Shown here: piece by piece, positions 1 through 54,578 of the stretch
Layout of the letters: each line of letters starts with the position of its first letter
Numbering within the stretch: position 1 is the first letter of the stretch
DNA from: a virus
DNA: 54,578 bases
Virus record (IMG/VR): IMGVR_UViG_3300009180_002134
Span: 1 to 54,578 of that record
Reading direction: 5' to 3' (one strand)
Notes under the pieces: generated by a model
The model's database searches: none
What the model was told of the DNA's origin: nothing
Seen by the model: only the letters and a program-made list of their open reading frames with translations
Translations under genes and position numbers: made by a program

Positions 1-1
1 C

Positions 2-943
2 AATGATATGATGAACAATCTTAAAAATGGTGGTGATGAGTTTACTAATGATAAGGTTCAGAAAGCTATGGATGGAATGTTAGACAGTAAAGCAGCTAAA
101 GAGATGTTGGAAGAAGCAATTAATGAGGCACAGGATACATGTAAAAGTCTTGATGGTGCAATGTCTGAAGAACAACAAGATCAAATGTTTGAAGCTGCCA
201 ATAAAGGAGGGAATGAAGCCGGTAAGATAGATGGTCAGTTCTTAAACAGAATAGCTAAAGATATTCAGAAAATTAAACTTTCTTTGGGTAATCTTAAAGA
301 AAAGATTAAGAAACTGATGGATAAATCTGCTAGTTATTTTTCTGCTAAAGAAGAAACCACATTTGACGACTTATTCAATTCTGATAACATTGGAGGACTT
401 GATGACTTTATGTTGTTACATCCTAGTCTTAGAAAAATAATGATTGAAGATGTAATGATTAAGGATACTAAGAAAGTGGGTAAGATAGATCTTTATATAG
501 ATATATCAGGCAGTATGGCTTCAGATTGTGGTGTTAAAACAGATGATGGATCTTATATCAGCAAGCTTGATTTCTGTAAATCTTTTGCATATAAGCTTAA
601 GGAGATGGATATGTTGAATGACATCTACACCTTTGAGAATGTAGTAAGAAAGATTGGTAGTGATCTTGTAAGTATTGCAATGATAGATGACAGAGGTGGT
701 ACAGATATTGATAAAGCTGTAGCCAAAGTTGTAAAGAATGGTTTAAATGCTATTATTATTACAGATGCAGAAGATCATTGCTCTATTTATTCTGATAAAG
801 CATTCTTTATCGGTGTGCAGGGATCAAGATTTAGTGGATTCCGTGATGAGGTGATTAAAGAATATTCTGAGAAAGAACAAGTGATTGTATTCAATGGAAC
901 CACCATTAGTAAAGTGGACCAAAGAGGTTTCATAATAAAATAG
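2..943 (+). CDS. VWA-domain protein (5' partial)
   Basis: This is the C-terminal part of a von Willebrand factor A domain protein. The reading frame is open to the left edge with no stop, so the ATG at 8 may be internal. The N-terminal half is helical and rich in Glu, Lys and Gln. Counting from the ATG at 8, the VWA domain starts near residue 157, with the metal-binding motif D165-I-S167-G-S169. A later Gly-Gly-Thr-Asp and an Ile-Ile-Thr-Asp-Ala strand fit the other metal-site loops. VWA proteins of this kind (CobT/CoxE-like) usually work with a MoxR-type AAA+ ATPase, which would lie outside the window if present. It is the only plus-strand gene left of the fibre block and ends at a terminator. 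The role in the phage is unknown. Confidence 0.75.
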   Translation, partial: NDMMNNLKNGGDEFTNDKVQKAMDGMLDSKAAKEMLEEAINEAQDTCKSLDGAMSEEQQDQMFEAANKGGNEAGKIDGQFLNRIAKDIQKIKLSLGNLKEKIKKLMDKSASYFSAKEETTFDDLFNSDNIGGLDDFMLLHPSLRKIMIEDVMIKDTKKVGKIDLYIDISGSMASDCGVKTDDGSYISKLDFCKSFAYKLKEMDMLNDIYTFENVVRKIGSDLVSIAMIDDRGGTDIDKAVAKVVKNGLNAIIITDAEDHCSIYSDKAFFIGVQGSRFSGFRDEVIKEYSEKEQVIVFNGTTISKVDQRGFIIK

Positions 944-961
944 TCATAGGGGGTTATGATG

Positions 962-1006
962 AAAAACTAGAGAGCTTCATAGTGATGTGAGGCTCTCATT
1001 AGTTTT
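962..1006. terminator. Bidirectional Rho-independent terminator
   Basis: The arm at 963-975 (AAAACTAGAGAGC) pairs with 992-1006 (GCTCTC, a two-base bulge, then TAGTTTT). The outer A and T runs give a U-tract on both strands. It lies between the convergent VWA gene and the small basic gene, so it can end both transcripts. Confidence 0.75.
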
Positions 1007-1127
1007 AACGTCCCTGTCCTTGATATTTTTTGGGTCTTGGAGTGTGTTTGTTGAAAGACTTTTTAGCAGATCCTGTTTTACGTCTACCAAATGTAAGTTT
1101 TCTAGTTTCTCCTATTGATTTTGCCAT
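1005..1127 (-). CDS. Small basic protein, 40 aa
   Basis: The ATG at 1127 opens a 40-codon frame that ends TAA at 1005-1007. The product is strongly basic (many Lys and Arg) and ends in Tyr-Gln-Gly-Gln-Gly-Arg, with no hydrophobic segment. It starts 10 bases after the upstream gene stops, on the same strand, and is the last gene of the minus block before the terminator. This spacing fits the tight packing of its neighbours. The function is unknown; nucleic-acid binding is possible from charge alone. Confidence 0.6.
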   Translation of the reverse strand: MAKSIGETRKLTFGRRKTGSAKKSFNKHTPRPKKYQGQGR

Positions 1128-1137
1128 TCTATTAATT

Positions 1138-2181
1138 TTAATCTCTTAACAATCTTACTGAATATCCACGGGTTTTTATAACATTAGCATTATACACTGC
1201 AGTTCCAGTGTATAATAAATAAAATACGTATGCATTTGTTAGACCAGAAGTTGAAGTCCAGTAATTTGAAGTTTCTGTTATATCTAAAAAATTCTGATAG
1301 TCATCACAACCACCACCACCTAAAGCTGTAAACGCACTACTATTAGTAGCTCCAGTATTTGGAGTTTTCCAATGTGTTAACCCAGTTTCTTTTAATTCTC
1401 CTCCAGCTACTGATCCACCTCCTAAAGTTGTAATTAAAGTTTCCCACTCCGTTTTTGTGGGTACATGATAACCGACAGGAGCTAAACCTCTAGGATCTGT
1501 TACAGCATAATTATTATATAGCTTTCCATAAATTGGACCATTTGCAGAATCATTATTGTAATAACACCATGCACCTGTAGTTGCTAATACCCATTCTGCT
1601 GGATCTGTTATTTCAGGTATAATATCTCCATTTCTGTATCTATCAACATCTAGATTTCTACTAGTCCATTCTTGAGTACCAATTGTTTGTGTAGTACATA
1701 TACTGCATTCACCATCCGTTGACCAAATAGTAGATATAGTTCCTACATCAGCAGGACCAGTTGTTACACTGTCTACATACCAACATTCTGGAGTGTCATT
1801 ACTAACAATAGTTCCTTGAATCAACTCTTGAGTTCCTGTATATCTTATTGTATGATATTCCATTCTTTCACAACCAGCCACTCTATAGTATTGGGCTGTG
1901 TCACAGCATAAATCTACAACCACTTCTTTCCATACACCGTCCTTAGGATATGACTTTCCCACTATTAAACTACCGGGAACTATCTGACCACTTTTAGTAT
2001 ATCTCACCCATCCTTTAGGAGATGCAGTGATTACACCTGGAAGGTCTGTATCACAACAAATATTAGTGGGCACTTCTGTATATAAACCATCAATAGGATA
2101 GCTTCCTGCAGTAAGAATGAGACTTCCTGGTATAAGTCTACCTTGTTTAGTATATTTTACGAATGCACGTTTCTTAGCCAT
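1138..2181 (-). CDS. Tail-fibre-like protein with Fib_succ_major domain
   Basis: This 347-residue protein is a probable receptor-binding or fibre protein. The first ~95 residues are two copies (about 1-45 and 58-95) of a module that reads R-A-F-V-K-Y-T-K-Q-G, then P-G-S-L-I, and ends in a Cys-Cys-Asp-Thr. The same module opens the next gene upstream. From about residue 166 to the end it matches the Fibrobacter succinogenes major paralogous domain, common in Bacteroidota surface proteins: an early Glu-W-T-S-R-N-L-D-V, a W-C-Y-Y-N-N-D segment, G-K-L-Y-N-N-Y-A-V, a P-V-G-Y-H-V-P-T-K-T-E-W-E block, Y-W-T-S-T-S, and the final S-V-R-L-L-R-D. The shared N-terminal module probably anchors different C-terminal domains to the same virion part (inference). 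Confidence 0.8.
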   Translation of the reverse strand: MAKKRAFVKYTKQGRLIPGSLILTAGSYPIDGLYTEVPTNICCDTDLPGVITASPKGWVRYTKSGQIVPGSLIVGKSYPKDGVWKEVVVDLCCDTAQYYRVAGCERMEYHTIRYTGTQELIQGTIVSNDTPECWYVDSVTTGPADVGTISTIWSTDGECSICTTQTIGTQEWTSRNLDVDRYRNGDIIPEITDPAEWVLATTGAWCYYNNDSANGPIYGKLYNNYAVTDPRGLAPVGYHVPTKTEWETLITTLGGGSVAGGELKETGLTHWKTPNTGATNSSAFTALGGGGCDDYQNFLDITETSNYWTSTSGLTNAYVFYLLYTGTAVYNANVIKTRGYSVRLLRD

Positions 2182-2192
2182 TTTATTTTACT

Positions 2193-3182
2193 TTATAAAC
2201 TATTTAAAAATGGTGTTGTTAAATCTGTCCATCCTGATACAGAGTTATATTTTTTAAATGAAGTAACATTTACATATGCATTGTATCCATAATCTACATT
2301 AATAAATGTACCACTGCAATAGAATACATCTACATTAGCTCCTACATTAGCTGCTATAATACCAGATGCTCCTGTTAAGAATGTATCTGATGCCACTCTA
2401 ATATATTCTGTAGCTAGTTTAACACCAGCACCATACTTAGTAGGATCTAATACAAAGTTATAAGGAGCAGAACAAAGTGTAGCTCTATTTGCCCATAGTA
2501 TAGTGGCAAGAGTGAAATACTGATCATTATTAGCAAATACACCAGCTCCTCTCACTGGAGTGGGACCACCAGCTAAATTAGTCATAACCCATTGAGCAGC
2601 TGTAACAACAGCACCACATGTGTTATCTGTCAAAGACTGAGCTTGAGTTTTACCTTTTCTCCACATACGCCCTACATTACCAACTTGTGATATACCTATA
2701 TGAGGCATATTTACTAAGAACAAAGCTCCATTAGCTGTAATATGAGAAGCCCAAGCTTGCAATCCTAACACCCCTGTATGAGGATAACCTGCTAATCCTG
2801 CACCAAAAAATGGTCCAAGAAAACTAGATTGTTGTGCCGAAGTTTGTCCCAAGTTGCCAACAAGCTCAACAGCATTAACATCATCTGAACATACATCTGT
2901 ACTAAGAAGTACATCTTTATAACTGTATCCTTGAGTTTTAATAAACTCTTTAGTAGCTTCAGCAAATCTTAATGCTGATATAGCATCTTCATATTCATCT
3001 TGAACAGTGATGTTGTATGATGTTGGATTAGGTGGAAAAACAGAAGTTGTACAACATAAGTCTGCTGGAACTTCATTCCATGTAGCTGGTCCTTGAGGAA
3101 AACTTCCTGCTGTTAGGATTAAACTACCAGGTACAATCTTGCCTTGCTTACTGTACCTTACAAATGCTCTTTTCTTTGCCAT
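2193..3182 (-). CDS. Tail-fibre-like protein with LCIB-type carbonic-anhydrase-like domain
   Basis: This protein has 329 residues. Residues 1-46 are the same anchoring module found twice in the downstream fibre gene. From about residue 60 the sequence resembles the LCIB/LCIC family of beta-type carbonic anhydrases: a Cys-Ser-Asp-Asp-Val-Asn motif (C98), a G-A-G-L-A-G-Y-P-H-T-G-V stretch, Trp-Ala-Ser-His (H147), a Met-Pro-His-Ile-Gly-Ile motif (H161), and Thr-Cys-Gly-Ala (C189). C98, H147 and C189 stand where that family has its Cys-His-Cys zinc ligands, so the zinc site looks kept. The family assignment is from memory of the motif pattern, not a search. An enzyme or a re-used fold for receptor binding are both possible. 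The gene lies in the fibre block, ten bases from the Fib_succ_major fibre gene. Confidence 0.7.
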   Translation of the reverse strand: MAKKRAFVRYSKQGKIVPGSLILTAGSFPQGPATWNEVPADLCCTTSVFPPNPTSYNITVQDEYEDAISALRFAEATKEFIKTQGYSYKDVLLSTDVCSDDVNAVELVGNLGQTSAQQSSFLGPFFGAGLAGYPHTGVLGLQAWASHITANGALFLVNMPHIGISQVGNVGRMWRKGKTQAQSLTDNTCGAVVTAAQWVMTNLAGGPTPVRGAGVFANNDQYFTLATILWANRATLCSAPYNFVLDPTKYGAGVKLATEYIRVASDTFLTGASGIIAANVGANVDVFYCSGTFINVDYGYNAYVNVTSFKKYNSVSGWTDLTTPFLNSL

Positions 3183-3183
3183 A

Positions 3184-3312
3184 TTATATATTTTTTGATT
3201 GTAATTTTGCTTGTTCAGCTTCTAACTTAGCTTTAGATTTATCTAAGATTTCTTGTACTTTTTCAGATACAGGTTTAGGAGCTGGAGGATTAGGAAATAA
3301 AGGTTGTGTCAT
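3184..3312 (-). CDS. Small coiled-coil protein, 42 aa
   Basis: The ATG at 3312 opens a 42-codon frame that ends TAA at 3184-3186, one base before the next gene starts at 3182. The N-terminus is rich in Pro (P-N-P-P-A-P-K-P) and the rest is a Lys/Glu/Gln/Leu helix of coiled-coil type. The exact fit between two genes and the coding-like composition support it. The function is unknown; a small structural or linker protein is possible. Confidence 0.55.
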   Translation of the reverse strand: MTQPLFPNPPAPKPVSEKVQEILDKSKAKLEAEQAKLQSKNI

Positions 3313-3336
3313 AATATTTAAGTTTTAAATTGTTAA

Positions 3337-4023
3337 TTAATCCCACCAAAGGGTAACATTAGAATTTCCTGCTGCAAATTCAAAGTCATAAGATATAAGA
3401 GCTTCAGCTAAATCTGTTGTAGGTACTGATCCATAAGCTTCTAATACAAGACCATAGTTAATTTCTCCTGTAACAGGATCAGCAGGTCCATAACTATACA
3501 TCATCATTTTAACACCATATAATGTATTATACACTGCAGCATCTATATCCCACATTTGAGCACCATCTGCTAAAGGAGTGGTTGTAATATCTAGAGTGGG
3601 ATCATATACATTACCATCTTCTACAGCTGCCACCATTCCTGTTAGTTTACCAGGAAATAAAACAGGGCCTCCAAATATTTCATTAGTAGGTATAATTTTA
3701 ATTGTACCAAGATATTGACTAATTACAGAATTTCCACTATACTGAAGTACTCCTCTCACTCTATAACTATTTACAGTGACAGCTGGAATAAAACCCATAC
3801 CTTGACCACTAGGATATTGATATATAGGACCTGCATCAAATAATGTAGATTCTGGATACCATACAAAAGGATAGTCAAGAGTATGTATTTCTTGATTAGC
3901 TTTATTTTTTTCTACATCATCCACTAATCCATTAAGATGTCCTAATCTAGCAAGACTATTGTCTCCTACTATTTTGTTTAAATAGACTTCTGGACTACGA
4001 GGTTTAAATTTTTTAAGACTCAT
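3337..4023 (-). CDS. Tail-type structural protein (unassigned)
   Basis: This 228-residue protein starts at the ATG at 4023 (M-S-L-K-K-F-K-P-R-S). The frame extends 17 codons further up to 4074, but that part overlaps the 22-codon micro-gene that ends at 4028, so the inner start is preferred. Near the N-terminus is a short segment L-A-R-L-G-H-L-N-G-L-V-D-D-V, a helix of the kind seen at the start of phage tail and fibre proteins. The rest is beta-rich with many Tyr, Gly and Pro residues and no motif I recognise. Its place in the fibre block suggests a virion role (inference). Confidence 0.65.
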   Translation of the reverse strand: MSLKKFKPRSPEVYLNKIVGDNSLARLGHLNGLVDDVEKNKANQEIHTLDYPFVWYPESTLFDAGPIYQYPSGQGMGFIPAVTVNSYRVRGVLQYSGNSVISQYLGTIKIIPTNEIFGGPVLFPGKLTGMVAAVEDGNVYDPTLDITTTPLADGAQMWDIDAAVYNTLYGVKMMMYSYGPADPVTGEINYGLVLEAYGSVPTTDLAEALISYDFEFAAGNSNVTLWWD

Positions 4024-4027
4024 TGTT

Positions 4028-4096
4028 TTATTTTTTAGGTTTAGGAACAGCTGGTTTACCACAGCCACATCCATAGTTAAAAATATTTTTTATCAT
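4028..4096 (-). CDS. Micro-gene, 22 aa, Gly-Cys-Gly-Cys motif
   Basis: The ATG at 4096 overlaps the stop of the upstream holin-like gene as ATGA, which suggests coupled translation. The 22-codon frame ends TAA at 4028-4030, four bases before the next start at 4023. The product contains Y-G-C-G-C-G-K-P followed by a Pro/Lys tail. The precise junctions on both sides support a real gene despite its length. The function is unknown. Confidence 0.45.
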   Translation of the reverse strand: MIKNIFNYGCGCGKPAVPKPKK

Positions 4097-4395
4097 TCTT
4101 TTTTTGTTTTTTCAGTTCCAAAATAATAAGAAAAAATCATCAATGTCAATGTTTTTATTAAATCAAATAATTGATTATTTTGTTCATCAGATAACAAAGC
4201 CATTTTAAATGCAATCACTTTATCAACTATAAAAACACCAACAAGAGCTGCAAATACTAATAAAATAAATCTTACTAATAAATCTTTGGTGTTTGTTGTA
4301 AATAACTTATTAGTAAACCATACACACAATATAACAAATAACAACCCTATAATTACAGCACAAATTTGCTCAAGCTGACTAGGAGAACTAAACAT
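4093..4395 (-). CDS. Holin candidate, membrane protein
   Basis: This 100-residue protein has about three hydrophobic segments: residues ~10-32 (A-V-I-I-G-L-L-F-V-I-L), ~40-62 (F-I-L-L-V-F-A-A-L-V-G-V) and ~80-93. It ends in a short charged tail rich in Lys and Glu. It begins one base into the end of the endolysin gene and is read straight after it, the usual arrangement for holin-endolysin pairs. The holin call rests on size, topology and neighbour, not on a recognised family. Confidence 0.6.
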   Translation of the reverse strand: MFSSPSQLEQICAVIIGLLFVILCVWFTNKLFTTNTKDLLVRFILLVFAALVGVFIVDKVIAFKMALLSDEQNNQLFDLIKTLTLMIFSYYFGTEKTKKE

Positions 4396-4811
4396 TATAT
4401 ACTTTTAAGTTGAAAATGCATTCCATCTTTTCTTTGCCATGTTCCACCCCATTCAAACCCATTGTCTGTAAAACATTTTACAAATCCTGGAGATAATTTT
4501 GGTGTCATATTAAGTCCATTCTCAAATGCATTAAGATCTACAGCTATTCCCCAGCTATGTAAAGACATAGAACCTAAGCCTCTTTTCTTTCTTATATTGA
4601 AACAACCATCCCATGTTTTTAGTTCTTTAACATGTCCTGTTGTAATAAGAGCTTGAATAGCTTTTGCTAATGGTTCAACCATATCTTTGTTACAATAGAT
4701 TTTTTTAGGAATCACTCCTATTTCTAAATATCCTGGAACATCCCATAAGATCATTGCTGATTGTTTATTAGGATCTCCGTATTTCTTTAATGCTTGTGCT
4801 GATGTTACCAT
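4395..4811 (-). CDS. M15-family peptidase, probable endolysin
   Basis: This 138-residue protein resembles D-Ala-D-Ala carboxypeptidase / L-Ala-D-Glu peptidases of the M15 family, which cut peptidoglycan stem peptides. The zinc-site pattern is visible: S-L-H85-S-W-G-I-A-V-D92-L-N, then N-G-F-E120-W-G-G, and G-M-H132-F-Q. There is no signal peptide, so release by a holin is expected. The holin candidate follows directly and membrane/coiled-coil genes precede it, which makes this a lysis cassette. The length fits a single-domain phage endolysin. Confidence 0.85.
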   Translation of the reverse strand: MVTSAQALKKYGDPNKQSAMILWDVPGYLEIGVIPKKIYCNKDMVEPLAKAIQALITTGHVKELKTWDGCFNIRKKRGLGSMSLHSWGIAVDLNAFENGLNMTPKLSPGFVKCFTDNGFEWGGTWQRKDGMHFQLKSI

Positions 4812-4812
4812 A

Positions 4813-5250
4813 TTATTTTGTATATCTATATATAAATGCTCCTGTTACAGCAATTATACCACCTGTAAACAAGAAATCTGTAATTGTTTTCTTAACTCTG
4901 TATCTTTTATATTGCTTAGAAAGATCTGCATATTGCTTCTTAGACTCTTCAAACAAAGACATGTAAGCTTTCTTTTGAATCTGTTCGTTCTTAATCATTT
5001 CATTATAGTTAAGCTCTTTAATCTTTCCTATAACTATAAGACTATCTTTAAAAGATAATTTATCTCTAGTGATACCAAGCTGCTCTATAGTGATATATAA
5101 ACTAGCCTTAGCAGAATCTCCTATTAAAAGATCTTCAGCTATCTTTTTAGCTACAGATGTAGGCATACAGACAGTGTTAGGATCTGGATTAGGTTGAGCA
5201 TAAGCAGTTATGCTAAACAATAAAATGATAAATGTTATTAGTTGTTTCAT
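4813..5250 (-). CDS. Exported coiled-coil protein, spanin-like
   Basis: The start is taken at ATG 5250, which opens with a clear signal peptide (M-K-Q-L-I-T-F-I-I-L-L-F-S, then T-A-Y-A-Q). The longer frame to 5340 would overlap the upstream gene by 89 bases; this start leaves a one-base gap. The product has 145 residues: signal peptide, then a long charged helical region (~60-115, coiled coil likely), then a C-terminal hydrophobic segment (F-L-F-T-G-G-I-I-A-V-T-G-A-F-I). An exported N-terminus plus a C-terminal membrane helix is the layout of a one-piece spanin, though no lipobox is visible. It ends one base before the endolysin gene. Confidence 0.6.
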   Translation of the reverse strand: MKQLITFIILLFSITAYAQPNPDPNTVCMPTSVAKKIAEDLLIGDSAKASLYITIEQLGITRDKLSFKDSLIVIGKIKELNYNEMIKNEQIQKKAYMSLFEESKKQYADLSKQYKRYRVKKTITDFLFTGGIIAVTGAFIYRYTK

Positions 5251-5251
5251 A

Positions 5252-5653
5252 TTAATAATTATATCTATCTTTAAAGAATGAGTCCACTTGTTGAGGAGTG
5301 TAAGTCCCAGGTTTACTAATTCTATCGTGATAATATTCACGTATAATAGTTTCTTTGTTCTTCACCTTACTAAGTTTGTCATCCAAGACATTAAGCTTAT
5401 CATCTATAGAATGAGCTATACTATCCAATGTAGATTGTTTAGCTTGTAAGTCTACATTATCTTTAGCTGCTGAATCAATAACATTTTGTATAAACTCATC
5501 TTTAGGGCTAACAGGTTTTTTATCTGTATCTTTTACAGCAAGTACAATTAGAATTATAAGAACAATAATACCTATTATACCAAATATGCTTGCATTATCA
5601 ATCTTACGTTTAAATTTAGGAAAGTATATTTCCTCTTTTTGTTGTTCTTCCAT
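5252..5653 (-). CDS. Membrane-anchored coiled-coil protein
   Basis: This 133-residue protein has one membrane helix at about residues 24-44 (F-G-I-I-G-I-I-V-L-I-I-L) after a charged N-terminus. A long charged helical segment follows (residues ~55-110), with heptad-like Leu/Ile spacing and the end rich in Tyr, Asp and Arg. This topology, cytoplasmic start then one helix then periplasmic coiled coil, fits an inner-membrane spanin subunit, but no family is recognised. It lies between two other small membrane genes in the lysis block, one to two bases from each. Confidence 0.6.
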   Translation of the reverse strand: MEEQQKEEIYFPKFKRKIDNASIFGIIGIIVLIILIVLAVKDTDKKPVSPKDEFIQNVIDSAAKDNVDLQAKQSTLDSIAHSIDDKLNVLDDKLSKVKNKETIIREYYHDRISKPGTYTPQQVDSFFKDRYNY

Positions 5654-5654
5654 A

Positions 5655-5915
5655 TTAATCAGATTGTTGTTCTCCTTCCTGAATATATACTGGTTCTTCT
5701 GTAAAGAAATTACTTAACACCTTACCCACCACACCTATAATAAGAGATGTAATAGCTAAGGTTTTATTGTCCATTATCATACTAGACATAGATGTAATAG
5801 AAAATATCCCAAGTAAACTATCCCCAATCTTTCTCATCTTATTAGGCGTAGGTGCCCAATAAGACTTCATACTGAATGTAGTTTTATGTTTAATAAATTT
5901 TCTATTCTTCTTCAT
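5655..5915 (-). CDS. Small membrane protein, 86 aa
   Basis: The N-terminus is basic and polar (K-K-N-R-K-F-I-K-H-K). Two hydrophobic segments follow at about residues 30-47 (G-D-S-L-L-G-I-F-S-I-T-S) and 52-70 (A-I-T-S-L-I-I-G-V-V-G), then an acidic tail. It sits in the lysis/fibre block between the LRR protein gene and a coiled-coil membrane protein gene. A holin-like role is possible, but the three-helix protein beside the endolysin is the better candidate. Confidence 0.55.
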   Translation of the reverse strand: MKKNRKFIKHKTTFSMKSYWAPTPNKMRKIGDSLLGIFSITSMSSMIMDNKTLAITSLIIGVVGKVLSNFFTEEPVYIQEGEQQSD

Positions 5916-5917
5916 AA

Positions 5918-6595
5918 TTATACTATTATAAGTGTTACAGTATTATTCGTTTGTAAAGTAACTATATTAGGATCTGTAACTAAAGCAGCTGGTAATGTTA
6001 CTGTAATGGTGTTACCAGATATACTATCAAATACAATAGTACCATCCATTGTAATACATTTGTTAATATTAAGAGTCTCTAAAGAAGTGCATCCATTGAA
6101 ACATTCAGTTCCTATATCTATTACACTAGGTAGATTTACGTATCTTAAAGCAGAACAATATCTAAAGTTTTTATCACCACTTAATATAGATTTTGGTAGA
6201 TTTACATACTCTAAACCTGTACATAAACCAAAACTTGCACCACCTGCATCTGTAACTATTCCACCAATATCATTTATACTTAATATACGATTATAATCTA
6301 CAACAGGTGCAAAAATACTACCAAGTGTTAATGTAAAATTAGAACCACCATAGAATCTCTGTGTATCTCCAAGAGTGATCATTGATGTAAAGTTTGAACT
6401 CATGTCAGCATTTGCATCAGAAAGTGTAGGCCAACCATCATTAGTAGCCCCAAATATCACTTCAAAGTATGGTGGATTATCTATTGATGCTTGAGCAATA
6501 GCTTGTGTATTTTTATCTACAGCACAACAAAGTCTTTTCACTCTAGTTGTAAGCCAGTTTAATCTTCCAAATATATCAGAGCTTATGGGATTCAT
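5918..6595 (-). CDS. BspA-type leucine-rich-repeat protein
   Basis: This 225-residue protein starts at the ATG at 6595, which overlaps the previous stop as ATGA. Residues ~1-45 are a helical head with two adjacent Cys (K-R-L-C-C-A-V-D-K). From about residue 120 there are three or more repeats of the LRR_5/BspA kind, such as C-S-A-L-R-Y-V-N-L-P-S and C-T-S-L-E-T-L-N-I. This family is common on Bacteroidota cell surfaces and in phage fibres, where it binds proteins or glycans. A fibre or adhesin role is inferred from the neighbours. Confidence 0.7.
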   Translation of the reverse strand: MNPISSDIFGRLNWLTTRVKRLCCAVDKNTQAIAQASIDNPPYFEVIFGATNDGWPTLSDANADMSSNFTSMITLGDTQRFYGGSNFTLTLGSIFAPVVDYNRILSINDIGGIVTDAGGASFGLCTGLEYVNLPKSILSGDKNFRYCSALRYVNLPSVIDIGTECFNGCTSLETLNINKCITMDGTIVFDSISGNTITVTLPAALVTDPNIVTLQTNNTVTLIIV

Positions 6596-6918
6596 ATTTT
6601 TTCAGTTATAATTTGTTCATTAATATTATAAAAGTCTTCATGTTTGAAGAACTTGTCATATTGTAAACCTTCTGATGAAGCCACTTTAGATGTCATCTTC
6701 TTTAAGAAAACAACATTATTTAACAACTCCACTTGTTTTTGAAGCTGTTCAATCTTAGTTTTGTCTACATTAGACTGAGCCAAAAGAGCCTTGACATCAG
6801 ACCTTATCTCCAACACTTCTTTGTATATTATACCGGCTAGAATGCTCACTAGAGCAGGAAACAGCCACAACTTAAATTGATTCATTACTCTCTCTGTCTT
6901 TGAAGTTGTAGGAGACAT
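6592..6918 (-). CDS. Membrane-anchored coiled-coil protein, first gene of the minus block
   Basis: This 108-residue protein has one membrane helix at about residues 17-33 (L-W-L-F-P-A-L-V-S-I-L-A-G). A heptad-rich stretch follows (residues ~35-72, Q-L-Q-K-Q-V-E-L-L) with a polar tail. It is the promoter-proximal gene of the left minus block, facing the divergent gap at 6919-7012. The topology is that of an inner-membrane spanin, or of the small N-terminally anchored proteins often found near phage lysis genes. No family is recognised. Confidence 0.6.
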   Translation of the reverse strand: MSPTTSKTERVMNQFKLWLFPALVSILAGIIYKEVLEIRSDVKALLAQSNVDKTKIEQLQKQVELLNNVVFLKKMTSKVASSEGLQYDKFFKHEDFYNINEQIITEKI

Positions 6919-7012
6919 AGCTTTTAAATTTTAATATTCACCATTATTTACAATATAATATACACTTTTTTTAAGTAAAATCCATATATTTGTTGCCCAA
7001 AATAAATCAATC
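6919..7012. promoter_or_regulatory. Divergent intergenic region with -7 promoter box
   Basis: This very AT-rich gap separates the leftward fibre/lysis block from the rightward replication block, so promoters for both should lie here. On the plus strand TATATTTG at 6985-6992 matches the Bacteroidota -7 box TAnnTTTG and lies 20 bases before the ATG at 7013. No clear TTTG stands at -33, only a T-run at 6966-6972. On the minus strand only a weak TATTTTG (7004 to 6998) is seen. Confidence 0.45.
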
Positions 7013-7513
7013 ATGATAAAGTACAGTAAAAAAGAAGAAGTTGAGAAAAGACTCATTAACAACTTCAGAAAGACATTTTATAGAAGACTAGGGTATTATC
7101 CTATAGTGAGCACACAAGTAATTCAAAATGATTCTGTTATAAGTATCATGAGTTTGAACGAACTTGAACAGCATTTTGCCTACCGTTTTCCTTATAAGTT
7201 TGGTAAACACCACAACTTAAGAAGTAAAGGTAGATATAGAGAACTTGTAGATTTGAGAATTATATTCACTCAGATGGCAAGGACAATGAATTATACATAT
7301 TATGACATAGGACAGTATCTTGGTGGTAAGCATCACACTACTATTTTAAATTATGCAGTGCTATTCAGAAATTTGATGGAAACATCTGAAGCATTTAGAG
7401 AATTGTATACTACTATTTTTAACCACATAAAAGAAAAAACAAAACATGAGTCATCAAATCTGGAATCCCTTAATCAAACACAATGTGAGCCCCAATCAGA
7501 TTTATTTTCTTGA
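7013..7513 (+). CDS. DnaA domain-IV-like DNA-binding protein, replication initiator candidate
   Basis: This 166-residue protein has a central segment (about residues 70-125) that resembles the DNA-binding domain IV of DnaA. A helix like Y-R-E-L-V-D-L-R is followed by Y-D-I-G-Q-Y-L-G-G-K-H-H-T-T-I-L-N-Y-A, the counterpart of the DnaA signature G-G-R-D-H-T-T-V. It lacks the AAA+ domain, so it cannot melt DNA with ATP by itself. It is the first gene of the replication block, close to the AT-rich divergent gap and upstream of the helicase gene. This suggests an initiator or a regulator that reads DnaA-box-like sites (inference). Confidence 0.75.
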   Translation: MIKYSKKEEVEKRLINNFRKTFYRRLGYYPIVSTQVIQNDSVISIMSLNELEQHFAYRFPYKFGKHHNLRSKGRYRELVDLRIIFTQMARTMNYTYYDIGQYLGGKHHTTILNYAVLFRNLMETSEAFRELYTTIFNHIKEKTKHESSNLESLNQTQCEPQSDLFS

Positions 7514-8021
7514 TTGCTGCAGAGATAAAATTAGACCTAGTGGTATTGTAAACTATGAAGGAGAATTTTTGATCTGTCAAATGAAAGACTTAATCAGTTC
7601 TGAAGGAATACTTCTTCCTAAAGGACTATTGGTTTTACAAGAATGGGAAACATTCTTGGTAAAAACTAAGAAGAAAGTAGCTACAGATGTGTTAGGACCT
7701 GATGCTATAGAAAATGTAAAGAAGTATAGGGAAATGTTTCCTACAGGAAGATTTCCTTCTAAAGCATTAGCTAGACAAAATCCAGAAGATTTAAAAAAGA
7801 AATTCATTTGGTTTTTTCAAACCTATCCTGAATACACATGGGAACTTGTACATGATGCCACTCATTATTATCTTCATGTAAAAGAGTTAGCAGACTATCA
7901 GTTTGCTGTAACAAGCAGTTATTTTATAAGCAAAACAGATAGATATACTAAAGAAGTGACATCTGCATTAGCAGACTATTGTCAGGAATTACTTGATAAT
8001 CCTGATTTAAAAAACCATTAA
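7446..8021 (+). CDS. Hypothetical protein of the replication block, 191 aa
   Basis: The start at ATG 7446 overlaps the preceding gene by 68 bases in another frame. The overlapping part (W-N-P-L-I-K-H-N-V-S-P-N-Q) reads as ordinary protein sequence, so this start is kept. The product is soluble, with mixed charge and many aromatic residues (F-I-W-F-F-Q-T-Y-P-E-Y-T-W), and shows no motif I recognise. A place between a DnaA-like gene and the helicase gene suggests a replication accessory, possibly initiator or helicase-loader related (inference). Confidence 0.6.
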   Translation: MSHQIWNPLIKHNVSPNQIYFLDCCRDKIRPSGIVNYEGEFLICQMKDLISSEGILLPKGLLVLQEWETFLVKTKKKVATDVLGPDAIENVKKYREMFPTGRFPSKALARQNPEDLKKKFIWFFQTYPEYTWELVHDATHYYLHVKELADYQFAVTSSYFISKTDRYTKEVTSALADYCQELLDNPDLKNH

Positions 8022-8022
8022 T

Positions 8023-8214
8023 ATGACAAAATATGAAAAGATATTACACAGATTTATAATCAGTATACTATTTTCTATAGCTAGTTGGTTTATCATCAAC
8101 AACTTAATTGTAAGTGTTAGCTTTTGGAAATATCTTATTATAGAAATTTTATTATTAGTAATGTTGAAATTGAATACAATGTTAACTAAAAAACTTAGTT
8201 TATGGACCCTATAA
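8023..8214 (+). CDS. Small membrane protein, 63 aa
   Basis: It starts two bases after the previous stop and overlaps the start of the helicase gene by 13 bases. Two hydrophobic stretches are visible: residues ~11-31 (F-I-I-S-I-L-F-S-I-A-S-W) and ~35-52 (Y-L-I-I-E-I-L-L-L-V-M). The tight fit between its neighbours supports translation. The function is unknown. Confidence 0.5.
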   Translation: MTKYEKILHRFIISILFSIASWFIINNLIVSVSFWKYLIIEILLLVMLKLNTMLTKKLSLWTL

Positions 8215-9275
8215 AAAAGCCTTTTGGGGCTAGAAAGTATTCAGAAATACTTAAAGAAGGATTAAAATATATAGATGACAGAAGAAAAGGAAGAATAAAG
8301 TCTTTCAAAACTCCATGGCTTGGAATAAATAAAGCAGGGGTGGGAGGACTGGAGTGGGGATCTATGCTCACTATAGGTGCCAGACCAGGTTCTGGTAAAA
8401 CCTTAGTTGTAAATCAGATTCTTAGAGAAGCTCATAAGAATAATTCCTCTCAGGATTTTAATATTCTAGACTTCCAGTTTGAGATGGGAGGTAAACAATC
8501 TGCAGCTAGAGCTTTTGCTGCTGAGACAGCTTTGGATTATAACATAGTTCTTTCTACAGATAGGCAGTTAGATGATTATTCTTATGCAATGATGGACCAA
8601 CACGTAAAAGAAACAGAAGCTTTTGAGGCTGTGGGTATAAATAGAGAAGTGATAACAGAACCTCTAAGTCATGATGGAATCAAAAAAGCTATAGAACATT
8701 ATTATGTTGCTATGGGAGGTAAACCTATGGTGGTAACTATAGATCATAGTTGGCTTATTAAAAGAATGCCGGATGAGAAAGAAAAGATTACCACCCTGTA
8801 TAACACTGTAGAAATGTTGATGCAACTCAAAAACAAATATCCTATTATTATAATCATGATCACCCAGCTCAACCGGGGGATGGAAGATTATACAAGAAAA
8901 GAACCAGGTAAAATTGCAAACTATCCAACCAGTACAGATATATTTGGTGGTGATGCTCTAATGCAGGGATCTGACATGGTGTTAGCTCTTAGTAGACCAT
9001 TCACTCTTAACATTCCCTTGTACGGGGACAAAGCATATCTTGTAAAAAGTGATGATATATTTGTTCATCTTCTTAAAGTGAGAAATGGTGGAGACAACCA
9101 TCCTATTCTGTTTATGAAAGCAGAATTTAATAAACAAAGAATGATAGAAGTGTCAGAACCACAGGCCACAAGTAGTGGTAGTAAAACTGCTGGAGCTGGA
9201 TACACTAGACTATCACAAAGACCTGCAACACCGTCCACACCAATATCTGGAGATATAGATGTAGATGATATTTAA
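8202..9275 (+). CDS. DnaB-like replicative helicase
   Basis: This 357-residue RecA-fold ATPase is of the SF4 (DnaB/gp4-like) type. The Walker A motif is at residues 59-67 (G-A-R-P-G-S-G-K-T). A Walker B-like strand (P-M-V-V-T-I-D-H) lies near residue 180, followed by I-I-I-I-M-I-T-Q-L-N-R-G, the sensor/motif 3 strand. A late K-V-R-N-G-G motif fits the DnaB-type arginine finger region. It lacks the N-terminal DnaB hexamer domain, as many phage helicases do. The C-terminus is a Ser/Thr/Pro-rich tail. It unwinds DNA at the fork and works with the primase encoded 2 kb downstream. Confidence 0.85.
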   Translation: MDPIKKPFGARKYSEILKEGLKYIDDRRKGRIKSFKTPWLGINKAGVGGLEWGSMLTIGARPGSGKTLVVNQILREAHKNNSSQDFNILDFQFEMGGKQSAARAFAAETALDYNIVLSTDRQLDDYSYAMMDQHVKETEAFEAVGINREVITEPLSHDGIKKAIEHYYVAMGGKPMVVTIDHSWLIKRMPDEKEKITTLYNTVEMLMQLKNKYPIIIIMITQLNRGMEDYTRKEPGKIANYPTSTDIFGGDALMQGSDMVLALSRPFTLNIPLYGDKAYLVKSDDIFVHLLKVRNGGDNHPILFMKAEFNKQRMIEVSEPQATSSGSKTAGAGYTRLSQRPATPSTPISGDIDVDDI

Positions 9276-9296
9276 TAATAATTAAAACAAACAAAC

Positions 9297-9857
9297 ATGG
9301 CAGAAAACCAGACATTTGATTTAAAAGAATGGAAGAAACAAAAGCTAGATGCTATTCGTAACTTTCATATGGGGTTAATCAATGACCTTGGAATTAGTCC
9401 ATTAGATTTCAACATGAAGAAAGCCTTCTATGATAAGCAAGGTAGAGAAGTTGTTGGAATCTTTGGTTCAGAATTCCGAAAAGACAAAGGCTTTTTCTTT
9501 GAGCTAATCAGTAGTGATCTTGATCCTATTGATGCAGAAAGAAAAGTTTATAGAGTACCACCAAACGCTTGTTTTGAAGAAGAGTATGAACTAAATCCTA
9601 AGAATTCATACAATGTTCCTTTAGAAGAGTTAAGAGTGGTAAATCCTTACTCAGCAGCTATTAGCAAGGGTGCTGCTATAGATATTATGGAAAAAAAAGT
9701 AGAAGAAAAAACACCAAAATTCCATAAAATTTCAGTACCTTTGGAGGAAGATGCACCGTATAGTGAGATGACAATTAGAGACTTCTATGCTATGCAATCA
9801 GGTAAACCAGTTAGTTTAAAAGGCTGGCTTAACAACTTAATCAAATCTTCAACATAA
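9297..9857 (+). CDS. Hypothetical protein, 186 aa
   Basis: This soluble, charged protein lies between the helicase and the Sak4-like ATPase genes. It is preceded by an A-rich leader (A-A-A-A-C-A-A-A-C-A-A-A-C) with no Shine-Dalgarno sequence, typical of Bacteroidota genes. No catalytic motif stands out. The pattern of short beta segments and acidic loops gives no family. A role in DNA replication or recombination is inferred only from its neighbours. Confidence 0.6.
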   Translation: MAENQTFDLKEWKKQKLDAIRNFHMGLINDLGISPLDFNMKKAFYDKQGREVVGIFGSEFRKDKGFFFELISSDLDPIDAERKVYRVPPNACFEEEYELNPKNSYNVPLEELRVVNPYSAAISKGAAIDIMEKKVEEKTPKFHKISVPLEEDAPYSEMTIRDFYAMQSGKPVSLKGWLNNLIKSST

Positions 9858-9858
9858 C

Positions 9859-10542
9859 ATGGCACAGAGTATTTTAGTAATTGCCGAATCAGGTAGTGGT
9901 AAGTCTACAAGTATAGAAAACTTAGACCCCAAAGAAACCTTTATCATTAATGTGGCTAACAAGCCCTTACCGTTCAAAGGTTGGAAAAAAAAGTATACCA
10001 TCTGGAGTAAAGACAACCCCACTGGTAATATGTATGACAAATCCACAGTACCTAACATTGAAGCTTGTATTAAATATGTCAATGACAAAAGACCTGATAT
10101 AAAGGTGTTAGTCATTGATGATTTTCAGTACATGAGTTCATTTGAATTCTTTGAAAGAGTTGATGAAAAAGGTTATGAAAAGTTCACACAGATCGGGGCA
10201 GGATTAGCACGTATAGCTAGAATGCCAAAGGATTTACGAGATGATCTTCAAATCTATTTCTTAACACATGCAGAAGAATCTTCAGATTTAGAAGGAAAGA
10301 AACGTTACAAAGCCAAGACTATTGGTAGAATGGTGGATGAAAAACTTACATTAGAAGGTTTATTCTCTGTTGTACTATTTGGTAAGGTGAAGAAGGACAA
10401 AGATGGTACTATCCGTCACGTGTTTGAAACACAGAACAACGGAGAGAATACATGTAAAAGTCCTAAAGGAATGTTTCCTACCTTTGAGATTGTAAATGAT
10501 CTTGAATATGTAAGACAAGCAATTATTGACTACGAGAATTAA
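9859..10542 (+). CDS. Sak4-like RecA-fold ATPase
   Basis: This 227-residue P-loop ATPase starts two bases after the previous stop. Walker A is at residues 9-16 (A-E-S-G-S-G-K-S) and Walker B near residue 80 (V-L-V-I-D-D-F-Q-Y). A sensor-like strand, Q-I-Y-F-L-T-H-A-E, follows. This is the short form of phage single-strand annealing/recombination ATPase known as Sak4 (AAA_24). Sak4 proteins typically act with a phage ssDNA-binding protein, and the gene right behind this one is a good candidate for that partner. Confidence 0.75.
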   Translation: MAQSILVIAESGSGKSTSIENLDPKETFIINVANKPLPFKGWKKKYTIWSKDNPTGNMYDKSTVPNIEACIKYVNDKRPDIKVLVIDDFQYMSSFEFFERVDEKGYEKFTQIGAGLARIARMPKDLRDDLQIYFLTHAEESSDLEGKKRYKAKTIGRMVDEKLTLEGLFSVVLFGKVKKDKDGTIRHVFETQNNGENTCKSPKGMFPTFEIVNDLEYVRQAIIDYEN

Positions 10543-10565
10543 TCATTATTTAAAAACAAAACAGT

Positions 10566-11174
10566 ATGTTTAACACAAAAGGACAAGAAATCAAAACAGG
10601 AGGAGGGACTCCTAAATCGTTACAACCAGGAGTTGTAAAAGCACACATCTTTAGTTCATCAGTAAGAACTGCAAAAAGTGGTAAAAAATCTTTAGAACTA
10701 ATCTTAGAAGGTCCTGCATCTGAAGGATTTGAAGGTTGGGCTATAGATAAAAACAATCCAGAAGGACCAAAGTTTACAGGTCAGTCTTCTAGAGTGAGTG
10801 CCACCATTTATTCTGATCAATATGATTCAGATAGCCCAGCTAAGAATGAGATCATTTACAAATTATTATTCATTGCCTCTGAACTTGGGTTGAGAGATGA
10901 TGCTGATAATGTAAGTGCTAACAGCATTGAAGAATGGGTTGAGAAAGTAACTGAAATTATTAAAGATCATGATCTTTATTTCTTCTTGAAAGGCACTGAA
11001 GAAGAGTATAATGGTAAAACTATTGTAAAATTATCTTTACCAAGATACAAGTTTGTTTCAGTGGATACAACAGGATTGGATAAGTTTGATAAAAACAATC
11101 AATACCATTACAAAGCCATTACAACCAAAACGGTTAGTGGTTTTGAACCTGCTGTTGATGATTTTGATATGTAG
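10566..11174 (+). CDS. Probable single-stranded DNA-binding protein
   Basis: This 202-residue protein has a beta-rich N-terminal region of OB-fold character: V-V-K-A-H-I-F, then K-S-L-E-L-I-L-E-G, and later V-S-A-T-I-Y. The C-terminus is acidic and aromatic (F-E-P-A-V-D-D-F-D-M), like the tails that bind partner proteins in SSBs. It directly follows the Sak4-like ATPase gene, a common pairing in phages. The call rests on these features and on context; no diagnostic SSB motif is seen. Confidence 0.55.
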   Translation: MFNTKGQEIKTGGGTPKSLQPGVVKAHIFSSSVRTAKSGKKSLELILEGPASEGFEGWAIDKNNPEGPKFTGQSSRVSATIYSDQYDSDSPAKNEIIYKLLFIASELGLRDDADNVSANSIEEWVEKVTEIIKDHDLYFFLKGTEEEYNGKTIVKLSLPRYKFVSVDTTGLDKFDKNNQYHYKAITTKTVSGFEPAVDDFDM

Positions 11175-11195
11175 TATTTTGTTTTTTTAATTGTC

Positions 11196-11227
11196 GGGGG
11201 GATGTTTCTACATTCCCCCTTATTTTT
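11196..11227 (+). terminator. Rho-independent terminator or attenuator before the primase gene
   Basis: The arm at 11196-11205 (GGGGGGATGT) pairs with 11210-11219 (ACATTCCCCC) around a TTCT loop, ten base pairs with one G-T pair, followed by TTATTTTT. It lies between the SSB-like gene and the primase ATG at 11245, so it would cut expression of the downstream genes unless read through. Confidence 0.8.
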
Positions 11228-11244
11228 GCATAAAATTTTGGAAT

Positions 11245-12225
11245 ATGTTTAATACAAAGAATCTAGTACACGATGTAAAAGATGTTCCATCAAGTTGGAT
11301 ATTTGAACATTTCTGTGTACTTAAAGAAAAACTAACAGGACAAGATGTAAAGTTTAAATCTATATTTAATCCTGGGGAACGTACACCTAGTATGTGTATA
11401 TATTTTGATGGTAAAGTTTATAAGTTTAAAGATTTCTCTACAGGTAAGGGAGGTGATGCTATACATTTTATAAAAGAAATGACACATCTAACATTTCATA
11501 AAACTTGTCAGCTTATTGTAGAAACTTACAATGATTATGTTCTGCATAACAATGGAGGATACGACATAGAAAAGTTTCAAAAAGCTTCTAAGTATAAAGT
11601 TACTAGCCATGTAGTTAGAAGCTGGACCACACAGGATCAATATTTCTGGACACAGTTTAATATTGGATCTAAACTACTTGAGGCTCACAATGTGAGACCA
11701 CTAGAAAGTTATTGTATGACCAAGGACGATAATGAACTTTGTATCAAAGGACTGTATCTATATGGTTATTTCAAAGAAGATGGTACCCTGTATAAAATCT
11801 ATCAACCAAAGACATTAGACAAGAAGTTTATCAAAGCTGAAAGTTACATCCAGGGGTGGGAACAATTACAAAATCGTAAGCACTTAGTAATTACATCTAG
11901 TCTTAAAGATGTGATGTCTATTAAATCTTTAAAGCTTAATGTAGATGTTATAGCACCTGATAGTGAGAACACTATGATCAAGAAATCTGTAATGGAAGAA
12001 CTTAGAAATAAGTATTCTAAAATTATTGTAATGTTTGATTATGATGATGCAGGTGTGGAAGCTATGAAAAAGTACAAAGAAGAATATCCCTTTATAGAAA
12101 TTACAGTGCTTCCTATGAGTAAAGATCCATCGGATAGCATAAAAGATTATGGAGCTAAAGAGGTTAGAAACAGATTAGTTCCTATCTTAGCTAAAAAATT
12201 AAATGATGAGAAAGAAAATAGCTAA
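11245..12225 (+). CDS. DnaG-type primase with TOPRIM domain
   Basis: This 326-residue protein starts at ATG 11245. The frame is open further to a TTG at 11191, but that stretch holds the terminator stem and is rejected. Residues ~35-75 align with the primase zinc-binding domain (N-P-G-E-R-T-P-S and later G-G-D-A-I-H-F-I), but the usual Cys and His ligands are absent, so the fold probably lacks zinc. Near residue 210-280 is a TOPRIM-like domain, ending in F-D-Y-D-D-A-G, the DxD metal motif. The usual early Glu of TOPRIM is not obvious (T-S-S-L-K-D-V-M). It makes RNA primers for the polymerase encoded at 15.9-17.8 kb and probably works with the DnaB-like helicase. Confidence 0.8.
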   Translation: MFNTKNLVHDVKDVPSSWIFEHFCVLKEKLTGQDVKFKSIFNPGERTPSMCIYFDGKVYKFKDFSTGKGGDAIHFIKEMTHLTFHKTCQLIVETYNDYVLHNNGGYDIEKFQKASKYKVTSHVVRSWTTQDQYFWTQFNIGSKLLEAHNVRPLESYCMTKDDNELCIKGLYLYGYFKEDGTLYKIYQPKTLDKKFIKAESYIQGWEQLQNRKHLVITSSLKDVMSIKSLKLNVDVIAPDSENTMIKKSVMEELRNKYSKIIVMFDYDDAGVEAMKKYKEEYPFIEITVLPMSKDPSDSIKDYGAKEVRNRLVPILAKKLNDEKENS

Positions 12226-12598
12226 ACCTAGAAAAGGGGCAGCACCAAAAACTAGGAATGCTGGTACTATGACAGAATCAGCCTTCTGGAGTTTTATTAG
12301 AAGTGCACTAAGACAGAAGTCTAGATGGTGGAAACCTATATCCCAAGCTAAAGCAAAAGTTAAAAGGGCTTATAAGGGTCCACTTAAAAGACAGAAGTTT
12401 GAGTATCAGTGTGCAGAGTGTTTGAATTGGTATCCTGACAAGAAGATCAATGTAGACCACATTATACCTGCGGGTACATTAAGGTGTGCCAATGACCTCC
12501 CAGGCTTTGTAGAAAGATTATTCTGTGAGATAGACAATCTACAATGTTTATGTAGTGACTGCCATAATAAAAAGACACAATCTGAAAAAGCAAAATGA
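12203..12598 (+). CDS. HNH endonuclease
   Basis: This 131-residue protein overlaps the end of the primase gene by 23 bases. The N-terminal half is very basic (K-P-R-K-G-A-A-P-K-T-R). The HNH domain has C70-x2-C73, the core V-D85-H86-I, an Asn in D-N-L-Q-C, and C117-x2-C120-H121-N122. The four Cys form the zinc knuckle that supports the beta-beta-alpha metal fold. Such genes in phages act in packaging, recombination or homing. The tight coupling to the primase and sigma genes argues against a recent homing insertion. Confidence 0.8.
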   Translation: MMRKKIAKPRKGAAPKTRNAGTMTESAFWSFIRSALRQKSRWWKPISQAKAKVKRAYKGPLKRQKFEYQCAECLNWYPDKKINVDHIIPAGTLRCANDLPGFVERLFCEIDNLQCLCSDCHNKKTQSEKAK

Positions 12599-13194
12599 CA
12601 TCTGATTTAGAACTGATTGAAGCATATAAGAAAGGAAATGAACAAGCCTTTGAAATACTTTACAAAAAGTATAAAAAGCTTGTACTTTCTATTATACGAG
12701 AATCTACTAAAGAAGTTCAAATAGCTAAAGATTATAATCAGGAAATATGGATTAATGTTACTACAAATATTGATAAGTTTATAGATGGTAGTTTTGTATC
12801 TTGGTTACGCACTGTTGCTAAAAACTATTGTATTGATAGACACAGAAGAGCCACTAGTTCTAGAACTATTAAAGAAGAGTTAACTGATGACTTTTTATAT
12901 TTAAGTGATGAATATCAAACTGAAGATGATGATATAGAAAAAGAATTAACTATCATGAGTGATGGTTTTAAATTTCTAACAGAACTTCAGAAAAAGATAT
13001 TAGTTTTTAGAATGAATGGTCTTGCTTTTATTGACATAGCTAATAAGCTCAATCTTCCTTTAACCAATGTGTTATCAAATAGTAGATATTTAACTATCAA
13101 ACTCAGAAGACATTTTGTTAATTCAGGATACACCTTTAATGAAAAACTACCAATAAAAACAAAAAAAACACAAGATGAAAAGTCCAAAAAGTAA
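12595..13194 (+). CDS. RNA polymerase sigma factor, ECF-like
   Basis: This 199-residue protein starts in an ATGA overlap with the HNH gene. Residues ~1-75 match sigma region 2 (A-F-E-I-L-Y-K-K-Y-K-K, then Q-E-I-W-I-N-V, then F-V-S-W-L-R-T-V-A-K-N with D-R-H-R-R). An acidic linker follows. Residues ~125-165 look like region 4, the helix-turn-helix that reads the -35 element (L-T-E-L-Q-K-K-I-L-V-F, then D-I-A-N-K-L-N-L). Regions 1 and 3 are absent, as in ECF factors. It would redirect host RNA polymerase to phage promoters, in a phage that also encodes its own virion RNA polymerase. Confidence 0.85.
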   Translation: MTSDLELIEAYKKGNEQAFEILYKKYKKLVLSIIRESTKEVQIAKDYNQEIWINVTTNIDKFIDGSFVSWLRTVAKNYCIDRHRRATSSRTIKEELTDDFLYLSDEYQTEDDDIEKELTIMSDGFKFLTELQKKILVFRMNGLAFIDIANKLNLPLTNVLSNSRYLTIKLRRHFVNSGYTFNEKLPIKTKKTQDEKSKK

Positions 13195-13366
13195 ACAAGA
13201 CCTTATAGAAACAGTGTATAAACAAATAGAATTAGATATTCACTGTGGTGAAATGGAAGCTATAGAAGAACTGCTTACATTTCTACCTATAGTAAATCTA
13301 ATAGAATATTTACCAGAAGAAGACTGGAAACAATTTAAACACTTAAGAGATGCCGGAACTACATGA
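13175..13366 (+). CDS. Small acidic protein, 63 aa
   Basis: It starts 20 bases inside the end of the sigma gene, in another frame, and overlaps the next small gene by 17 bases. The product is a mostly helical, acidic protein (M-E-A-I-E-E-L-L-T-F-L-P, then Y-L-P-E-E-D-W). No motif is recognised. The chain of overlaps from sigma to the nuclease gene suggests translational coupling. The function is unknown. Confidence 0.5.
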   Translation: MKSPKSKQDLIETVYKQIELDIHCGEMEAIEELLTFLPIVNLIEYLPEEDWKQFKHLRDAGTT

Positions 13367-13562
13367 GACCCTAATGGGTAGAAAACTTATAGAAGGTACG
13401 TTACCAGAAATAGCTTTACAATTAAAACGTATAGCTGACAGTATGGATAAAGAGAACAAAACAAAGTATGCAAACTTATCAACAGCTATAGCCGTATTTA
13501 TAGAAGGTCATCCAGATGATAAAGATTTAGGAAAACAAATAAGACAACTATATGGAAAGTAA
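13350..13562 (+). CDS. Small helical protein, 70 aa
   Basis: It overlaps both neighbours: the preceding small gene by 17 bases and the next by 11. The sequence is helical, with P-E-I-A-L-Q-L-K-R-I-A-D-S-M and a D-D-K-D-L-G-K-Q-I-R-Q-L end. No family is recognised. Small genes of this kind are common between phage replication genes; some modulate host proteins, but nothing here shows that. Confidence 0.5.
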   Translation: MPELHETLMGRKLIEGTLPEIALQLKRIADSMDKENKTKYANLSTAIAVFIEGHPDDKDLGKQIRQLYGK

Positions 13563-13725
13563 TGAATTAAAAAGTCAGGACAAATTAACTAGTGAAGTTA
13601 ATCAAGACAAAATAAATGTCCATCAACTTATAGAATTCTTAGAGTATGAAGAAGCATACACTGAAGACAGACAAACCAAAACAAGAATTACATTATTATT
13701 AAAACAATTAGGAATATGGAGTTAG
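13552..13725 (+). CDS. Small helical protein, 57 aa
   Basis: The ATG at 13552 lies inside the end of the previous gene and the frame runs to TAG at 13723-13725, overlapping the nuclease start at 13716 by 10 bases. The 57-residue product is charged and helical (Q-L-I-E-F-L-E-Y-E-E-A-Y, then T-L-L-L-K-Q-L-G-I-W). Overlap on both sides and a coding-like composition support it. The function is unknown. Confidence 0.5.
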   Translation: MESNELKSQDKLTSEVNQDKINVHQLIEFLEYEEAYTEDRQTKTRITLLLKQLGIWS

Positions 13726-14768
13726 AAGATTTGATGGAAGAGTCCATAAAAGTTATGGAATCAGAATTTTATAAAAAGAAGTTTTACTTCAGTTACAGCA
13801 GCCTTAATAAATTAATGTGGAACCCAGTGGTGTTTCATCAAATGTATGTACTTGGTATCAAAGAAGAAAAGACAGATGCTCATCTTGTACAAGGTAAACT
13901 TATACATGGATTGTTATTAGAACCAGAAAAGTTTAATGAACAATTTATAGTGAGTCCTGATAATCTCCCAACTGGTAATACACGTACAGTGGTGGATAGA
14001 ATATATCATCATCATGTAGAGCTTGCTAAGAACGGAGATGAAAGAACAATGCTTTCAGAATTTATGGATGCTATTATAGATGTTCTTAAAGATATGAATG
14101 TTCATCAAAGTTTAGTTGATGATAAGAAAACTGGAGTTACAGGAGATCAAAAAAGATTAGATAAAATACTTACAACAGAAGCTGAAAACTATTGGAACTT
14201 TCTTAGAGCTAAAGGAAATAAAACTCTTATTGATCAACAAACTTATGATTATTGTAATACAGCTGTAGAGATTATCAAAACTAATAAAAAAGTTTGTGAG
14301 CTTATTGGATGTAACACCAATGATTTTGATAGTAGAGTTATAGCCAATGAGCTTCCTATACAAGTTGATGTTCCAGGAAGAGCATTTGGTCTTAAGGGAA
14401 TCATTGATAATTTAATAGTTGATAAAGACAAAAAAATTATCTATATTAATGATGTAAAGACTACTAGCAAAGAGCTAAAAGATTTTGAAGAAAGTGTAGA
14501 ATTTTATTCTTATTGGATGCAAGCTGTTATATATTGCACTATGGTTACAGCTCACTTCCAAGATCTTGTAAACGATGGTTATGAAATGAAGTTTCATTTT
14601 GTTGTAATAGATAAAATGTTTCAAACATATGCATTTCCTGTTTCAGATTCTACATTAGCAATTTGGTTTGATAGACTTATGAAGGTTTTGGATAAGGCTC
14701 AATGGCATTATGAAAATAATAAATTTGATCTACCTTATGAGTTTGCTACAGATTCAATAACCCTATAA
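13716..14768 (+). CDS. PD-(D/E)XK exonuclease
   Basis: This 350-residue nuclease resembles RecB-type and exodeoxyribonuclease VIII-like phage enzymes. Early motif: Q-G-K-L-I-H-G-L-L-L-E-P (helix with His, residues ~66-77). Active site: G-I-I-D231-N-L, then 14 residues later I-N-D246-V-K248-T-T, the D...DxK core, followed by a Q-A-V-I-Y helix with Tyr residues. A Tyr-rich N-terminal motif (F-S-Y-S-S-L-N-K-L) is typical of this group. With the Sak4-like ATPase and the SSB candidate it makes a plausible recombination set in which resected ends are annealed. The length fits a single-domain enzyme. Confidence 0.8.
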   Translation: MELEDLMEESIKVMESEFYKKKFYFSYSSLNKLMWNPVVFHQMYVLGIKEEKTDAHLVQGKLIHGLLLEPEKFNEQFIVSPDNLPTGNTRTVVDRIYHHHVELAKNGDERTMLSEFMDAIIDVLKDMNVHQSLVDDKKTGVTGDQKRLDKILTTEAENYWNFLRAKGNKTLIDQQTYDYCNTAVEIIKTNKKVCELIGCNTNDFDSRVIANELPIQVDVPGRAFGLKGIIDNLIVDKDKKIIYINDVKTTSKELKDFEESVEFYSYWMQAVIYCTMVTAHFQDLVNDGYEMKFHFVVIDKMFQTYAFPVSDSTLAIWFDRLMKVLDKAQWHYENNKFDLPYEFATDSITL

Positions 14769-14778
14769 ATTATATAAA

Positions 14779-15339
14779 ATGATCAAGAGTTTATACAGTA
14801 AATACTTTCAGAAATCTAAGTCATTCCTATACCCAGCTCTTGGCATAAAGAAGAACAGTGAGTTTTCACCTTCAGCCACCTATTTAGCCATTGAAGACTA
14901 TATAGGTGCTGAAGATGTAAAGCTTATATGTACATTTGAAAATATAGAAAGTGAAATGTTTAAAACATTTGAACAGAATATGCTAATTGAAAATCCTTTG
15001 TTTATAGAAAAGATAGTTATAGAAAACTACACTGTCTATACATTTGATTACAGCATATATCAAACAGATTGGTTTAATTTCATCATGGGAAAATATTCTA
15101 AACTATCTAATGTTTTAAAGAAAGCTATTAAAACGTATTACGGAGAAGGATCATCTGAATATAAATATATTGACAGTTACCTACATCCTATAGAATACTT
15201 TGATGAATATGCTGAGCTTTTAAATGTAAATGTGGAAGATCTAAAATGTATAGGAGAATTGTGCAATGCATGTGATATGGAAAAAGAAACTTTAAAAATT
15301 CCAAAAGAATATTTGGAAAGTTTAAAAAAAACAGTTTAA
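14779..15339 (+). CDS. Hypothetical protein, 186 aa
   Basis: This soluble protein is rich in Tyr, Phe, Glu and Lys and starts ten bases after the nuclease gene. The N-terminus is basic and aromatic (S-L-Y-S-K-Y-F-Q-K-S-K-S-F), and the rest is mixed helix and strand with repeated I-E-N-type segments. The end of the gene holds a promoter-like element for the next gene. No family is recognised and the function is unknown. Confidence 0.6.
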   Translation: MIKSLYSKYFQKSKSFLYPALGIKKNSEFSPSATYLAIEDYIGAEDVKLICTFENIESEMFKTFEQNMLIENPLFIEKIVIENYTVYTFDYSIYQTDWFNFIMGKYSKLSNVLKKAIKTYYGEGSSEYKYIDSYLHPIEYFDEYAELLNVNVEDLKCIGELCNACDMEKETLKIPKEYLESLKKTV

Positions 15340-15344
15340 CTTTG
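15312..15344 (+). promoter_or_regulatory. Bacteroidota-type promoter
   Basis: TTTG at 15312-15315 and TAACTTTG at 15337-15344, with 21 bases between them, match the Bacteroidota -33/-7 consensus (TTTG and TAnnTTTG). The predicted start of transcription falls near 15351, about 17 bases before the ATG at 15368. The element overlaps the stop codon of the preceding gene. Confidence 0.5.
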
Positions 15345-15367
15345 TTTAAACCAACAAAAACCAACGT

Positions 15368-15784
15368 ATGAATAATTCAATGATGCTGATTACTTCCAGC
15401 TGGGGTCAATTCAAGACCTTCAAAATGATTCCTACTGATGTCAACTGCCCATATGCTGAGTGCATCTTTGATGTACAATCTAAGGTGTTAGCTGTTATCG
15501 GTAAAGTTAGTAAAGAGTCTTTGCACATGTTACCAAAGCTTACTGATCAAGGAGATGTAACATATCTTAAGATTGGTAAAAGAGAAAATGGTAAACCATA
15601 TGCTGAAGAAAGAAGAATGCTCACCACTCTTTACGAATACTACATAGAAGATGTAACAGAGATTAAAGCTTTTGTAAATGGATTTGCAGAGAATTCTGAC
15701 ACATTCAATGTACAGCAGTATATAGATCTTGTTATAGACACTAAACCAGTTCCTGCTGAGAACAGCATTATTACGACAGTCTAA
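15368..15784 (+). CDS. Hypothetical protein, 138 aa, own transcription unit
   Basis: This 138-residue protein sits between a Bacteroidota-type promoter and a Rho-independent terminator, so it can be expressed alone, perhaps strongly. The sequence is soluble and beta-rich (S-W-G-Q-F-K-T-F-K-M-I, then Y-L-K-I-G-K-R). Small monocistronic genes of this kind often encode abundant DNA-binding or host-control proteins, but nothing in the sequence proves this. No family is recognised. Confidence 0.6.
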   Translation: MNNSMMLITSSWGQFKTFKMIPTDVNCPYAECIFDVQSKVLAVIGKVSKESLHMLPKLTDQGDVTYLKIGKRENGKPYAEERRMLTTLYEYYIEDVTEIKAFVNGFAENSDTFNVQQYIDLVIDTKPVPAENSIITTV

Positions 15785-15806
15785 TTGTTATTCATACTAA
15801 TAAATT

Positions 15807-15837
15807 AAGGAGGTGCATTCAGCACTTCCTTTTTTTA
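15807..15837 (+). terminator. Rho-independent terminator
   Basis: The arm at 15807-15816 (AAGGAGGTGC) pairs with 15822-15831 (GCACTTCCTT) around an ATTCA loop, with one G-T pair, followed by a T-run to 15836. It ends the 138-residue gene just before the DNA polymerase gene. Confidence 0.8.
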
Positions 15838-15882
15838 TCTTTTTATTTTAAAGGGGAAACAGCTTAACTGAATATTATACAA

Positions 15883-17811
15883 ATGAAAAGGACTCACTGG
15901 GTGATGGACTATGAAACTATTGTGAATTGTTTCGTAGGTGTATTTATAGATTACAAAGACAGTAATGTAAAGCACTTGTTCGTTGTTCACGAACAGAGAA
16001 ATGACATTTCTAAACTTGTCACATTTCTTCAAAGATGTGTGACACAAAAAGAATGGCACATCTCTTATAATGGACTAGCATTTGATGCTCAAATTAGTCA
16101 ATACATTCTAGACAATGCTAAGAAATTAGAGAAGATGTCTACAGAGAATGTTATAAAAAACATATTTAATTTTGCACAAGAAACTATTAAGAAAACGGAT
16201 GTTGGTGGGTTTGCTACTTATTCTCCTTCTAGGCTTAAAATCAGGCAGATTGACTTATTCAAGCTCAACCACTGGGATAACAAAGCAAAGATGAGTTCAC
16301 TTAAGTGGATACAGTATTCTATGGATTGGAAGAATGTAGAAGAGATGCCACACCACTATCTTCAACCGGTCACAGACAGTGACACCTTGAATGCTGTTAT
16401 TGACTATTGTGTTAATGACGTACTGTCCACTAAGGAAATTCTCAAGCATTCTAAAGAGCAAATACAGCTTAGGAAAACTCTCACTGATGAATATAATATA
16501 GATCTTTATTCTGCATCTGAGCCACGTATATCTAAAGAGCTATTCTTACATTTCTTAAAAGAGAAACTGGGAATGGAAAAGTCTGAGATAAAACAGCTTA
16601 GAACACCAAGAGATTATATTGTATTGGCTGATTGTATCCTACCATCTATAAAGTTTCAAACCCAGGAATTTCAGGACATACTTACATATTTTAGAACAAA
16701 GGTTATCACCTCCACTAAAGATAAGTTTAAGTATACAATGAACTATAAAGGAGTGAAAACTGACTATGGACTAGGTGGTTTACATGGTGCTGCTGATATG
16801 GGAGTATATGAAGCTAAACCGGGATGGACTATTATGACATCTGACGTTGTAAGTTTCTATCCCAATCTTGCTATTAAGAATAAGTTTCATCCAGCTCATC
16901 TACCAGAGAAAGAATTCTGTGAATTGTATGAATGGATATTTGAAGAGAGAAAAAAGATTCCAAAATCTGATCCTAAAAACTATGTGTACAAGATTATTCT
17001 TAACAGTACATACGGTTTGACAGGTGATGAGAATAGTTTTCTATTTGATCCTAAAATGACAATGGACATTACGATCAATGGTCAGCTACAACTATCTATG
17101 TTATATGAGATGTTATGTCTTGCTATTCCGGAAGCTCAACCTCTAATGCAAAATACAGATGGCTTAGAGATGATGATTCCTGAAAACAAAATAGACATCT
17201 ATAATAAAGTTTGTGGTGAATGGGAATATATTACTAAGCTAGCTCTTGAGCATGATGAATATTCTAAGATGATAATTGGTGATGTAAATAATTACATTGC
17301 TGTTTATAAGAATGGAAAGACAAAGTGTAAAGGTAGATTTGAGTGGGAAGATCTTGAGAAAAAGAAAGTGGCTATGTTTCATAAGAACAAGTCTTTCTTA
17401 ATTATTCCTAAAGCTATATATGCATATCTTGTACATGGGGTGAAGCCCGAAGAGTTTCTTGAACAGAACCAAAACATTCTTGATTATTGTGGTGGTGTAA
17501 AAGCTAAAGGAGCTTGGCACTTTGTAGACAGAAGAATAGTTGATGGTCAGCTTGTTAATAAAAAGCTTCAAAAGATCATTAGGTATTATGTATCCAACAA
17601 CGGAAGTAAACTTGTAAAGTGCCATACAGATGGTAGAGAAATACAAGTGGAGGCCGGTGAATGGATGCAGACCACCATGAATCAGATGGTGAATAAACCA
17701 TTTGAGGAATATGATATTGACATGAAGTATTATATTGATGCAATATATAGAGAAATAAACCAAATAGAAAAAGTTAAGAGTAGAGAAGTTACACAATTAT
17801 CATTATTTTAA
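15883..17811 (+). CDS. Family B DNA polymerase
   Basis: This 642-residue replicative polymerase has a proofreading exonuclease domain: Exo I at D9-Y-E11, Exo II at N63-G-L-A-F-D68, and an Exo III-like Y-C-V-N-D near residue 180. The polymerase domain has motif A at S-D321-V-V-S-F-Y-P, motif B at K370-I-I-L-N-S-T-Y-G378, and motif C at Q-N-T-D426-G. Motif C normally reads D-T-D, so the first Asp is Asn here, while the metal-binding second Asp is kept. The length is near that of compact family B enzymes. It follows a terminator and is co-directional with the dNMP kinase gene. Confidence 0.9.
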   Translation: MKRTHWVMDYETIVNCFVGVFIDYKDSNVKHLFVVHEQRNDISKLVTFLQRCVTQKEWHISYNGLAFDAQISQYILDNAKKLEKMSTENVIKNIFNFAQETIKKTDVGGFATYSPSRLKIRQIDLFKLNHWDNKAKMSSLKWIQYSMDWKNVEEMPHHYLQPVTDSDTLNAVIDYCVNDVLSTKEILKHSKEQIQLRKTLTDEYNIDLYSASEPRISKELFLHFLKEKLGMEKSEIKQLRTPRDYIVLADCILPSIKFQTQEFQDILTYFRTKVITSTKDKFKYTMNYKGVKTDYGLGGLHGAADMGVYEAKPGWTIMTSDVVSFYPNLAIKNKFHPAHLPEKEFCELYEWIFEERKKIPKSDPKNYVYKIILNSTYGLTGDENSFLFDPKMTMDITINGQLQLSMLYEMLCLAIPEAQPLMQNTDGLEMMIPENKIDIYNKVCGEWEYITKLALEHDEYSKMIIGDVNNYIAVYKNGKTKCKGRFEWEDLEKKKVAMFHKNKSFLIIPKAIYAYLVHGVKPEEFLEQNQNILDYCGGVKAKGAWHFVDRRIVDGQLVNKKLQKIIRYYVSNNGSKLVKCHTDGREIQVEAGEWMQTTMNQMVNKPFEEYDIDMKYYIDAIYREINQIEKVKSREVTQLSLF

Positions 17812-17823
17812 ACATAAAAAATT

Positions 17824-18519
17824 ATGGCAATAATAGGAGTTAATGGATACAGTGGTTCCGGTAAGGACACTATAGGAGCAATTATTCAATACATATTTGC
17901 TCATCACGAAGAACCTCTTGCACTTCCTGTGGAAGACATGGTTGCTAACATGGAAGAACATGGGTGGTTTTTAGAAGAGCAATCAGGTTGGGAGATTATG
18001 AAGTTTGCAGGTAAGTTAAAAGACATAGCTGAACATCTTACAGGTATCCCAATAGAAAATTTTGAAGACCAAGAGTTTAAGAAAACTAATTTAGGTCCAG
18101 AGTGGGATTATCAAATAGATGAGTTTAACACTCCAACAAAAATGACTGTTAGAGATTTCTTACAGAAGCTTGGTACAGATGCTTTAAGAATGGGACTACA
18201 TGATAATGTATGGGTGAATGCTCTTATGGTTGATTACACTCCTGAATGGACAACTGATGAAGGTGCCCATGATCCAGTACAGGAACTTCCTAACTGGATT
18301 ATTACAGATGTTAGGTTCCCTAATGAAGCCCAAGCTATCAAAGACAGAGGTGGTATTATCATTCGTGTAGATAGACCAGGAGTCAAACCCATCAATGATC
18401 ATCCTAGTGAGATAGGATTGGATGATTGGAAGTTTGATTACAGAATAGCTAATGTATCTGATGTATTTGCATTAGCTCAGACAGTAAGAAGTATTTTAAA
18501 CCACAGTAAATTATTATGA
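17824..18519 (+). CDS. Deoxynucleoside monophosphate kinase-like protein
   Basis: This 231-residue P-loop kinase has G-V-N-G-Y-S-G-S-G-K-D-T near its start (Walker A, residues ~5-16). Later come a W-I-I-T-D-V-R-F-P strand and an R-V-D-R-P-G segment that fit the lid/phosphate region of phage dNMP kinases. It would convert dNMPs to dNDPs for phage DNA synthesis. It starts 12 bases after the polymerase gene and overlaps the next gene as ATGA. Confidence 0.8.
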   Translation: MAIIGVNGYSGSGKDTIGAIIQYIFAHHEEPLALPVEDMVANMEEHGWFLEEQSGWEIMKFAGKLKDIAEHLTGIPIENFEDQEFKKTNLGPEWDYQIDEFNTPTKMTVRDFLQKLGTDALRMGLHDNVWVNALMVDYTPEWTTDEGAHDPVQELPNWIITDVRFPNEAQAIKDRGGIIIRVDRPGVKPINDHPSEIGLDDWKFDYRIANVSDVFALAQTVRSILNHSKLL

Positions 18520-18731
18520 GAATAGGAGACCTTTGTGCTAAGGATGAATATCTAAAGATATACGATCCTTCTAAGCAAGAACTTATAAAAGAATGTGACA
18601 CCTATGTAGATGCTGAAATATACACAGGCATACAAGCTAAAATATTAAGGAATGCAGTTAGGTATAAGACTAGGAGGTTCTCTCCATTCTTGAATAAAGA
18701 AATAGCAATTAGAGTAGGAATTAAAAAATAA
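18516..18731 (+). CDS. Hypothetical protein, 71 aa
   Basis: It starts in an ATGA overlap with the kinase gene. The product is basic with Cys in the N-terminal third (G-D-L-C-A-K-D-E-Y and E-C-D-T-Y-V-D-A) and a basic C-terminus (R-Y-K-T-R-R-F). The Y-T-G-I-Q-A-K-I-L-R-N-A-V segment could be a DNA-reading helix. No family is recognised. Confidence 0.5.
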   Translation: MRIGDLCAKDEYLKIYDPSKQELIKECDTYVDAEIYTGIQAKILRNAVRYKTRRFSPFLNKEIAIRVGIKK

Positions 18732-18733
18732 TT

Positions 18734-18865
18734 ATGAAAAAGATAAACTGGAAGACATTAATCATATACATATTAGCTGTAGTGGCATCTTCTATATTTT
18801 TTTCTTGGTTTTCTAAAGTGCTCTACTTTATGTATTTATTAATTAAAACAATATTAACCATATGA
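18734..18865 (+). CDS. Small membrane protein, 43 aa
   Basis: The ATG at 18734 opens a 43-codon frame that ends TGA at 18863-18865, overlapping the next start (ATG 18862) as ATGA. The product is one hydrophobic helix, W-K-T-L-I-I-Y-I-L-A-V-V-A-S-S-I-F-F, with a basic N-terminus and a second hydrophobic part behind it. The precise overlaps on both sides support it. The function is unknown. Confidence 0.5.
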   Translation: MKKINWKTLIIYILAVVASSIFFSWFSKVLYFMYLLIKTILTI

Positions 18866-19047
18866 AAAAACAATTAAAAGTTAGCTTTCACTTTTTAGAA
18901 AGCAACAAGTCCGTACTAGGACTAGAATACAGTCAGGGCACTGTATCATTTCCAGGTGAGAAACCTGAAAACTATGATGAGCTTATAATAGGATTTCTAT
19001 TCTTTTATGTATCAATTATGTACACAACAGAAAAAGGGGATAGTTAA
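18862..19047 (+). CDS. Small protein, 61 aa, last gene of the plus block
   Basis: It is coupled to the small membrane gene by an ATGA overlap, and its stop codon lies within the terminator stem. The product has a beta-rich start (K-V-S-F-H-F-L-E) and a hydrophobic stretch at ~43-55 (L-I-I-G-F-L-F-F-Y-V-S-I). No family is recognised. Confidence 0.45.
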   Translation: MKKQLKVSFHFLESNKSVLGLEYSQGTVSFPGEKPENYDELIIGFLFFYVSIMYTTEKGDS

Positions 19048-19058
19048 TCCCCTTTTTT
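19031..19058. terminator. Bidirectional Rho-independent terminator
   Basis: The arm at 19031-19041 (AAAAAGGGGAT) pairs with 19047-19057 (ATCCCCTTTTT) around AGTTA. A and T runs on both sides give a U-tract in both directions. It separates the convergent plus replication block and the giant minus block. Confidence 0.85.
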
Positions 19059-19062
19059 GTTT

Positions 19063-22000
19063 TTATCTAATGTAGAAATTACTAACTGTTTCAAAGCTTT
19101 CCCATCTATTTAAAATGTTTAAAGCAGGTACCACATCTTTAGTTTGTTTCCAAAGTTTTAATTGACCATCATAAGGACCTCTTTCATAATAGTTTTTATT
19201 ATAAGGAGGGAAAGGAAGTGTGAATGCAGCTGCAATAACTTCTCCGTAATCTCTTAGTGTACCAGCAGATGCTATAGGACTCTTCAGCATCTGAAACTGC
19301 TCACTTATTCCAAGAATTGGAATAAATGTTTTTATCTCATTTTGCTGTCTGGTTTGTTGGTATATCAAAAAGTTCACTAATCTTTTTACTTCTTCATCAT
19401 CATCGTCAAGTCCGGATGCTAACAATTTAAATAATTGAGCAGCAATAACAGATGCCATAAAGAAACCTAATTCAGCAAGATTTTTATACATGTTCTTCAC
19501 CTGAATCTCATCCATATTTTTATATGTTCTAGACCCAGGTATAAATGCACCAAGCATACCAGTAGTTTTAGCTAGGAATCCTTGTTCAGTTTTATAGACA
19601 TGCTTCATTACATTATAGAAGGTTCTATATCTACCTTCTATAGTTCCTAATACAACATTGTCATATCTGTTTTGGAATCTAGCTTTAGCTAATGGAACTA
19701 TCCATTTATGAAACTGAGCACCTAATTCACCAAGAGCATGTTGTTGTAAGACCATTCTATCTTCCCATGCATAGTTACCATGAATTTGTTTGTTCACTTC
19801 ATATACATAGTTAGTAACCTTTGTTCTTAAATCTTCAGGAAGTTCAAACCCAGGTTTTAATGTCAATTCATTTTTTTGTTCATCAAATGTAAAGGCATCA
19901 TATATAGATAGAGTTTCTCCAGTTTGGTTATGTGTAAGTTGAAACTTATCTCCCATTACAATGGCCATTCCTGTTTTAGATTGTACATTGTATTCACCTG
20001 TTTCCTGAAATATATAAGCAGCTTCAGTTATTAATCCAGCATCCACCCTACCTGAATTTTCTTGATTTTTTCTCACCATTCTAAAATAAGAAACTATAGC
20101 TTCATACTTAGAATAATGTTTATCAATCTTATAAGCACCTTCGTTAGATGAGCCTAGTCTTTTCATAGCTCCAGGCATATAATCTTTATTATACTCACCA
20201 ACAGCTCTGAAATAAGGTTTTCTATCATAATAAACTCCACCATAAGCTTCTATGGCATTGTTTATTCTACCCATTGCATAGTTGTTTATACCACCAAATA
20301 TATTAAAACCAATTCCTTTTAATGATGTAATGTTTTGTAGTTTCTTAGCAACTTGAGCAAACTGACTGTAGTCATACTCATCATTGTTATAATACACCAT
20401 CTTGAACCATTTCTTCATACGTACATATGCACGTGATTCACCTTCAGCTTTGTATATATCTTTACTATCTACACCTTTAGATACAAATTTTTTATCTTCA
20501 CTGGTAGATTGATAGTATTTTTTCTTTTCTACAATTTTTGATATAGCTAATAAAGAACCTTCAATGTTTGACATTTGCTCATACTTCTCAGTCATTGATC
20601 TAAAAGCTATAAGATTTTCTACAAGATCTGTATTAATATCATTATAGTCTATTTTAGAATTCTCAATAGCTAAAGAAAGTTGAAGTTTTTTTAATTCAGC
20701 TTCATACTCTTCACTAGTCAAAGCTTTAGCAATTATATATTGATCTTTTAATTCTTTTATTTTTTGTTCTATTGATGCTATTCTTTTTTCATTACGAGCA
20801 TTATTAGTGTACAGGATAGGCAAGTTATCTACAGGTACACCATCATCATCTGTAAGACGTTGTGTTGAATGCATCTTAGGAGAAAAGTCAAACCATTTAC
20901 GCACTCCTTTAGTTACAGCTTTAAAATGAGAACTTCCTTTACGTTTAGCACTACTTATATAATTGTCTGCCACCCTAGCAACTTTTCCTAACAGTTTTTG
21001 TTGTTGATCAAGAGGAATTTGTTCAAGTCCTGCTTTCATTTCTTCAACGAATATATGATAGAATTCTTTTTTTGCAACTTCTTCAGAAGACTTAGCATTC
21101 ATTAAAGTAACATACCTTGGATCCCTCATATCACGTCCATCATTAGTTATTTCTTTTATTTCTATACATTTAGATTTTGGAAAATAACTTGATGACTTCT
21201 CCACTCTTCCTTTAAACTCACCATTATCCATCTTTGCTCCTAAATATTCCCTTTTATCATACCATTTGTCTATATATTTTCTATAAGCTTCATCACTAAC
21301 ACCTATTTTTTTTGTCCATTTAAGAAAACCATTTTGTAATGCTTGACCATTTGGAGTTTCATACTTAGCTCTTTCATTTATAAATTCAATAGAATATCTG
21401 TGGTGTTCTCCACTTATTATTTGATTTTTACCATCTAACTGTTCAGCTTGTCTAAACTCTTGAATCTTTTCTTTTATTTTTCTCACTTCTATATTGTGAG
21501 CTAATTGTTCAGGGGTGGCTTTTGTCATATCAGGAATCTCAATGTATTCCATGTCTTCCCCATCTTTATTTTTTAACAGAGCATACACTTGACGTTTTAT
21601 ATCATAATACCTTTGACCAACAGCTTGTAAGTATCTTCCTGTAAAATTACCTTCAGCATCAAAGTTTAACATGAAAGAAAAGTCTATCTTCTTTGTACCA
21701 AGAGCTGAAGCTAATTTATTACCAGCAGTTTTTATTCTAGCTTCAAACAGGTCTTGTTTATTTTTGGCTTTTTGATTAGCCTCCATGTATAAATTAGCAG
21801 CAATAGCTAAAAGCTTTTCCTTAGTGTTTTGCATATCACTTGCATTAAGATCTATCAAGTTGATATCATAACCTTCTCTTAAAAGATTTGTAAGTTCTTC
21901 TTCAGATAGTGTAGCATCCACCTTTTGTCTGATGAGATTTTTTACATAAGTTTCTAGGGCCGGATTGATTTCTGCTTTAACAGCATTCAATCTACTTTGT

Positions 22001-25000
22001 ACAGATCTCATAAGAGCATACTGATCTTGTGATCCAAGTCCTATTTCTGGGATACTTGCTATGTCTCTATAAGACTCTACAAACTTTTCAGCTTCTAAAA
22101 CCACATCTATAAAAGCATCACTATTAAGATTTGATTGCTTGTTCATATATTTATACAAACTATCAAGAGTGTCTTTTGTATAATTTAAAAGTTTTCCAAA
22201 AGCCATATTAGGTTCACCAACTTTCTTTATTTCTACAAGTGCTAACACTTCTGATATCTTATCTATAGCAGCTTCTTTACTTTCTTCACTGAATGCATCA
22301 AATCTAGTTTGATTAAGATTCTTTAGATACTCCATACGTTTACGGAGCTTAACACTATAGTTTTCAATAGTGGCCATAAGCTGAGCTTGTACATCTGCTG
22401 GAATCTCTTCAGGCATTTCTTCTTTCTCATCTAAGAAGTTATCATCATTAGCTGGATTGTTCTGTCCTAAAGCTTTTCTAAAACCAGCCACTTTATTTTT
22501 ACCAGGTTTTGTAGGAACTATTCTATTTACAAATGATTCATTAGAACTTGGTAAGTGTTGTTGTTCATCTTCTATTTCAAAGTCTTTAATTTTTTGTTGA
22601 TCTCCAAGTCCTTCTAATTCTAAATGGAAGTGTATTGTTGATGTACCTGAAATTGGAAGACCACTTATTTCTGCAAGTCTTTTGTAAACAGCCACCTGAA
22701 TACCATGTTGTTGTTGTGTAGTTATTTTTTCACCCATCAACATTGATCCCTGATTTACAGGATGTGGTGTATTAAGATATTCTTGTGATGTGCTTTTAGT
22801 TTTAGAAACCTTAAGATCTTTAATAAACATCTCACCATTAGGCTTCACTACTAATATATCCAAAGAACCAGCTATACCAGATGTAGGATCAGACACTACA
22901 AACTGAGGGATTATTATTGAACCATCTGATGTAAGTCCTATCACTATTCCTTTTAAGGCGTCATAAGCTCTTCTTGAAATATCTTCAGAAACAGCATCTG
23001 TCATATCAGACTTAGCTTCTTCAAATGTTTTACCTTCAACAATATTTTGAAGAGTTTTATCAAAATGATTACCAAAAAGTCTGTTAAGTTCATACTTTCC
23101 ATCAGGGTCATTCATCTCACCTTTAATAGCCATGGTGGTTGATTTATACACCTGACCTGTTTTAGTGTGCATGTATATGTGACTTTTTTCTTCTAGCACC
23201 ACTCTACCCGGATCTTCTTCTCCCGTCTTAGGTTCAAAGTATATTTCATCAATTATTCTTTTTTGAAGATCATTTGCTTTAGCTCTAATCTTTTCTTTAA
23301 AAGTACGTGTCCTAGGATCTAATTGATAGTTTGCTTTTCTACTTGCTTTTAATCCTGTTAAATTAATTCTAGACTCAGACATACTCACCATGTTGGCAAT
23401 GTCTTGTAAGCTATTAGTAAGTTCTAATTCTGAAAGCTTTATAGAAAATAATTTATTAAACATTTTACGTAACCAGTTCTTGAACTGACTCAATACAGAT
23501 TGTCTAATACCAGCTTCTTTGCTTTCCACCACATCTCCTTTAGAAGAAATGTTTCCGGAAGCAAGTTTACCAATGTAACTAACTAATGCTTCTTCTAATA
23601 TTTCTTCTTCTGTGAGACTAGAGTATCCTGTAGATTGCTTTACATTTTGTATCTCAGCTAATCCTTCATCTATAGATTGTAGGTCCGTTAAGAGCTTGTT
23701 ATACAATGAAGGATTCTCTTTCTTAAGCACTTGTACAAATGGATGTAGATATTCATGGAATGGTGTATCCTTTGTTATTTCTTTAGCAGCATTAATATAC
23801 ACTTTACCATTTTGGAATTTACCTTTCCAATCACTGTTGGGTTCATTTACAATTACATAATCTACACCAAACTTTTGTTTCAATCTATCTAACACTTTTC
23901 TTACATTGGCTAAGCTTTCAACAACAGGAATATCTGTAGGGGTGTCTTTTTGGAATTTAGGAGCTGTTTCTGCAAACTTTTTAAATCCTTCTATATCTTG
24001 TTTAGATCCTAGTATATGTATTTGTTCTGGTTCAAATACTACTATTTGATTTTCTCCAGCATCATACATTCTATTATTAGATTGCTTTCCTCCTTTTAAT
24101 AAAAGCCCATCTGAATTTTCTTTTAGTTTGCTACTATTATCATAATTATCAAACCATTCTTTAACTGTTAGATTTTTAGGATTTTTAATATTAAGAATAG
24201 CTTGTTCGGAAGTTCCTTTATTATTTAATATATAACTTTGAAATTTTTTAGCGTCTTTTTCAATCTGTTCTTTAGTAGCTCCCATTTTTTCAAAAAAAGT
24301 TATTTCAGATTTTATCTGCTCAATAGTAGGATTTAATCCAAATTTTTTTACAATTCCTTGTATAATAGAGTCATCAAATTCATCTCCCTTATATTTAACT
24401 GCATAAATGTTAGCTGCATTTTTATCATCTGTAAAAAATATACCTAATTCTTCACTTTTCTGATTAGTTTTTTCCCCTGTTCCTCCTTTATAAACAATAC
24501 CCTTCACTTGGCTATCAGGAAATATAGAATCTAAGTATGCAGAGTATTGTTCAGCTGTCCCTATAGATGCTAACTCAGGATTTGAATTAAATACTTCTTC
24601 CACTCCTGGTTTAACTGTAGTAGTTTTAAAATAATCAGTTTGAATTAATGAATCTCTAATTAAAGATTCATTAGACATAAAAGTTTCAAAACTTTTTTCT
24701 AAAGCATTTTTTATGTTAACATTTCCTCCAAATAATTTTGTTAAAGCATTTATAATCCTATCTAAAATAGAAACATTATTAACTTTAATCTTTTCTAAAG
24801 ATTTTATAAACTCTGAGTTTGTAAGACCATATGTAATGAATTCTTTTATATCATTATTAGGTTGATCAAAATCAACGTCATCTATTTTATTTTCTAAATA
24901 TTGTTTATATAATTCTTCAACTTCTTCTATAAAATTTATTTCAGAACTTGTTAATCCAACTTGTTCTAAACCTTTTTTCCAATTTGATTTATCTATTAAA

Positions 25001-25647
25001 GCATTTTTAATATCCCATAAGGTTTGTGTATATCTATGTATTTCTTCATGTAAAACAACTTCTTCATAAAAATCTTGTCTATCTTTTCTGTTTTGAATAA
25101 CAAGTTTTATATTGTTTAGATCTATTGCAACATCTGTAATCACATTACCTTCTGAATCTACATCTGAATAAGCAAGACCTCCAGAATCCAATTTAGTATT
25201 TGCTATTCTTGTTTCTAATCCTTTTCCATATTTGCTGAGAATAGCTGCAACTTTACTTAATCTACTATTACTATTAGCAATTTTATCAAATTCTTCTTTA
25301 GAATTTAGTTCAGCTTTTTTTACAGTAGATTCTGGAGGAGCAGCCACTGTCTTAGTGGGCTTTGTAAACTCAACAGCTGTACTACTTGTAATAAACTTCA
25401 TAACAGAAGAAGCATATGGTTCATTGTTAGCATCTATCAATCCATTAACCTCTCCATTTTCAAAATCACCAAAGTAGTTTTTAAAAGGAGGTGTATAAGC
25501 TAATAAATACATATCTACAGCAACTTCTTCGTCTCCCTTTACATCAGGAAGAGCTAAGATGTCACTGTATAATTTAGACTCTTCTCCGTTAGGAGCTAAC
25601 ACTCTATCCACTTTACCATCTTCATTTCTAAATATACTACACGTCAT
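19063..25647 (-). CDS. Giant polyvalent protein: metallopeptidase-like, ADP-ribosyltransferase-like and nuclease-like domains
   Basis: This 2,194-residue protein is the last gene of the giant block. Domains in order: a zincin-like region with H200-E-E-I-H204; a region (~380-550) that resembles the phage polyvalent ADP-ribosyltransferase fold (V-Y-K-G-G-T, then G-I-F-F-T-D-D, ending V-F-E-P-E-Q-I); a second zincin-like region with H631-E-Y-L-H635; and a PD-(D/E)XK-like nuclease with G-S-L-D930-I-L and K-D944-L-K946. A long charged helical region with coiled coil (~1600-1680) follows. The C-terminus has a hydrophobic segment near 2060-2080. Polyvalent proteins are known as packaged proteins injected with phage DNA to act on the host; the delivered role here is inferred. 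It starts ten bases after the RNA polymerase gene. Confidence 0.7.
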   Translation of the reverse strand: MTCSIFRNEDGKVDRVLAPNGEESKLYSDILALPDVKGDEEVAVDMYLLAYTPPFKNYFGDFENGEVNGLIDANNEPYASSVMKFITSSTAVEFTKPTKTVAAPPESTVKKAELNSKEEFDKIANSNSRLSKVAAILSKYGKGLETRIANTKLDSGGLAYSDVDSEGNVITDVAIDLNNIKLVIQNRKDRQDFYEEVVLHEEIHRYTQTLWDIKNALIDKSNWKKGLEQVGLTSSEINFIEEVEELYKQYLENKIDDVDFDQPNNDIKEFITYGLTNSEFIKSLEKIKVNNVSILDRIINALTKLFGGNVNIKNALEKSFETFMSNESLIRDSLIQTDYFKTTTVKPGVEEVFNSNPELASIGTAEQYSAYLDSIFPDSQVKGIVYKGGTGEKTNQKSEELGIFFTDDKNAANIYAVKYKGDEFDDSIIQGIVKKFGLNPTIEQIKSEITFFEKMGATKEQIEKDAKKFQSYILNNKGTSEQAILNIKNPKNLTVKEWFDNYDNSSKLKENSDGLLLKGGKQSNNRMYDAGENQIVVFEPEQIHILGSKQDIEGFKKFAETAPKFQKDTPTDIPVVESLANVRKVLDRLKQKFGVDYVIVNEPNSDWKGKFQNGKVYINAAKEITKDTPFHEYLHPFVQVLKKENPSLYNKLLTDLQSIDEGLAEIQNVKQSTGYSSLTEEEILEEALVSYIGKLASGNISSKGDVVESKEAGIRQSVLSQFKNWLRKMFNKLFSIKLSELELTNSLQDIANMVSMSESRINLTGLKASRKANYQLDPRTRTFKEKIRAKANDLQKRIIDEIYFEPKTGEEDPGRVVLEEKSHIYMHTKTGQVYKSTTMAIKGEMNDPDGKYELNRLFGNHFDKTLQNIVEGKTFEEAKSDMTDAVSEDISRRAYDALKGIVIGLTSDGSIIIPQFVVSDPTSGIAGSLDILVVKPNGEMFIKDLKVSKTKSTSQEYLNTPHPVNQGSMLMGEKITTQQQHGIQVAVYKRLAEISGLPISGTSTIHFHLELEGLGDQQKIKDFEIEDEQQHLPSSNESFVNRIVPTKPGKNKVAGFRKALGQNNPANDDNFLDEKEEMPEEIPADVQAQLMATIENYSVKLRKRMEYLKNLNQTRFDAFSEESKEAAIDKISEVLALVEIKKVGEPNMAFGKLLNYTKDTLDSLYKYMNKQSNLNSDAFIDVVLEAEKFVESYRDIASIPEIGLGSQDQYALMRSVQSRLNAVKAEINPALETYVKNLIRQKVDATLSEEELTNLLREGYDINLIDLNASDMQNTKEKLLAIAANLYMEANQKAKNKQDLFEARIKTAGNKLASALGTKKIDFSFMLNFDAEGNFTGRYLQAVGQRYYDIKRQVYALLKNKDGEDMEYIEIPDMTKATPEQLAHNIEVRKIKEKIQEFRQAEQLDGKNQIISGEHHRYSIEFINERAKYETPNGQALQNGFLKWTKKIGVSDEAYRKYIDKWYDKREYLGAKMDNGEFKGRVEKSSSYFPKSKCIEIKEITNDGRDMRDPRYVTLMNAKSSEEVAKKEFYHIFVEEMKAGLEQIPLDQQQKLLGKVARVADNYISSAKRKGSSHFKAVTKGVRKWFDFSPKMHSTQRLTDDDGVPVDNLPILYTNNARNEKRIASIEQKIKELKDQYIIAKALTSEEYEAELKKLQLSLAIENSKIDYNDINTDLVENLIAFRSMTEKYEQMSNIEGSLLAISKIVEKKKYYQSTSEDKKFVSKGVDSKDIYKAEGESRAYVRMKKWFKMVYYNNDEYDYSQFAQVAKKLQNITSLKGIGFNIFGGINNYAMGRINNAIEAYGGVYYDRKPYFRAVGEYNKDYMPGAMKRLGSSNEGAYKIDKHYSKYEAIVSYFRMVRKNQENSGRVDAGLITEAAYIFQETGEYNVQSKTGMAIVMGDKFQLTHNQTGETLSIYDAFTFDEQKNELTLKPGFELPEDLRTKVTNYVYEVNKQIHGNYAWEDRMVLQQHALGELGAQFHKWIVPLAKARFQNRYDNVVLGTIEGRYRTFYNVMKHVYKTEQGFLAKTTGMLGAFIPGSRTYKNMDEIQVKNMYKNLAELGFFMASVIAAQLFKLLASGLDDDDEEVKRLVNFLIYQQTRQQNEIKTFIPILGISEQFQMLKSPIASAGTLRDYGEVIAAAFTLPFPPYNKNYYERGPYDGQLKLWKQTKDVVPALNILNRWESFETVSNFYIR

Positions 25648-25657
25648 AATTTATTTT

Positions 25658-28600
25658 TTATTTAGGGGTACAACCGTTATCTTTTTCGTCTTTCTTAGCA
25701 GCTATATCTTTTCTATACTTTTCCAATGCTTTAGCAACATCACTTTGAGCTGGCTGATCTGATACATCTATATCACCAAAATCTTGATTTTCAGGAGATG
25801 TTGTTTCTATATCTTCCATTCCAGCAAAAGGATTATTCATTGCTGTTGATGATGCAATAGTTCCTCCACGATCTTCATCTTCTTTTATTCTCATTTTATA
25901 TAACTCTTCTGCTGTTTTAGCTGTAGTTTCATATAAAACTTTTTTACCTCCCACTGTTTTATAAAACTGCAATTTATCACCAACAAATTCAGTATCAATA
26001 CCATATTCATTTTGAAGCTCATACACAAAATTTTGAAGTCCTAAAGGATTTCCTCCCATGTCTATGTCTGAATAATCATCATTATAATCTATATCATCAA
26101 GATCAAATGTCTTTTTATTTTTACCAAATCTTTCTCTTAAAACAACATTGGTTGGTGTTTCTCCAGTTAGACCTGCTAATTTCCATTGATTTCTTGAGCC
26201 TACAAGATCAAACTTCTCATATACAGCAGCTGATCCTAATGCTAAATTATCACCTGGTTTTAATATAAAGTTACCAATTCCTGGTGACTTTTGATCATCT
26301 TTTTCTTTACTTACAGATTTTAATTTGTAATAAGTCTCTGTATAACCATTAAACTGATCACCAGTTTTAATCATTAATGTATATGGTAGTTGAATATAAT
26401 ATCTATTTTTACCATTTTCATCTGGTTCATTTACTATACTAAAACCTAAAGCTTCTAATAAATCCTGGTTGTAGTTCATTTTTTCTAATTCAGTTTCACT
26501 AAACGTACCAGTGTTTATCATTTCCACCATACTTCCATATCCATTTTCATCTATCAACCACTGAATTTCTTTTTCACGGATACCACCAAACATATCTATT
26601 TTAATATTTTTACCATCAGTTAAAAATATCTTAGGAGTATATCCTTTTATAGTGTCAGGTTTTACAACTTGATCTAAATCTTTTTTCTCAAGAGAACTCT
26701 TAACTCTTCTAATACTAAATGCATTATTGGTATTAGTAGTGTAAAGTTTAGTAAATTCATTAAACACTTCTAATGCAGTTGCTCCAAAAGTTTCTTTATA
26801 AGTGACATTATCATCAACCAAGCCATCTTCTTTTAAAACAGTGTGAGCTTGTTTTGTAGCATCTAATAACTCTTTGAACATAGCTGGAGGCATATATCTT
26901 ATAAAACTACCACTCTTGTACTGACCACCGTCCTTTACAAGAAGATAGTTAAACAATGTATAAACCATTGGTCTGGTTTTGTGATTAGAATACATCTCTA
27001 AGAAACTATCTTTCAACTTATTTATTTCAAGTTGTCCTAGCTTAGCCCATGTATTAATCTCCACCATATTTATACCACCTCTATTTTTAGGGTTTACAAA
27101 CTGCTTATCTGCAGAAATATCCGTTAACATTACAGGAATAATGTTCAAGAATTGTTTAGCAAAATAGTTACCCTTTCCATCATTTGTTTCTTTTAATTCT
27201 TCACGGATGGCTCTTACAGTGTCTATAATATCTTTAAAGCCTTCACCACGTTGAACAGCTGATGCATCATATATTAAAGCATTAGTAAGACCAGCTAACT
27301 TAGTGCTTTTACCATTCACTTTTAAATATTGAATGTAAGCTTTCATTCCCAAGTAAGAAATAAGATCACGTTTTAATTGTATATTAAACTTCTCTTTTTC
27401 TTTATTGTTAACTCTTAGATTAGCTAATACAGTTTCCTTCAATCTTTTGTACATGTAAGATTTTTCAATCATTACACTTTTTTGAAGCTCTTGTATTTGA
27501 TTTTTTATTCTTAAATAGTTAGCTGTAATTCTATGATGTGGTTTACTTTCTTCCACCCCTGTCAATACTTGACGTAAATCAAAAGGAATATTTGTTTTAA
27601 CAAACTCTTCATCAGTAAGATTTAATCCAAGCAATTTTTCTTTGTCTTCAATCTTATCTATATTTTCATTACTTGTACCAAGACCCTTACTTAATTTCAA
27701 CACTTGAGACACTGCAGAAAAATACTTAGTTTGATTATAAAACTGTAAGAAACTTGAGAACACTGAATAGTCAGCACTTGCATTTCCACCTTCAGATTTA
27801 ATATTCTTTTCTAAAAGATCTGTAGTGATAGGGAACATACCTTTATCCTCTCCTCTTTTTTTAGAAAGTTCTTCTAATAATTCATCTCCCACTTTACTTT
27901 TATAAATCTCCTCTTCTTTAGCTGTTTTAATATTTTTATTAGTGATTGCAATTCTTTTATAAAATTCTCTCACTGATGGTTGCAAGTTAAACATCAAAGC
28001 TGTTTCTAATGAAACACCTAATGCCACCATATTTGAAACTACATCAATAGCATTTATATTAAGACCAAGTCTAGCAGCCAAACGTTCTTTAGCATTATCC
28101 GTCATAGCTGATACTATAGCAGAAATATTATAGAATACACGTTTACCATCGTAAGTTTGAGTTTCATTATTCCAGGCTCTACTATTTTCATATGTATCAA
28201 ACTCATGACCATCTATTGTTAAAGCATACATTGCTTCACCTTTAGCATTAAGTTTTCTAAGCTTGGTTTGTTTGTAGAAAGAATTCATTAAAGCTGCTGT
28301 TAGCATAGAGTTTACAGCTGGTCCAATGCCGCTAGCACCTTCTTTATTGTTTTTAAAAGATCTAATCATACCTCTTATAGAATCAACATCAACAGTTCCT
28401 TCTATAAGAACATCACCAAGAACTTTAAATTTATCAATAAATGTATTTACAGCATCTAATAATGGTTGAACTTCAGCAACTTGGAAAGCCACCGGAGTTT
28501 CTCCTTCTTTAGCTTTCACCATTCCATCATTGTTCAACAATTTAATCTTAGCATCTAAGATTCTATTGTTAAGAACACCATTATTAGGTTCACCGTATTC

Positions 28601-31600
28601 TTTAACATATTTAGCATATTCTGCAGGAGATGATGGAAGTTTCAGTTCTTGTAGAGCTCTAATCTCTAACAAGTTTCTAGCTGAAACAGCTGGTGATAAA
28701 AGATCATGAAAAAGATCTTCTATATTATCATACTTTTCATCTTCATATTCATCATCATAACTATCAGCATCATTTTCATTAACAGCAGCATTCTCAAGCT
28801 CTCTCATTTTAGCTTTAAACACCTTATCTTTTTTAGATAGATAGTGAACATATTCTACAAATCTATCTTCTATAGTTTTTGCAGTTCCATAAGGAATACG
28901 TTTGTTATCCTTTGTATAGGAATCTACAATATGCATGTATAATTTATCCACGTCAAAATCGGCACCAGATATCTCAATAAGTTCATGAGGAAACACTCCT
29001 ATAGAACCGTAATGAGCTGGTAAAAAGTCTACTAGTTTTAATGTAATAGCACTATGTTTATCCTGAGATGGAATACGTACACCAAATGCTCTTAATGTAT
29101 CATCAGAAAGTGTTCCGTCAGCATTATATTGAACCATGTGTTCTTTAAAATGTGGAGGTATCATAAACTCAGTGAAGTATCCTATGATATTTCCTTTCTT
29201 GTCGTACTCTGGAACATTATGTCTAAGGTCATCTATATAAAGATCTCCAATAGAAAGTCCTTCAAACTCTCTATCTAATTCATTATTCCATTTTTTAGCA
29301 TTTCTTGCTTCAGATAATAAAGCTGCATCTTTTTCATACTTTCTTCTGGTGATAACTTCCCAACGTTTTGGTTGTCCATTCTCATCAAGTTCAATCACTC
29401 TTTTAACCACTTGTGATCCCCAGTTAGATACAAGGGTGAGAGCATGTCCTGGAACTTTTTCACTCATCACTCCTTTAGAAAAGTAGGCTAAGAACAATTG
29501 TGTAAACTTATCCAACAACATAGGATGGTTAAGATCATATACAGGAGTTAGTTCACCGGTCTTTTCATTTTTTAATGGAGTGAAAAATTCAATAGTTTGT
29601 GGATCAGCTCCTATAGAAGCTAATGTTTTAACAGCATTTTCTAAAAACTTACCAAGTTTTGGTTCAATTTGACCTTGTTTTAAACTTTTTCCAAGTTCTC
29701 TAAATGCTCCTTTAATATCAAATATTTCATCACGAGCTTTGAAATAGTTATTTTTAACCCTTTGCTCTGTATCAGATAGATATTCATCAATAACTTCCCC
29801 AAGTTTTATTGTTTCACCTCTGAAATTTACTTCAAGATCTCTATACTGTTCAGATATAATAGATTGTTTAGCCTGTGTAGGATCTGTTATTTCTAATTTG
29901 TTAGAAGGGTTTTCTAACTGAAGTCTCCAAAATCTATTATCATGTTCAATAAAGTTTTTATCTTCTATTGCACCAACACTATCAGCTATATTAACTTTTT
30001 TACCTTTAGAGGCTGACTTAGGAATACCGAATGCAATAGTTTGATTACGTCCTTCAAACTCTTCTAATGTTTCTCTAAGTTTATGAAGCTCTTCCATTCC
30101 AGGTCTTGGTCCACGATCTTTCATACTAGTATATTCTTTTGTAAGAATAATACCAGATGTCTTTACAATTTTTTGACCATCACCATAAACAAGTTTAATA
30201 GAATTGGTTTGAGCATTAAACTGTATTGAACCACCTCTTCTTTTTTGTTTACCGTTTACATCAGTGTAAACATCTCCAAATATATCACCTACACTAACAC
30301 TTTGACCTCTTTCTATTTTATCTAAAAGATCTGCTTGAGCTGCATTTAATTTACCAAGTCCAAATAATGTATATCTAAGTCCTTTAACAGACATGTACAT
30401 CTGAGCATCTGCTTTCTCTTTATTTTTACCAGCAAACTTCCCTTTGTACATAGGATCATTGAATGTAACTACATGAGATGTTTTATTAGTATGGTTGATA
30501 CCTAATTCAGGAGCTGTAATTATAGAAGAAATATCAGAACCCATTGCATTTCTTACTACATTACGTTTAACTTCATCCACACCACCATCATCTTTAAAGT
30601 TTTCTGCTACGTCATTTGCAAACAACTGATTAACTGAAAGAGCATTAATGTAATTACTTAATAAAATCTGAGCCATGTTAAACTCAGGATTGGTACTTAA
30701 ATTAGTATGTTGATTTCTTTCTGTATCAACTTTATTGTCTATTTTATGACCACTAAATAAAGTGCTACTTAACAACTTACTTCTTAGTTCACCTTTAGAA
30801 TCTTCATATATTATACCCAGATCTGTAAGATCTGTTAAAAGACCATCCACTTGACCACCTGGACCAAGCCAATAGTTTTCAATACCATTAAATATTAATT
30901 GTTTTTGATCTGTAGATAGTTCTTCTCCATTTCTTGCAGCCACTTCTAATTCACCCACCATATCACCAAGCATGCTTCTCATCTTGATAAATCTAAGACC
31001 TCTTTCACCACCTTTTGCAGGATCTCCATTATGATAACCTTCTATCACTCCTCTAGGAAAACCATTGTCAATTTCATCTTGAACTCTACCTATACGTTCA
31101 TATTCACGCATCACTTCATTAAACAATGCAGTTTTAGCTACACTTGTAAGTTGAATTGTTTTATTTTTTATTTCAACTGCCTTTACAATAGGAAGGTTAT
31201 TAGCTAAATCCCCTGTGTTTTTTTCTGCTAATACCCCCATTAAAACTGGAGCTGTAGCAAAAGTTTTTGAAGCATTCTCCCCATCTCTTGGGATGGTGTG
31301 TATTGTATTCTTTAAGTATAAATTAAATATTGATAAAGCAAACTCACGATCAGACATACTACCATACGTTACACCTTTATTTTGGTTTACGTTTAGTTTC
31401 TTACCTTCTACATATTTATTATTGTCATTTTTATTTAAAGAAGATTGCTTTAATCCATCAATACGAGCAATCTTAAAGCTTTCAGCTACATACTCAAAGA
31501 ATGGATTGTTAAGAAGGAAGTTTGTTTTTAAGAAAGGATCTTTCTTAAGATTTTCACGGAACTCTTTACTTCTTAATTCCACCCCTCTAATAAGATTAAA

Positions 31601-34600
31601 GGTTGGCATTTGATGACTTTGTACTAATTCTCCACTAGCATTTTTAAATGAAGTGGTAGCCACTTGTTCATCAAAGATGGCATTACCAGCTGCTATAATA
31701 CTTAAACGTCCTATAGCTCCCATTGTATCATCTTCTACATCTTCGTCTTTAGTCTTATCATCTTCCGGAAGACTTTCAGCATCACCATCAAGAAGTTTTG
31801 TTTGAGCTTCAGCATCAATTAGTTTATCTGGATCTACGTTATTTCCAAATGGATTTTTACCAGCTCTAATTACACTATAGATTTCTCTAACAGACTCTTC
31901 AGTAATTGGTTCAATTTCTTCGTATGCTCTTAATAATTTAAAGTTTTCAATATCTGCTGGATTTTCTGGATCCAACACAATACTTTTTAAATAAGAATAT
32001 TTTAAATACAATGGAGATAATGAAATTCCCAAATCATCTTTAAGCCTTGTAATAATAGTTTCTATTTCAGCTTTTAAAGTTTGTTCATTATAATATGTTC
32101 CTTTATTCAAAAGGTTCATTAAACCAGATAATCCTCTGGTTTTATTATCCATGAAATCTAACTGAGATCTTCTATCACTTTTAACTTGTTGATATTGATT
32201 AACAAATAATTCTAAATAAGCATTGTACCAAATACTAAACTGATTTTTTCCAGCTCCTCTTCTGTTAGCTTCCATTATAGTTGTTACACCTTTACCTATA
32301 TCCATGTTCTGAAAGTAGTAATCAACAGAATGCTGCATGAATCCTTTTATAACAGCTTGGAATAATGTAGCTTGTTTTTTATTTCCAATATCTACAAAGT
32401 TTTTGTCTTTGTCATATATAAGATCTACATCTTTAGAAAACTTATTCCAAAACTTATTTGCTTCAGGATTATATTGAGCAAAGATTTCAAATTTCAACAA
32501 CACTTCTTCCTGTGTAGTTGAACCACTAACAGCTTTTAAAAGACCATTATATAGAGTGTTTGCATTAGCAGCTTCTATTAAATGTACACCTGTTAGTTTT
32601 CCATCTTCTGTAACAAATTCACTATTACCAAATTCATCAGTCACCTCATCTACAATAGTGCTAAGATATTGTCTCAATTCTTTAGAAAGAGATCCATATC
32701 CACCAATACTATAAGACTCTTTACGTTTATCTGTTGTAGATCTATCACCAAATTCATCAACATCAGCTTCTTCTTCATCACTAATATCTTTTTCTCTATA
32801 TCCCATTATATCTGTATGAATTTTTACAGAGTCTTTAAGAATTTGACGTAATTCTTCTTGAGTGAAAAGTCTACGTCTAATTTTTATTTTTTCCATAGCC
32901 TTCATATAACTAGATGCCGTAGGGTATCTACTAAGAAAATCTTCAGATTGATAATAAGGATTTATTCTTTCATCATATAAATTAGAATAATCATTTAAAA
33001 TTTCATTTAATATAGTTTCATCATATGTACGTAAATTAGCTTCTCTCATTTTTTTATGATAGATGGCAGCAATAGTTGAAGCTATTACATCACCTTCTGC
33101 TTGACTCAAGTAAATTGGGATACGTTCTCTTTCTCCATCTTCATTGTCAATAACTGTGGTTCCAATTTGTATAGCTTTTAGGGCTGGTTCAGTTATACCA
33201 ATATTCATTGCCTCAGTGAATCTGTTAGGCATGATGTGACTATTTCTAAACTTCCCTTTTTCAATCTTCATGAATAGATTTTCTAAAGGAGATGTTCTAA
33301 GACTTTTAAAGAAATTAGTAATAAGATCAAGCAACCATCTAAAGAAACTTTTATTAACTGGAGATGTTTCGGTTTTGATATTCTTTTTCCACTCTTGAAA
33401 CTTATCAGCCATATACTCCTCATACACTCTTTCTTCAAGTTCTTTATCTGAAAGTCTTGAATAAATTTCAGGAGCACTTTCCAATAGTTCTTTCTTTAAA
33501 GCAGCTATACTTTTACCTTGTTGTAAAAGTTCTTTTTTAGCTATACCATATAGCTGTTCTATTTTAGCATCAGACAATAACATTCTGAATATACCATGGA
33601 AAGCTTCATGATAAGCAGGAGCATATTTACTTAATGCAAGTTTACCAGTTAGTCTTTGATTAAGTTTGTCCATGTGCATATAGAACATACCCACAGTTAT
33701 ACCCTGACCTTTCATATTAGATGAAATCAATTTAAGATCTTCATCAGAAATAAACGCAGGTAGATGTTCTTTCATCCACTTTCTAAACTCAGTGATATCT
33801 AATAAGTCTTCTTGACTAAGATTGTCAGATACTTTCTTAGCTGCACTACCATTTATTACAGCTAATTGTTGATCAATAGCTTTTACTCTTGGATCATTTA
33901 AAAATGCTTCAGAATTATTTATATATTTAAGTCTTTCAGCTTTACCTAATCCTTGTTTTATAAGCTCTCCTTCTATAATGTCAGCTATAGCATATCTTTG
34001 TTCTTCAAGATCTTGCTTTACATCAGCTATATTTCTCTTACCTTCCCTTTCTTCTTTTTCTCTTTTTAAACGATCTTGTTCTTCCTTACGTTTTCTAACC
34101 ATATCAGCCTGAGCCTTTGCTATATCTTCTGGAATATCAATATCTTCTGTAGAAGGAACGTTAGTACCTTTAGCAGCTCCAGTAGTTGTACTACTGTTTG
34201 GTTTGTTATCTGATTTTTTTACATTTAGGGTTACATTACTATTCTTAACTACATCCACTGTAGTGTTAGTTTGTAGTCCACTATATTCTTCAGGTGAAAA
34301 ACTTTCAGATATACTTCTTTTAAAGTTCTTAACAGTCATTCTAAACTCTCTGATTTTACCATTAGTATCTGTTGTAGAAATGGTTTGAAGTCTTCCTTTA
34401 GTTTTTTTAGTACTATCAGCTTTTGCATCATATTCTGCAACAGCTCTATTGATTCTACCTACAAGATCATCAATATCCTTTAAGGCAAGAGGTTTAGTTT
34501 CATCAGCATTAGATTCTTTTAAAACAATAACAGCTTTTTCTGTTTCTTTACCATAAGTAACTACAGCAAATTCCACCCTAACGTCTCCTTGAGGATTAAG

Positions 34601-37600
34601 TGCTAAAGTTACATTCATCCCTCTTTGTCCAGGAACTGTAATATAAATAGTATCACTAATATCTTCATTGATGTCGTTACTAGCAGTTACATCTTTAGCT
34701 TTAGTAAATGGTTTTTTTGTATTTTCATCTATAGCTTCTTCTAAGTTTTCTTCTTTTAATTTCTTAGATCTTTCATTAAACTTTGTAACCAGCTCATTTA
34801 AATCAGCTGTTGGAATTTCAAATGTAGAAAGTTCTATGAATTTTATTTCTCCATTAGGAAGTTCAACTGCAGCTACATATCTACCATAATTTCTTAAACC
34901 ATCTGCTCCATTTTTTTCATATCTAGCTTCTTTAACTCTTTTGTCAATAGCTTCTCTTTGAGTCATTGGAGCATTTGTTCTTACCACTTCATCATCTTGA
35001 TACATCATATTACCAAGATGTTTAGTTCTTCTATCTATGATGTAAACAAACCCATCAATTGTTTTATATTTAAGATCATTTAATGTAGGAGGAGTTTGTC
35101 CTTTCTTTACATAAGAATATTCTCCAGATGATACATCAAGATAAAATAATGATTTAAGTTGTTCTGGAGATAGTGTTACACTATCCATTCCAGCTTTTAA
35201 TTCATTTATTAAAACACCATGTATTTCTCTACTTCTCTGTTGATTCTTTTTAAACCAGTCAAATTCATTATTTACATTCTTATCTTGAGAATCAAAGATT
35301 TGTTGGAATCTATCTTTGGTGATACTTGACATATCAGTAGGTTGACCATTATCATTTAAATACGTATACTGATTGTAGTATGGAAAGTATCCTATAGGTT
35401 GACCATTATATATTAATGCTATTGTATATGGTTCACCATTAACTCTAAGATGTTTATTTTCATTATTTCCTTCTTTATCAGCTGCTAATTTAGAAGGAGT
35501 TATTGTTTTATTTTTTGTTATAGATATAGACATTCCAGCAAGTAGTTGAGCAGCTGGAGTGTTTAATAATAAATTAGATAATCTTTCTTCAGCTTCTTCA
35601 CGTTTTTCACCACTTTCTCTATTAACATGAGGATATATTTTTACTAATTCATTGTTTCTTACAAGTCTGAATGCATTTGGATTATCTGGTGTTACAGCTT
35701 TTTCAACTTCTGATTCCAGTCTCCATCCGTTAAGATTTTCTTTTATTGGTCTTGATGTAGATGTAGAACCATTAGTTATTTCAGCAACTGTAATTTGTTT
35801 AATACCACCCACTTCTTCAACTTCACCTTTAGTAAGCACCTTATATCTTCTACCTTTATCATCTAATAATACAGTGCCTTGTTTAATAGTTTTACCACCA
35901 AATGAAAATTCACTATTATCTTTTTTAACTTGTGCTTGTAATGCTTCATATATAGATTTAGCTTTAGCATAATCTTCATATAAAATATTATATTCATAGT
36001 CAGGATAGTCTTTGCTATCTAATTTTATATTTGTAATAAATGCACCATTTTTATCTACTATGAGATAAACAGTTGTACCTGTTTCAATATCAGGTAGTTC
36101 TATAAGATAGATGCCATTACTCATTTCTTTCACTATAGCATTTGAATCAAGCCCTGAAGGAACTGCTGGATATTGTTCTTCTCCAGTTTCTTCTTTTTCC
36201 TTTTGTTCTTTTTTGAATACAGCATCAAGATCATCAGCTATAGTTTGAGCTTCATCTAAAGTTTCAATATCTTTAGCTACTACAGTTCCTTTTGAACTAA
36301 CTACACTAAACTTACCATCTTCTTGTGGAGTCACTTTATGAGAAAGTTCTGGCTCATCATCCTCTTTTAAAGGAGGTTTACCTTGTGCTTCTCTAATCAT
36401 TTCCTCAAGATGTTCAGCTAACATTTTTTCTCCAGTAGCTTGCATAGCATCCATAAGTCTTCTATGAATATTTACAAACTGTATGGGATTTGCCATAATG
36501 TTATAAGCATCAATGTATTCTTTATTATCTGTATTCAAGTCCATGTAATCAATAAGACTTTCATAAATCTCTTGAACATCATCAGTCTTAAGTGTTATAT
36601 CAATCTTAGCTTCTCCATTCTTAGCATTCATGTAATTCTGAAAAGCTTTGATTGCTTTATTAAACTTACGTTTTTCTTTACGTCCCATCAATTTTAATGA
36701 TGGAGAATTTTCTTTCCAAGCTTGTAAAGCTTTTAACTGAGCTTTCTTAGATTTAATAAGATCTTTGGTAGCTTTATCTTTTTTAGGAAGAGCTTCAGCT
36801 GATTTTATTTCTTCTTCTAAAGTTTCAATTTCCAACTCAGTGTTTTCCATAACACCAAGATTTCTAAAAGCACTAGCTGCCGATCCACCTATCACAGGTT
36901 TAGATGCCATATTATTTAGTAAAGCAACAGATCTAAGAGCTGATTGTTTAGCTTTGTAATCTGTAGTAGACATCATTTCTATAGCATCATTCAAAACTCT
37001 TTTAGCCATTAAAGCCACTTTATGTGACTCACTACCTTCTAAATATAAATCTGGTTTTATAAGATCACCATATTTATCTGTAAGAGCTTTCCAGTTTTTA
37101 TGATATTCTACAACGTCATCTGCTATTTTGGTAAAGAACTCTTTTACAGATGCTCTATTAGTTTCATCTGGAGTCATTCCAAATGCTTCTTTAAAATCAT
37201 TGTTTGTCTTGTCATCAAAGGTTTCTCCATATCCTCTAAGTGTATCAATAACAGATTCAACTGTTCCTGTTTTGATAGCTGCAGAAATCATTTTAGCAAA
37301 TCCACTATTCTTATTATTGTGGAATACATAAGCATCTCTATTAGCAATGGCTTCTTCCATATTCTGAGCCACTTTATTTTGAACTTTTACATTAGCTATA
37401 TGTTCAGGAAGAAACTTATTAGGATTTTCATAGAATGCATTTACAGTTTTTACAGCATCTTCTATACCATTTTTACGTTGAGCTCTATCTTTAGCTGATG
37501 TACCAGCATAGTATTTTGTTTTACCAACAACATAGTTAATTGGTGAAAGCAGTCTTCCTGTCAAAGCCCCCATTAAGAATGTTTTCAATCCTTGAACATT

Positions 37601-39130
37601 TGCTTGACCTTCCACTCCTTTTCTTACAGATTTTTCCAGTCCACCTTTATATCCATGATAAAGATCATAATAATAATCTTGTAACGTTGTATTAGATCCC
37701 TCTTGGAATAATTCTTGCAATCCTTCAGATGCTTCCCATTTAAATACATTTTTTCCAACAGCTTTTGTAGCTTCCCAAGCAGCTCTTCTTCCACCAAAGT
37801 CAGTGGCTATTTTACCAAGGGTGCTAAATGTTCCAAAGGCTCCTTTAGCATATTGTTTAGTTAGTTTTTCACCAGCTTCTTTACCAATTTTTCTACCTGT
37901 AACAGTTATAACATCTTCAGCAAATCCACCAGCTTCTCCTAACACACTTCTACCAAATTTAAATTTAGTAAACAGATTATCAAATTGAAGTCTATTAGCT
38001 AACATCAAAATTCCAGTGTTCACTTTAAAGTTATCTGAAGCAGCATCCATAGCTGTTTTCTTCATTCTATCAACATTAAGTTGTGATGGAGCTTGTCCTG
38101 TTTTAAAAAGCTCTTCATCATATAATTTAGTGTAAAGATCTCCATATGTACCAGCCATTTCCATACGAGCCTCTGTCATTGCCATGTTAGTTTCACTTAA
38201 GAAACGTCTTACACCACCAATACCTATAGCTGCTATTTGTAATGCACCAGCACCGGCCTTACCATACTGAAACATCTCATATCCTGTATTAACTAAAGGA
38301 ACAAACTTTCTAGCTCCTTGTACAAGACCTTCTGCAAATGATCGTGATTTCCATATTGGATCTCCCAGTTTTTTCATGTCTTTAGCCAATTCTTCCACTT
38401 TAACAATCTTTCCCATCCAAGAAGCTTCTTTTATTCCAAGCTTAGCCAAAGAAAATTCTGTAGAAAGTCCCATAGTTAATAATTCCTCAGAAAGAAACTG
38501 AGCAATTGTACCTACAGCAAAACCTGATTGTTGTAACATTGTACCAAACATACTTCTATTAAAAATACCTTCTTTTGATTCAGGTGTTTCAAATATTGCA
38601 TATTTGTTCATGATATCTTTAGTCTGCTTATCTTGTTCTAACAAGTGTTCAGGACTACCATATAACTTAGACATGTCAGCTGATCCAATAGCATCAGCCA
38701 TATATCCCCAACCTTTCCATCCTTCTATAAAAGTATTACCAGCAAGTTTAACCATACCTGTAAGACCATTACTCCATACATCTCCCCATGTCTGAGCTCT
38801 ACCATATCTATATTCATTCTCTTGTCCAAGATTAGGATTAAATCCTAATGTTTTATAGTGGCTAGAATTAACATATCTATCAGCTTGAGACCTATTCCAA
38901 TCAAAAAATACTGGAGCAGCCTCTGCTGTTTTAGATGCTCTACCGGCAGCAAATGCTTCAAGACTACTTTTTACAGGATCTTCTGCAGGTTGTTGATAAG
39001 ATGGAGCTGATTGAACACCACCACCTATTAAATCAAAAACATTAGTTTCTGATTGAGGCATATCCAAATTAGGATCTTCAAAATAATTTCCTTGTAAATC
39101 TTCAGGTATTATACCGGTTTCAAATGACAT
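25658..39130 (-). CDS. Giant virion RNA polymerase-like protein, 4,490 aa
   Basis: This is the largest gene of the window. Near residue 3350 there is a V-R-I-P-S-Q-D-K-H-S segment. A glycine-poor loop then leads to A-D3391-F-D3393-V-D3395-K, the DxDxD magnesium motif of two-barrel RNA polymerases as in crAss-like phage virion RNA polymerase (Cellulophaga phage phi14:2 gp66 type). That enzyme has about 2,180 residues, so this chain is about twice as long. The extra N-terminal part (~1-1650) is helical and unrecognised. A zincin-like module with H1841-E-A-F-H1845 lies between. A packaged enzyme that transcribes early phage genes on entry is the expected role (from the family). The fusion of further domains is unusual. 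Confidence 0.75.
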   Translation of the reverse strand: MSFETGIIPEDLQGNYFEDPNLDMPQSETNVFDLIGGGVQSAPSYQQPAEDPVKSSLEAFAAGRASKTAEAAPVFFDWNRSQADRYVNSSHYKTLGFNPNLGQENEYRYGRAQTWGDVWSNGLTGMVKLAGNTFIEGWKGWGYMADAIGSADMSKLYGSPEHLLEQDKQTKDIMNKYAIFETPESKEGIFNRSMFGTMLQQSGFAVGTIAQFLSEELLTMGLSTEFSLAKLGIKEASWMGKIVKVEELAKDMKKLGDPIWKSRSFAEGLVQGARKFVPLVNTGYEMFQYGKAGAGALQIAAIGIGGVRRFLSETNMAMTEARMEMAGTYGDLYTKLYDEELFKTGQAPSQLNVDRMKKTAMDAASDNFKVNTGILMLANRLQFDNLFTKFKFGRSVLGEAGGFAEDVITVTGRKIGKEAGEKLTKQYAKGAFGTFSTLGKIATDFGGRRAAWEATKAVGKNVFKWEASEGLQELFQEGSNTTLQDYYYDLYHGYKGGLEKSVRKGVEGQANVQGLKTFLMGALTGRLLSPINYVVGKTKYYAGTSAKDRAQRKNGIEDAVKTVNAFYENPNKFLPEHIANVKVQNKVAQNMEEAIANRDAYVFHNNKNSGFAKMISAAIKTGTVESVIDTLRGYGETFDDKTNNDFKEAFGMTPDETNRASVKEFFTKIADDVVEYHKNWKALTDKYGDLIKPDLYLEGSESHKVALMAKRVLNDAIEMMSTTDYKAKQSALRSVALLNNMASKPVIGGSAASAFRNLGVMENTELEIETLEEEIKSAEALPKKDKATKDLIKSKKAQLKALQAWKENSPSLKLMGRKEKRKFNKAIKAFQNYMNAKNGEAKIDITLKTDDVQEIYESLIDYMDLNTDNKEYIDAYNIMANPIQFVNIHRRLMDAMQATGEKMLAEHLEEMIREAQGKPPLKEDDEPELSHKVTPQEDGKFSVVSSKGTVVAKDIETLDEAQTIADDLDAVFKKEQKEKEETGEEQYPAVPSGLDSNAIVKEMSNGIYLIELPDIETGTTVYLIVDKNGAFITNIKLDSKDYPDYEYNILYEDYAKAKSIYEALQAQVKKDNSEFSFGGKTIKQGTVLLDDKGRRYKVLTKGEVEEVGGIKQITVAEITNGSTSTSRPIKENLNGWRLESEVEKAVTPDNPNAFRLVRNNELVKIYPHVNRESGEKREEAEERLSNLLLNTPAAQLLAGMSISITKNKTITPSKLAADKEGNNENKHLRVNGEPYTIALIYNGQPIGYFPYYNQYTYLNDNGQPTDMSSITKDRFQQIFDSQDKNVNNEFDWFKKNQQRSREIHGVLINELKAGMDSVTLSPEQLKSLFYLDVSSGEYSYVKKGQTPPTLNDLKYKTIDGFVYIIDRRTKHLGNMMYQDDEVVRTNAPMTQREAIDKRVKEARYEKNGADGLRNYGRYVAAVELPNGEIKFIELSTFEIPTADLNELVTKFNERSKKLKEENLEEAIDENTKKPFTKAKDVTASNDINEDISDTIYITVPGQRGMNVTLALNPQGDVRVEFAVVTYGKETEKAVIVLKESNADETKPLALKDIDDLVGRINRAVAEYDAKADSTKKTKGRLQTISTTDTNGKIREFRMTVKNFKRSISESFSPEEYSGLQTNTTVDVVKNSNVTLNVKKSDNKPNSSTTTGAAKGTNVPSTEDIDIPEDIAKAQADMVRKRKEEQDRLKREKEEREGKRNIADVKQDLEEQRYAIADIIEGELIKQGLGKAERLKYINNSEAFLNDPRVKAIDQQLAVINGSAAKKVSDNLSQEDLLDITEFRKWMKEHLPAFISDEDLKLISSNMKGQGITVGMFYMHMDKLNQRLTGKLALSKYAPAYHEAFHGIFRMLLSDAKIEQLYGIAKKELLQQGKSIAALKKELLESAPEIYSRLSDKELEERVYEEYMADKFQEWKKNIKTETSPVNKSFFRWLLDLITNFFKSLRTSPLENLFMKIEKGKFRNSHIMPNRFTEAMNIGITEPALKAIQIGTTVIDNEDGERERIPIYLSQAEGDVIASTIAAIYHKKMREANLRTYDETILNEILNDYSNLYDERINPYYQSEDFLSRYPTASSYMKAMEKIKIRRRLFTQEELRQILKDSVKIHTDIMGYREKDISDEEEADVDEFGDRSTTDKRKESYSIGGYGSLSKELRQYLSTIVDEVTDEFGNSEFVTEDGKLTGVHLIEAANANTLYNGLLKAVSGSTTQEEVLLKFEIFAQYNPEANKFWNKFSKDVDLIYDKDKNFVDIGNKKQATLFQAVIKGFMQHSVDYYFQNMDIGKGVTTIMEANRRGAGKNQFSIWYNAYLELFVNQYQQVKSDRRSQLDFMDNKTRGLSGLMNLLNKGTYYNEQTLKAEIETIITRLKDDLGISLSPLYLKYSYLKSIVLDPENPADIENFKLLRAYEEIEPITEESVREIYSVIRAGKNPFGNNVDPDKLIDAEAQTKLLDGDAESLPEDDKTKDEDVEDDTMGAIGRLSIIAAGNAIFDEQVATTSFKNASGELVQSHQMPTFNLIRGVELRSKEFRENLKKDPFLKTNFLLNNPFFEYVAESFKIARIDGLKQSSLNKNDNNKYVEGKKLNVNQNKGVTYGSMSDREFALSIFNLYLKNTIHTIPRDGENASKTFATAPVLMGVLAEKNTGDLANNLPIVKAVEIKNKTIQLTSVAKTALFNEVMREYERIGRVQDEIDNGFPRGVIEGYHNGDPAKGGERGLRFIKMRSMLGDMVGELEVAARNGEELSTDQKQLIFNGIENYWLGPGGQVDGLLTDLTDLGIIYEDSKGELRSKLLSSTLFSGHKIDNKVDTERNQHTNLSTNPEFNMAQILLSNYINALSVNQLFANDVAENFKDDGGVDEVKRNVVRNAMGSDISSIITAPELGINHTNKTSHVVTFNDPMYKGKFAGKNKEKADAQMYMSVKGLRYTLFGLGKLNAAQADLLDKIERGQSVSVGDIFGDVYTDVNGKQKRRGGSIQFNAQTNSIKLVYGDGQKIVKTSGIILTKEYTSMKDRGPRPGMEELHKLRETLEEFEGRNQTIAFGIPKSASKGKKVNIADSVGAIEDKNFIEHDNRFWRLQLENPSNKLEITDPTQAKQSIISEQYRDLEVNFRGETIKLGEVIDEYLSDTEQRVKNNYFKARDEIFDIKGAFRELGKSLKQGQIEPKLGKFLENAVKTLASIGADPQTIEFFTPLKNEKTGELTPVYDLNHPMLLDKFTQLFLAYFSKGVMSEKVPGHALTLVSNWGSQVVKRVIELDENGQPKRWEVITRRKYEKDAALLSEARNAKKWNNELDREFEGLSIGDLYIDDLRHNVPEYDKKGNIIGYFTEFMIPPHFKEHMVQYNADGTLSDDTLRAFGVRIPSQDKHSAITLKLVDFLPAHYGSIGVFPHELIEISGADFDVDKLYMHIVDSYTKDNKRIPYGTAKTIEDRFVEYVHYLSKKDKVFKAKMRELENAAVNENDADSYDDEYEDEKYDNIEDLFHDLLSPAVSARNLLEIRALQELKLPSSPAEYAKYVKEYGEPNNGVLNNRILDAKIKLLNNDGMVKAKEGETPVAFQVAEVQPLLDAVNTFIDKFKVLGDVLIEGTVDVDSIRGMIRSFKNNKEGASGIGPAVNSMLTAALMNSFYKQTKLRKLNAKGEAMYALTIDGHEFDTYENSRAWNNETQTYDGKRVFYNISAIVSAMTDNAKERLAARLGLNINAIDVVSNMVALGVSLETALMFNLQPSVREFYKRIAITNKNIKTAKEEEIYKSKVGDELLEELSKKRGEDKGMFPITTDLLEKNIKSEGGNASADYSVFSSFLQFYNQTKYFSAVSQVLKLSKGLGTSNENIDKIEDKEKLLGLNLTDEEFVKTNIPFDLRQVLTGVEESKPHHRITANYLRIKNQIQELQKSVMIEKSYMYKRLKETVLANLRVNNKEKEKFNIQLKRDLISYLGMKAYIQYLKVNGKSTKLAGLTNALIYDASAVQRGEGFKDIIDTVRAIREELKETNDGKGNYFAKQFLNIIPVMLTDISADKQFVNPKNRGGINMVEINTWAKLGQLEINKLKDSFLEMYSNHKTRPMVYTLFNYLLVKDGGQYKSGSFIRYMPPAMFKELLDATKQAHTVLKEDGLVDDNVTYKETFGATALEVFNEFTKLYTTNTNNAFSIRRVKSSLEKKDLDQVVKPDTIKGYTPKIFLTDGKNIKIDMFGGIREKEIQWLIDENGYGSMVEMINTGTFSETELEKMNYNQDLLEALGFSIVNEPDENGKNRYYIQLPYTLMIKTGDQFNGYTETYYKLKSVSKEKDDQKSPGIGNFILKPGDNLALGSAAVYEKFDLVGSRNQWKLAGLTGETPTNVVLRERFGKNKKTFDLDDIDYNDDYSDIDMGGNPLGLQNFVYELQNEYGIDTEFVGDKLQFYKTVGGKKVLYETTAKTAEELYKMRIKEDEDRGGTIASSTAMNNPFAGMEDIETTSPENQDFGDIDVSDQPAQSDVAKALEKYRKDIAAKKDEKDNGCTPK

Positions 39131-39152
39131 GAATATATATCTTTAGAGTTGA

Positions 39153-42100
39153 TTATTTATTATATGTGTTTGGATTTATTCCTGCTTTTTTAAACATCTC
39201 ATCTTTTGTAACAGTTTGTATAGGTTGCCCTGTTTTAGGATTAGTTACTGTTCCCGATGTTATAGCTGTTTGATATTCTTTTAATGTTGTGCTATTCTTT
39301 ACCATAGAATCGTAATATAATTTGTAGATGTAATTTACGATTTCATCTGGAGTTTTCCTATTATCTCCGGCTCTAAGACTAAAATCCACTTCAACTTTAA
39401 CAGGTTCCATTCTTGTTATAAGTTCTCCAGCTTTATTTTTTTCATTAACACGTTTTCTATAATTGAGAGTGAGATGTGCTGAAGAAGGCTCTGCATCTTT
39501 TCCCATTTTATTAGGAATAATTTCAAAATCAAATCCTGATGCTGCAATTATAGGATCACTTACTAATTTGTTTCCTTGTAAAATAGCACCATATATATAA
39601 TTACCTGTATTTTTAGGAAGATCTCTTAAATTAGTCATAGTTGATTCATCTATTTCTAATTGATATATTTGTTGATTAAGTTTATTTAAAGCAACATTTC
39701 CAATTTCTTGTTTAGTTTCTGCAGATATTTCTCCTAGGTTAAAAGATATTGTAGGTTTACCATTAACTCCCAGTGATTTATAAGTGAAGCCTTGAACATA
39801 TTTTTCCATATTGTCTTCTTTATTTTGAAAAAGCATTTTCAAAGCATTGGCTATTTCAGGATCTGTTATTAGATTACCATTATTGTCATATAAGGTGGCA
39901 TTAGCTGGAGAAAATGCATTATTAAATAATAAAGATGCTTTATCACCTATATTTTTTTTATCAAAATTATAATACCATTCTTGACCCAATTGACCAGTTC
40001 TAGTCTGATAATATAAAAGATTAGGTACTACAGATTCATATGCAGCTTTGATTTTAGTAGAAAATTCTTGAGAAGTTCCATATTTTTTTTCTGCACCACT
40101 CATAGCATTCACATAAGCAGCATTTGATGCCCAACCTAAACGACTTGATATACCATTTACAGATGTTACACTATATTTTACACCATTAATAAATGTTTCA
40201 CTACCACCTGCCATCGGATCTGCTCCTATTTTTAATTCTCCTTGTATAAATAATTTAGCAACATCTTTTCTAGAAAGTTTTTGAACAGAACCTTTTCCAT
40301 CAAGTGACTTAAGAACTAATTCAGGCATGTCTTTAGATATATCATTAACACCAAGAAGTTCTCTTTTACCATTACGTTCTATTGTAACATTTTTAAATTC
40401 AGGATTAGTTTTAAGATTTTGATCTAAAATAGCTCTTCTATTTTCTTCATTTGCATTATATGTATCAAACATTGTTGTAGCCGTTGTATAAGCTGTTAAT
40501 GCAAGAACCTCCTCATCTCTTAATGGAACATCATATCCATCTTTAGACATGTTTAATCTTTGTGCATAATAATCCTGAGCATATGTTACTAATGCATTTT
40601 TAAAAGTACCTGGTCCAGTTACTTTAGTAATACCAGCATTTTTAACAGCATCATTAGCTAATAATTTAGCTGATAATTTATTTAATGCTACAGCTTCTTC
40701 TTTTGAAGCTGTATACTCTTCTGTTGCCTCAGGATCTACTGATTTTGATTTCATTTCCTTACCCCAAAATGAAGAAACTAATGTTATTTCTTCTTGAGTA
40801 AGACCAAGTCCTATTTTAGTTAATAACAATAATCCTTTTGTATCAAACATTAAATCATTTGCTCCTTTAAAAATATCTTTTTGATAATTATTAAATATAT
40901 CAAAAGCTACACTTTTATTTTTTTCAAGTATATTGGTTGTACCAAGTCCTTGATATACACCTAATGTAGTTTGATCCACTGCATTAACAGGTGGTTCAAT
41001 TATATTACCAAATGCATCTCTAGTTGGTTCCGTAGTTTTGGTATCTTTATCTTTACCATCTTTACTAGTTTTAACTTCAGGATGTTCTCTTTCCCAAATT
41101 GTATTAGCTTCATCAAAATTTTGCTTTCTTACATCAAGTAGGAACTTCTGTCTATTTAGTTCATGTGCTTGTGCAGTTGTAAAAGCTGTATTTTCTTTTA
41201 TAGTTTTACTCTCAATACTAGCTCTACCTGTAGACCAGTTATTGATAACACGTTGCTTAGCTAATACACCAAAATAACCATCTGCATTTGCAAAAACAGC
41301 ATTTCTTATTTTATCTTTATCAGGTTGATCAAAGTTTTTATACTCTTGATTAATTCCATCTCTTTTAGCTATAAGCTGAGCTCTTTCATTTACTAAAGCT
41401 GTAAATGTATTTTGTTGATCAGGACTTAGTGTAGCTGGCAATGAAGAAAGAAGACTATTAATTTTAACTAATTCTACATTAACTTCTTCATTTCTTTTTG
41501 TAAATCCATCATTTAATTCAGTGATTACATCTTCAGATATAAATTTCATCACTTGATCATCTGTCCAAGTGGGATGTAGCTTTTTAGTATCTTTTATTCT
41601 CTGTTCTTTTTCAACAACACCTGTCACTCTAAACTGCTCATAGAAATTATTTCCCATGACAGACTGAGCCCATGTAGCATACTTCTTTTGAGATCTTTGA
41701 CCATTCTCTGTACTAACTAAATATGGTCCAGATGGATCATCATATTTAACCGATAGGTTATTATCCTTAGCCATTTTCTCTAAATATCCTTCTATGTTTG
41801 TCCATGGGGTGGCTTCTCTTTTTTCCACTTTAGAATATGCATCAGCATTTCTATTAGCATTTTGTAAAGCACTAAGACCGTTATTTAAATACTGAGTGGT
41901 GATTCCATTATACTGCTCTCTTATCTTTGCATCAGAAGATGTTCTCCAGTTGTTTAATTTTTCAGCTTGACTTTGATACCACTTTGTAAGTTTAGTATCT
42001 TCCATCATTAATTTATCTTGCCAAAAAGGAGCATAAAGATTCTCAGCTATTTGCTGATTTTCAGGAAGAGAAAGATCAGAACTAGCAATTTGCTTAAGTC

Positions 42101-42320
42101 CATCTTCTGCTTGTTTGATATATTGATCTCTTAAAGGAATGTTTGCCTTATCTGATAGAGGAGCATTAAGTACTGATTGATAAGCTATCTTAGCTTTACT
42201 TACACCTTGTTCATACTGAAGCTGCTTCTTCTGCAGCATCTTATCAAAAAAGTTAAAATCCGGAGCATACACGACCGGTTCAGGTAATACATCAGGTATA
42301 AAGGGAAGGTATTGTGCCAT
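39153..42320 (-). CDS. Large helical protein, possible packaged or ejection protein
   Basis: This 1,055-residue protein shows no recognised domain. The N-terminus (Q-Y-L-P-F-I-P-D-V-L-P-E-P) is followed by long charged helices rich in Lys, Glu, Gln and Asn, with many Tyr. There is no signal peptide or clear membrane helix. It lies directly upstream of the RNA polymerase-like gene in the same direction, 22 bases away. In crAss-like phages the genes beside the RNA polymerase encode cargo proteins carried in the virion; a cargo role is inferred from that alone. Confidence 0.6.
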   Translation of the reverse strand: MAQYLPFIPDVLPEPVVYAPDFNFFDKMLQKKQLQYEQGVSKAKIAYQSVLNAPLSDKANIPLRDQYIKQAEDGLKQIASSDLSLPENQQIAENLYAPFWQDKLMMEDTKLTKWYQSQAEKLNNWRTSSDAKIREQYNGITTQYLNNGLSALQNANRNADAYSKVEKREATPWTNIEGYLEKMAKDNNLSVKYDDPSGPYLVSTENGQRSQKKYATWAQSVMGNNFYEQFRVTGVVEKEQRIKDTKKLHPTWTDDQVMKFISEDVITELNDGFTKRNEEVNVELVKINSLLSSLPATLSPDQQNTFTALVNERAQLIAKRDGINQEYKNFDQPDKDKIRNAVFANADGYFGVLAKQRVINNWSTGRASIESKTIKENTAFTTAQAHELNRQKFLLDVRKQNFDEANTIWEREHPEVKTSKDGKDKDTKTTEPTRDAFGNIIEPPVNAVDQTTLGVYQGLGTTNILEKNKSVAFDIFNNYQKDIFKGANDLMFDTKGLLLLTKIGLGLTQEEITLVSSFWGKEMKSKSVDPEATEEYTASKEEAVALNKLSAKLLANDAVKNAGITKVTGPGTFKNALVTYAQDYYAQRLNMSKDGYDVPLRDEEVLALTAYTTATTMFDTYNANEENRRAILDQNLKTNPEFKNVTIERNGKRELLGVNDISKDMPELVLKSLDGKGSVQKLSRKDVAKLFIQGELKIGADPMAGGSETFINGVKYSVTSVNGISSRLGWASNAAYVNAMSGAEKKYGTSQEFSTKIKAAYESVVPNLLYYQTRTGQLGQEWYYNFDKKNIGDKASLLFNNAFSPANATLYDNNGNLITDPEIANALKMLFQNKEDNMEKYVQGFTYKSLGVNGKPTISFNLGEISAETKQEIGNVALNKLNQQIYQLEIDESTMTNLRDLPKNTGNYIYGAILQGNKLVSDPIIAASGFDFEIIPNKMGKDAEPSSAHLTLNYRKRVNEKNKAGELITRMEPVKVEVDFSLRAGDNRKTPDEIVNYIYKLYYDSMVKNSTTLKEYQTAITSGTVTNPKTGQPIQTVTKDEMFKKAGINPNTYNK

Positions 42321-42350
42321 AATTACATTATAAATATACTACAAAATATT

Positions 42351-42372
42351 TAAAGTTTAAAACTAAACTTTA
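42351..42372 (-). repeat. AT-rich inverted repeat between giant genes
   Basis: TAAAGTTT (42351-42358) and AAACTTTA (42365-42372) form an eight-pair stem around a six-base loop, right after the stop of the multi-hydrolase gene. The stem is weak and the following bases (AATATTTTG) are a poor U-tract, so it may slow rather than stop transcription. Confidence 0.3.
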
Positions 42373-42377
42373 TAGGT

Positions 42378-45300
42378 TTAACTATTATCATCATCATTAC
42401 TACCTGTTACATTTCTTGTGTTATTAATGTAAGCTTGGTTCCATGCATTTACATCAGAACTTCTACTACCACCTCTTGAAGGTCCAAACTCTTGATCAAG
42501 TAGTAATTTAATTTGACCATCTGAATAACCTGCTTGTTTATACTCATCTAGTCTTTGTCTATATGAAGCAGCTGTACTAGCTGTAGCACCAGGACCAATG
42601 ATTGTATTGTAAGCTCCTACACCAGGTCTCATTTGAATCATTCCACCTTGAGGAGTGTCTATAACATTGTAATATGGATTAGTTGCATTTAATATGTTTC
42701 TCTTAGTAACATATTCATACATACCTTTCTTAACCTTATCTCTATCTGTCAACCATTTTCTCCATGTATTTCTGTATTCTTTGTCATACATGTTTTCATT
42801 TTGATGTAATATATCTTGTCTATTAGCATCATACTTCATCATGTCATTCATGATACCTGCTTGTAAAGGAGAATATTGATTAGCTATTCCTACATTTTGG
42901 TTACTCACTCTAGCAATTATATTAGCTGCATTTCCTACAGCACCTTGTTGAGCTGCATTAGCCATAGCTGCATATTGTTGAGGACTACCAGTGTACCCTC
43001 TACTCATAGCTGTAGCCAATCCTGCATTTTCTGCAAGCTCTCTTTCAGGACTTAAGAATGCTGGATTAGGCATGTATTGTTCTAATCTAGCAGCCCATGG
43101 GTGATATTTCTTTGGTCCAATAGCAGCAGCTGAATCAAAATTAGGAGGCATTCCTGGAAATATAGGAGGTGGTATTAACGATGGTGGTGTTTTTGGTTTT
43201 TCAGGTTTACAAACTTTTTCAGCTTCTTCTTTTGTTTCATAGTAAGGACCTCCTTGAGATTCATCACCATATCCCATCATATCAGATGTCACCCATTCGT
43301 GAGTGATAGGATCTGAAAATCCTTCTTCAGGACCAGCTTTTGAAACATCAACTTTAACAGGACCATTTTCTGTACACCTCCATTTATATTTAGGTGGTGT
43401 TGTTACAGGTGGTGGAGTGTCTTCAATAGTTGCATATTGAGGATCTGTACCTGGTTCTTCTATATCTGGAGATTGATAAGTCAATCTTTGACCTTTAGCT
43501 AATTCTTTTAAAGCTTTTATTTGTTCTTCTAAAGGAGCATTTTTCCAGTTTTCTGTTTCTAAGAAAGTTTTATAACAGTTAGGTCTTGCTTTTGTATCTG
43601 CTATAGTGTATAATAAATTTTCACAACCTTTTATAGCACGACCTCCTCCACCTATTTTACGTCCTTTATGAATTGTTCCTTTCTTTAAACTACCTGGTTT
43701 ACCCGGTATCCACCAAAGATCTACACTGCCTGGGTATGGAACATATCCTGTAGGTATAGATCCTTTAGGATATACCTCAGCTTCAACTTCTCCTTTATCT
43801 TTTGTTTTTACTTTTTTCTTTTTTCTATTACCCACTTCAGTTCCTTCGTCTGCATATTGTACATTTCCTCCATAGGCCATCTCACCATAATCTTGAGGAA
43901 TGTAAGTGCCATCATTAAATGCAAAAGTTCCACCATAAGCATAAGGAGATCCACCATACATTTGCATAGGAGGCATTTCTTCCCCTTGTTCTTCTTCTGG
44001 AGCTTCCATCATTTGTTCTTCCATACCTTGTTGAGGCATTTCTTGTGGAGGCATCATTTCTTCTTGAGGCATTTCTTCCTGACCTTGTTGAGGCATTTGT
44101 TGCTGTCCTTGATTCTGTAAAGCTTGTTGTCCTTGTTTAGTTGTACCTAACACTTCTTCAGCTATCTTAGGAAGACCTTGTGGGAAACCTTTCATTGACT
44201 CCTGTATAAGAGCTAAATATCCAAGTTTCTTTTCATAATTTTCCATCATCAACTGAGCCGTTCTTTTCTTAATAGCATCAGCCAATGGATCTTGTAAAAT
44301 AGCTTTATATTTATTTACGTCATAACGTTTTGCTATTTCAGCAGGTGTGTATCCTTCTTTAATAGGCTTTAAACCAAAAAAGTTTAACACTTCAGGATCT
44401 TTAATTCTCATCTTCTTTGTATCAGAGAATATAAAACTTCCCTCAGGTACATTAAGAGGGGTGCCTCCTTGGGTATGTTTTTTACCACCAATCAACATAT
44501 GTTCTCTTTGACCATCTTTATCAATGTCACCAAACACTGTTTCTCCTTCTTCAGCTTCAACATTTGCTTGATCACGAGGTACAGGTCCTAATGTCTTAGA
44601 AGAGTTTTCATAAGGATTTTGAGACATTGCAGAATATGTATTTCTTTGACCAAGATCAAAGCCATAACCTGATTGTCCACCATAAGCCATTTGCTTTGGT
44701 CCACCTGTTATACGTATTTTCATATCATTATCAATTGTATTGTTATTAAATCCACATTTGTGACATACATTTACATCAGAAGGATCAGATTCATCAGCTG
44801 TCCAAGACCATCCACAATTTGAACATGTAATTTCATCAACACTTCCACCTTCTGCAAAGATTACTTTTTGTTTTTTAAGTCTATCATAAACTCTTCTATC
44901 TTCCCATTTAATAAACTCAGCAACAAGTTTATTTCTTTCTTCTTCATTAAGATCTCTAAGTTTAAAATCTCCACCCATAGCTTTAACTATTGGCATTGTA
45001 CTAACAGTTGTAACAGTTGGTTTACCATTCACCCATCTATTACGAGCTTGTGATACTGTTAAGTTTTTATATCCCTCTCCAAATATAAGATCTTTCATAG
45101 CTTGCATCCCTGTCTCCATATCTGGGAATATAGCCACTCTACCATCTGAATCTTTTCTACCTATTTTAGCATTGTATGTTTTAGCAAATTCACCATAGTG
45201 AATATTACCTGGATTATAATGTTCCCATGACGATGGTAAAGGTCCTTCTTCAGCTTGTGTTCTTTCAACAGATGTTACCGGTGCTTGATATGCTTGAGGA

Positions 45301-47879
45301 ATTTCAGAAGTTATAGGTTGAGGAAGGGGCATGTTTGATGATATAACATCTGAAGGTAAATCAAGTGATTCATCTATAACACCACCGTATGCATACTTTT
45401 TTTCTTTTGTGTTCCCATAAAAACTTGCATGAACATGATCAGTGTGTGGATCATTACCGTTCTGTTTATTTGGTGTGTATGTTTGCCATCCACTATTAGG
45501 ACTCCATATTCTTCTATTAAATATTAAATATTTAATGTTTCTATCAGAAGCTTCATTAATAAGCTTCTGTGCTATTTGATTACCTGCTGTTATACTGTTT
45601 ATACCTATATCTAAAGCATTCCCAGTATTATGATCACTTGTTCTTAGTTTATGTTTCCAATCACCTCCTATACCTAAATTAGTAACCCCTTTAAACTTAG
45701 TAGAAATATCATCCCATGTTTTTTGAGCCATTGGATTCACTTCAAAAGAACTAGATGTATTATTTTGAGGTTCAGCTTTTCTTTTTTTAGTAAAATTAAA
45801 TATAATATCAGGATCAATTTGTTCTCCTTGAGGATTTCTATATGTAAAATGTAAATGTGGTCCATTTGAATTACCAGTGTTACCAGATAAAGCTACAATC
45901 TGTCCTTTAGCAACAGGATCCCCTATATTAACTTTATACCCATTTAAATGAGCATATCCTGTTTTTGATCCATCAGAGTGTTGTATAATAAGTTGATTAC
46001 CACCTTGAGGATTTTGATATATACTTTTTACTACACCATCCATTGGTGCATATATATTTGTATTAACACCTACTGCTAAGTCAATACCATTATGTTCACT
46101 AGACGCAAATCCTTGTGGTCCTTTAGGAGCTTTTCTACGACCATATCCACTAGTTACTACAAAGTTTTTTAAAGGAGAAAATAAACCTTCTCCTACTGGA
46201 TAACTTTCTCCACTTGTTTCAGAAGAAGCAGGTGCTGATGAAGTTTCTGGTGCAACTTGTGGTGCAGGAGTTGGTGTAGATGTTATCTGAATCATTTCAG
46301 AAGGAAGACTTAGCTCATCATCAATAGCTCCACCAAAAGCTCTTATCTTCATTCCAGGATTGTTCATGTAACGACCCTCATTAGTAAAACCTTGTTCAGG
46401 TTGTCTAAATGCACCATATGAACTACCTGTTACACTATAGTTACCACGATTACCACTTCTATTAGCTGGAACTACAGCTGCAGAATTAAATCTTTGATTT
46501 CTAGCCCATTGATCATAATCTTTTTGTTTATTTCTATCACCTATAAACTGACCTACAACACCAAGCTTATCTGTCATTCCTTTAAAAGCCTCTACACCAG
46601 CATTAAACTTATTTGTTTTTACACCTATTTGATCAAAGAATGTTTTAGGTTTAACAACGTTTGACTGATCATGTTCATATCCTTTTCTTGCTTCCCTTCT
46701 TCTTTCTCTTTTAGATAAATCTAATGAAACACGTGGTATATAATCAGGACTATTAGGATCATCATTACTACTTGTAATATTAGTAGTTGTATTATTAGTA
46801 GTTGTAGTACCAGTTTGTGTTGTATTAGTAGTTTGTGCTGCAGGTTCTGTAGTTGCAGGAACTGTAGTAGCAGTAGGCTCTATAGTTGGTACAGTAGTTA
46901 CAGGCTCTGTACTTGGTACTGTGGTTATAGGTGCTGTAGTTGTAGGTTGTTCAGTTGATACTACAGGTTGTTGATCTGGAGGTGGAGTAACTACAGGTGT
47001 TGTAACCTTTCCTGTTTCATCTTTATTACCATTAATTGTTGGCACTGTAGTTGAAGCTGTAGGAGCATTTGGATCTTGTCTATTTTTAAACTTACCTCCA
47101 TAGTTTGGAAGACCATATCTTTGATACCAAGATAATGTAGCAGGATTTTCAACAGACCCTGTTCCATCATTACTAGCAACAAACTTTCCATTAACAATAT
47201 TACCTCTGTTTGTATTACTGTAAAAAAACTGTCTACCTTGATTCATCAAATTTCTTTGTTGATCAACTGGAAGAGTTGTTATTTTATCTTTATATTGATC
47301 ATAGATAGTATTGAATGCAGTTTCTTTAGTTGGATCTGTCCATACACCAGCTTTATTAGCAGCTCTAAAACCACCTCTTCCTGATAAACCAGCTGCATTT
47401 CCTTCAACAGTTTTTATATATTGATCTAACATATAAATTCTAGGATCTACCCCAGCATTATATAATAAATCACCAGCTTCAGTTCTTATACCAGGATTAA
47501 ACTGTTCAAGATCTGTTCCATAATCTTGATTAAAAGTATTATACCAAGATTCATAATCTGTTGGATTAGGAGCTGTATAATCTGCAGGAGCAGGTTGTCC
47601 TGTACGGGCATCCATAGTTTTACCAGTGGCATCATCAGTATAATACCCTCTTCTATTATTATACCCATAGTTACCTAAACCATATGCTTGATTTTTATTT
47701 TGATCATATCCACCCACTGTACCTTCTGTATCAAAAATCTGTTCATACGGTCTTATCTTAACACACTTAGTTCCATCCCAATATTCATCATCAGCACAGC
47801 CATTAATCTGTGTACCATACTCAGCTTTTGGTAATCCTGTAATTCTAATTTTTCTATATCCAGTAATTTTTACTTTCAT
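42378..47879 (-). CDS. Multi-domain cell-wall hydrolase with Gly-Gly linkers
   Basis: This 1,833-residue mosaic contains: an N-terminal module beginning M-K-V-K-I-T-G; a Thr/Pro-rich linker (~280-375); an M23 (LytM-like) peptidase with H596-N-G-I-D600 and H675-L-H677; a second hydrolase-like domain (~750-825) with S-D-H-N-T-G-N-A-L-D-I-G and H-T-D-H-V-H; a lysozyme-like module with Y-N-P-G-N near 890; and a zinc ribbon (C-S-N-C ... C-H-K-C, ~1017-1045). The C-terminal 750 residues are Gln/Gly/Tyr-rich and unrecognised. Short linkers of the type M-K-I-R ... G-G precede several domains (residues 510 and 1053). It could open the cell wall during infection, and the linkers may be cleaved (inference). 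Confidence 0.75.
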   Translation of the reverse strand: MKVKITGYRKIRITGLPKAEYGTQINGCADDEYWDGTKCVKIRPYEQIFDTEGTVGGYDQNKNQAYGLGNYGYNNRRGYYTDDATGKTMDARTGQPAPADYTAPNPTDYESWYNTFNQDYGTDLEQFNPGIRTEAGDLLYNAGVDPRIYMLDQYIKTVEGNAAGLSGRGGFRAANKAGVWTDPTKETAFNTIYDQYKDKITTLPVDQQRNLMNQGRQFFYSNTNRGNIVNGKFVASNDGTGSVENPATLSWYQRYGLPNYGGKFKNRQDPNAPTASTTVPTINGNKDETGKVTTPVVTPPPDQQPVVSTEQPTTTAPITTVPSTEPVTTVPTIEPTATTVPATTEPAAQTTNTTQTGTTTTNNTTTNITSSNDDPNSPDYIPRVSLDLSKRERRREARKGYEHDQSNVVKPKTFFDQIGVKTNKFNAGVEAFKGMTDKLGVVGQFIGDRNKQKDYDQWARNQRFNSAAVVPANRSGNRGNYSVTGSSYGAFRQPEQGFTNEGRYMNNPGMKIRAFGGAIDDELSLPSEMIQITSTPTPAPQVAPETSSAPASSETSGESYPVGEGLFSPLKNFVVTSGYGRRKAPKGPQGFASSEHNGIDLAVGVNTNIYAPMDGVVKSIYQNPQGGNQLIIQHSDGSKTGYAHLNGYKVNIGDPVAKGQIVALSGNTGNSNGPHLHFTYRNPQGEQIDPDIIFNFTKKRKAEPQNNTSSSFEVNPMAQKTWDDISTKFKGVTNLGIGGDWKHKLRTSDHNTGNALDIGINSITAGNQIAQKLINEASDRNIKYLIFNRRIWSPNSGWQTYTPNKQNGNDPHTDHVHASFYGNTKEKKYAYGGVIDESLDLPSDVISSNMPLPQPITSEIPQAYQAPVTSVERTQAEEGPLPSSWEHYNPGNIHYGEFAKTYNAKIGRKDSDGRVAIFPDMETGMQAMKDLIFGEGYKNLTVSQARNRWVNGKPTVTTVSTMPIVKAMGGDFKLRDLNEEERNKLVAEFIKWEDRRVYDRLKKQKVIFAEGGSVDEITCSNCGWSWTADESDPSDVNVCHKCGFNNNTIDNDMKIRITGGPKQMAYGGQSGYGFDLGQRNTYSAMSQNPYENSSKTLGPVPRDQANVEAEEGETVFGDIDKDGQREHMLIGGKKHTQGGTPLNVPEGSFIFSDTKKMRIKDPEVLNFFGLKPIKEGYTPAEIAKRYDVNKYKAILQDPLADAIKKRTAQLMMENYEKKLGYLALIQESMKGFPQGLPKIAEEVLGTTKQGQQALQNQGQQQMPQQGQEEMPQEEMMPPQEMPQQGMEEQMMEAPEEEQGEEMPPMQMYGGSPYAYGGTFAFNDGTYIPQDYGEMAYGGNVQYADEGTEVGNRKKKKVKTKDKGEVEAEVYPKGSIPTGYVPYPGSVDLWWIPGKPGSLKKGTIHKGRKIGGGGRAIKGCENLLYTIADTKARPNCYKTFLETENWKNAPLEEQIKALKELAKGQRLTYQSPDIEEPGTDPQYATIEDTPPPVTTPPKYKWRCTENGPVKVDVSKAGPEEGFSDPITHEWVTSDMMGYGDESQGGPYYETKEEAEKVCKPEKPKTPPSLIPPPIFPGMPPNFDSAAAIGPKKYHPWAARLEQYMPNPAFLSPERELAENAGLATAMSRGYTGSPQQYAAMANAAQQGAVGNAANIIARVSNQNVGIANQYSPLQAGIMNDMMKYDANRQDILHQNENMYDKEYRNTWRKWLTDRDKVKKGMYEYVTKRNILNATNPYYNVIDTPQGGMIQMRPGVGAYNTIIGPGATASTAASYRQRLDEYKQAGYSDGQIKLLLDQEFGPSRGGSRSSDVNAWNQAYINNTRNVTGSNDDDNS

Positions 47880-47888
47880 AAGTGTATA

Positions 47889-48548
47889 TTAACGTACATA
47901 TTCAAATGTATATCCACCCTCTTTTAATTTCTGAAGAAGTTCAGGAGTTGCTTCCATAGTTTGACCCACTACAATACCACCATCTGCATAATTACTTTTA
48001 GAAGTATTTTTTGCAAAGTTAGCTTTTTTAGATGATGGTTTGTTATAAGTTCCACCTTTTGCATATTGATTATCACGATACATCATACCATTATTCATAG
48101 CACCACCATATCCCATATCTCCACCATACATCATAGGAGATTGTTGATTAAAATAACTAGGTTGTTCCATCATTGGTCCACCGTAAGCATACTCACCATA
48201 TGTAGGAACATATGCTCCTCCATAGTTATAATATTGATTACCACTGAATGAACCATCGTCATAAGATCCACCGTAAGCATATGCACCACCATACATCATA
48301 GGAGGTTGTCCTTGTTGAGCCATCATTTGTTGCTGCATTCTAGGATCCATACCACCCTGCTGTTCTTCTTGACCTCCACCTTGTAAAGCTTCAACCATTT
48401 GAGCTAATGCTTGTTGTTGCTGTTCAGGCTTCATCTGCTGAAGTTGTTCAATTATTTTTCTAGGGTCAGTCTGTGTAGCCTGAGCATAAGCTTGTATGAT
48501 TTGCATGATCTGTTCTTGTTGACCACCACCACCTTGTTGATTTTGCAT
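47889..48548 (-). CDS. Gln-rich low-complexity protein with Tyr-Gly-Gly repeats
   Basis: This 219-residue protein has two parts. Residues 1-75 are a Gln-rich helix (Q-Q-Q-A-L-A-Q-M-V). The rest carries about nine Gly-Gly motifs preceded by an aromatic residue or by Y-A-[YKD], such as Y-A-Y-G-G, M-Y-G-G, Y-A-K-G-G and Y-A-D-G-G. The last twenty residues resemble the C-terminus of the gene at 52.2 kb. It lies nine bases upstream of the multi-hydrolase gene. No family is recognised. A flexible packaged or scaffold-type protein is possible. Confidence 0.6.
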   Translation of the reverse strand: MQNQQGGGGQQEQIMQIIQAYAQATQTDPRKIIEQLQQMKPEQQQQALAQMVEALQGGGQEEQQGGMDPRMQQQMMAQQGQPPMMYGGAYAYGGSYDDGSFSGNQYYNYGGAYVPTYGEYAYGGPMMEQPSYFNQQSPMMYGGDMGYGGAMNNGMMYRDNQYAKGGTYNKPSSKKANFAKNTSKSNYADGGIVVGQTMEATPELLQKLKEGGYTFEYVR

Positions 48549-48587
48549 ATTAAATGTTTTAACTATTGTTTATAATGAGAAGGGTTA

Positions 48588-51500
48588 CTAATCTAATTTA
48601 CGTTTTTTTTGTGGTTTCACCATAGAATCCATCAAGTTTCTTGGAGCTTGTCCACCAAATTTATTATAATAAAATTGTAATAATGGACTATTTTGTCTTG
48701 GTAATTGTGGAATAGAGATATCACCTCCATAAGCTTTCTTTTCATAAGAAGAAACATCTGAATATTTACTTGATACATTATTAGCAGGATTATTATAAAA
48801 TGCTTCTGCTTCTTCATTATTATCAAAATGTTTTGTCTGAGTTTTTTTAGCAATAGGATCAAAGTATTCTACATTCCATCCAACACTAGTATTAGTGGAA
48901 GGTGTTTCATTATATGAACCAGACATTGGAATATCCAACTTAGGGAATTTTCTTTCTTGTATTTGAAAATTCATAGTGGGTTGTGGTATAGGTATTTTAG
49001 TAGCTGGTACAAATGGTGTCAAATGTAATTTAGGTTCTGATTTAGGTTTTACATTAACTTTTGGTTTTTCTTTAAGTTTAGGTTTAAGAGCAGGATCGTA
49101 AGGAGTTCCTTTAGGTCCGTATTTCTTAAGTCTTTCTTGTTGTTGTTTAGGTTTAAGTGTATTCCATGGAGCAACATATATAGGATCATACTGAGGTAAT
49201 TCTACTATATCTGATGTAATGTACTGGTTTGCTTTGTTTACACCATCTGGCCATAAGTTACTGCTTGGTGATAGGTTTCTTCCCTCAGCACTAATCAAAT
49301 AATTTGGTTGTATTCTTCTATCGTATACACCAATAGGAATATTTTTATTTATAAAACCTACAGTGAGTTCTCTTTGATCAAATTTATTTTTATCAATATT
49401 TTTATAATATTCTTTTGATTTTTTCAGTCTATCATTTGATTGTCTTGTATTTTCTAACTCACTAAGAATTTTTTTTCTATCAAGAGAAAAAGGATCTTTT
49501 ACAATCTTATAGTTAGGATTATTTTTAAACCAATTTTGTTGAGCTAATGCTCCTTGATAAAGTCTAAGACTATCTGCTTGAGTAGCTGTTCCATATCCTG
49601 GAGGACATTGACAATTAAATTCTGGACATGGGCAATCTTCCCCACCTTCATCAAATCTAGGAACTCCCATTCCTACATTGTAATATCCTTGGTTAGATGC
49701 TACACCACCTTCTTTCTTTTTATTTAATGTTGAAGCTCCTGAAATAAGTCCTGAACCAATACCCACACCTGCTGCAGTTTGTCCAATCTTTTTCCAATCT
49801 AAAACTCTAGGTGCTGGTGTATATGTACCAAAACTTAAAGTTTCAGCAAGTGGATCACTTGCTTGACTACTTGCTTTAGTAATGTTTTGATAGTTAGGTG
49901 TGTATGTTGGTCCAGCAGAAGGTTTAGTAAAGTATTGTCTAGGATTTGTAAACATTTCACTACTTCCAAACAATGATGATTGTTTAGGAGTTGTTCCAAT
50001 AGATGAAGATATAGGTTTAAGTCCTCTTGGTCCTAATAAACTTTCTATAGATGGTGTATGACCATATTGTCTATTCAACCAATATCTTGTATTAGAATCA
50101 AATAATTTTCCTGTTTCAGGATCAAAGAGTATTCCTTTACCTTGTTCTAAGGAAGTCTCAGGAGCAAGTTTAGGGATTCTTTTATAGAAAAAATCTTGAA
50201 AAGGAGTTATTTTTAAATCATCTTTTAAGTTTTTCATTTTATGAGCAACATCTTCAAAAGATCTAGTTGGTACAAGTCTATCTGCAACATTAGCATTATA
50301 AAACTCATCTGCTTTAGTAACAGGATTATATCTACTAAAAGTTTTATTTTGAATAATTGCTTCTCCAAGATCTGTAGGAGCTGAAGGTTTTATAAATCTT
50401 CTAACTCCTGGAAGGTTTGCAAATTCTAATAATGGTAAAGCATCTGCAACATTTCCTACAAAGTTTAAAGCTCTTGCATTTGTACCAGCATCACCAAATG
50501 GAGATTTAAATTCTGACATAGTTTGACCAGGTAAAAGCGTACTCTCATTTAACTTATGACTACCATATGCTAATAAATTACCTGTTCCTTGTAAAACATC
50601 TTGAGTAGTTTGAAAAGGATCTGAAACAAATTGTTTAGTGGCATTACCTGCTCCTTTCAACCATGTAAATGGAGATAGCGTATTTATAATACTAGAAGAA
50701 CCTCCCATATTCTCAGCAGCTGCACTTAAATTACTAGGAACATACCCCATCTTATTATATGCTCTAATTGCTGTTCCCGGATGTGTTATTATATCCAATA
50801 TTTTATTAACAGGTGATTGAGTATATCCTTGTCTAAATTGTGCTTGATTCTGATTAGATAATGATGTCTCTAACATATCCTTTCTAAGCAACGCACGTTT
50901 TTGATCCTCTGTTAGTTTGCTATTCACTACAAATGGTTTACTTGTAGGAAATACAACTTTTCCATCAGGAAGTTGCTGAACAAGTTTTCCTGATTCATAT
51001 AGTTCTTTATACAATTTAGATGCTATATCAATACATCCTGTACCTTCTAAATATATTTGACCTGGTTTACATTTAACCTCATCACCATCTTTAGCTTTTA
51101 CTAATCCTCCATTTTTAAAGTTTAAACCTTGTCTAAGAGGAGCAGATCCAATGGGATAATTATTCGTTGAATTAAGATTTGGTTTTGGAAAAATAGATTT
51201 ACCACCATTGTCAATATACTGCTCATATGCTCTAGCTTCACCTTCTAATGTAGATGGGTCTTCATATATACGATCTTCAGCCCCTACAAAAGGTTTTCTT
51301 CCTTTTGCATCTGGTTTAGATCCAGCAATTAATCTATTTCTTGGTATAAACTGTAATTCTGGATTAGCTTGTATCATTTTATTCATTTCATTATTCACTT
51401 CTTGTCCTCTTCTTTCTCTTGGATTTTTACCTGTTAAAGTTTGATAATGATGATATTGTTCATGTCCCATCCACCAAGGATTATTAACATTTTCAATTTG

Positions 51501-52232
51501 ACTATTAGGATCATACCAAATAGTATTGTCACTATATCCATAATGACCTTCTGGATTTTGTCCTGCAACATATTTAGGTTCTGCAAAATTAATTACAGGA
51601 AAAAAAGGTTTCTTAGGACCTGGTCCAGATTGACCACCATTTTTATAATAAAGAGGTGAAGGTCTATTAACTCCAGACATAAATCTACTTGCATCTAAAT
51701 GTTCACGTCTACCTGGTTCTTCAGCAAATATTCTGTTATAATAACTAGGACCATACATATCTGCTGATTGTTTAGATGGTTGATATCCACTTTTTTCAGT
51801 CCAGTTACCACCATAAAAACCATCTACACCATGATAGTTAGATTGATTACTAAATGTAGGATGATTTGGTTTTTTCCATTTATCACTTCCATGACCATTT
51901 TCATCCGTCTTTTTATAATCTCCAGACTTCCAAAAACCTTGTACATCATATGCACCCTTATCCATCATAATATCTCTACCTTGTCTTTTAGATTCTTCAG
52001 CAGCCCATTCACTAAACTCTTTCTGTTCTTTTTTAGTTAATGATGTATTGAATCTATCTGTATACATCATTTCAGGATCTTGCTGTGGTAAGAAAGATAT
52101 AGGACCTGGTCCTTTAGTACCACCTTCCTTAAACATTTCACCATGGTTCATCTTACCGGCCATGTAATCCACCATTGGACCACCATATGCTAATTCAGGA
52201 GTTTCCCATCCTACAATTTTTATTTTATGCAT
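48588..52232 (-). CDS. Large protein with HExxH motif and Gly-Gly linkers
   Basis: This 1,214-residue protein starts M-H-K-I-K-I-V-G-W and soon shows A-Y-G-G, like the N-terminus of the 1,833-residue neighbour. Near its first fifth there is a zinc-peptidase-type motif, W-M-G-H257-E-Q-Y-H261-H. Gly-Gly linkers recur (F-K-E-G-G, Y-K-N-G-G, F-K-N-G-G, F-D-E-G-G); two are followed by Gly-Pro-Gly-Pro. There is a Cys-rich segment (C-P-C-P-E-F-N-C-Q-C) near residue 880, a possible metal or disulfide site. No full domain is recognised. A packaged or entry role is inferred from context. Confidence 0.6.
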   Translation of the reverse strand: MHKIKIVGWETPELAYGGPMVDYMAGKMNHGEMFKEGGTKGPGPISFLPQQDPEMMYTDRFNTSLTKKEQKEFSEWAAEESKRQGRDIMMDKGAYDVQGFWKSGDYKKTDENGHGSDKWKKPNHPTFSNQSNYHGVDGFYGGNWTEKSGYQPSKQSADMYGPSYYNRIFAEEPGRREHLDASRFMSGVNRPSPLYYKNGGQSGPGPKKPFFPVINFAEPKYVAGQNPEGHYGYSDNTIWYDPNSQIENVNNPWWMGHEQYHHYQTLTGKNPRERRGQEVNNEMNKMIQANPELQFIPRNRLIAGSKPDAKGRKPFVGAEDRIYEDPSTLEGEARAYEQYIDNGGKSIFPKPNLNSTNNYPIGSAPLRQGLNFKNGGLVKAKDGDEVKCKPGQIYLEGTGCIDIASKLYKELYESGKLVQQLPDGKVVFPTSKPFVVNSKLTEDQKRALLRKDMLETSLSNQNQAQFRQGYTQSPVNKILDIITHPGTAIRAYNKMGYVPSNLSAAAENMGGSSSIINTLSPFTWLKGAGNATKQFVSDPFQTTQDVLQGTGNLLAYGSHKLNESTLLPGQTMSEFKSPFGDAGTNARALNFVGNVADALPLLEFANLPGVRRFIKPSAPTDLGEAIIQNKTFSRYNPVTKADEFYNANVADRLVPTRSFEDVAHKMKNLKDDLKITPFQDFFYKRIPKLAPETSLEQGKGILFDPETGKLFDSNTRYWLNRQYGHTPSIESLLGPRGLKPISSSIGTTPKQSSLFGSSEMFTNPRQYFTKPSAGPTYTPNYQNITKASSQASDPLAETLSFGTYTPAPRVLDWKKIGQTAAGVGIGSGLISGASTLNKKKEGGVASNQGYYNVGMGVPRFDEGGEDCPCPEFNCQCPPGYGTATQADSLRLYQGALAQQNWFKNNPNYKIVKDPFSLDRKKILSELENTRQSNDRLKKSKEYYKNIDKNKFDQRELTVGFINKNIPIGVYDRRIQPNYLISAEGRNLSPSSNLWPDGVNKANQYITSDIVELPQYDPIYVAPWNTLKPKQQQERLKKYGPKGTPYDPALKPKLKEKPKVNVKPKSEPKLHLTPFVPATKIPIPQPTMNFQIQERKFPKLDIPMSGSYNETPSTNTSVGWNVEYFDPIAKKTQTKHFDNNEEAEAFYNNPANNVSSKYSDVSSYEKKAYGGDISIPQLPRQNSPLLQFYYNKFGGQAPRNLMDSMVKPQKKRKLD

Positions 52233-52235
52233 AAC

Positions 52236-54578
52236 TTATAACATTTGAATTTTATATCCTTGTCTTTTAAGATTTTCTAATTGTTCTGTACTTACTGTCA
52301 TTTCAGTTCCCGTTTTTATTGAACCTCCCTCACGTAATTTATTAGAATAATAATTGCTTAGTTTTGATACATCTCCTCCATTTTCATAATAATAAAAACC
52401 AGCTCCTCCCTGATCATTAGCATCATCATATAGTTTCCAATCATTCTTTTGAATCTTTTTATCTTTCTTTCTAAAACCTCTTGAAAAAGTACCGTTATCT
52501 AAAATTACAACTCTAACTGTAGAAAGCTTATATCTTTTCTTAAATTCTTCTAAAGCATCATCTAAATTTTGTAAAGATCCTGAAACTAAAAACTTATGTT
52601 TCATGTCAGGTGTAGTTAAAATAAATCTTCCTCCTGTAGTTTCACCATATGTAAGATGTTGATCTTTACCATTTTTTGGAACAAGTACATTTAAAGGTTT
52701 TTGACTTCCATCTGCTGTAATTAAATGAGGAACTTTAGCAATTAATTTATTACTTGTTTCATCTCCAAGAATATAATTACCTTTTGAATCTTTAGCAAAT
52801 CCTTTAACATCTTCATATCTAAAATCAGCTAATTTTAGATTTTTACCTTTTAAGTTTTTACCAAAATCCAAATAGAACTTACCTTGGTCATCCACTCCTC
52901 CATATAGTTTATCATCTTTAATTTCAGAATCAGTATATGTTCTTATACTATTTCTTCCAATATCATCTTTATATGCCTCACCTTCATATTCTTTATCAAA
53001 AACAGGAATAACTAATCCTTCAGTATTTGTAATACCAGTTTTAGAATCTGTAGTTGATCCCACTCCTTCTCTATTATGAAATCCAAATTTAAATTTATCA
53101 AGATCAATCATTTCTGATGTATGATAGAATCCTTTACCTCTATGTTTAATATCTTTTTCATCAGATATTTCAGATCCTAATGTAATAGGTTCAAAAACAT
53201 TTTTAATTTGTCCTTCATATTCTATTTTTGGTTTTTTTAAATCAATTTTTGTAATTGTTTTTTCATCATCTCCTTTTAATAATTTAAGCTTTCTATCAAT
53301 ATAACTTGTTCCAAGATCAATAAAATTTTCAGCACTTTCTTTAAAATCTTTAATACCTCCTTGAATATTTTCAATACCTTTTAATGTATAATCAAATAAA
53401 GAAGGAGGTGCTTTTGTAATAGGTGTATTATTTAGATAAGCATCTTCCATCATAGCTTGTCTACGATTATCAGATGTAGTTGTAGACTCACTAACGTTTA
53501 GTGGCATCTGATAATTTGGCATTACAAAAGGTTGTTGTACAGGAGCTACAACAGGTGCTTGTTGAGGAGCTTGCTGGTTACCGTTAAATATTGGATAGTT
53601 AAAAGATTGTTGAGTTTGTTGATAAGGTGCTCTAAAGCCATTATCAATAATAGGTGCTGCTGGTGGTGTTACAACAGTTTGTTTAGGAACACCTCCTGTA
53701 ATAGAACCAAAAGGATTATTAGGAATTTGAACAAAAGGTGTTTGGTTAGCAGAAGGTTGTGTAGACAACATCATATTTAACACCGTAGGATTAAGTCCTT
53801 GTGGAGCAGGTGGTATAACTTGTTTTTGAACAATAGGTTTTTGAACTACTGGTGCTAAAGGAGCAGGTCTAAAAGACATTTTATTTCTTAAAAAACCAAT
53901 GTTAGGTGCAGGAGTAGCTGGTGTTCTAAAATTCATCATTCTAAGATTAAGTCTTGCATTGTAATCTTGAACATTAAATGTATTTTTTTTCTGAGGAAGA
54001 CTTTTAGCTACAGGAGCCTTCACTTCTTTTTTATATAATTTTTCTACAGGAATAGGAACATAGTCAGGATCAATTTCTTTAAGAATCTCATCATCTTCTT
54101 TTAATTTAGCTAATAATTCTAAATTCTTTTTAGCAGAAAAATCATAATTTTCTATTTCATATTCTTCAGCTAAATGTTTTCTAAATTGCTTATCTGCAGG
54201 ATATCCCTTTAATGTAAGAAAATCAACAATACTTATTCCTGTATATTCTTTTGTCGGAACAGTTGTTTCTACAGGATCTTCTTGAGGAGCAACTGGAACT
54301 TCATCAACCAATGCTTCTTTTGCTGCAGCAGCTAATGTACCTGGTTTTAAAGGACTACGTGGTCCTGGTCCAACCTCTACACCTTCTTCTGCTTTATTTA
54401 ATTTAGAGGTGTAATATTTTTCTAGAATACTACCTGATGTTCCACCATATTTTTGCTGAGAAGCATTTTGTTTTAAAGATGAATTAATTAAACCTGCACC
54501 TATTGTTCCAGTTCCTAATAAAGGTACTGCAACTTTCATTGCACCATGTATTGTACGAGGATTACTATAAAAACCAAA
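52236..54578 (-). CDS. Large protein with Gly-Gly linkers (5' partial)
   Basis: The ATG at 54539 gives 767 residues, but the frame stays open to the right edge (13 more codons, no stop), so the gene probably starts outside the window. The N-terminal visible part is hydrophobic (K-V-A-V-P-L-L-G-T-G-T-I-G-A-G). The next ~300 residues are Pro/Gln/Asn-rich. The C-terminal half is a mixed fold with no motif I recognise. Gly-Gly linkers (Q-K-Y-G-G, Y-E-N-G-G, L-R-E-G-G) and a Gly-Pro-Gly-Pro element match those of the three genes downstream. The end resembles that of the 219-residue gene. Confidence 0.6.
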   Translation of the reverse strand, partial: FGFYSNPRTIHGAMKVAVPLLGTGTIGAGLINSSLKQNASQQKYGGTSGSILEKYYTSKLNKAEEGVEVGPGPRSPLKPGTLAAAAKEALVDEVPVAPQEDPVETTVPTKEYTGISIVDFLTLKGYPADKQFRKHLAEEYEIENYDFSAKKNLELLAKLKEDDEILKEIDPDYVPIPVEKLYKKEVKAPVAKSLPQKKNTFNVQDYNARLNLRMMNFRTPATPAPNIGFLRNKMSFRPAPLAPVVQKPIVQKQVIPPAPQGLNPTVLNMMLSTQPSANQTPFVQIPNNPFGSITGGVPKQTVVTPPAAPIIDNGFRAPYQQTQQSFNYPIFNGNQQAPQQAPVVAPVQQPFVMPNYQMPLNVSESTTTSDNRRQAMMEDAYLNNTPITKAPPSLFDYTLKGIENIQGGIKDFKESAENFIDLGTSYIDRKLKLLKGDDEKTITKIDLKKPKIEYEGQIKNVFEPITLGSEISDEKDIKHRGKGFYHTSEMIDLDKFKFGFHNREGVGSTTDSKTGITNTEGLVIPVFDKEYEGEAYKDDIGRNSIRTYTDSEIKDDKLYGGVDDQGKFYLDFGKNLKGKNLKLADFRYEDVKGFAKDSKGNYILGDETSNKLIAKVPHLITADGSQKPLNVLVPKNGKDQHLTYGETTGGRFILTTPDMKHKFLVSGSLQNLDDALEEFKKRYKLSTVRVVILDNGTFSRGFRKKDKKIQKNDWKLYDDANDQGGAGFYYYENGGDVSKLSNYYSNKLREGGSIKTGTEMTVSTEQLENLKRQGYKIQML

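Follow-up and report, generated by a model that had tools for sequence, protein, structure and literature searches.

LCIB, LCIC and PtLCIB4 (PF18599; PDB 5k5w, 5b5x and 5b5y) are carbonic anhydrases of algae and diatoms. The classical beta-carbonic anhydrases carry the motif Cys-X-Asp-X-Arg, which provides an Asp-Arg dyad. PtLCIB4 lacks the Arg of this motif and is described as constitutively active (PMC9614477). A carbonic-anhydrase fold, of the alpha type, is also found on the particle of an animal virus, where the vaccinia virus protein D8 serves as an attachment adhesin that binds chondroitin sulfate (PMC4256255). In Bacteroides phages, proteins with a Fib_succ_major domain are putative adhesins (PMC8143477); modular receptor-binding proteins, including the Fib_succ_major/DUF1566 adhesins, combine a constant N-terminal module with an exchangeable C-terminal domain and are encoded in a variable cassette.

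The gene described here has this same modular organization, but with a predicted metalloenzyme in the C-terminal position, where those proteins have lectin-like or beta-helical domains. It lies in a window of 54,578 nucleotides (the whole of the stretch analysed, positions 1 to 54,578 of IMG/VR record IMGVR_UViG_3300009180_002134), which, judged by its genes, is a crAss-like phage sequence; the window ORFs of 2194 and 4490 aa match annotated crAss-like RNAP subunits with 20-26% identity. The ORF of interest (2193-3182, minus strand) is defined by its open frame and Pfam match and encodes 329 aa, consisting of an N-terminal module followed by an LCIB-type carbonic-anhydrase domain. It is transcribed from the strand of the late genes, and the plus strand across the same interval is full of stops. 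A 42-aa Pro/Lys-rich ORF at 3183-3312 (MTQPLFPNPPAPKPVSEKVQEILDKSKAKLEAEQAKLQSKNI) ends just before its start codon. Relative to the algal and diatom LCIBs the whole fold is alike, whereas the phage protein has an added N-terminal module, shares only ~20% identity, falls in a distinct, long-stemmed viral clade, and has no chloroplast or carbon-concentrating context.

The LCIB-type domain and its active site

By sequence and predicted fold, residues 56-329 (2196-3017, minus strand) are a complete LCIB-type (beta/theta-class) carbonic-anhydrase domain. The ORF matches Pfam LCIB_C_CA (PF18599) with E=5.4e-25 (88.4 bits, against a curated cut-off of 25), and none of 14 control genomes searched for the domain was positive. 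In a single-sequence search against solved structures the nearest are 6kfs (E=4.7e-13) and PtLCIB4 (E=1.5e-11); a profile of 24 relatives matches PtLCIB4 with E=2.4e-35 over nearly the whole domain and also retrieves algal LCIB and LCIC. The Pfam match spans only residues 71-204, and a truncated or decayed domain is ruled out by the profile and the model, both of which cover the whole fold.

An initial AlphaFold2 model made from a 24-row alignment had a pLDDT of 72 and a poorly modelled stretch at residues 97-136. A second, made from 50 rows, has a pLDDT of 82.4 and a pTM of 0.78, with low confidence confined to residues 102-112 and to the module-domain linker at 41-48. When the model is compared with the PDB by Foldseek, E-values below 0.001 are seen only for entries of the LCIB family, namely 6kfs (5.9e-15), PtLCIB4 (5b5y_A; 1.9e-14, TM 0.86 on the target, rmsd 3.1), LCIC (1.7e-8) and LCIB (2.2e-8), and the next match is a classical beta-carbonic anhydrase (E=0.012). 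There is no significant structural match in BFVD, a set of predicted viral protein structures. A chance match is ruled out by the E-values, the fold and the conservation. A preliminary description, made from the sequence alone, had proposed an LCIB-type carbonic-anhydrase-like domain at residues ~60-325; this is borne out, the extent is accurate, and the structural comparison is unambiguous. Both sequence and fold place the domain in a known family, and thus it is not a new kind of domain.

Six residues define the predicted active site, all encoded on the minus strand. C98-S99-D100 (2883-2891) would contain the first zinc ligand and a catalytic or fourth-ligand Asp, with roles assigned by homology to beta-carbonic anhydrases and LCIB; H147 (2742-2744) is the predicted zinc-ligand His, from its alignment and invariance; and C189 (2616-2618) is the predicted last zinc-ligand Cys, from profile and alignment. 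The alignment also identifies an invariant second His, H161 (2700-2702), and an invariant Arg, R175 (2658-2660). The metal-binding and catalytic roles of C98, D100, H147 and C189 are assigned by analogy with other members of the LCIB family. These four residues are at equivalent positions in PtLCIB4: H147 aligns with H88 (mutated in entry 5b5z), C98/S99 with Cys/Ser47, such that the phage Ser corresponds to the wild-type PtLCIB4 residue, and C189 with the Cys of CCGS. From this alignment and the fold match, C98, H147 and C189 are expected to cluster in three dimensions. A classical beta-carbonic anhydrase is ruled out, as the segment C98-S-D100-D-V102 lacks the Arg of the classical motif, as does PtLCIB4 (CSDEV).

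The motifs C98-S-D-D-V-N, GAGLAGYP (127-134), WASH (H147), MPHIG (H161) and TCGA (C189) are all located where the preliminary description placed them, and its three proposed ligands, C98, H147 and C189, are conserved without exception in related phage proteins. To these can be added D100, which would be the fourth residue of the metal or catalytic site, and R175, which is likewise invariant. All six residues are identical in every complete family member aligned. Among 39 viral proteins that share less than 90% identity with one another (mean 44%, minimum 30%), invariance extends to just 33 of the 273 domain columns, which include all six key positions; if columns are independent, invariance of six preselected positions is expected by chance with a probability of ~3e-6. 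A search pattern demanding Val or Ile after the Asp pair gave the impression that some relatives had lost the zinc site, which is ruled out by the alignment, where no complete sequence lacks C98 or D100. Because the six key residues never vary in the 39 viral proteins, a degenerate scaffold that functions only in binding is unlikely.

The N-terminal module and its variable cassette

Residues 1-46 (3045-3182, minus strand; KKRAFVRYSKQG..PGSL..W.EVPADLCC) correspond to a probable attachment module, recognised from relatives and the model. A scan of viral sequences with this module gave 35 loci, and it heads more than 30 different proteins of related phages. Where the domains behind it are recognised they are Fib_succ_major (C-type-lectin-like), Lcl_C or LRR_5; others are unrecognised. 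The neighbouring gene (1138-2181, minus strand) carries the module twice in tandem (residues 1-46 and ~55-95), in front of a Fib_succ_major domain (Pfam E=6e-36).

The module-bearing proteins sit in a variable cassette that contains the LCIB gene in some phages and other genes in its place in relatives. One border is an M15 peptidase gene, the endolysin (4395-4811, minus strand; Pfam Peptidase_M15_4, E=6e-15, and synteny), and the other is a convergent vWA-type gene of which the C-terminal part (~311 aa; relatives are ~500 aa) is present at 8-943 on the plus strand. The contig begins inside this ORF and the window is therefore a partial genome. Two further shared N-terminal modules are seen in the window. 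One corresponds to residues 18-56 of a 245-aa product (3337-4074, minus strand) and is common to proteins of other lengths in related phages, and the other to residues 1-22 of a 225-aa LRR_5 protein (5918-6595, minus strand; Pfam and relatives), whose first ~22 residues are common to other proteins. Because these two also recur on proteins of different lengths in related phages, the window lineage seems to use three interchangeable N-terminal modules. A diversity-generating retroelement acting on the cassette was considered and rejected: a search of ten records turned up no reverse transcriptase, a difference from the Fib_succ_major/DUF1566 adhesins.

Relatives in other phages and in Bacteroidota

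Successive queries run against viral contigs gave 14, 19 and 64 loci, and with shared contigs removed there are LCIB relatives in about 70 distinct IMG/VR contigs of uncultured crAss-like and T4-like phages. No relative was found among isolated phages in the 50,697 phage records of INPHARED (tblastn, two queries). The viral LCIB domains bear several unrelated N-terminal modules. Some extensions are related to that of the window (KPYARF..PGSL..WKEVQ and PKKPYVLR..AGTL..W.EV); others are ~84 aa (L095-L115), of the MPNVPN.. type, 137 aa or ~80 aa in length, and the LCIB protein of L151 has a fibre-like extension (MSTLKTNNIEPVSG..ITINSSLTVTGGI) that is common to another protein. Several of these extensions recur in the same phages on proteins other than LCIBs, and that of L116 is common to a protein of 847 aa that contains RCC1 repeats and matches 'baseplate wedge tail fiber protein connector'. 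In the T4-like contigs the LCIB gene is located after the major capsid protein gene (L108), two small genes after it (L151), or after the portal gene (L098); the capsid protein of L108 has its nearest relatives in Synechococcus phages (~36% identity).

Tandem LCIB pairs are present in large phage contigs (L018:9599-11723, L019:9767-11817, L020:9779-11817, L092:3892-5933, L093:3869-5930 and L109:4590-6656), in which the first copy has an N-terminal extension and the second is nearly stand-alone; the active site is kept in all. Near some LCIB genes there are also proteins with C-termini of the form YQCxIHxxMxGxISIK that resemble a cupredoxin copper site (L116:2-934, L116:1000-3543 and L094:2906-3556).

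In a phylogenetic tree the viral LCIBs form one clade (100/100) on a long stem, beside or within the LCIBs of Bacteroidota, the phylum of Dyadobacter. An origin by capture from Bacteroidota is suggested, and no more than suggested, because an AU test does not reject a tree in which the bacterial sequences are kept together (p=0.275). Cellular LCIBs were found in 35 of 395 sampled Bacteroidota genomes (~9%), and the family is present in one of 149 sampled genomes of the phylum of an acidobacterial MAG. Dyadobacter-type LCIBs (e.g. L021 and L023) are among the nearest cellular sequences found, with 26-28% identity to the phage protein, with which they have the CSDDVNA, LGPF and PHIG motifs in common. 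Unlike the phage protein, the Bacteroidota LCIBs are stand-alone proteins of ~240 aa, several of them encoded directly downstream of a bestrophin gene. This arrangement with a Bestrophin_2 gene is seen in Bacteroidota and in the acidobacterial MAG (L021:7042-8771, L022:2779-4508, L023:6905-8615, L060 and L062), and it recalls the pairing of LCIB with bestrophin-like bicarbonate channels in the algal CO2-concentrating mechanism.

Residues 56-191 are under strong purifying selection, with dN/dS of 0.14-0.21 relative to the window lineage's own relatives (L002-L009). A different history is evident for residues ~192-262 (2397-2609, minus strand). This segment has 89% nucleotide identity to L014, compared with 64% before it and 52% after it, and 66% identity to L003, compared with 90% in the flanking parts of the domain. 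The segment is the product of recombination between phage lineages inside the LCIB domain.

Possible roles of the protein

Several features favour a location on the virion: the N-terminus is modular, the gene lies in the cassette and on the late strand, the sister proteins carry lectin-like or LRR domains, and in T4-like phages the neighbours are capsid and portal genes. The module is common to other adhesin-like proteins of the same phages, the C-terminal domain is exchangeable, and the gene lies among late structural and lysis genes, either in the endolysin cassette or, in T4-like contigs, with capsid and portal genes. The label 'fibre-type' given in the preliminary description is thus supported by the swappable shared module and the structural-gene context, with placement on the virion an inference. 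The scenario that we put forward, which could about equally prove right or wrong, is that the gene product is a late virion-associated component of the adhesion (tail-fibre or receptor-binding) apparatus with an active carbonic-anhydrase enzyme, both its location and its catalysis being deduced from sequence and context. The first ~46 residues would be an interchangeable docking module by which the protein is anchored on the particle. At the host surface, the exposed domain (residues 56-329) would interconvert CO2 and bicarbonate or act on a small, closely related substrate. A variable surface, such as that of residues 192-262, would probably touch the host as well. The benefit to the phage is speculative and could be a local change in pH or bicarbonate, or recognition of a CO2-linked surface component. 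Two observations run against such a role. LCIB enzymes are, to our knowledge, not trimers, whereas many fibres are; and the second copies in L018-L020, L092, L093 and L109 are almost without an N-terminal extension, so that an obvious docking module is not a feature of every copy.

The preliminary description had left a choice between a fold re-used for binding and a true enzyme on the virion. If the fold is re-used, the LCIB domain would be a zinc-stabilised adhesin for a host-surface ligand with no useful catalysis, and there are parallels for this in the lectin-like and LRR domains of sister proteins with the same module, in the swapping of a domain segment between lineages as in receptor-binding proteins, and in vaccinia D8 as a precedent for the fold as a virion adhesin. 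D8 resembles the proposed phage protein in having a carbonic-anhydrase-like domain on a virus particle for attachment, but its fold is of the alpha type and we take it to be catalytically dead, whereas the phage protein has the LCIB fold with a full active site, and degeneration of the D8 type is not seen at any of the six key positions. One would expect a scaffold that serves only in binding to have lost a few of these residues somewhere in the family, and yet C98, D100, H147, H161, R175 and C189 are invariant across very different phages. Because the whole active site is conserved without exception, the evidence favours a working enzyme over pure re-use of the fold, and we regard re-use as unlikely, if still a serious contender.

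An intact active site would also suit an auxiliary metabolic enzyme, a cytoplasmic carbonic anhydrase that supplies bicarbonate or buffers the cell during infection and in which the N-terminal segment has no virion function. Some relatives are nearly stand-alone and in tandem pairs, and an LCIB enzyme could be useful in Bacteroidota-type cells given the proportion of sampled Bacteroidota genomes that encode one. However, the N-terminal module is common to adhesin-like proteins of the same cassette, the gene is found in lysis/fibre and capsid/portal neighbourhoods and not among replication or metabolism genes, and several different N-terminal extensions exist; we consider a metabolic role distinctly improbable. 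The position of the gene within the head-gene block of T4-like contigs raises the prospect that the protein is carried inside the particle and enters the host, with the enzyme acting early in infection. An outside position is argued by the presence of the same module at the head of surface-type domains (LRR, Fib_succ_major), and the cargo explanation has very little likelihood. With the virion-borne enzyme as the preferred reading, a broader and more tentative proposal is that the virus-specific LCIB clade is an active carbonic anhydrase displayed on virions, plugged by its modules into unrelated adhesion or head structures, with CO2/bicarbonate chemistry occurring outside the cell in attachment or entry.

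A literature search, confined largely to journals open without subscription, turned up nothing on phage LCIB proteins or on a carbonic-anhydrase phage fibre. With the INPHARED result, this means that the viral LCIB clade, its fusion to adhesion modules and its presence in unrelated phage groups are undescribed as far as the databases and literature searched extend. The LCIB family thereby gains a large viral branch. Because this branch spans two unrelated phage groups and about 70 contigs, the protein in the window is not a single oddity, and the joining of an attachment segment to a carbonic-anhydrase domain with an intact site, with relatives in so many other uncultured phage sequences, suggests that the particles of some phages may be equipped with an enzyme for CO2/bicarbonate. 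Polysaccharide-degrading enzymes and lectins are familiar components of phage fibres. If the proposal is true, a fibre-type protein bearing a carbonic anhydrase whose active site is untouched would represent a new virion-borne chemistry, and would raise the question of what role CO2 and bicarbonate have during attachment.

Follow-up and report, generated by a model that had tools for sequence, protein, structure and literature searches.

The gene at positions 42378-47879 of the window, a single open reading frame encoding a protein of 1833 aa, very probably represents an end-to-end fusion of two neighbouring genes of a cargo cluster in a putative uncultured relative of crAssphage, a common phage of the gut. 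By the window we mean the whole stretch of DNA analysed here, a virus record of 54,578 bases that is a fragment (IMG/VR IMGVR_UViG_3300009180_002134); all its genes and features mentioned below lie on the minus strand. Judged from sequence, the fusion joins the gene of a wall-cutting enzyme to that of a putative virion-stored protein, and the start motif of the second gene persists in nearly all fused relatives. We refer to the two parts as unit 1 (residues 1-1052; 44724-47879), a putative lytic cargo protein, and unit 2 (residues 1053-1833; 42378-44723), a putative relative of cargo protein C1 of crassviruses. The finding bears on how crassviruses, the dominant gut phages, select and order the proteins that they store and eject.

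An earlier note on this DNA had pointed to segments within the frame that look like gene starts (MKVKITG at residue 1, MKIRAFGG at 510 and MKIRITGG at 1053), and had proposed either that the gene arose by fusion of units that each carried such a head, or that the heads act as unit tags. The segments are real and exceed chance: a full scan of the 1833-aa protein finds four 8-mers with at least five matches to MKIRITGG, at residues 1, 9, 510 and 1053, whereas 300 shuffles gave a mean of 0.10 and a largest count of 2. As shown below, the segments do not all have the same standing.

Split and fused homologues

A scan of viral contigs with the core of unit 2 (residues 1053-1235) yielded 121 confirmed relatives, largely on uncultured contigs, of which 80 were kept and 62 were distinct. 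Matches in L003, L010 and L015 were rejected as unrelated chance matches, and a scan of genome contigs for relatives returned none. Among the 62 representatives, which were picked by distinct core sequence so that close relatives weigh in the counts, and which were classified by an offset threshold with L060 placed by hand in the split class, residues 1053-1833 form a stand-alone gene in 37 and belong to a fused gene in 25, the window counted. In nearly all of the 37 split genes the head makes up the first codons (for example, MKTYKVRIKKSPESMAYGGQ in L038 and MRKVKITGLPKNAKGG in L070). Furthermore, eight loci (L038, L039, L042, L045, L052, L054, L055 and L108) carry unit 1 and unit 2 as adjacent genes, each with its own head. 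At these loci unit 1 is a separate gene of 524-630 aa that starts with MKIRITGK.LPKAQ or similar, contains an A2 domain, an M15-like module and an NPGN module, and ends in ..YELTEDEIKSILSSGGDVEFL followed by a stop, the start of unit 2 lying 19-21 nt further on. The earlier note had suggested comparing homologues for split forms, the opposite outcome being units always fused with unrelated linkers; this opposite outcome did not occur. Split homologues exist, with gene starts that coincide exactly with residue 1 for unit 1 and with residue 1053 for unit 2; among the homologues examined, none starts at 510 or 830, positions that align with internal linkers of unit 1. The proposed fusion of head-bearing units is thus borne out at 1053, but not at 510 and 830.

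The alignment of the junction points in the same direction. The window protein parallels the split unit 1 proteins up to 'IFAEGGSV'; thereafter follow a zinc ribbon (residues 1019-1043; 44751-44825), a short linker and head 3 (residues 1053-1068, MKIRITGGPKQMAYGG; 44676-44723), the probable former start of unit 2. Where the window protein has the zinc ribbon and the linker, the split form has its C-terminal tail and the stop. The existence of split and fused forms, the exact correspondence of head positions to gene starts, the loss of the tail and stop of unit 1, and the retention of head 3 are all shown by these sequence comparisons. In a maximum-likelihood tree of the core, whose changes cannot separate fusion from fission, at least four changes between the split and fused states are required (bootstrap 4-5), no fewer than two of them being forced by the starred branches; the fused L091-L107 group is nested deep within a split group.

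Similar CxxC zinc ribbons were found by blastp in varied genes of the cargo cluster (L033, L034, L038, L045, L050 and L052), as if the ribbon were a mobile module.

The head motif and its distribution

We built a profile of the head from gene starts only, using 36 separate unit 2 genes and 25 starts of fused genes, and ran it across the interior of the 26 proteins, the window protein included, in which the core is located well inside. In 21 of the 26, the top interior match fell on the true junction; in L032 the junction ranked second, while L037, L060, L064 and L066 gave no match at the junction or one slightly off. In the interior of the window protein, the profile scores 15.9 bits at exactly residue 1053, the next best score being -3.4, and does not detect residues 510 and 830. 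A search by tblastn with the head alone returned no matches, and we found no description of the head in the literature.

The start of the window protein (head 1, residues 1-22, MKVKITGYRKIRITGLPKAEYG; 47814-47879) scores 30.1 bits over residues 8-30. Its residues 9-22 (RKIRITGLPKAEYG) are the best counterpart of head 3, so that head 1 consists of two copies in tandem (MKVKITGY-RKIRITGLPKAEYG), an arrangement also found in L013. The idea that heads 1 and 3 were copied from one another at the DNA level was rejected, since their codons differ. The palindrome ATACGTAT was considered as a regulatory site and rejected, as it shows no clear excess in the contigs and occurs at one gene start only.

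When 551 gene N-termini, which take in genes of at least 80 aa of contigs G005 and G006, were scanned with the profile, 79 reached 8 bits, a score that no reversed control attained. The genes at or above 8 bits that do not contain the core are other genes of the cargo cluster, namely unit 1 and genes of the g1214 type; high scores are confined to this cluster. As the profile was trained on the starts of unit 1 and unit 2, the independent matches are only the g1214-type genes (8-10 bits) and a gene of L064/L066 that begins with MAKFKITGLPKAQ. The g1214-type gene of the window (48588-52232, 1214 aa) starts with MHKIKIVGWETPELAYGG and scores 10.1 bits. The earlier note had mentioned this start (MHKIKIVG), but had taken the gene for the next one upstream; it is the second, since a YGG-rich cargo gene of 219 aa (47889-48548) intervenes.

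Many genes of the cargo cluster close with a C-terminal tail (..TP.QL..LK..GY.FE..). In the window it is found in the 219-aa gene (..TPELLQKLKEGGYTFEYV; 26.0 bits, residues 193-218) and in a neighbouring cargo gene of 767 aa (52236-54539; 10.6 bits, residues 743-764), and elsewhere in L038-L110.

Composition of the two units

Unit 1 is predicted to be a cargo protein that cuts the cell wall; it has a head at its N-terminus, and its lytic domains are exchangeable. Head 1 is followed by a linker and by the A2 domain (residues 425-509; 46353-46607), the conserved core of the unit, which has blastp matches in split and fused relatives. Beyond the linker after A2 (residues 510-527, MKIRAFGGAIDDELSLPS; 46299-46352) lies a Peptidase M23 domain (residues 595-690; 45810-46097), which scores 93.8 bits against PF01551, the curated Pfam cut-off being 28.7 bits. 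It is followed by an M15-like domain (residues 703-819, SDHNTGNALDIG...HTDHVH; 45423-45773) that matches phrog_32486 (6e-8) and whose profile matches PDB 9flh (E 2.8e-8); this third lytic domain is an addition to the earlier note. After a second linker copy (residues 830-845; 45345-45392) comes the 'NPGN' domain (residues 886-1012; 44844-45224). Its AlphaFold2 model (pLDDT 90.5) matches the catalytic-domain fold of Enc34-type endolysin (7q47, with 117 residues aligned at Z 10.2; the next row reaches 5.5), and the domain is accordingly predicted to be Enc34-endolysin-like. The zinc ribbon closes the unit, just before head 3.

The resemblance between the two linkers, also observed previously, is genuine: 514 AFGGAIDDELSLPS and 830 AYGGVIDESLDLPS share 9 of 16 residues (514-529 against 830-845), a level that, besides the head pair, is reached within the protein solely by glutamine-rich and N/T-rich stretches. 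In relatives, however, the corresponding stretches are GG linkers that stay inside unit 1 ('PRMAQYGGGVIPEALVMP' in L038 and 'PEMRAFQLGGGLDYMMP' in L059). By this alignment, residues 510 and 830 belong to linkers within unit 1 that flank its wall-cutting domains, and not to gene-start heads. The set of lytic modules varies among relatives: M15-like and NPGN in L038, M23 and NPGN in L002, NPGN alone in L044 and L059, and nothing between A2 and the core in L041. L002/L031, the nearest relative, is fused in the same way but lacks both the M15-like module and the 830 linker; most simply, this linker copy would have arrived with an inserted module.

We consider it highly probable, though less firmly than the fusion itself, that unit 2 is C1-like; the evidence for homology is moderate. 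Its core aligns by hhalign with gp45 of crAss001, DAC15, cr85 and cr111 (E 3.5e-6, probability 88%), the aligned part being the compact domain only (about residues 1097-1232; 44184-44591), out of a C1 architecture that also includes an N-terminal membrane segment and a helix bound to the tail barrel. The AlphaFold2 model of the core has a pLDDT of mostly 92-98 (segment residues 41-190), while the head region is of low confidence and without structure. In the structural aligner, chain 7qog_M of the crAss001 portal assembly ranks second (Z 5.2, 90 residues, 22% identity, covering 34-182), and its residue numbers, 433-547, fall within the C1 segment; it is tied with an unrelated helical match, and the top row (Z 5.3) covers only part of the domain, 102-181. 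The structural match of the modelled core to the C1 compact domain is weak. A search of this model against the PDB with Foldseek gave nothing at E 0.001, the core HMM matched no PDB sequence, and Pfam revealed no shared domain among 55 members.

The viral library contributed a weak match to a protein of phage cr116_1 described as 'Cargo protein 1 compact domain'. Among named phages, the profile matches csAssE-Sib (9e-13), FpV21 (7e-8) and gp040 of Cellulophaga phage phi4:1 (1.4e-6); direct tblastn of the window's unit 2 against phages gave none, and these relatives were reached via L038 and L098. The C1-like family can be traced across environmental relatives to a gut phage, csAssE-Sib, alongside a short motif restricted to cargo-cluster genes. 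It has been reported that epsilon crassviruses lack a detectable C1 homologue (PMC10172136).

Gene order is consistent with this assignment. In the annotated crassviruses examined, the C1 gene comes directly after the muzzle gene and ahead of the C2 and RNAP genes. G005, whose unit 2 core is 60% identical to that of the window, encodes a muzzle homologue as well as a capsid protein that matches the major head proteins of crassviruses, and the order in G005 and csAssE-Sib (muzzle, cargo and, in G005, RNAP-type giants) agrees with that in crAss001, DAC15, cr85 and cr111. The 54.6 kb fragment contains neither a crassvirus major capsid protein nor a muzzle; the window ends short of the muzzle gene, so that only the downstream side of this order is seen in it. 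There, as with C1, unit 2 precedes the C2-slot and giant genes. The C2 slot is occupied by a gene of 1055 aa (39153-42320), assigned by position only, its hhalign match to gp46 (E 0.27) not being significant.

The relatives in named phages differ in layout. Unlike crAss001 gp45, which has no clear head and only a vaguely similar basic N-terminus, the window form combines a strong head at the N-terminus, a lytic unit joined to its front and a long middle part that is variable. In phi4:1, gp040 holds the core domain and gp041, adjoining the muzzle homologue gp042, takes the position of unit 1; gp040 and gp041 are annotated as detected by MS/MS, gp040 as a virion protein, and it is only through this homologue that unit 2 may be placed in the virion. 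Unlike in the window, they are separate genes without a head, and the N-terminal stretch of gp040 instead resembles that of upstream cargo genes; the FpV21 homologue likewise has no clear head. In Leptolyngbya phage Lbo-JY46, by contrast, XAI97384 is a separate gene in the matching position that starts with MKIRIIGLPKAQIG (head E 3e-7), and the gene upstream of it ends in the C-terminal tail (..EEVAKLIELGYDFEVV); it differs from the window in not being fused, and its core is too diverged for the profile. For this phage (L123, PP438436) a cyanobacterial host is listed, yet it supplies the best matches to the capsid and muzzle proteins of G005, a contig that otherwise matches crassvirus-like phages of Bacteroidota.

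Possible role of the heads in cargo loading and ejection

Taken jointly, the fusion, the C1-like nature of unit 2 and a role in cargo seem to us somewhat more likely than not. On this reading the gene is a fusion of neighbours within a cargo (ejection-protein) cluster of crassvirus type, and unit 2 would be a homologue of C1, a protein whose compact domain binds the portal. The heads would be short, basic, disordered segments that aid the loading or threading of cargo into the portal and tail channel. Such a function would explain why non-homologous neighbouring genes bear heads and why head 3 is kept internally. In crAss001, residues 214-245 of gp45 lie in the tail barrel and residues 425-552 at the portal, and ejection is expected to proceed from the N- to the C-terminus (PMC10172136). 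If unit 2 is placed like gp45, the lytic unit in front would exit ahead of C1, given that C1 is expected to be ejected from its N-terminus, and would clear a way through the wall for the channel. By our estimate, unit 1 (1052 residues) in twelve copies would amount to about 1.4 MDa and would not fit the tail cargo zone of crAss001, which holds about 0.4 MDa (PMC10172136), so that copy number or geometry would have to differ.

We hold tentatively, at a little under even chances, the idea that the head serves as a tag for loading or ejection; it is suggested by the distribution of the head, its predicted disorder and its retention after fusion. The earlier proposal that heads may act as unit tags fits the restriction of the heads to the cargo cluster and this retention. 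A wider system of end tags for unrelated cargo of crassvirus-type phages is possible but rather doubtful: an N-terminal head (K-[IV]-[RK]-I..LPKAQ.G) would mark several such proteins and a C-terminal tail (..E[IL]..L...G[GY].[FV]E[FIY]) others, the head would work internally too, and fused neighbours would be loaded, and later ejected, as a single thread following the order of the genes. The tail profile gave 76 terminal matches against 7 internal ones. With the C1-like family and its short motif traced, cargo targeting becomes testable with one short peptide, and natural fusions suggest an order of ejection.

Podoviruses such as T7 and P22 have ejectosomes with virion-borne wall hydrolases. 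The likeness to these lies in the working, in that ejected proteins breach the cell wall and build a channel; unlike in T7 and P22, the hydrolases here are fused to a putative portal-bound cargo protein, and the comparison is one of function, not of sequence. A comparison with podovirus ejection has also been drawn for crAss001 (PMC10172136).

Retention of head 3 is open to other explanations. A KIRI-like core is kept at all 23 fused junctions scored, and the Met at 22 of them. Processing of a polyprotein would account for this: a protease would cut near the Gly-Gly before each internal head and free unit 2 with a near-native N-terminus. In 20 of the 23 fused proteins, a GG precedes the internal head by at most 13 residues, compared with 8.3% for other Met positions of these proteins. 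The exceptions, however, are the window, L031 and L032, in which the GG is 40, 37 and 21 residues away, and GG is common throughout these proteins (21 in the 1833-aa protein), and the 219-aa neighbour would be fragmented; we regard such processing as unlikely. Slightly less likely still is that head 3 is no more than a leftover of the fusion, persisting through inertia or as part of the unit 2 fold. It does lead directly into a conserved stretch of unit 2 (YGGQ.GYGLDLG), in which the constraint may originate, but homologous heads also start unit 1, heads give detectable scores on unrelated g1214-type genes and can occur as tandem doubles, and the head is predicted to be disordered and outside the fold.

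The least likely explanation is that the ATG of head 3 is still used, giving a separate unit 2 beside the fused protein: this ATG is kept at 22 of the 23 fused junctions though spacing and flanking sequence vary, and the codons at head positions 3, 4 and 6 show stronger synonymous conservation than most columns, but its surroundings are not start-like (the 20 nt upstream have a mean score of -4.7, against +5.1 at true starts and -5.9 at other internal ATGs, p = 0.14, and an A+T content of 65% against 81% at true starts), and codon conservation is not specific to the head, 15% of columns having p<0.01. An internal translation start at head 3 is thus not supported by the sequence, and the idea of an exceptional synonymous constraint on the head was dropped, the constraint being present but not exceptional. 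The loading or ejection tag remains our preferred reading of the retained head.

Other observations were made in the window and its relatives. The 4490-aa protein of the window (25658-39130) matches two adjacent genes of G005, of 1848 aa (55% identity over 897 residues; residues 41-930) and 2625 aa (26% identity over 223 residues; residues 3188-3401), and its sequence makes it likely to be a further fusion of neighbouring cargo or RNAP-type genes; a 4783-aa gene of G001 groups with it as an apparent fusion. In L012 (2-1954) and G005 (37895-41005), a cargo-cluster gene contains, between GG-rich linkers, a domain that reads like a histidine phosphatase by its sequence (VTFLRHGITDEDLRGENSGQNDIP). 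Finally, the adjacent window genes at 1138-2181 and 2193-3182 share a 48-residue start that is 60% identical and begins with MAKKRAFV.Y.KQG...PGSLILTAGS.P; the first gene holds a further internal copy, and this start is a candidate anchor reused in tandem.
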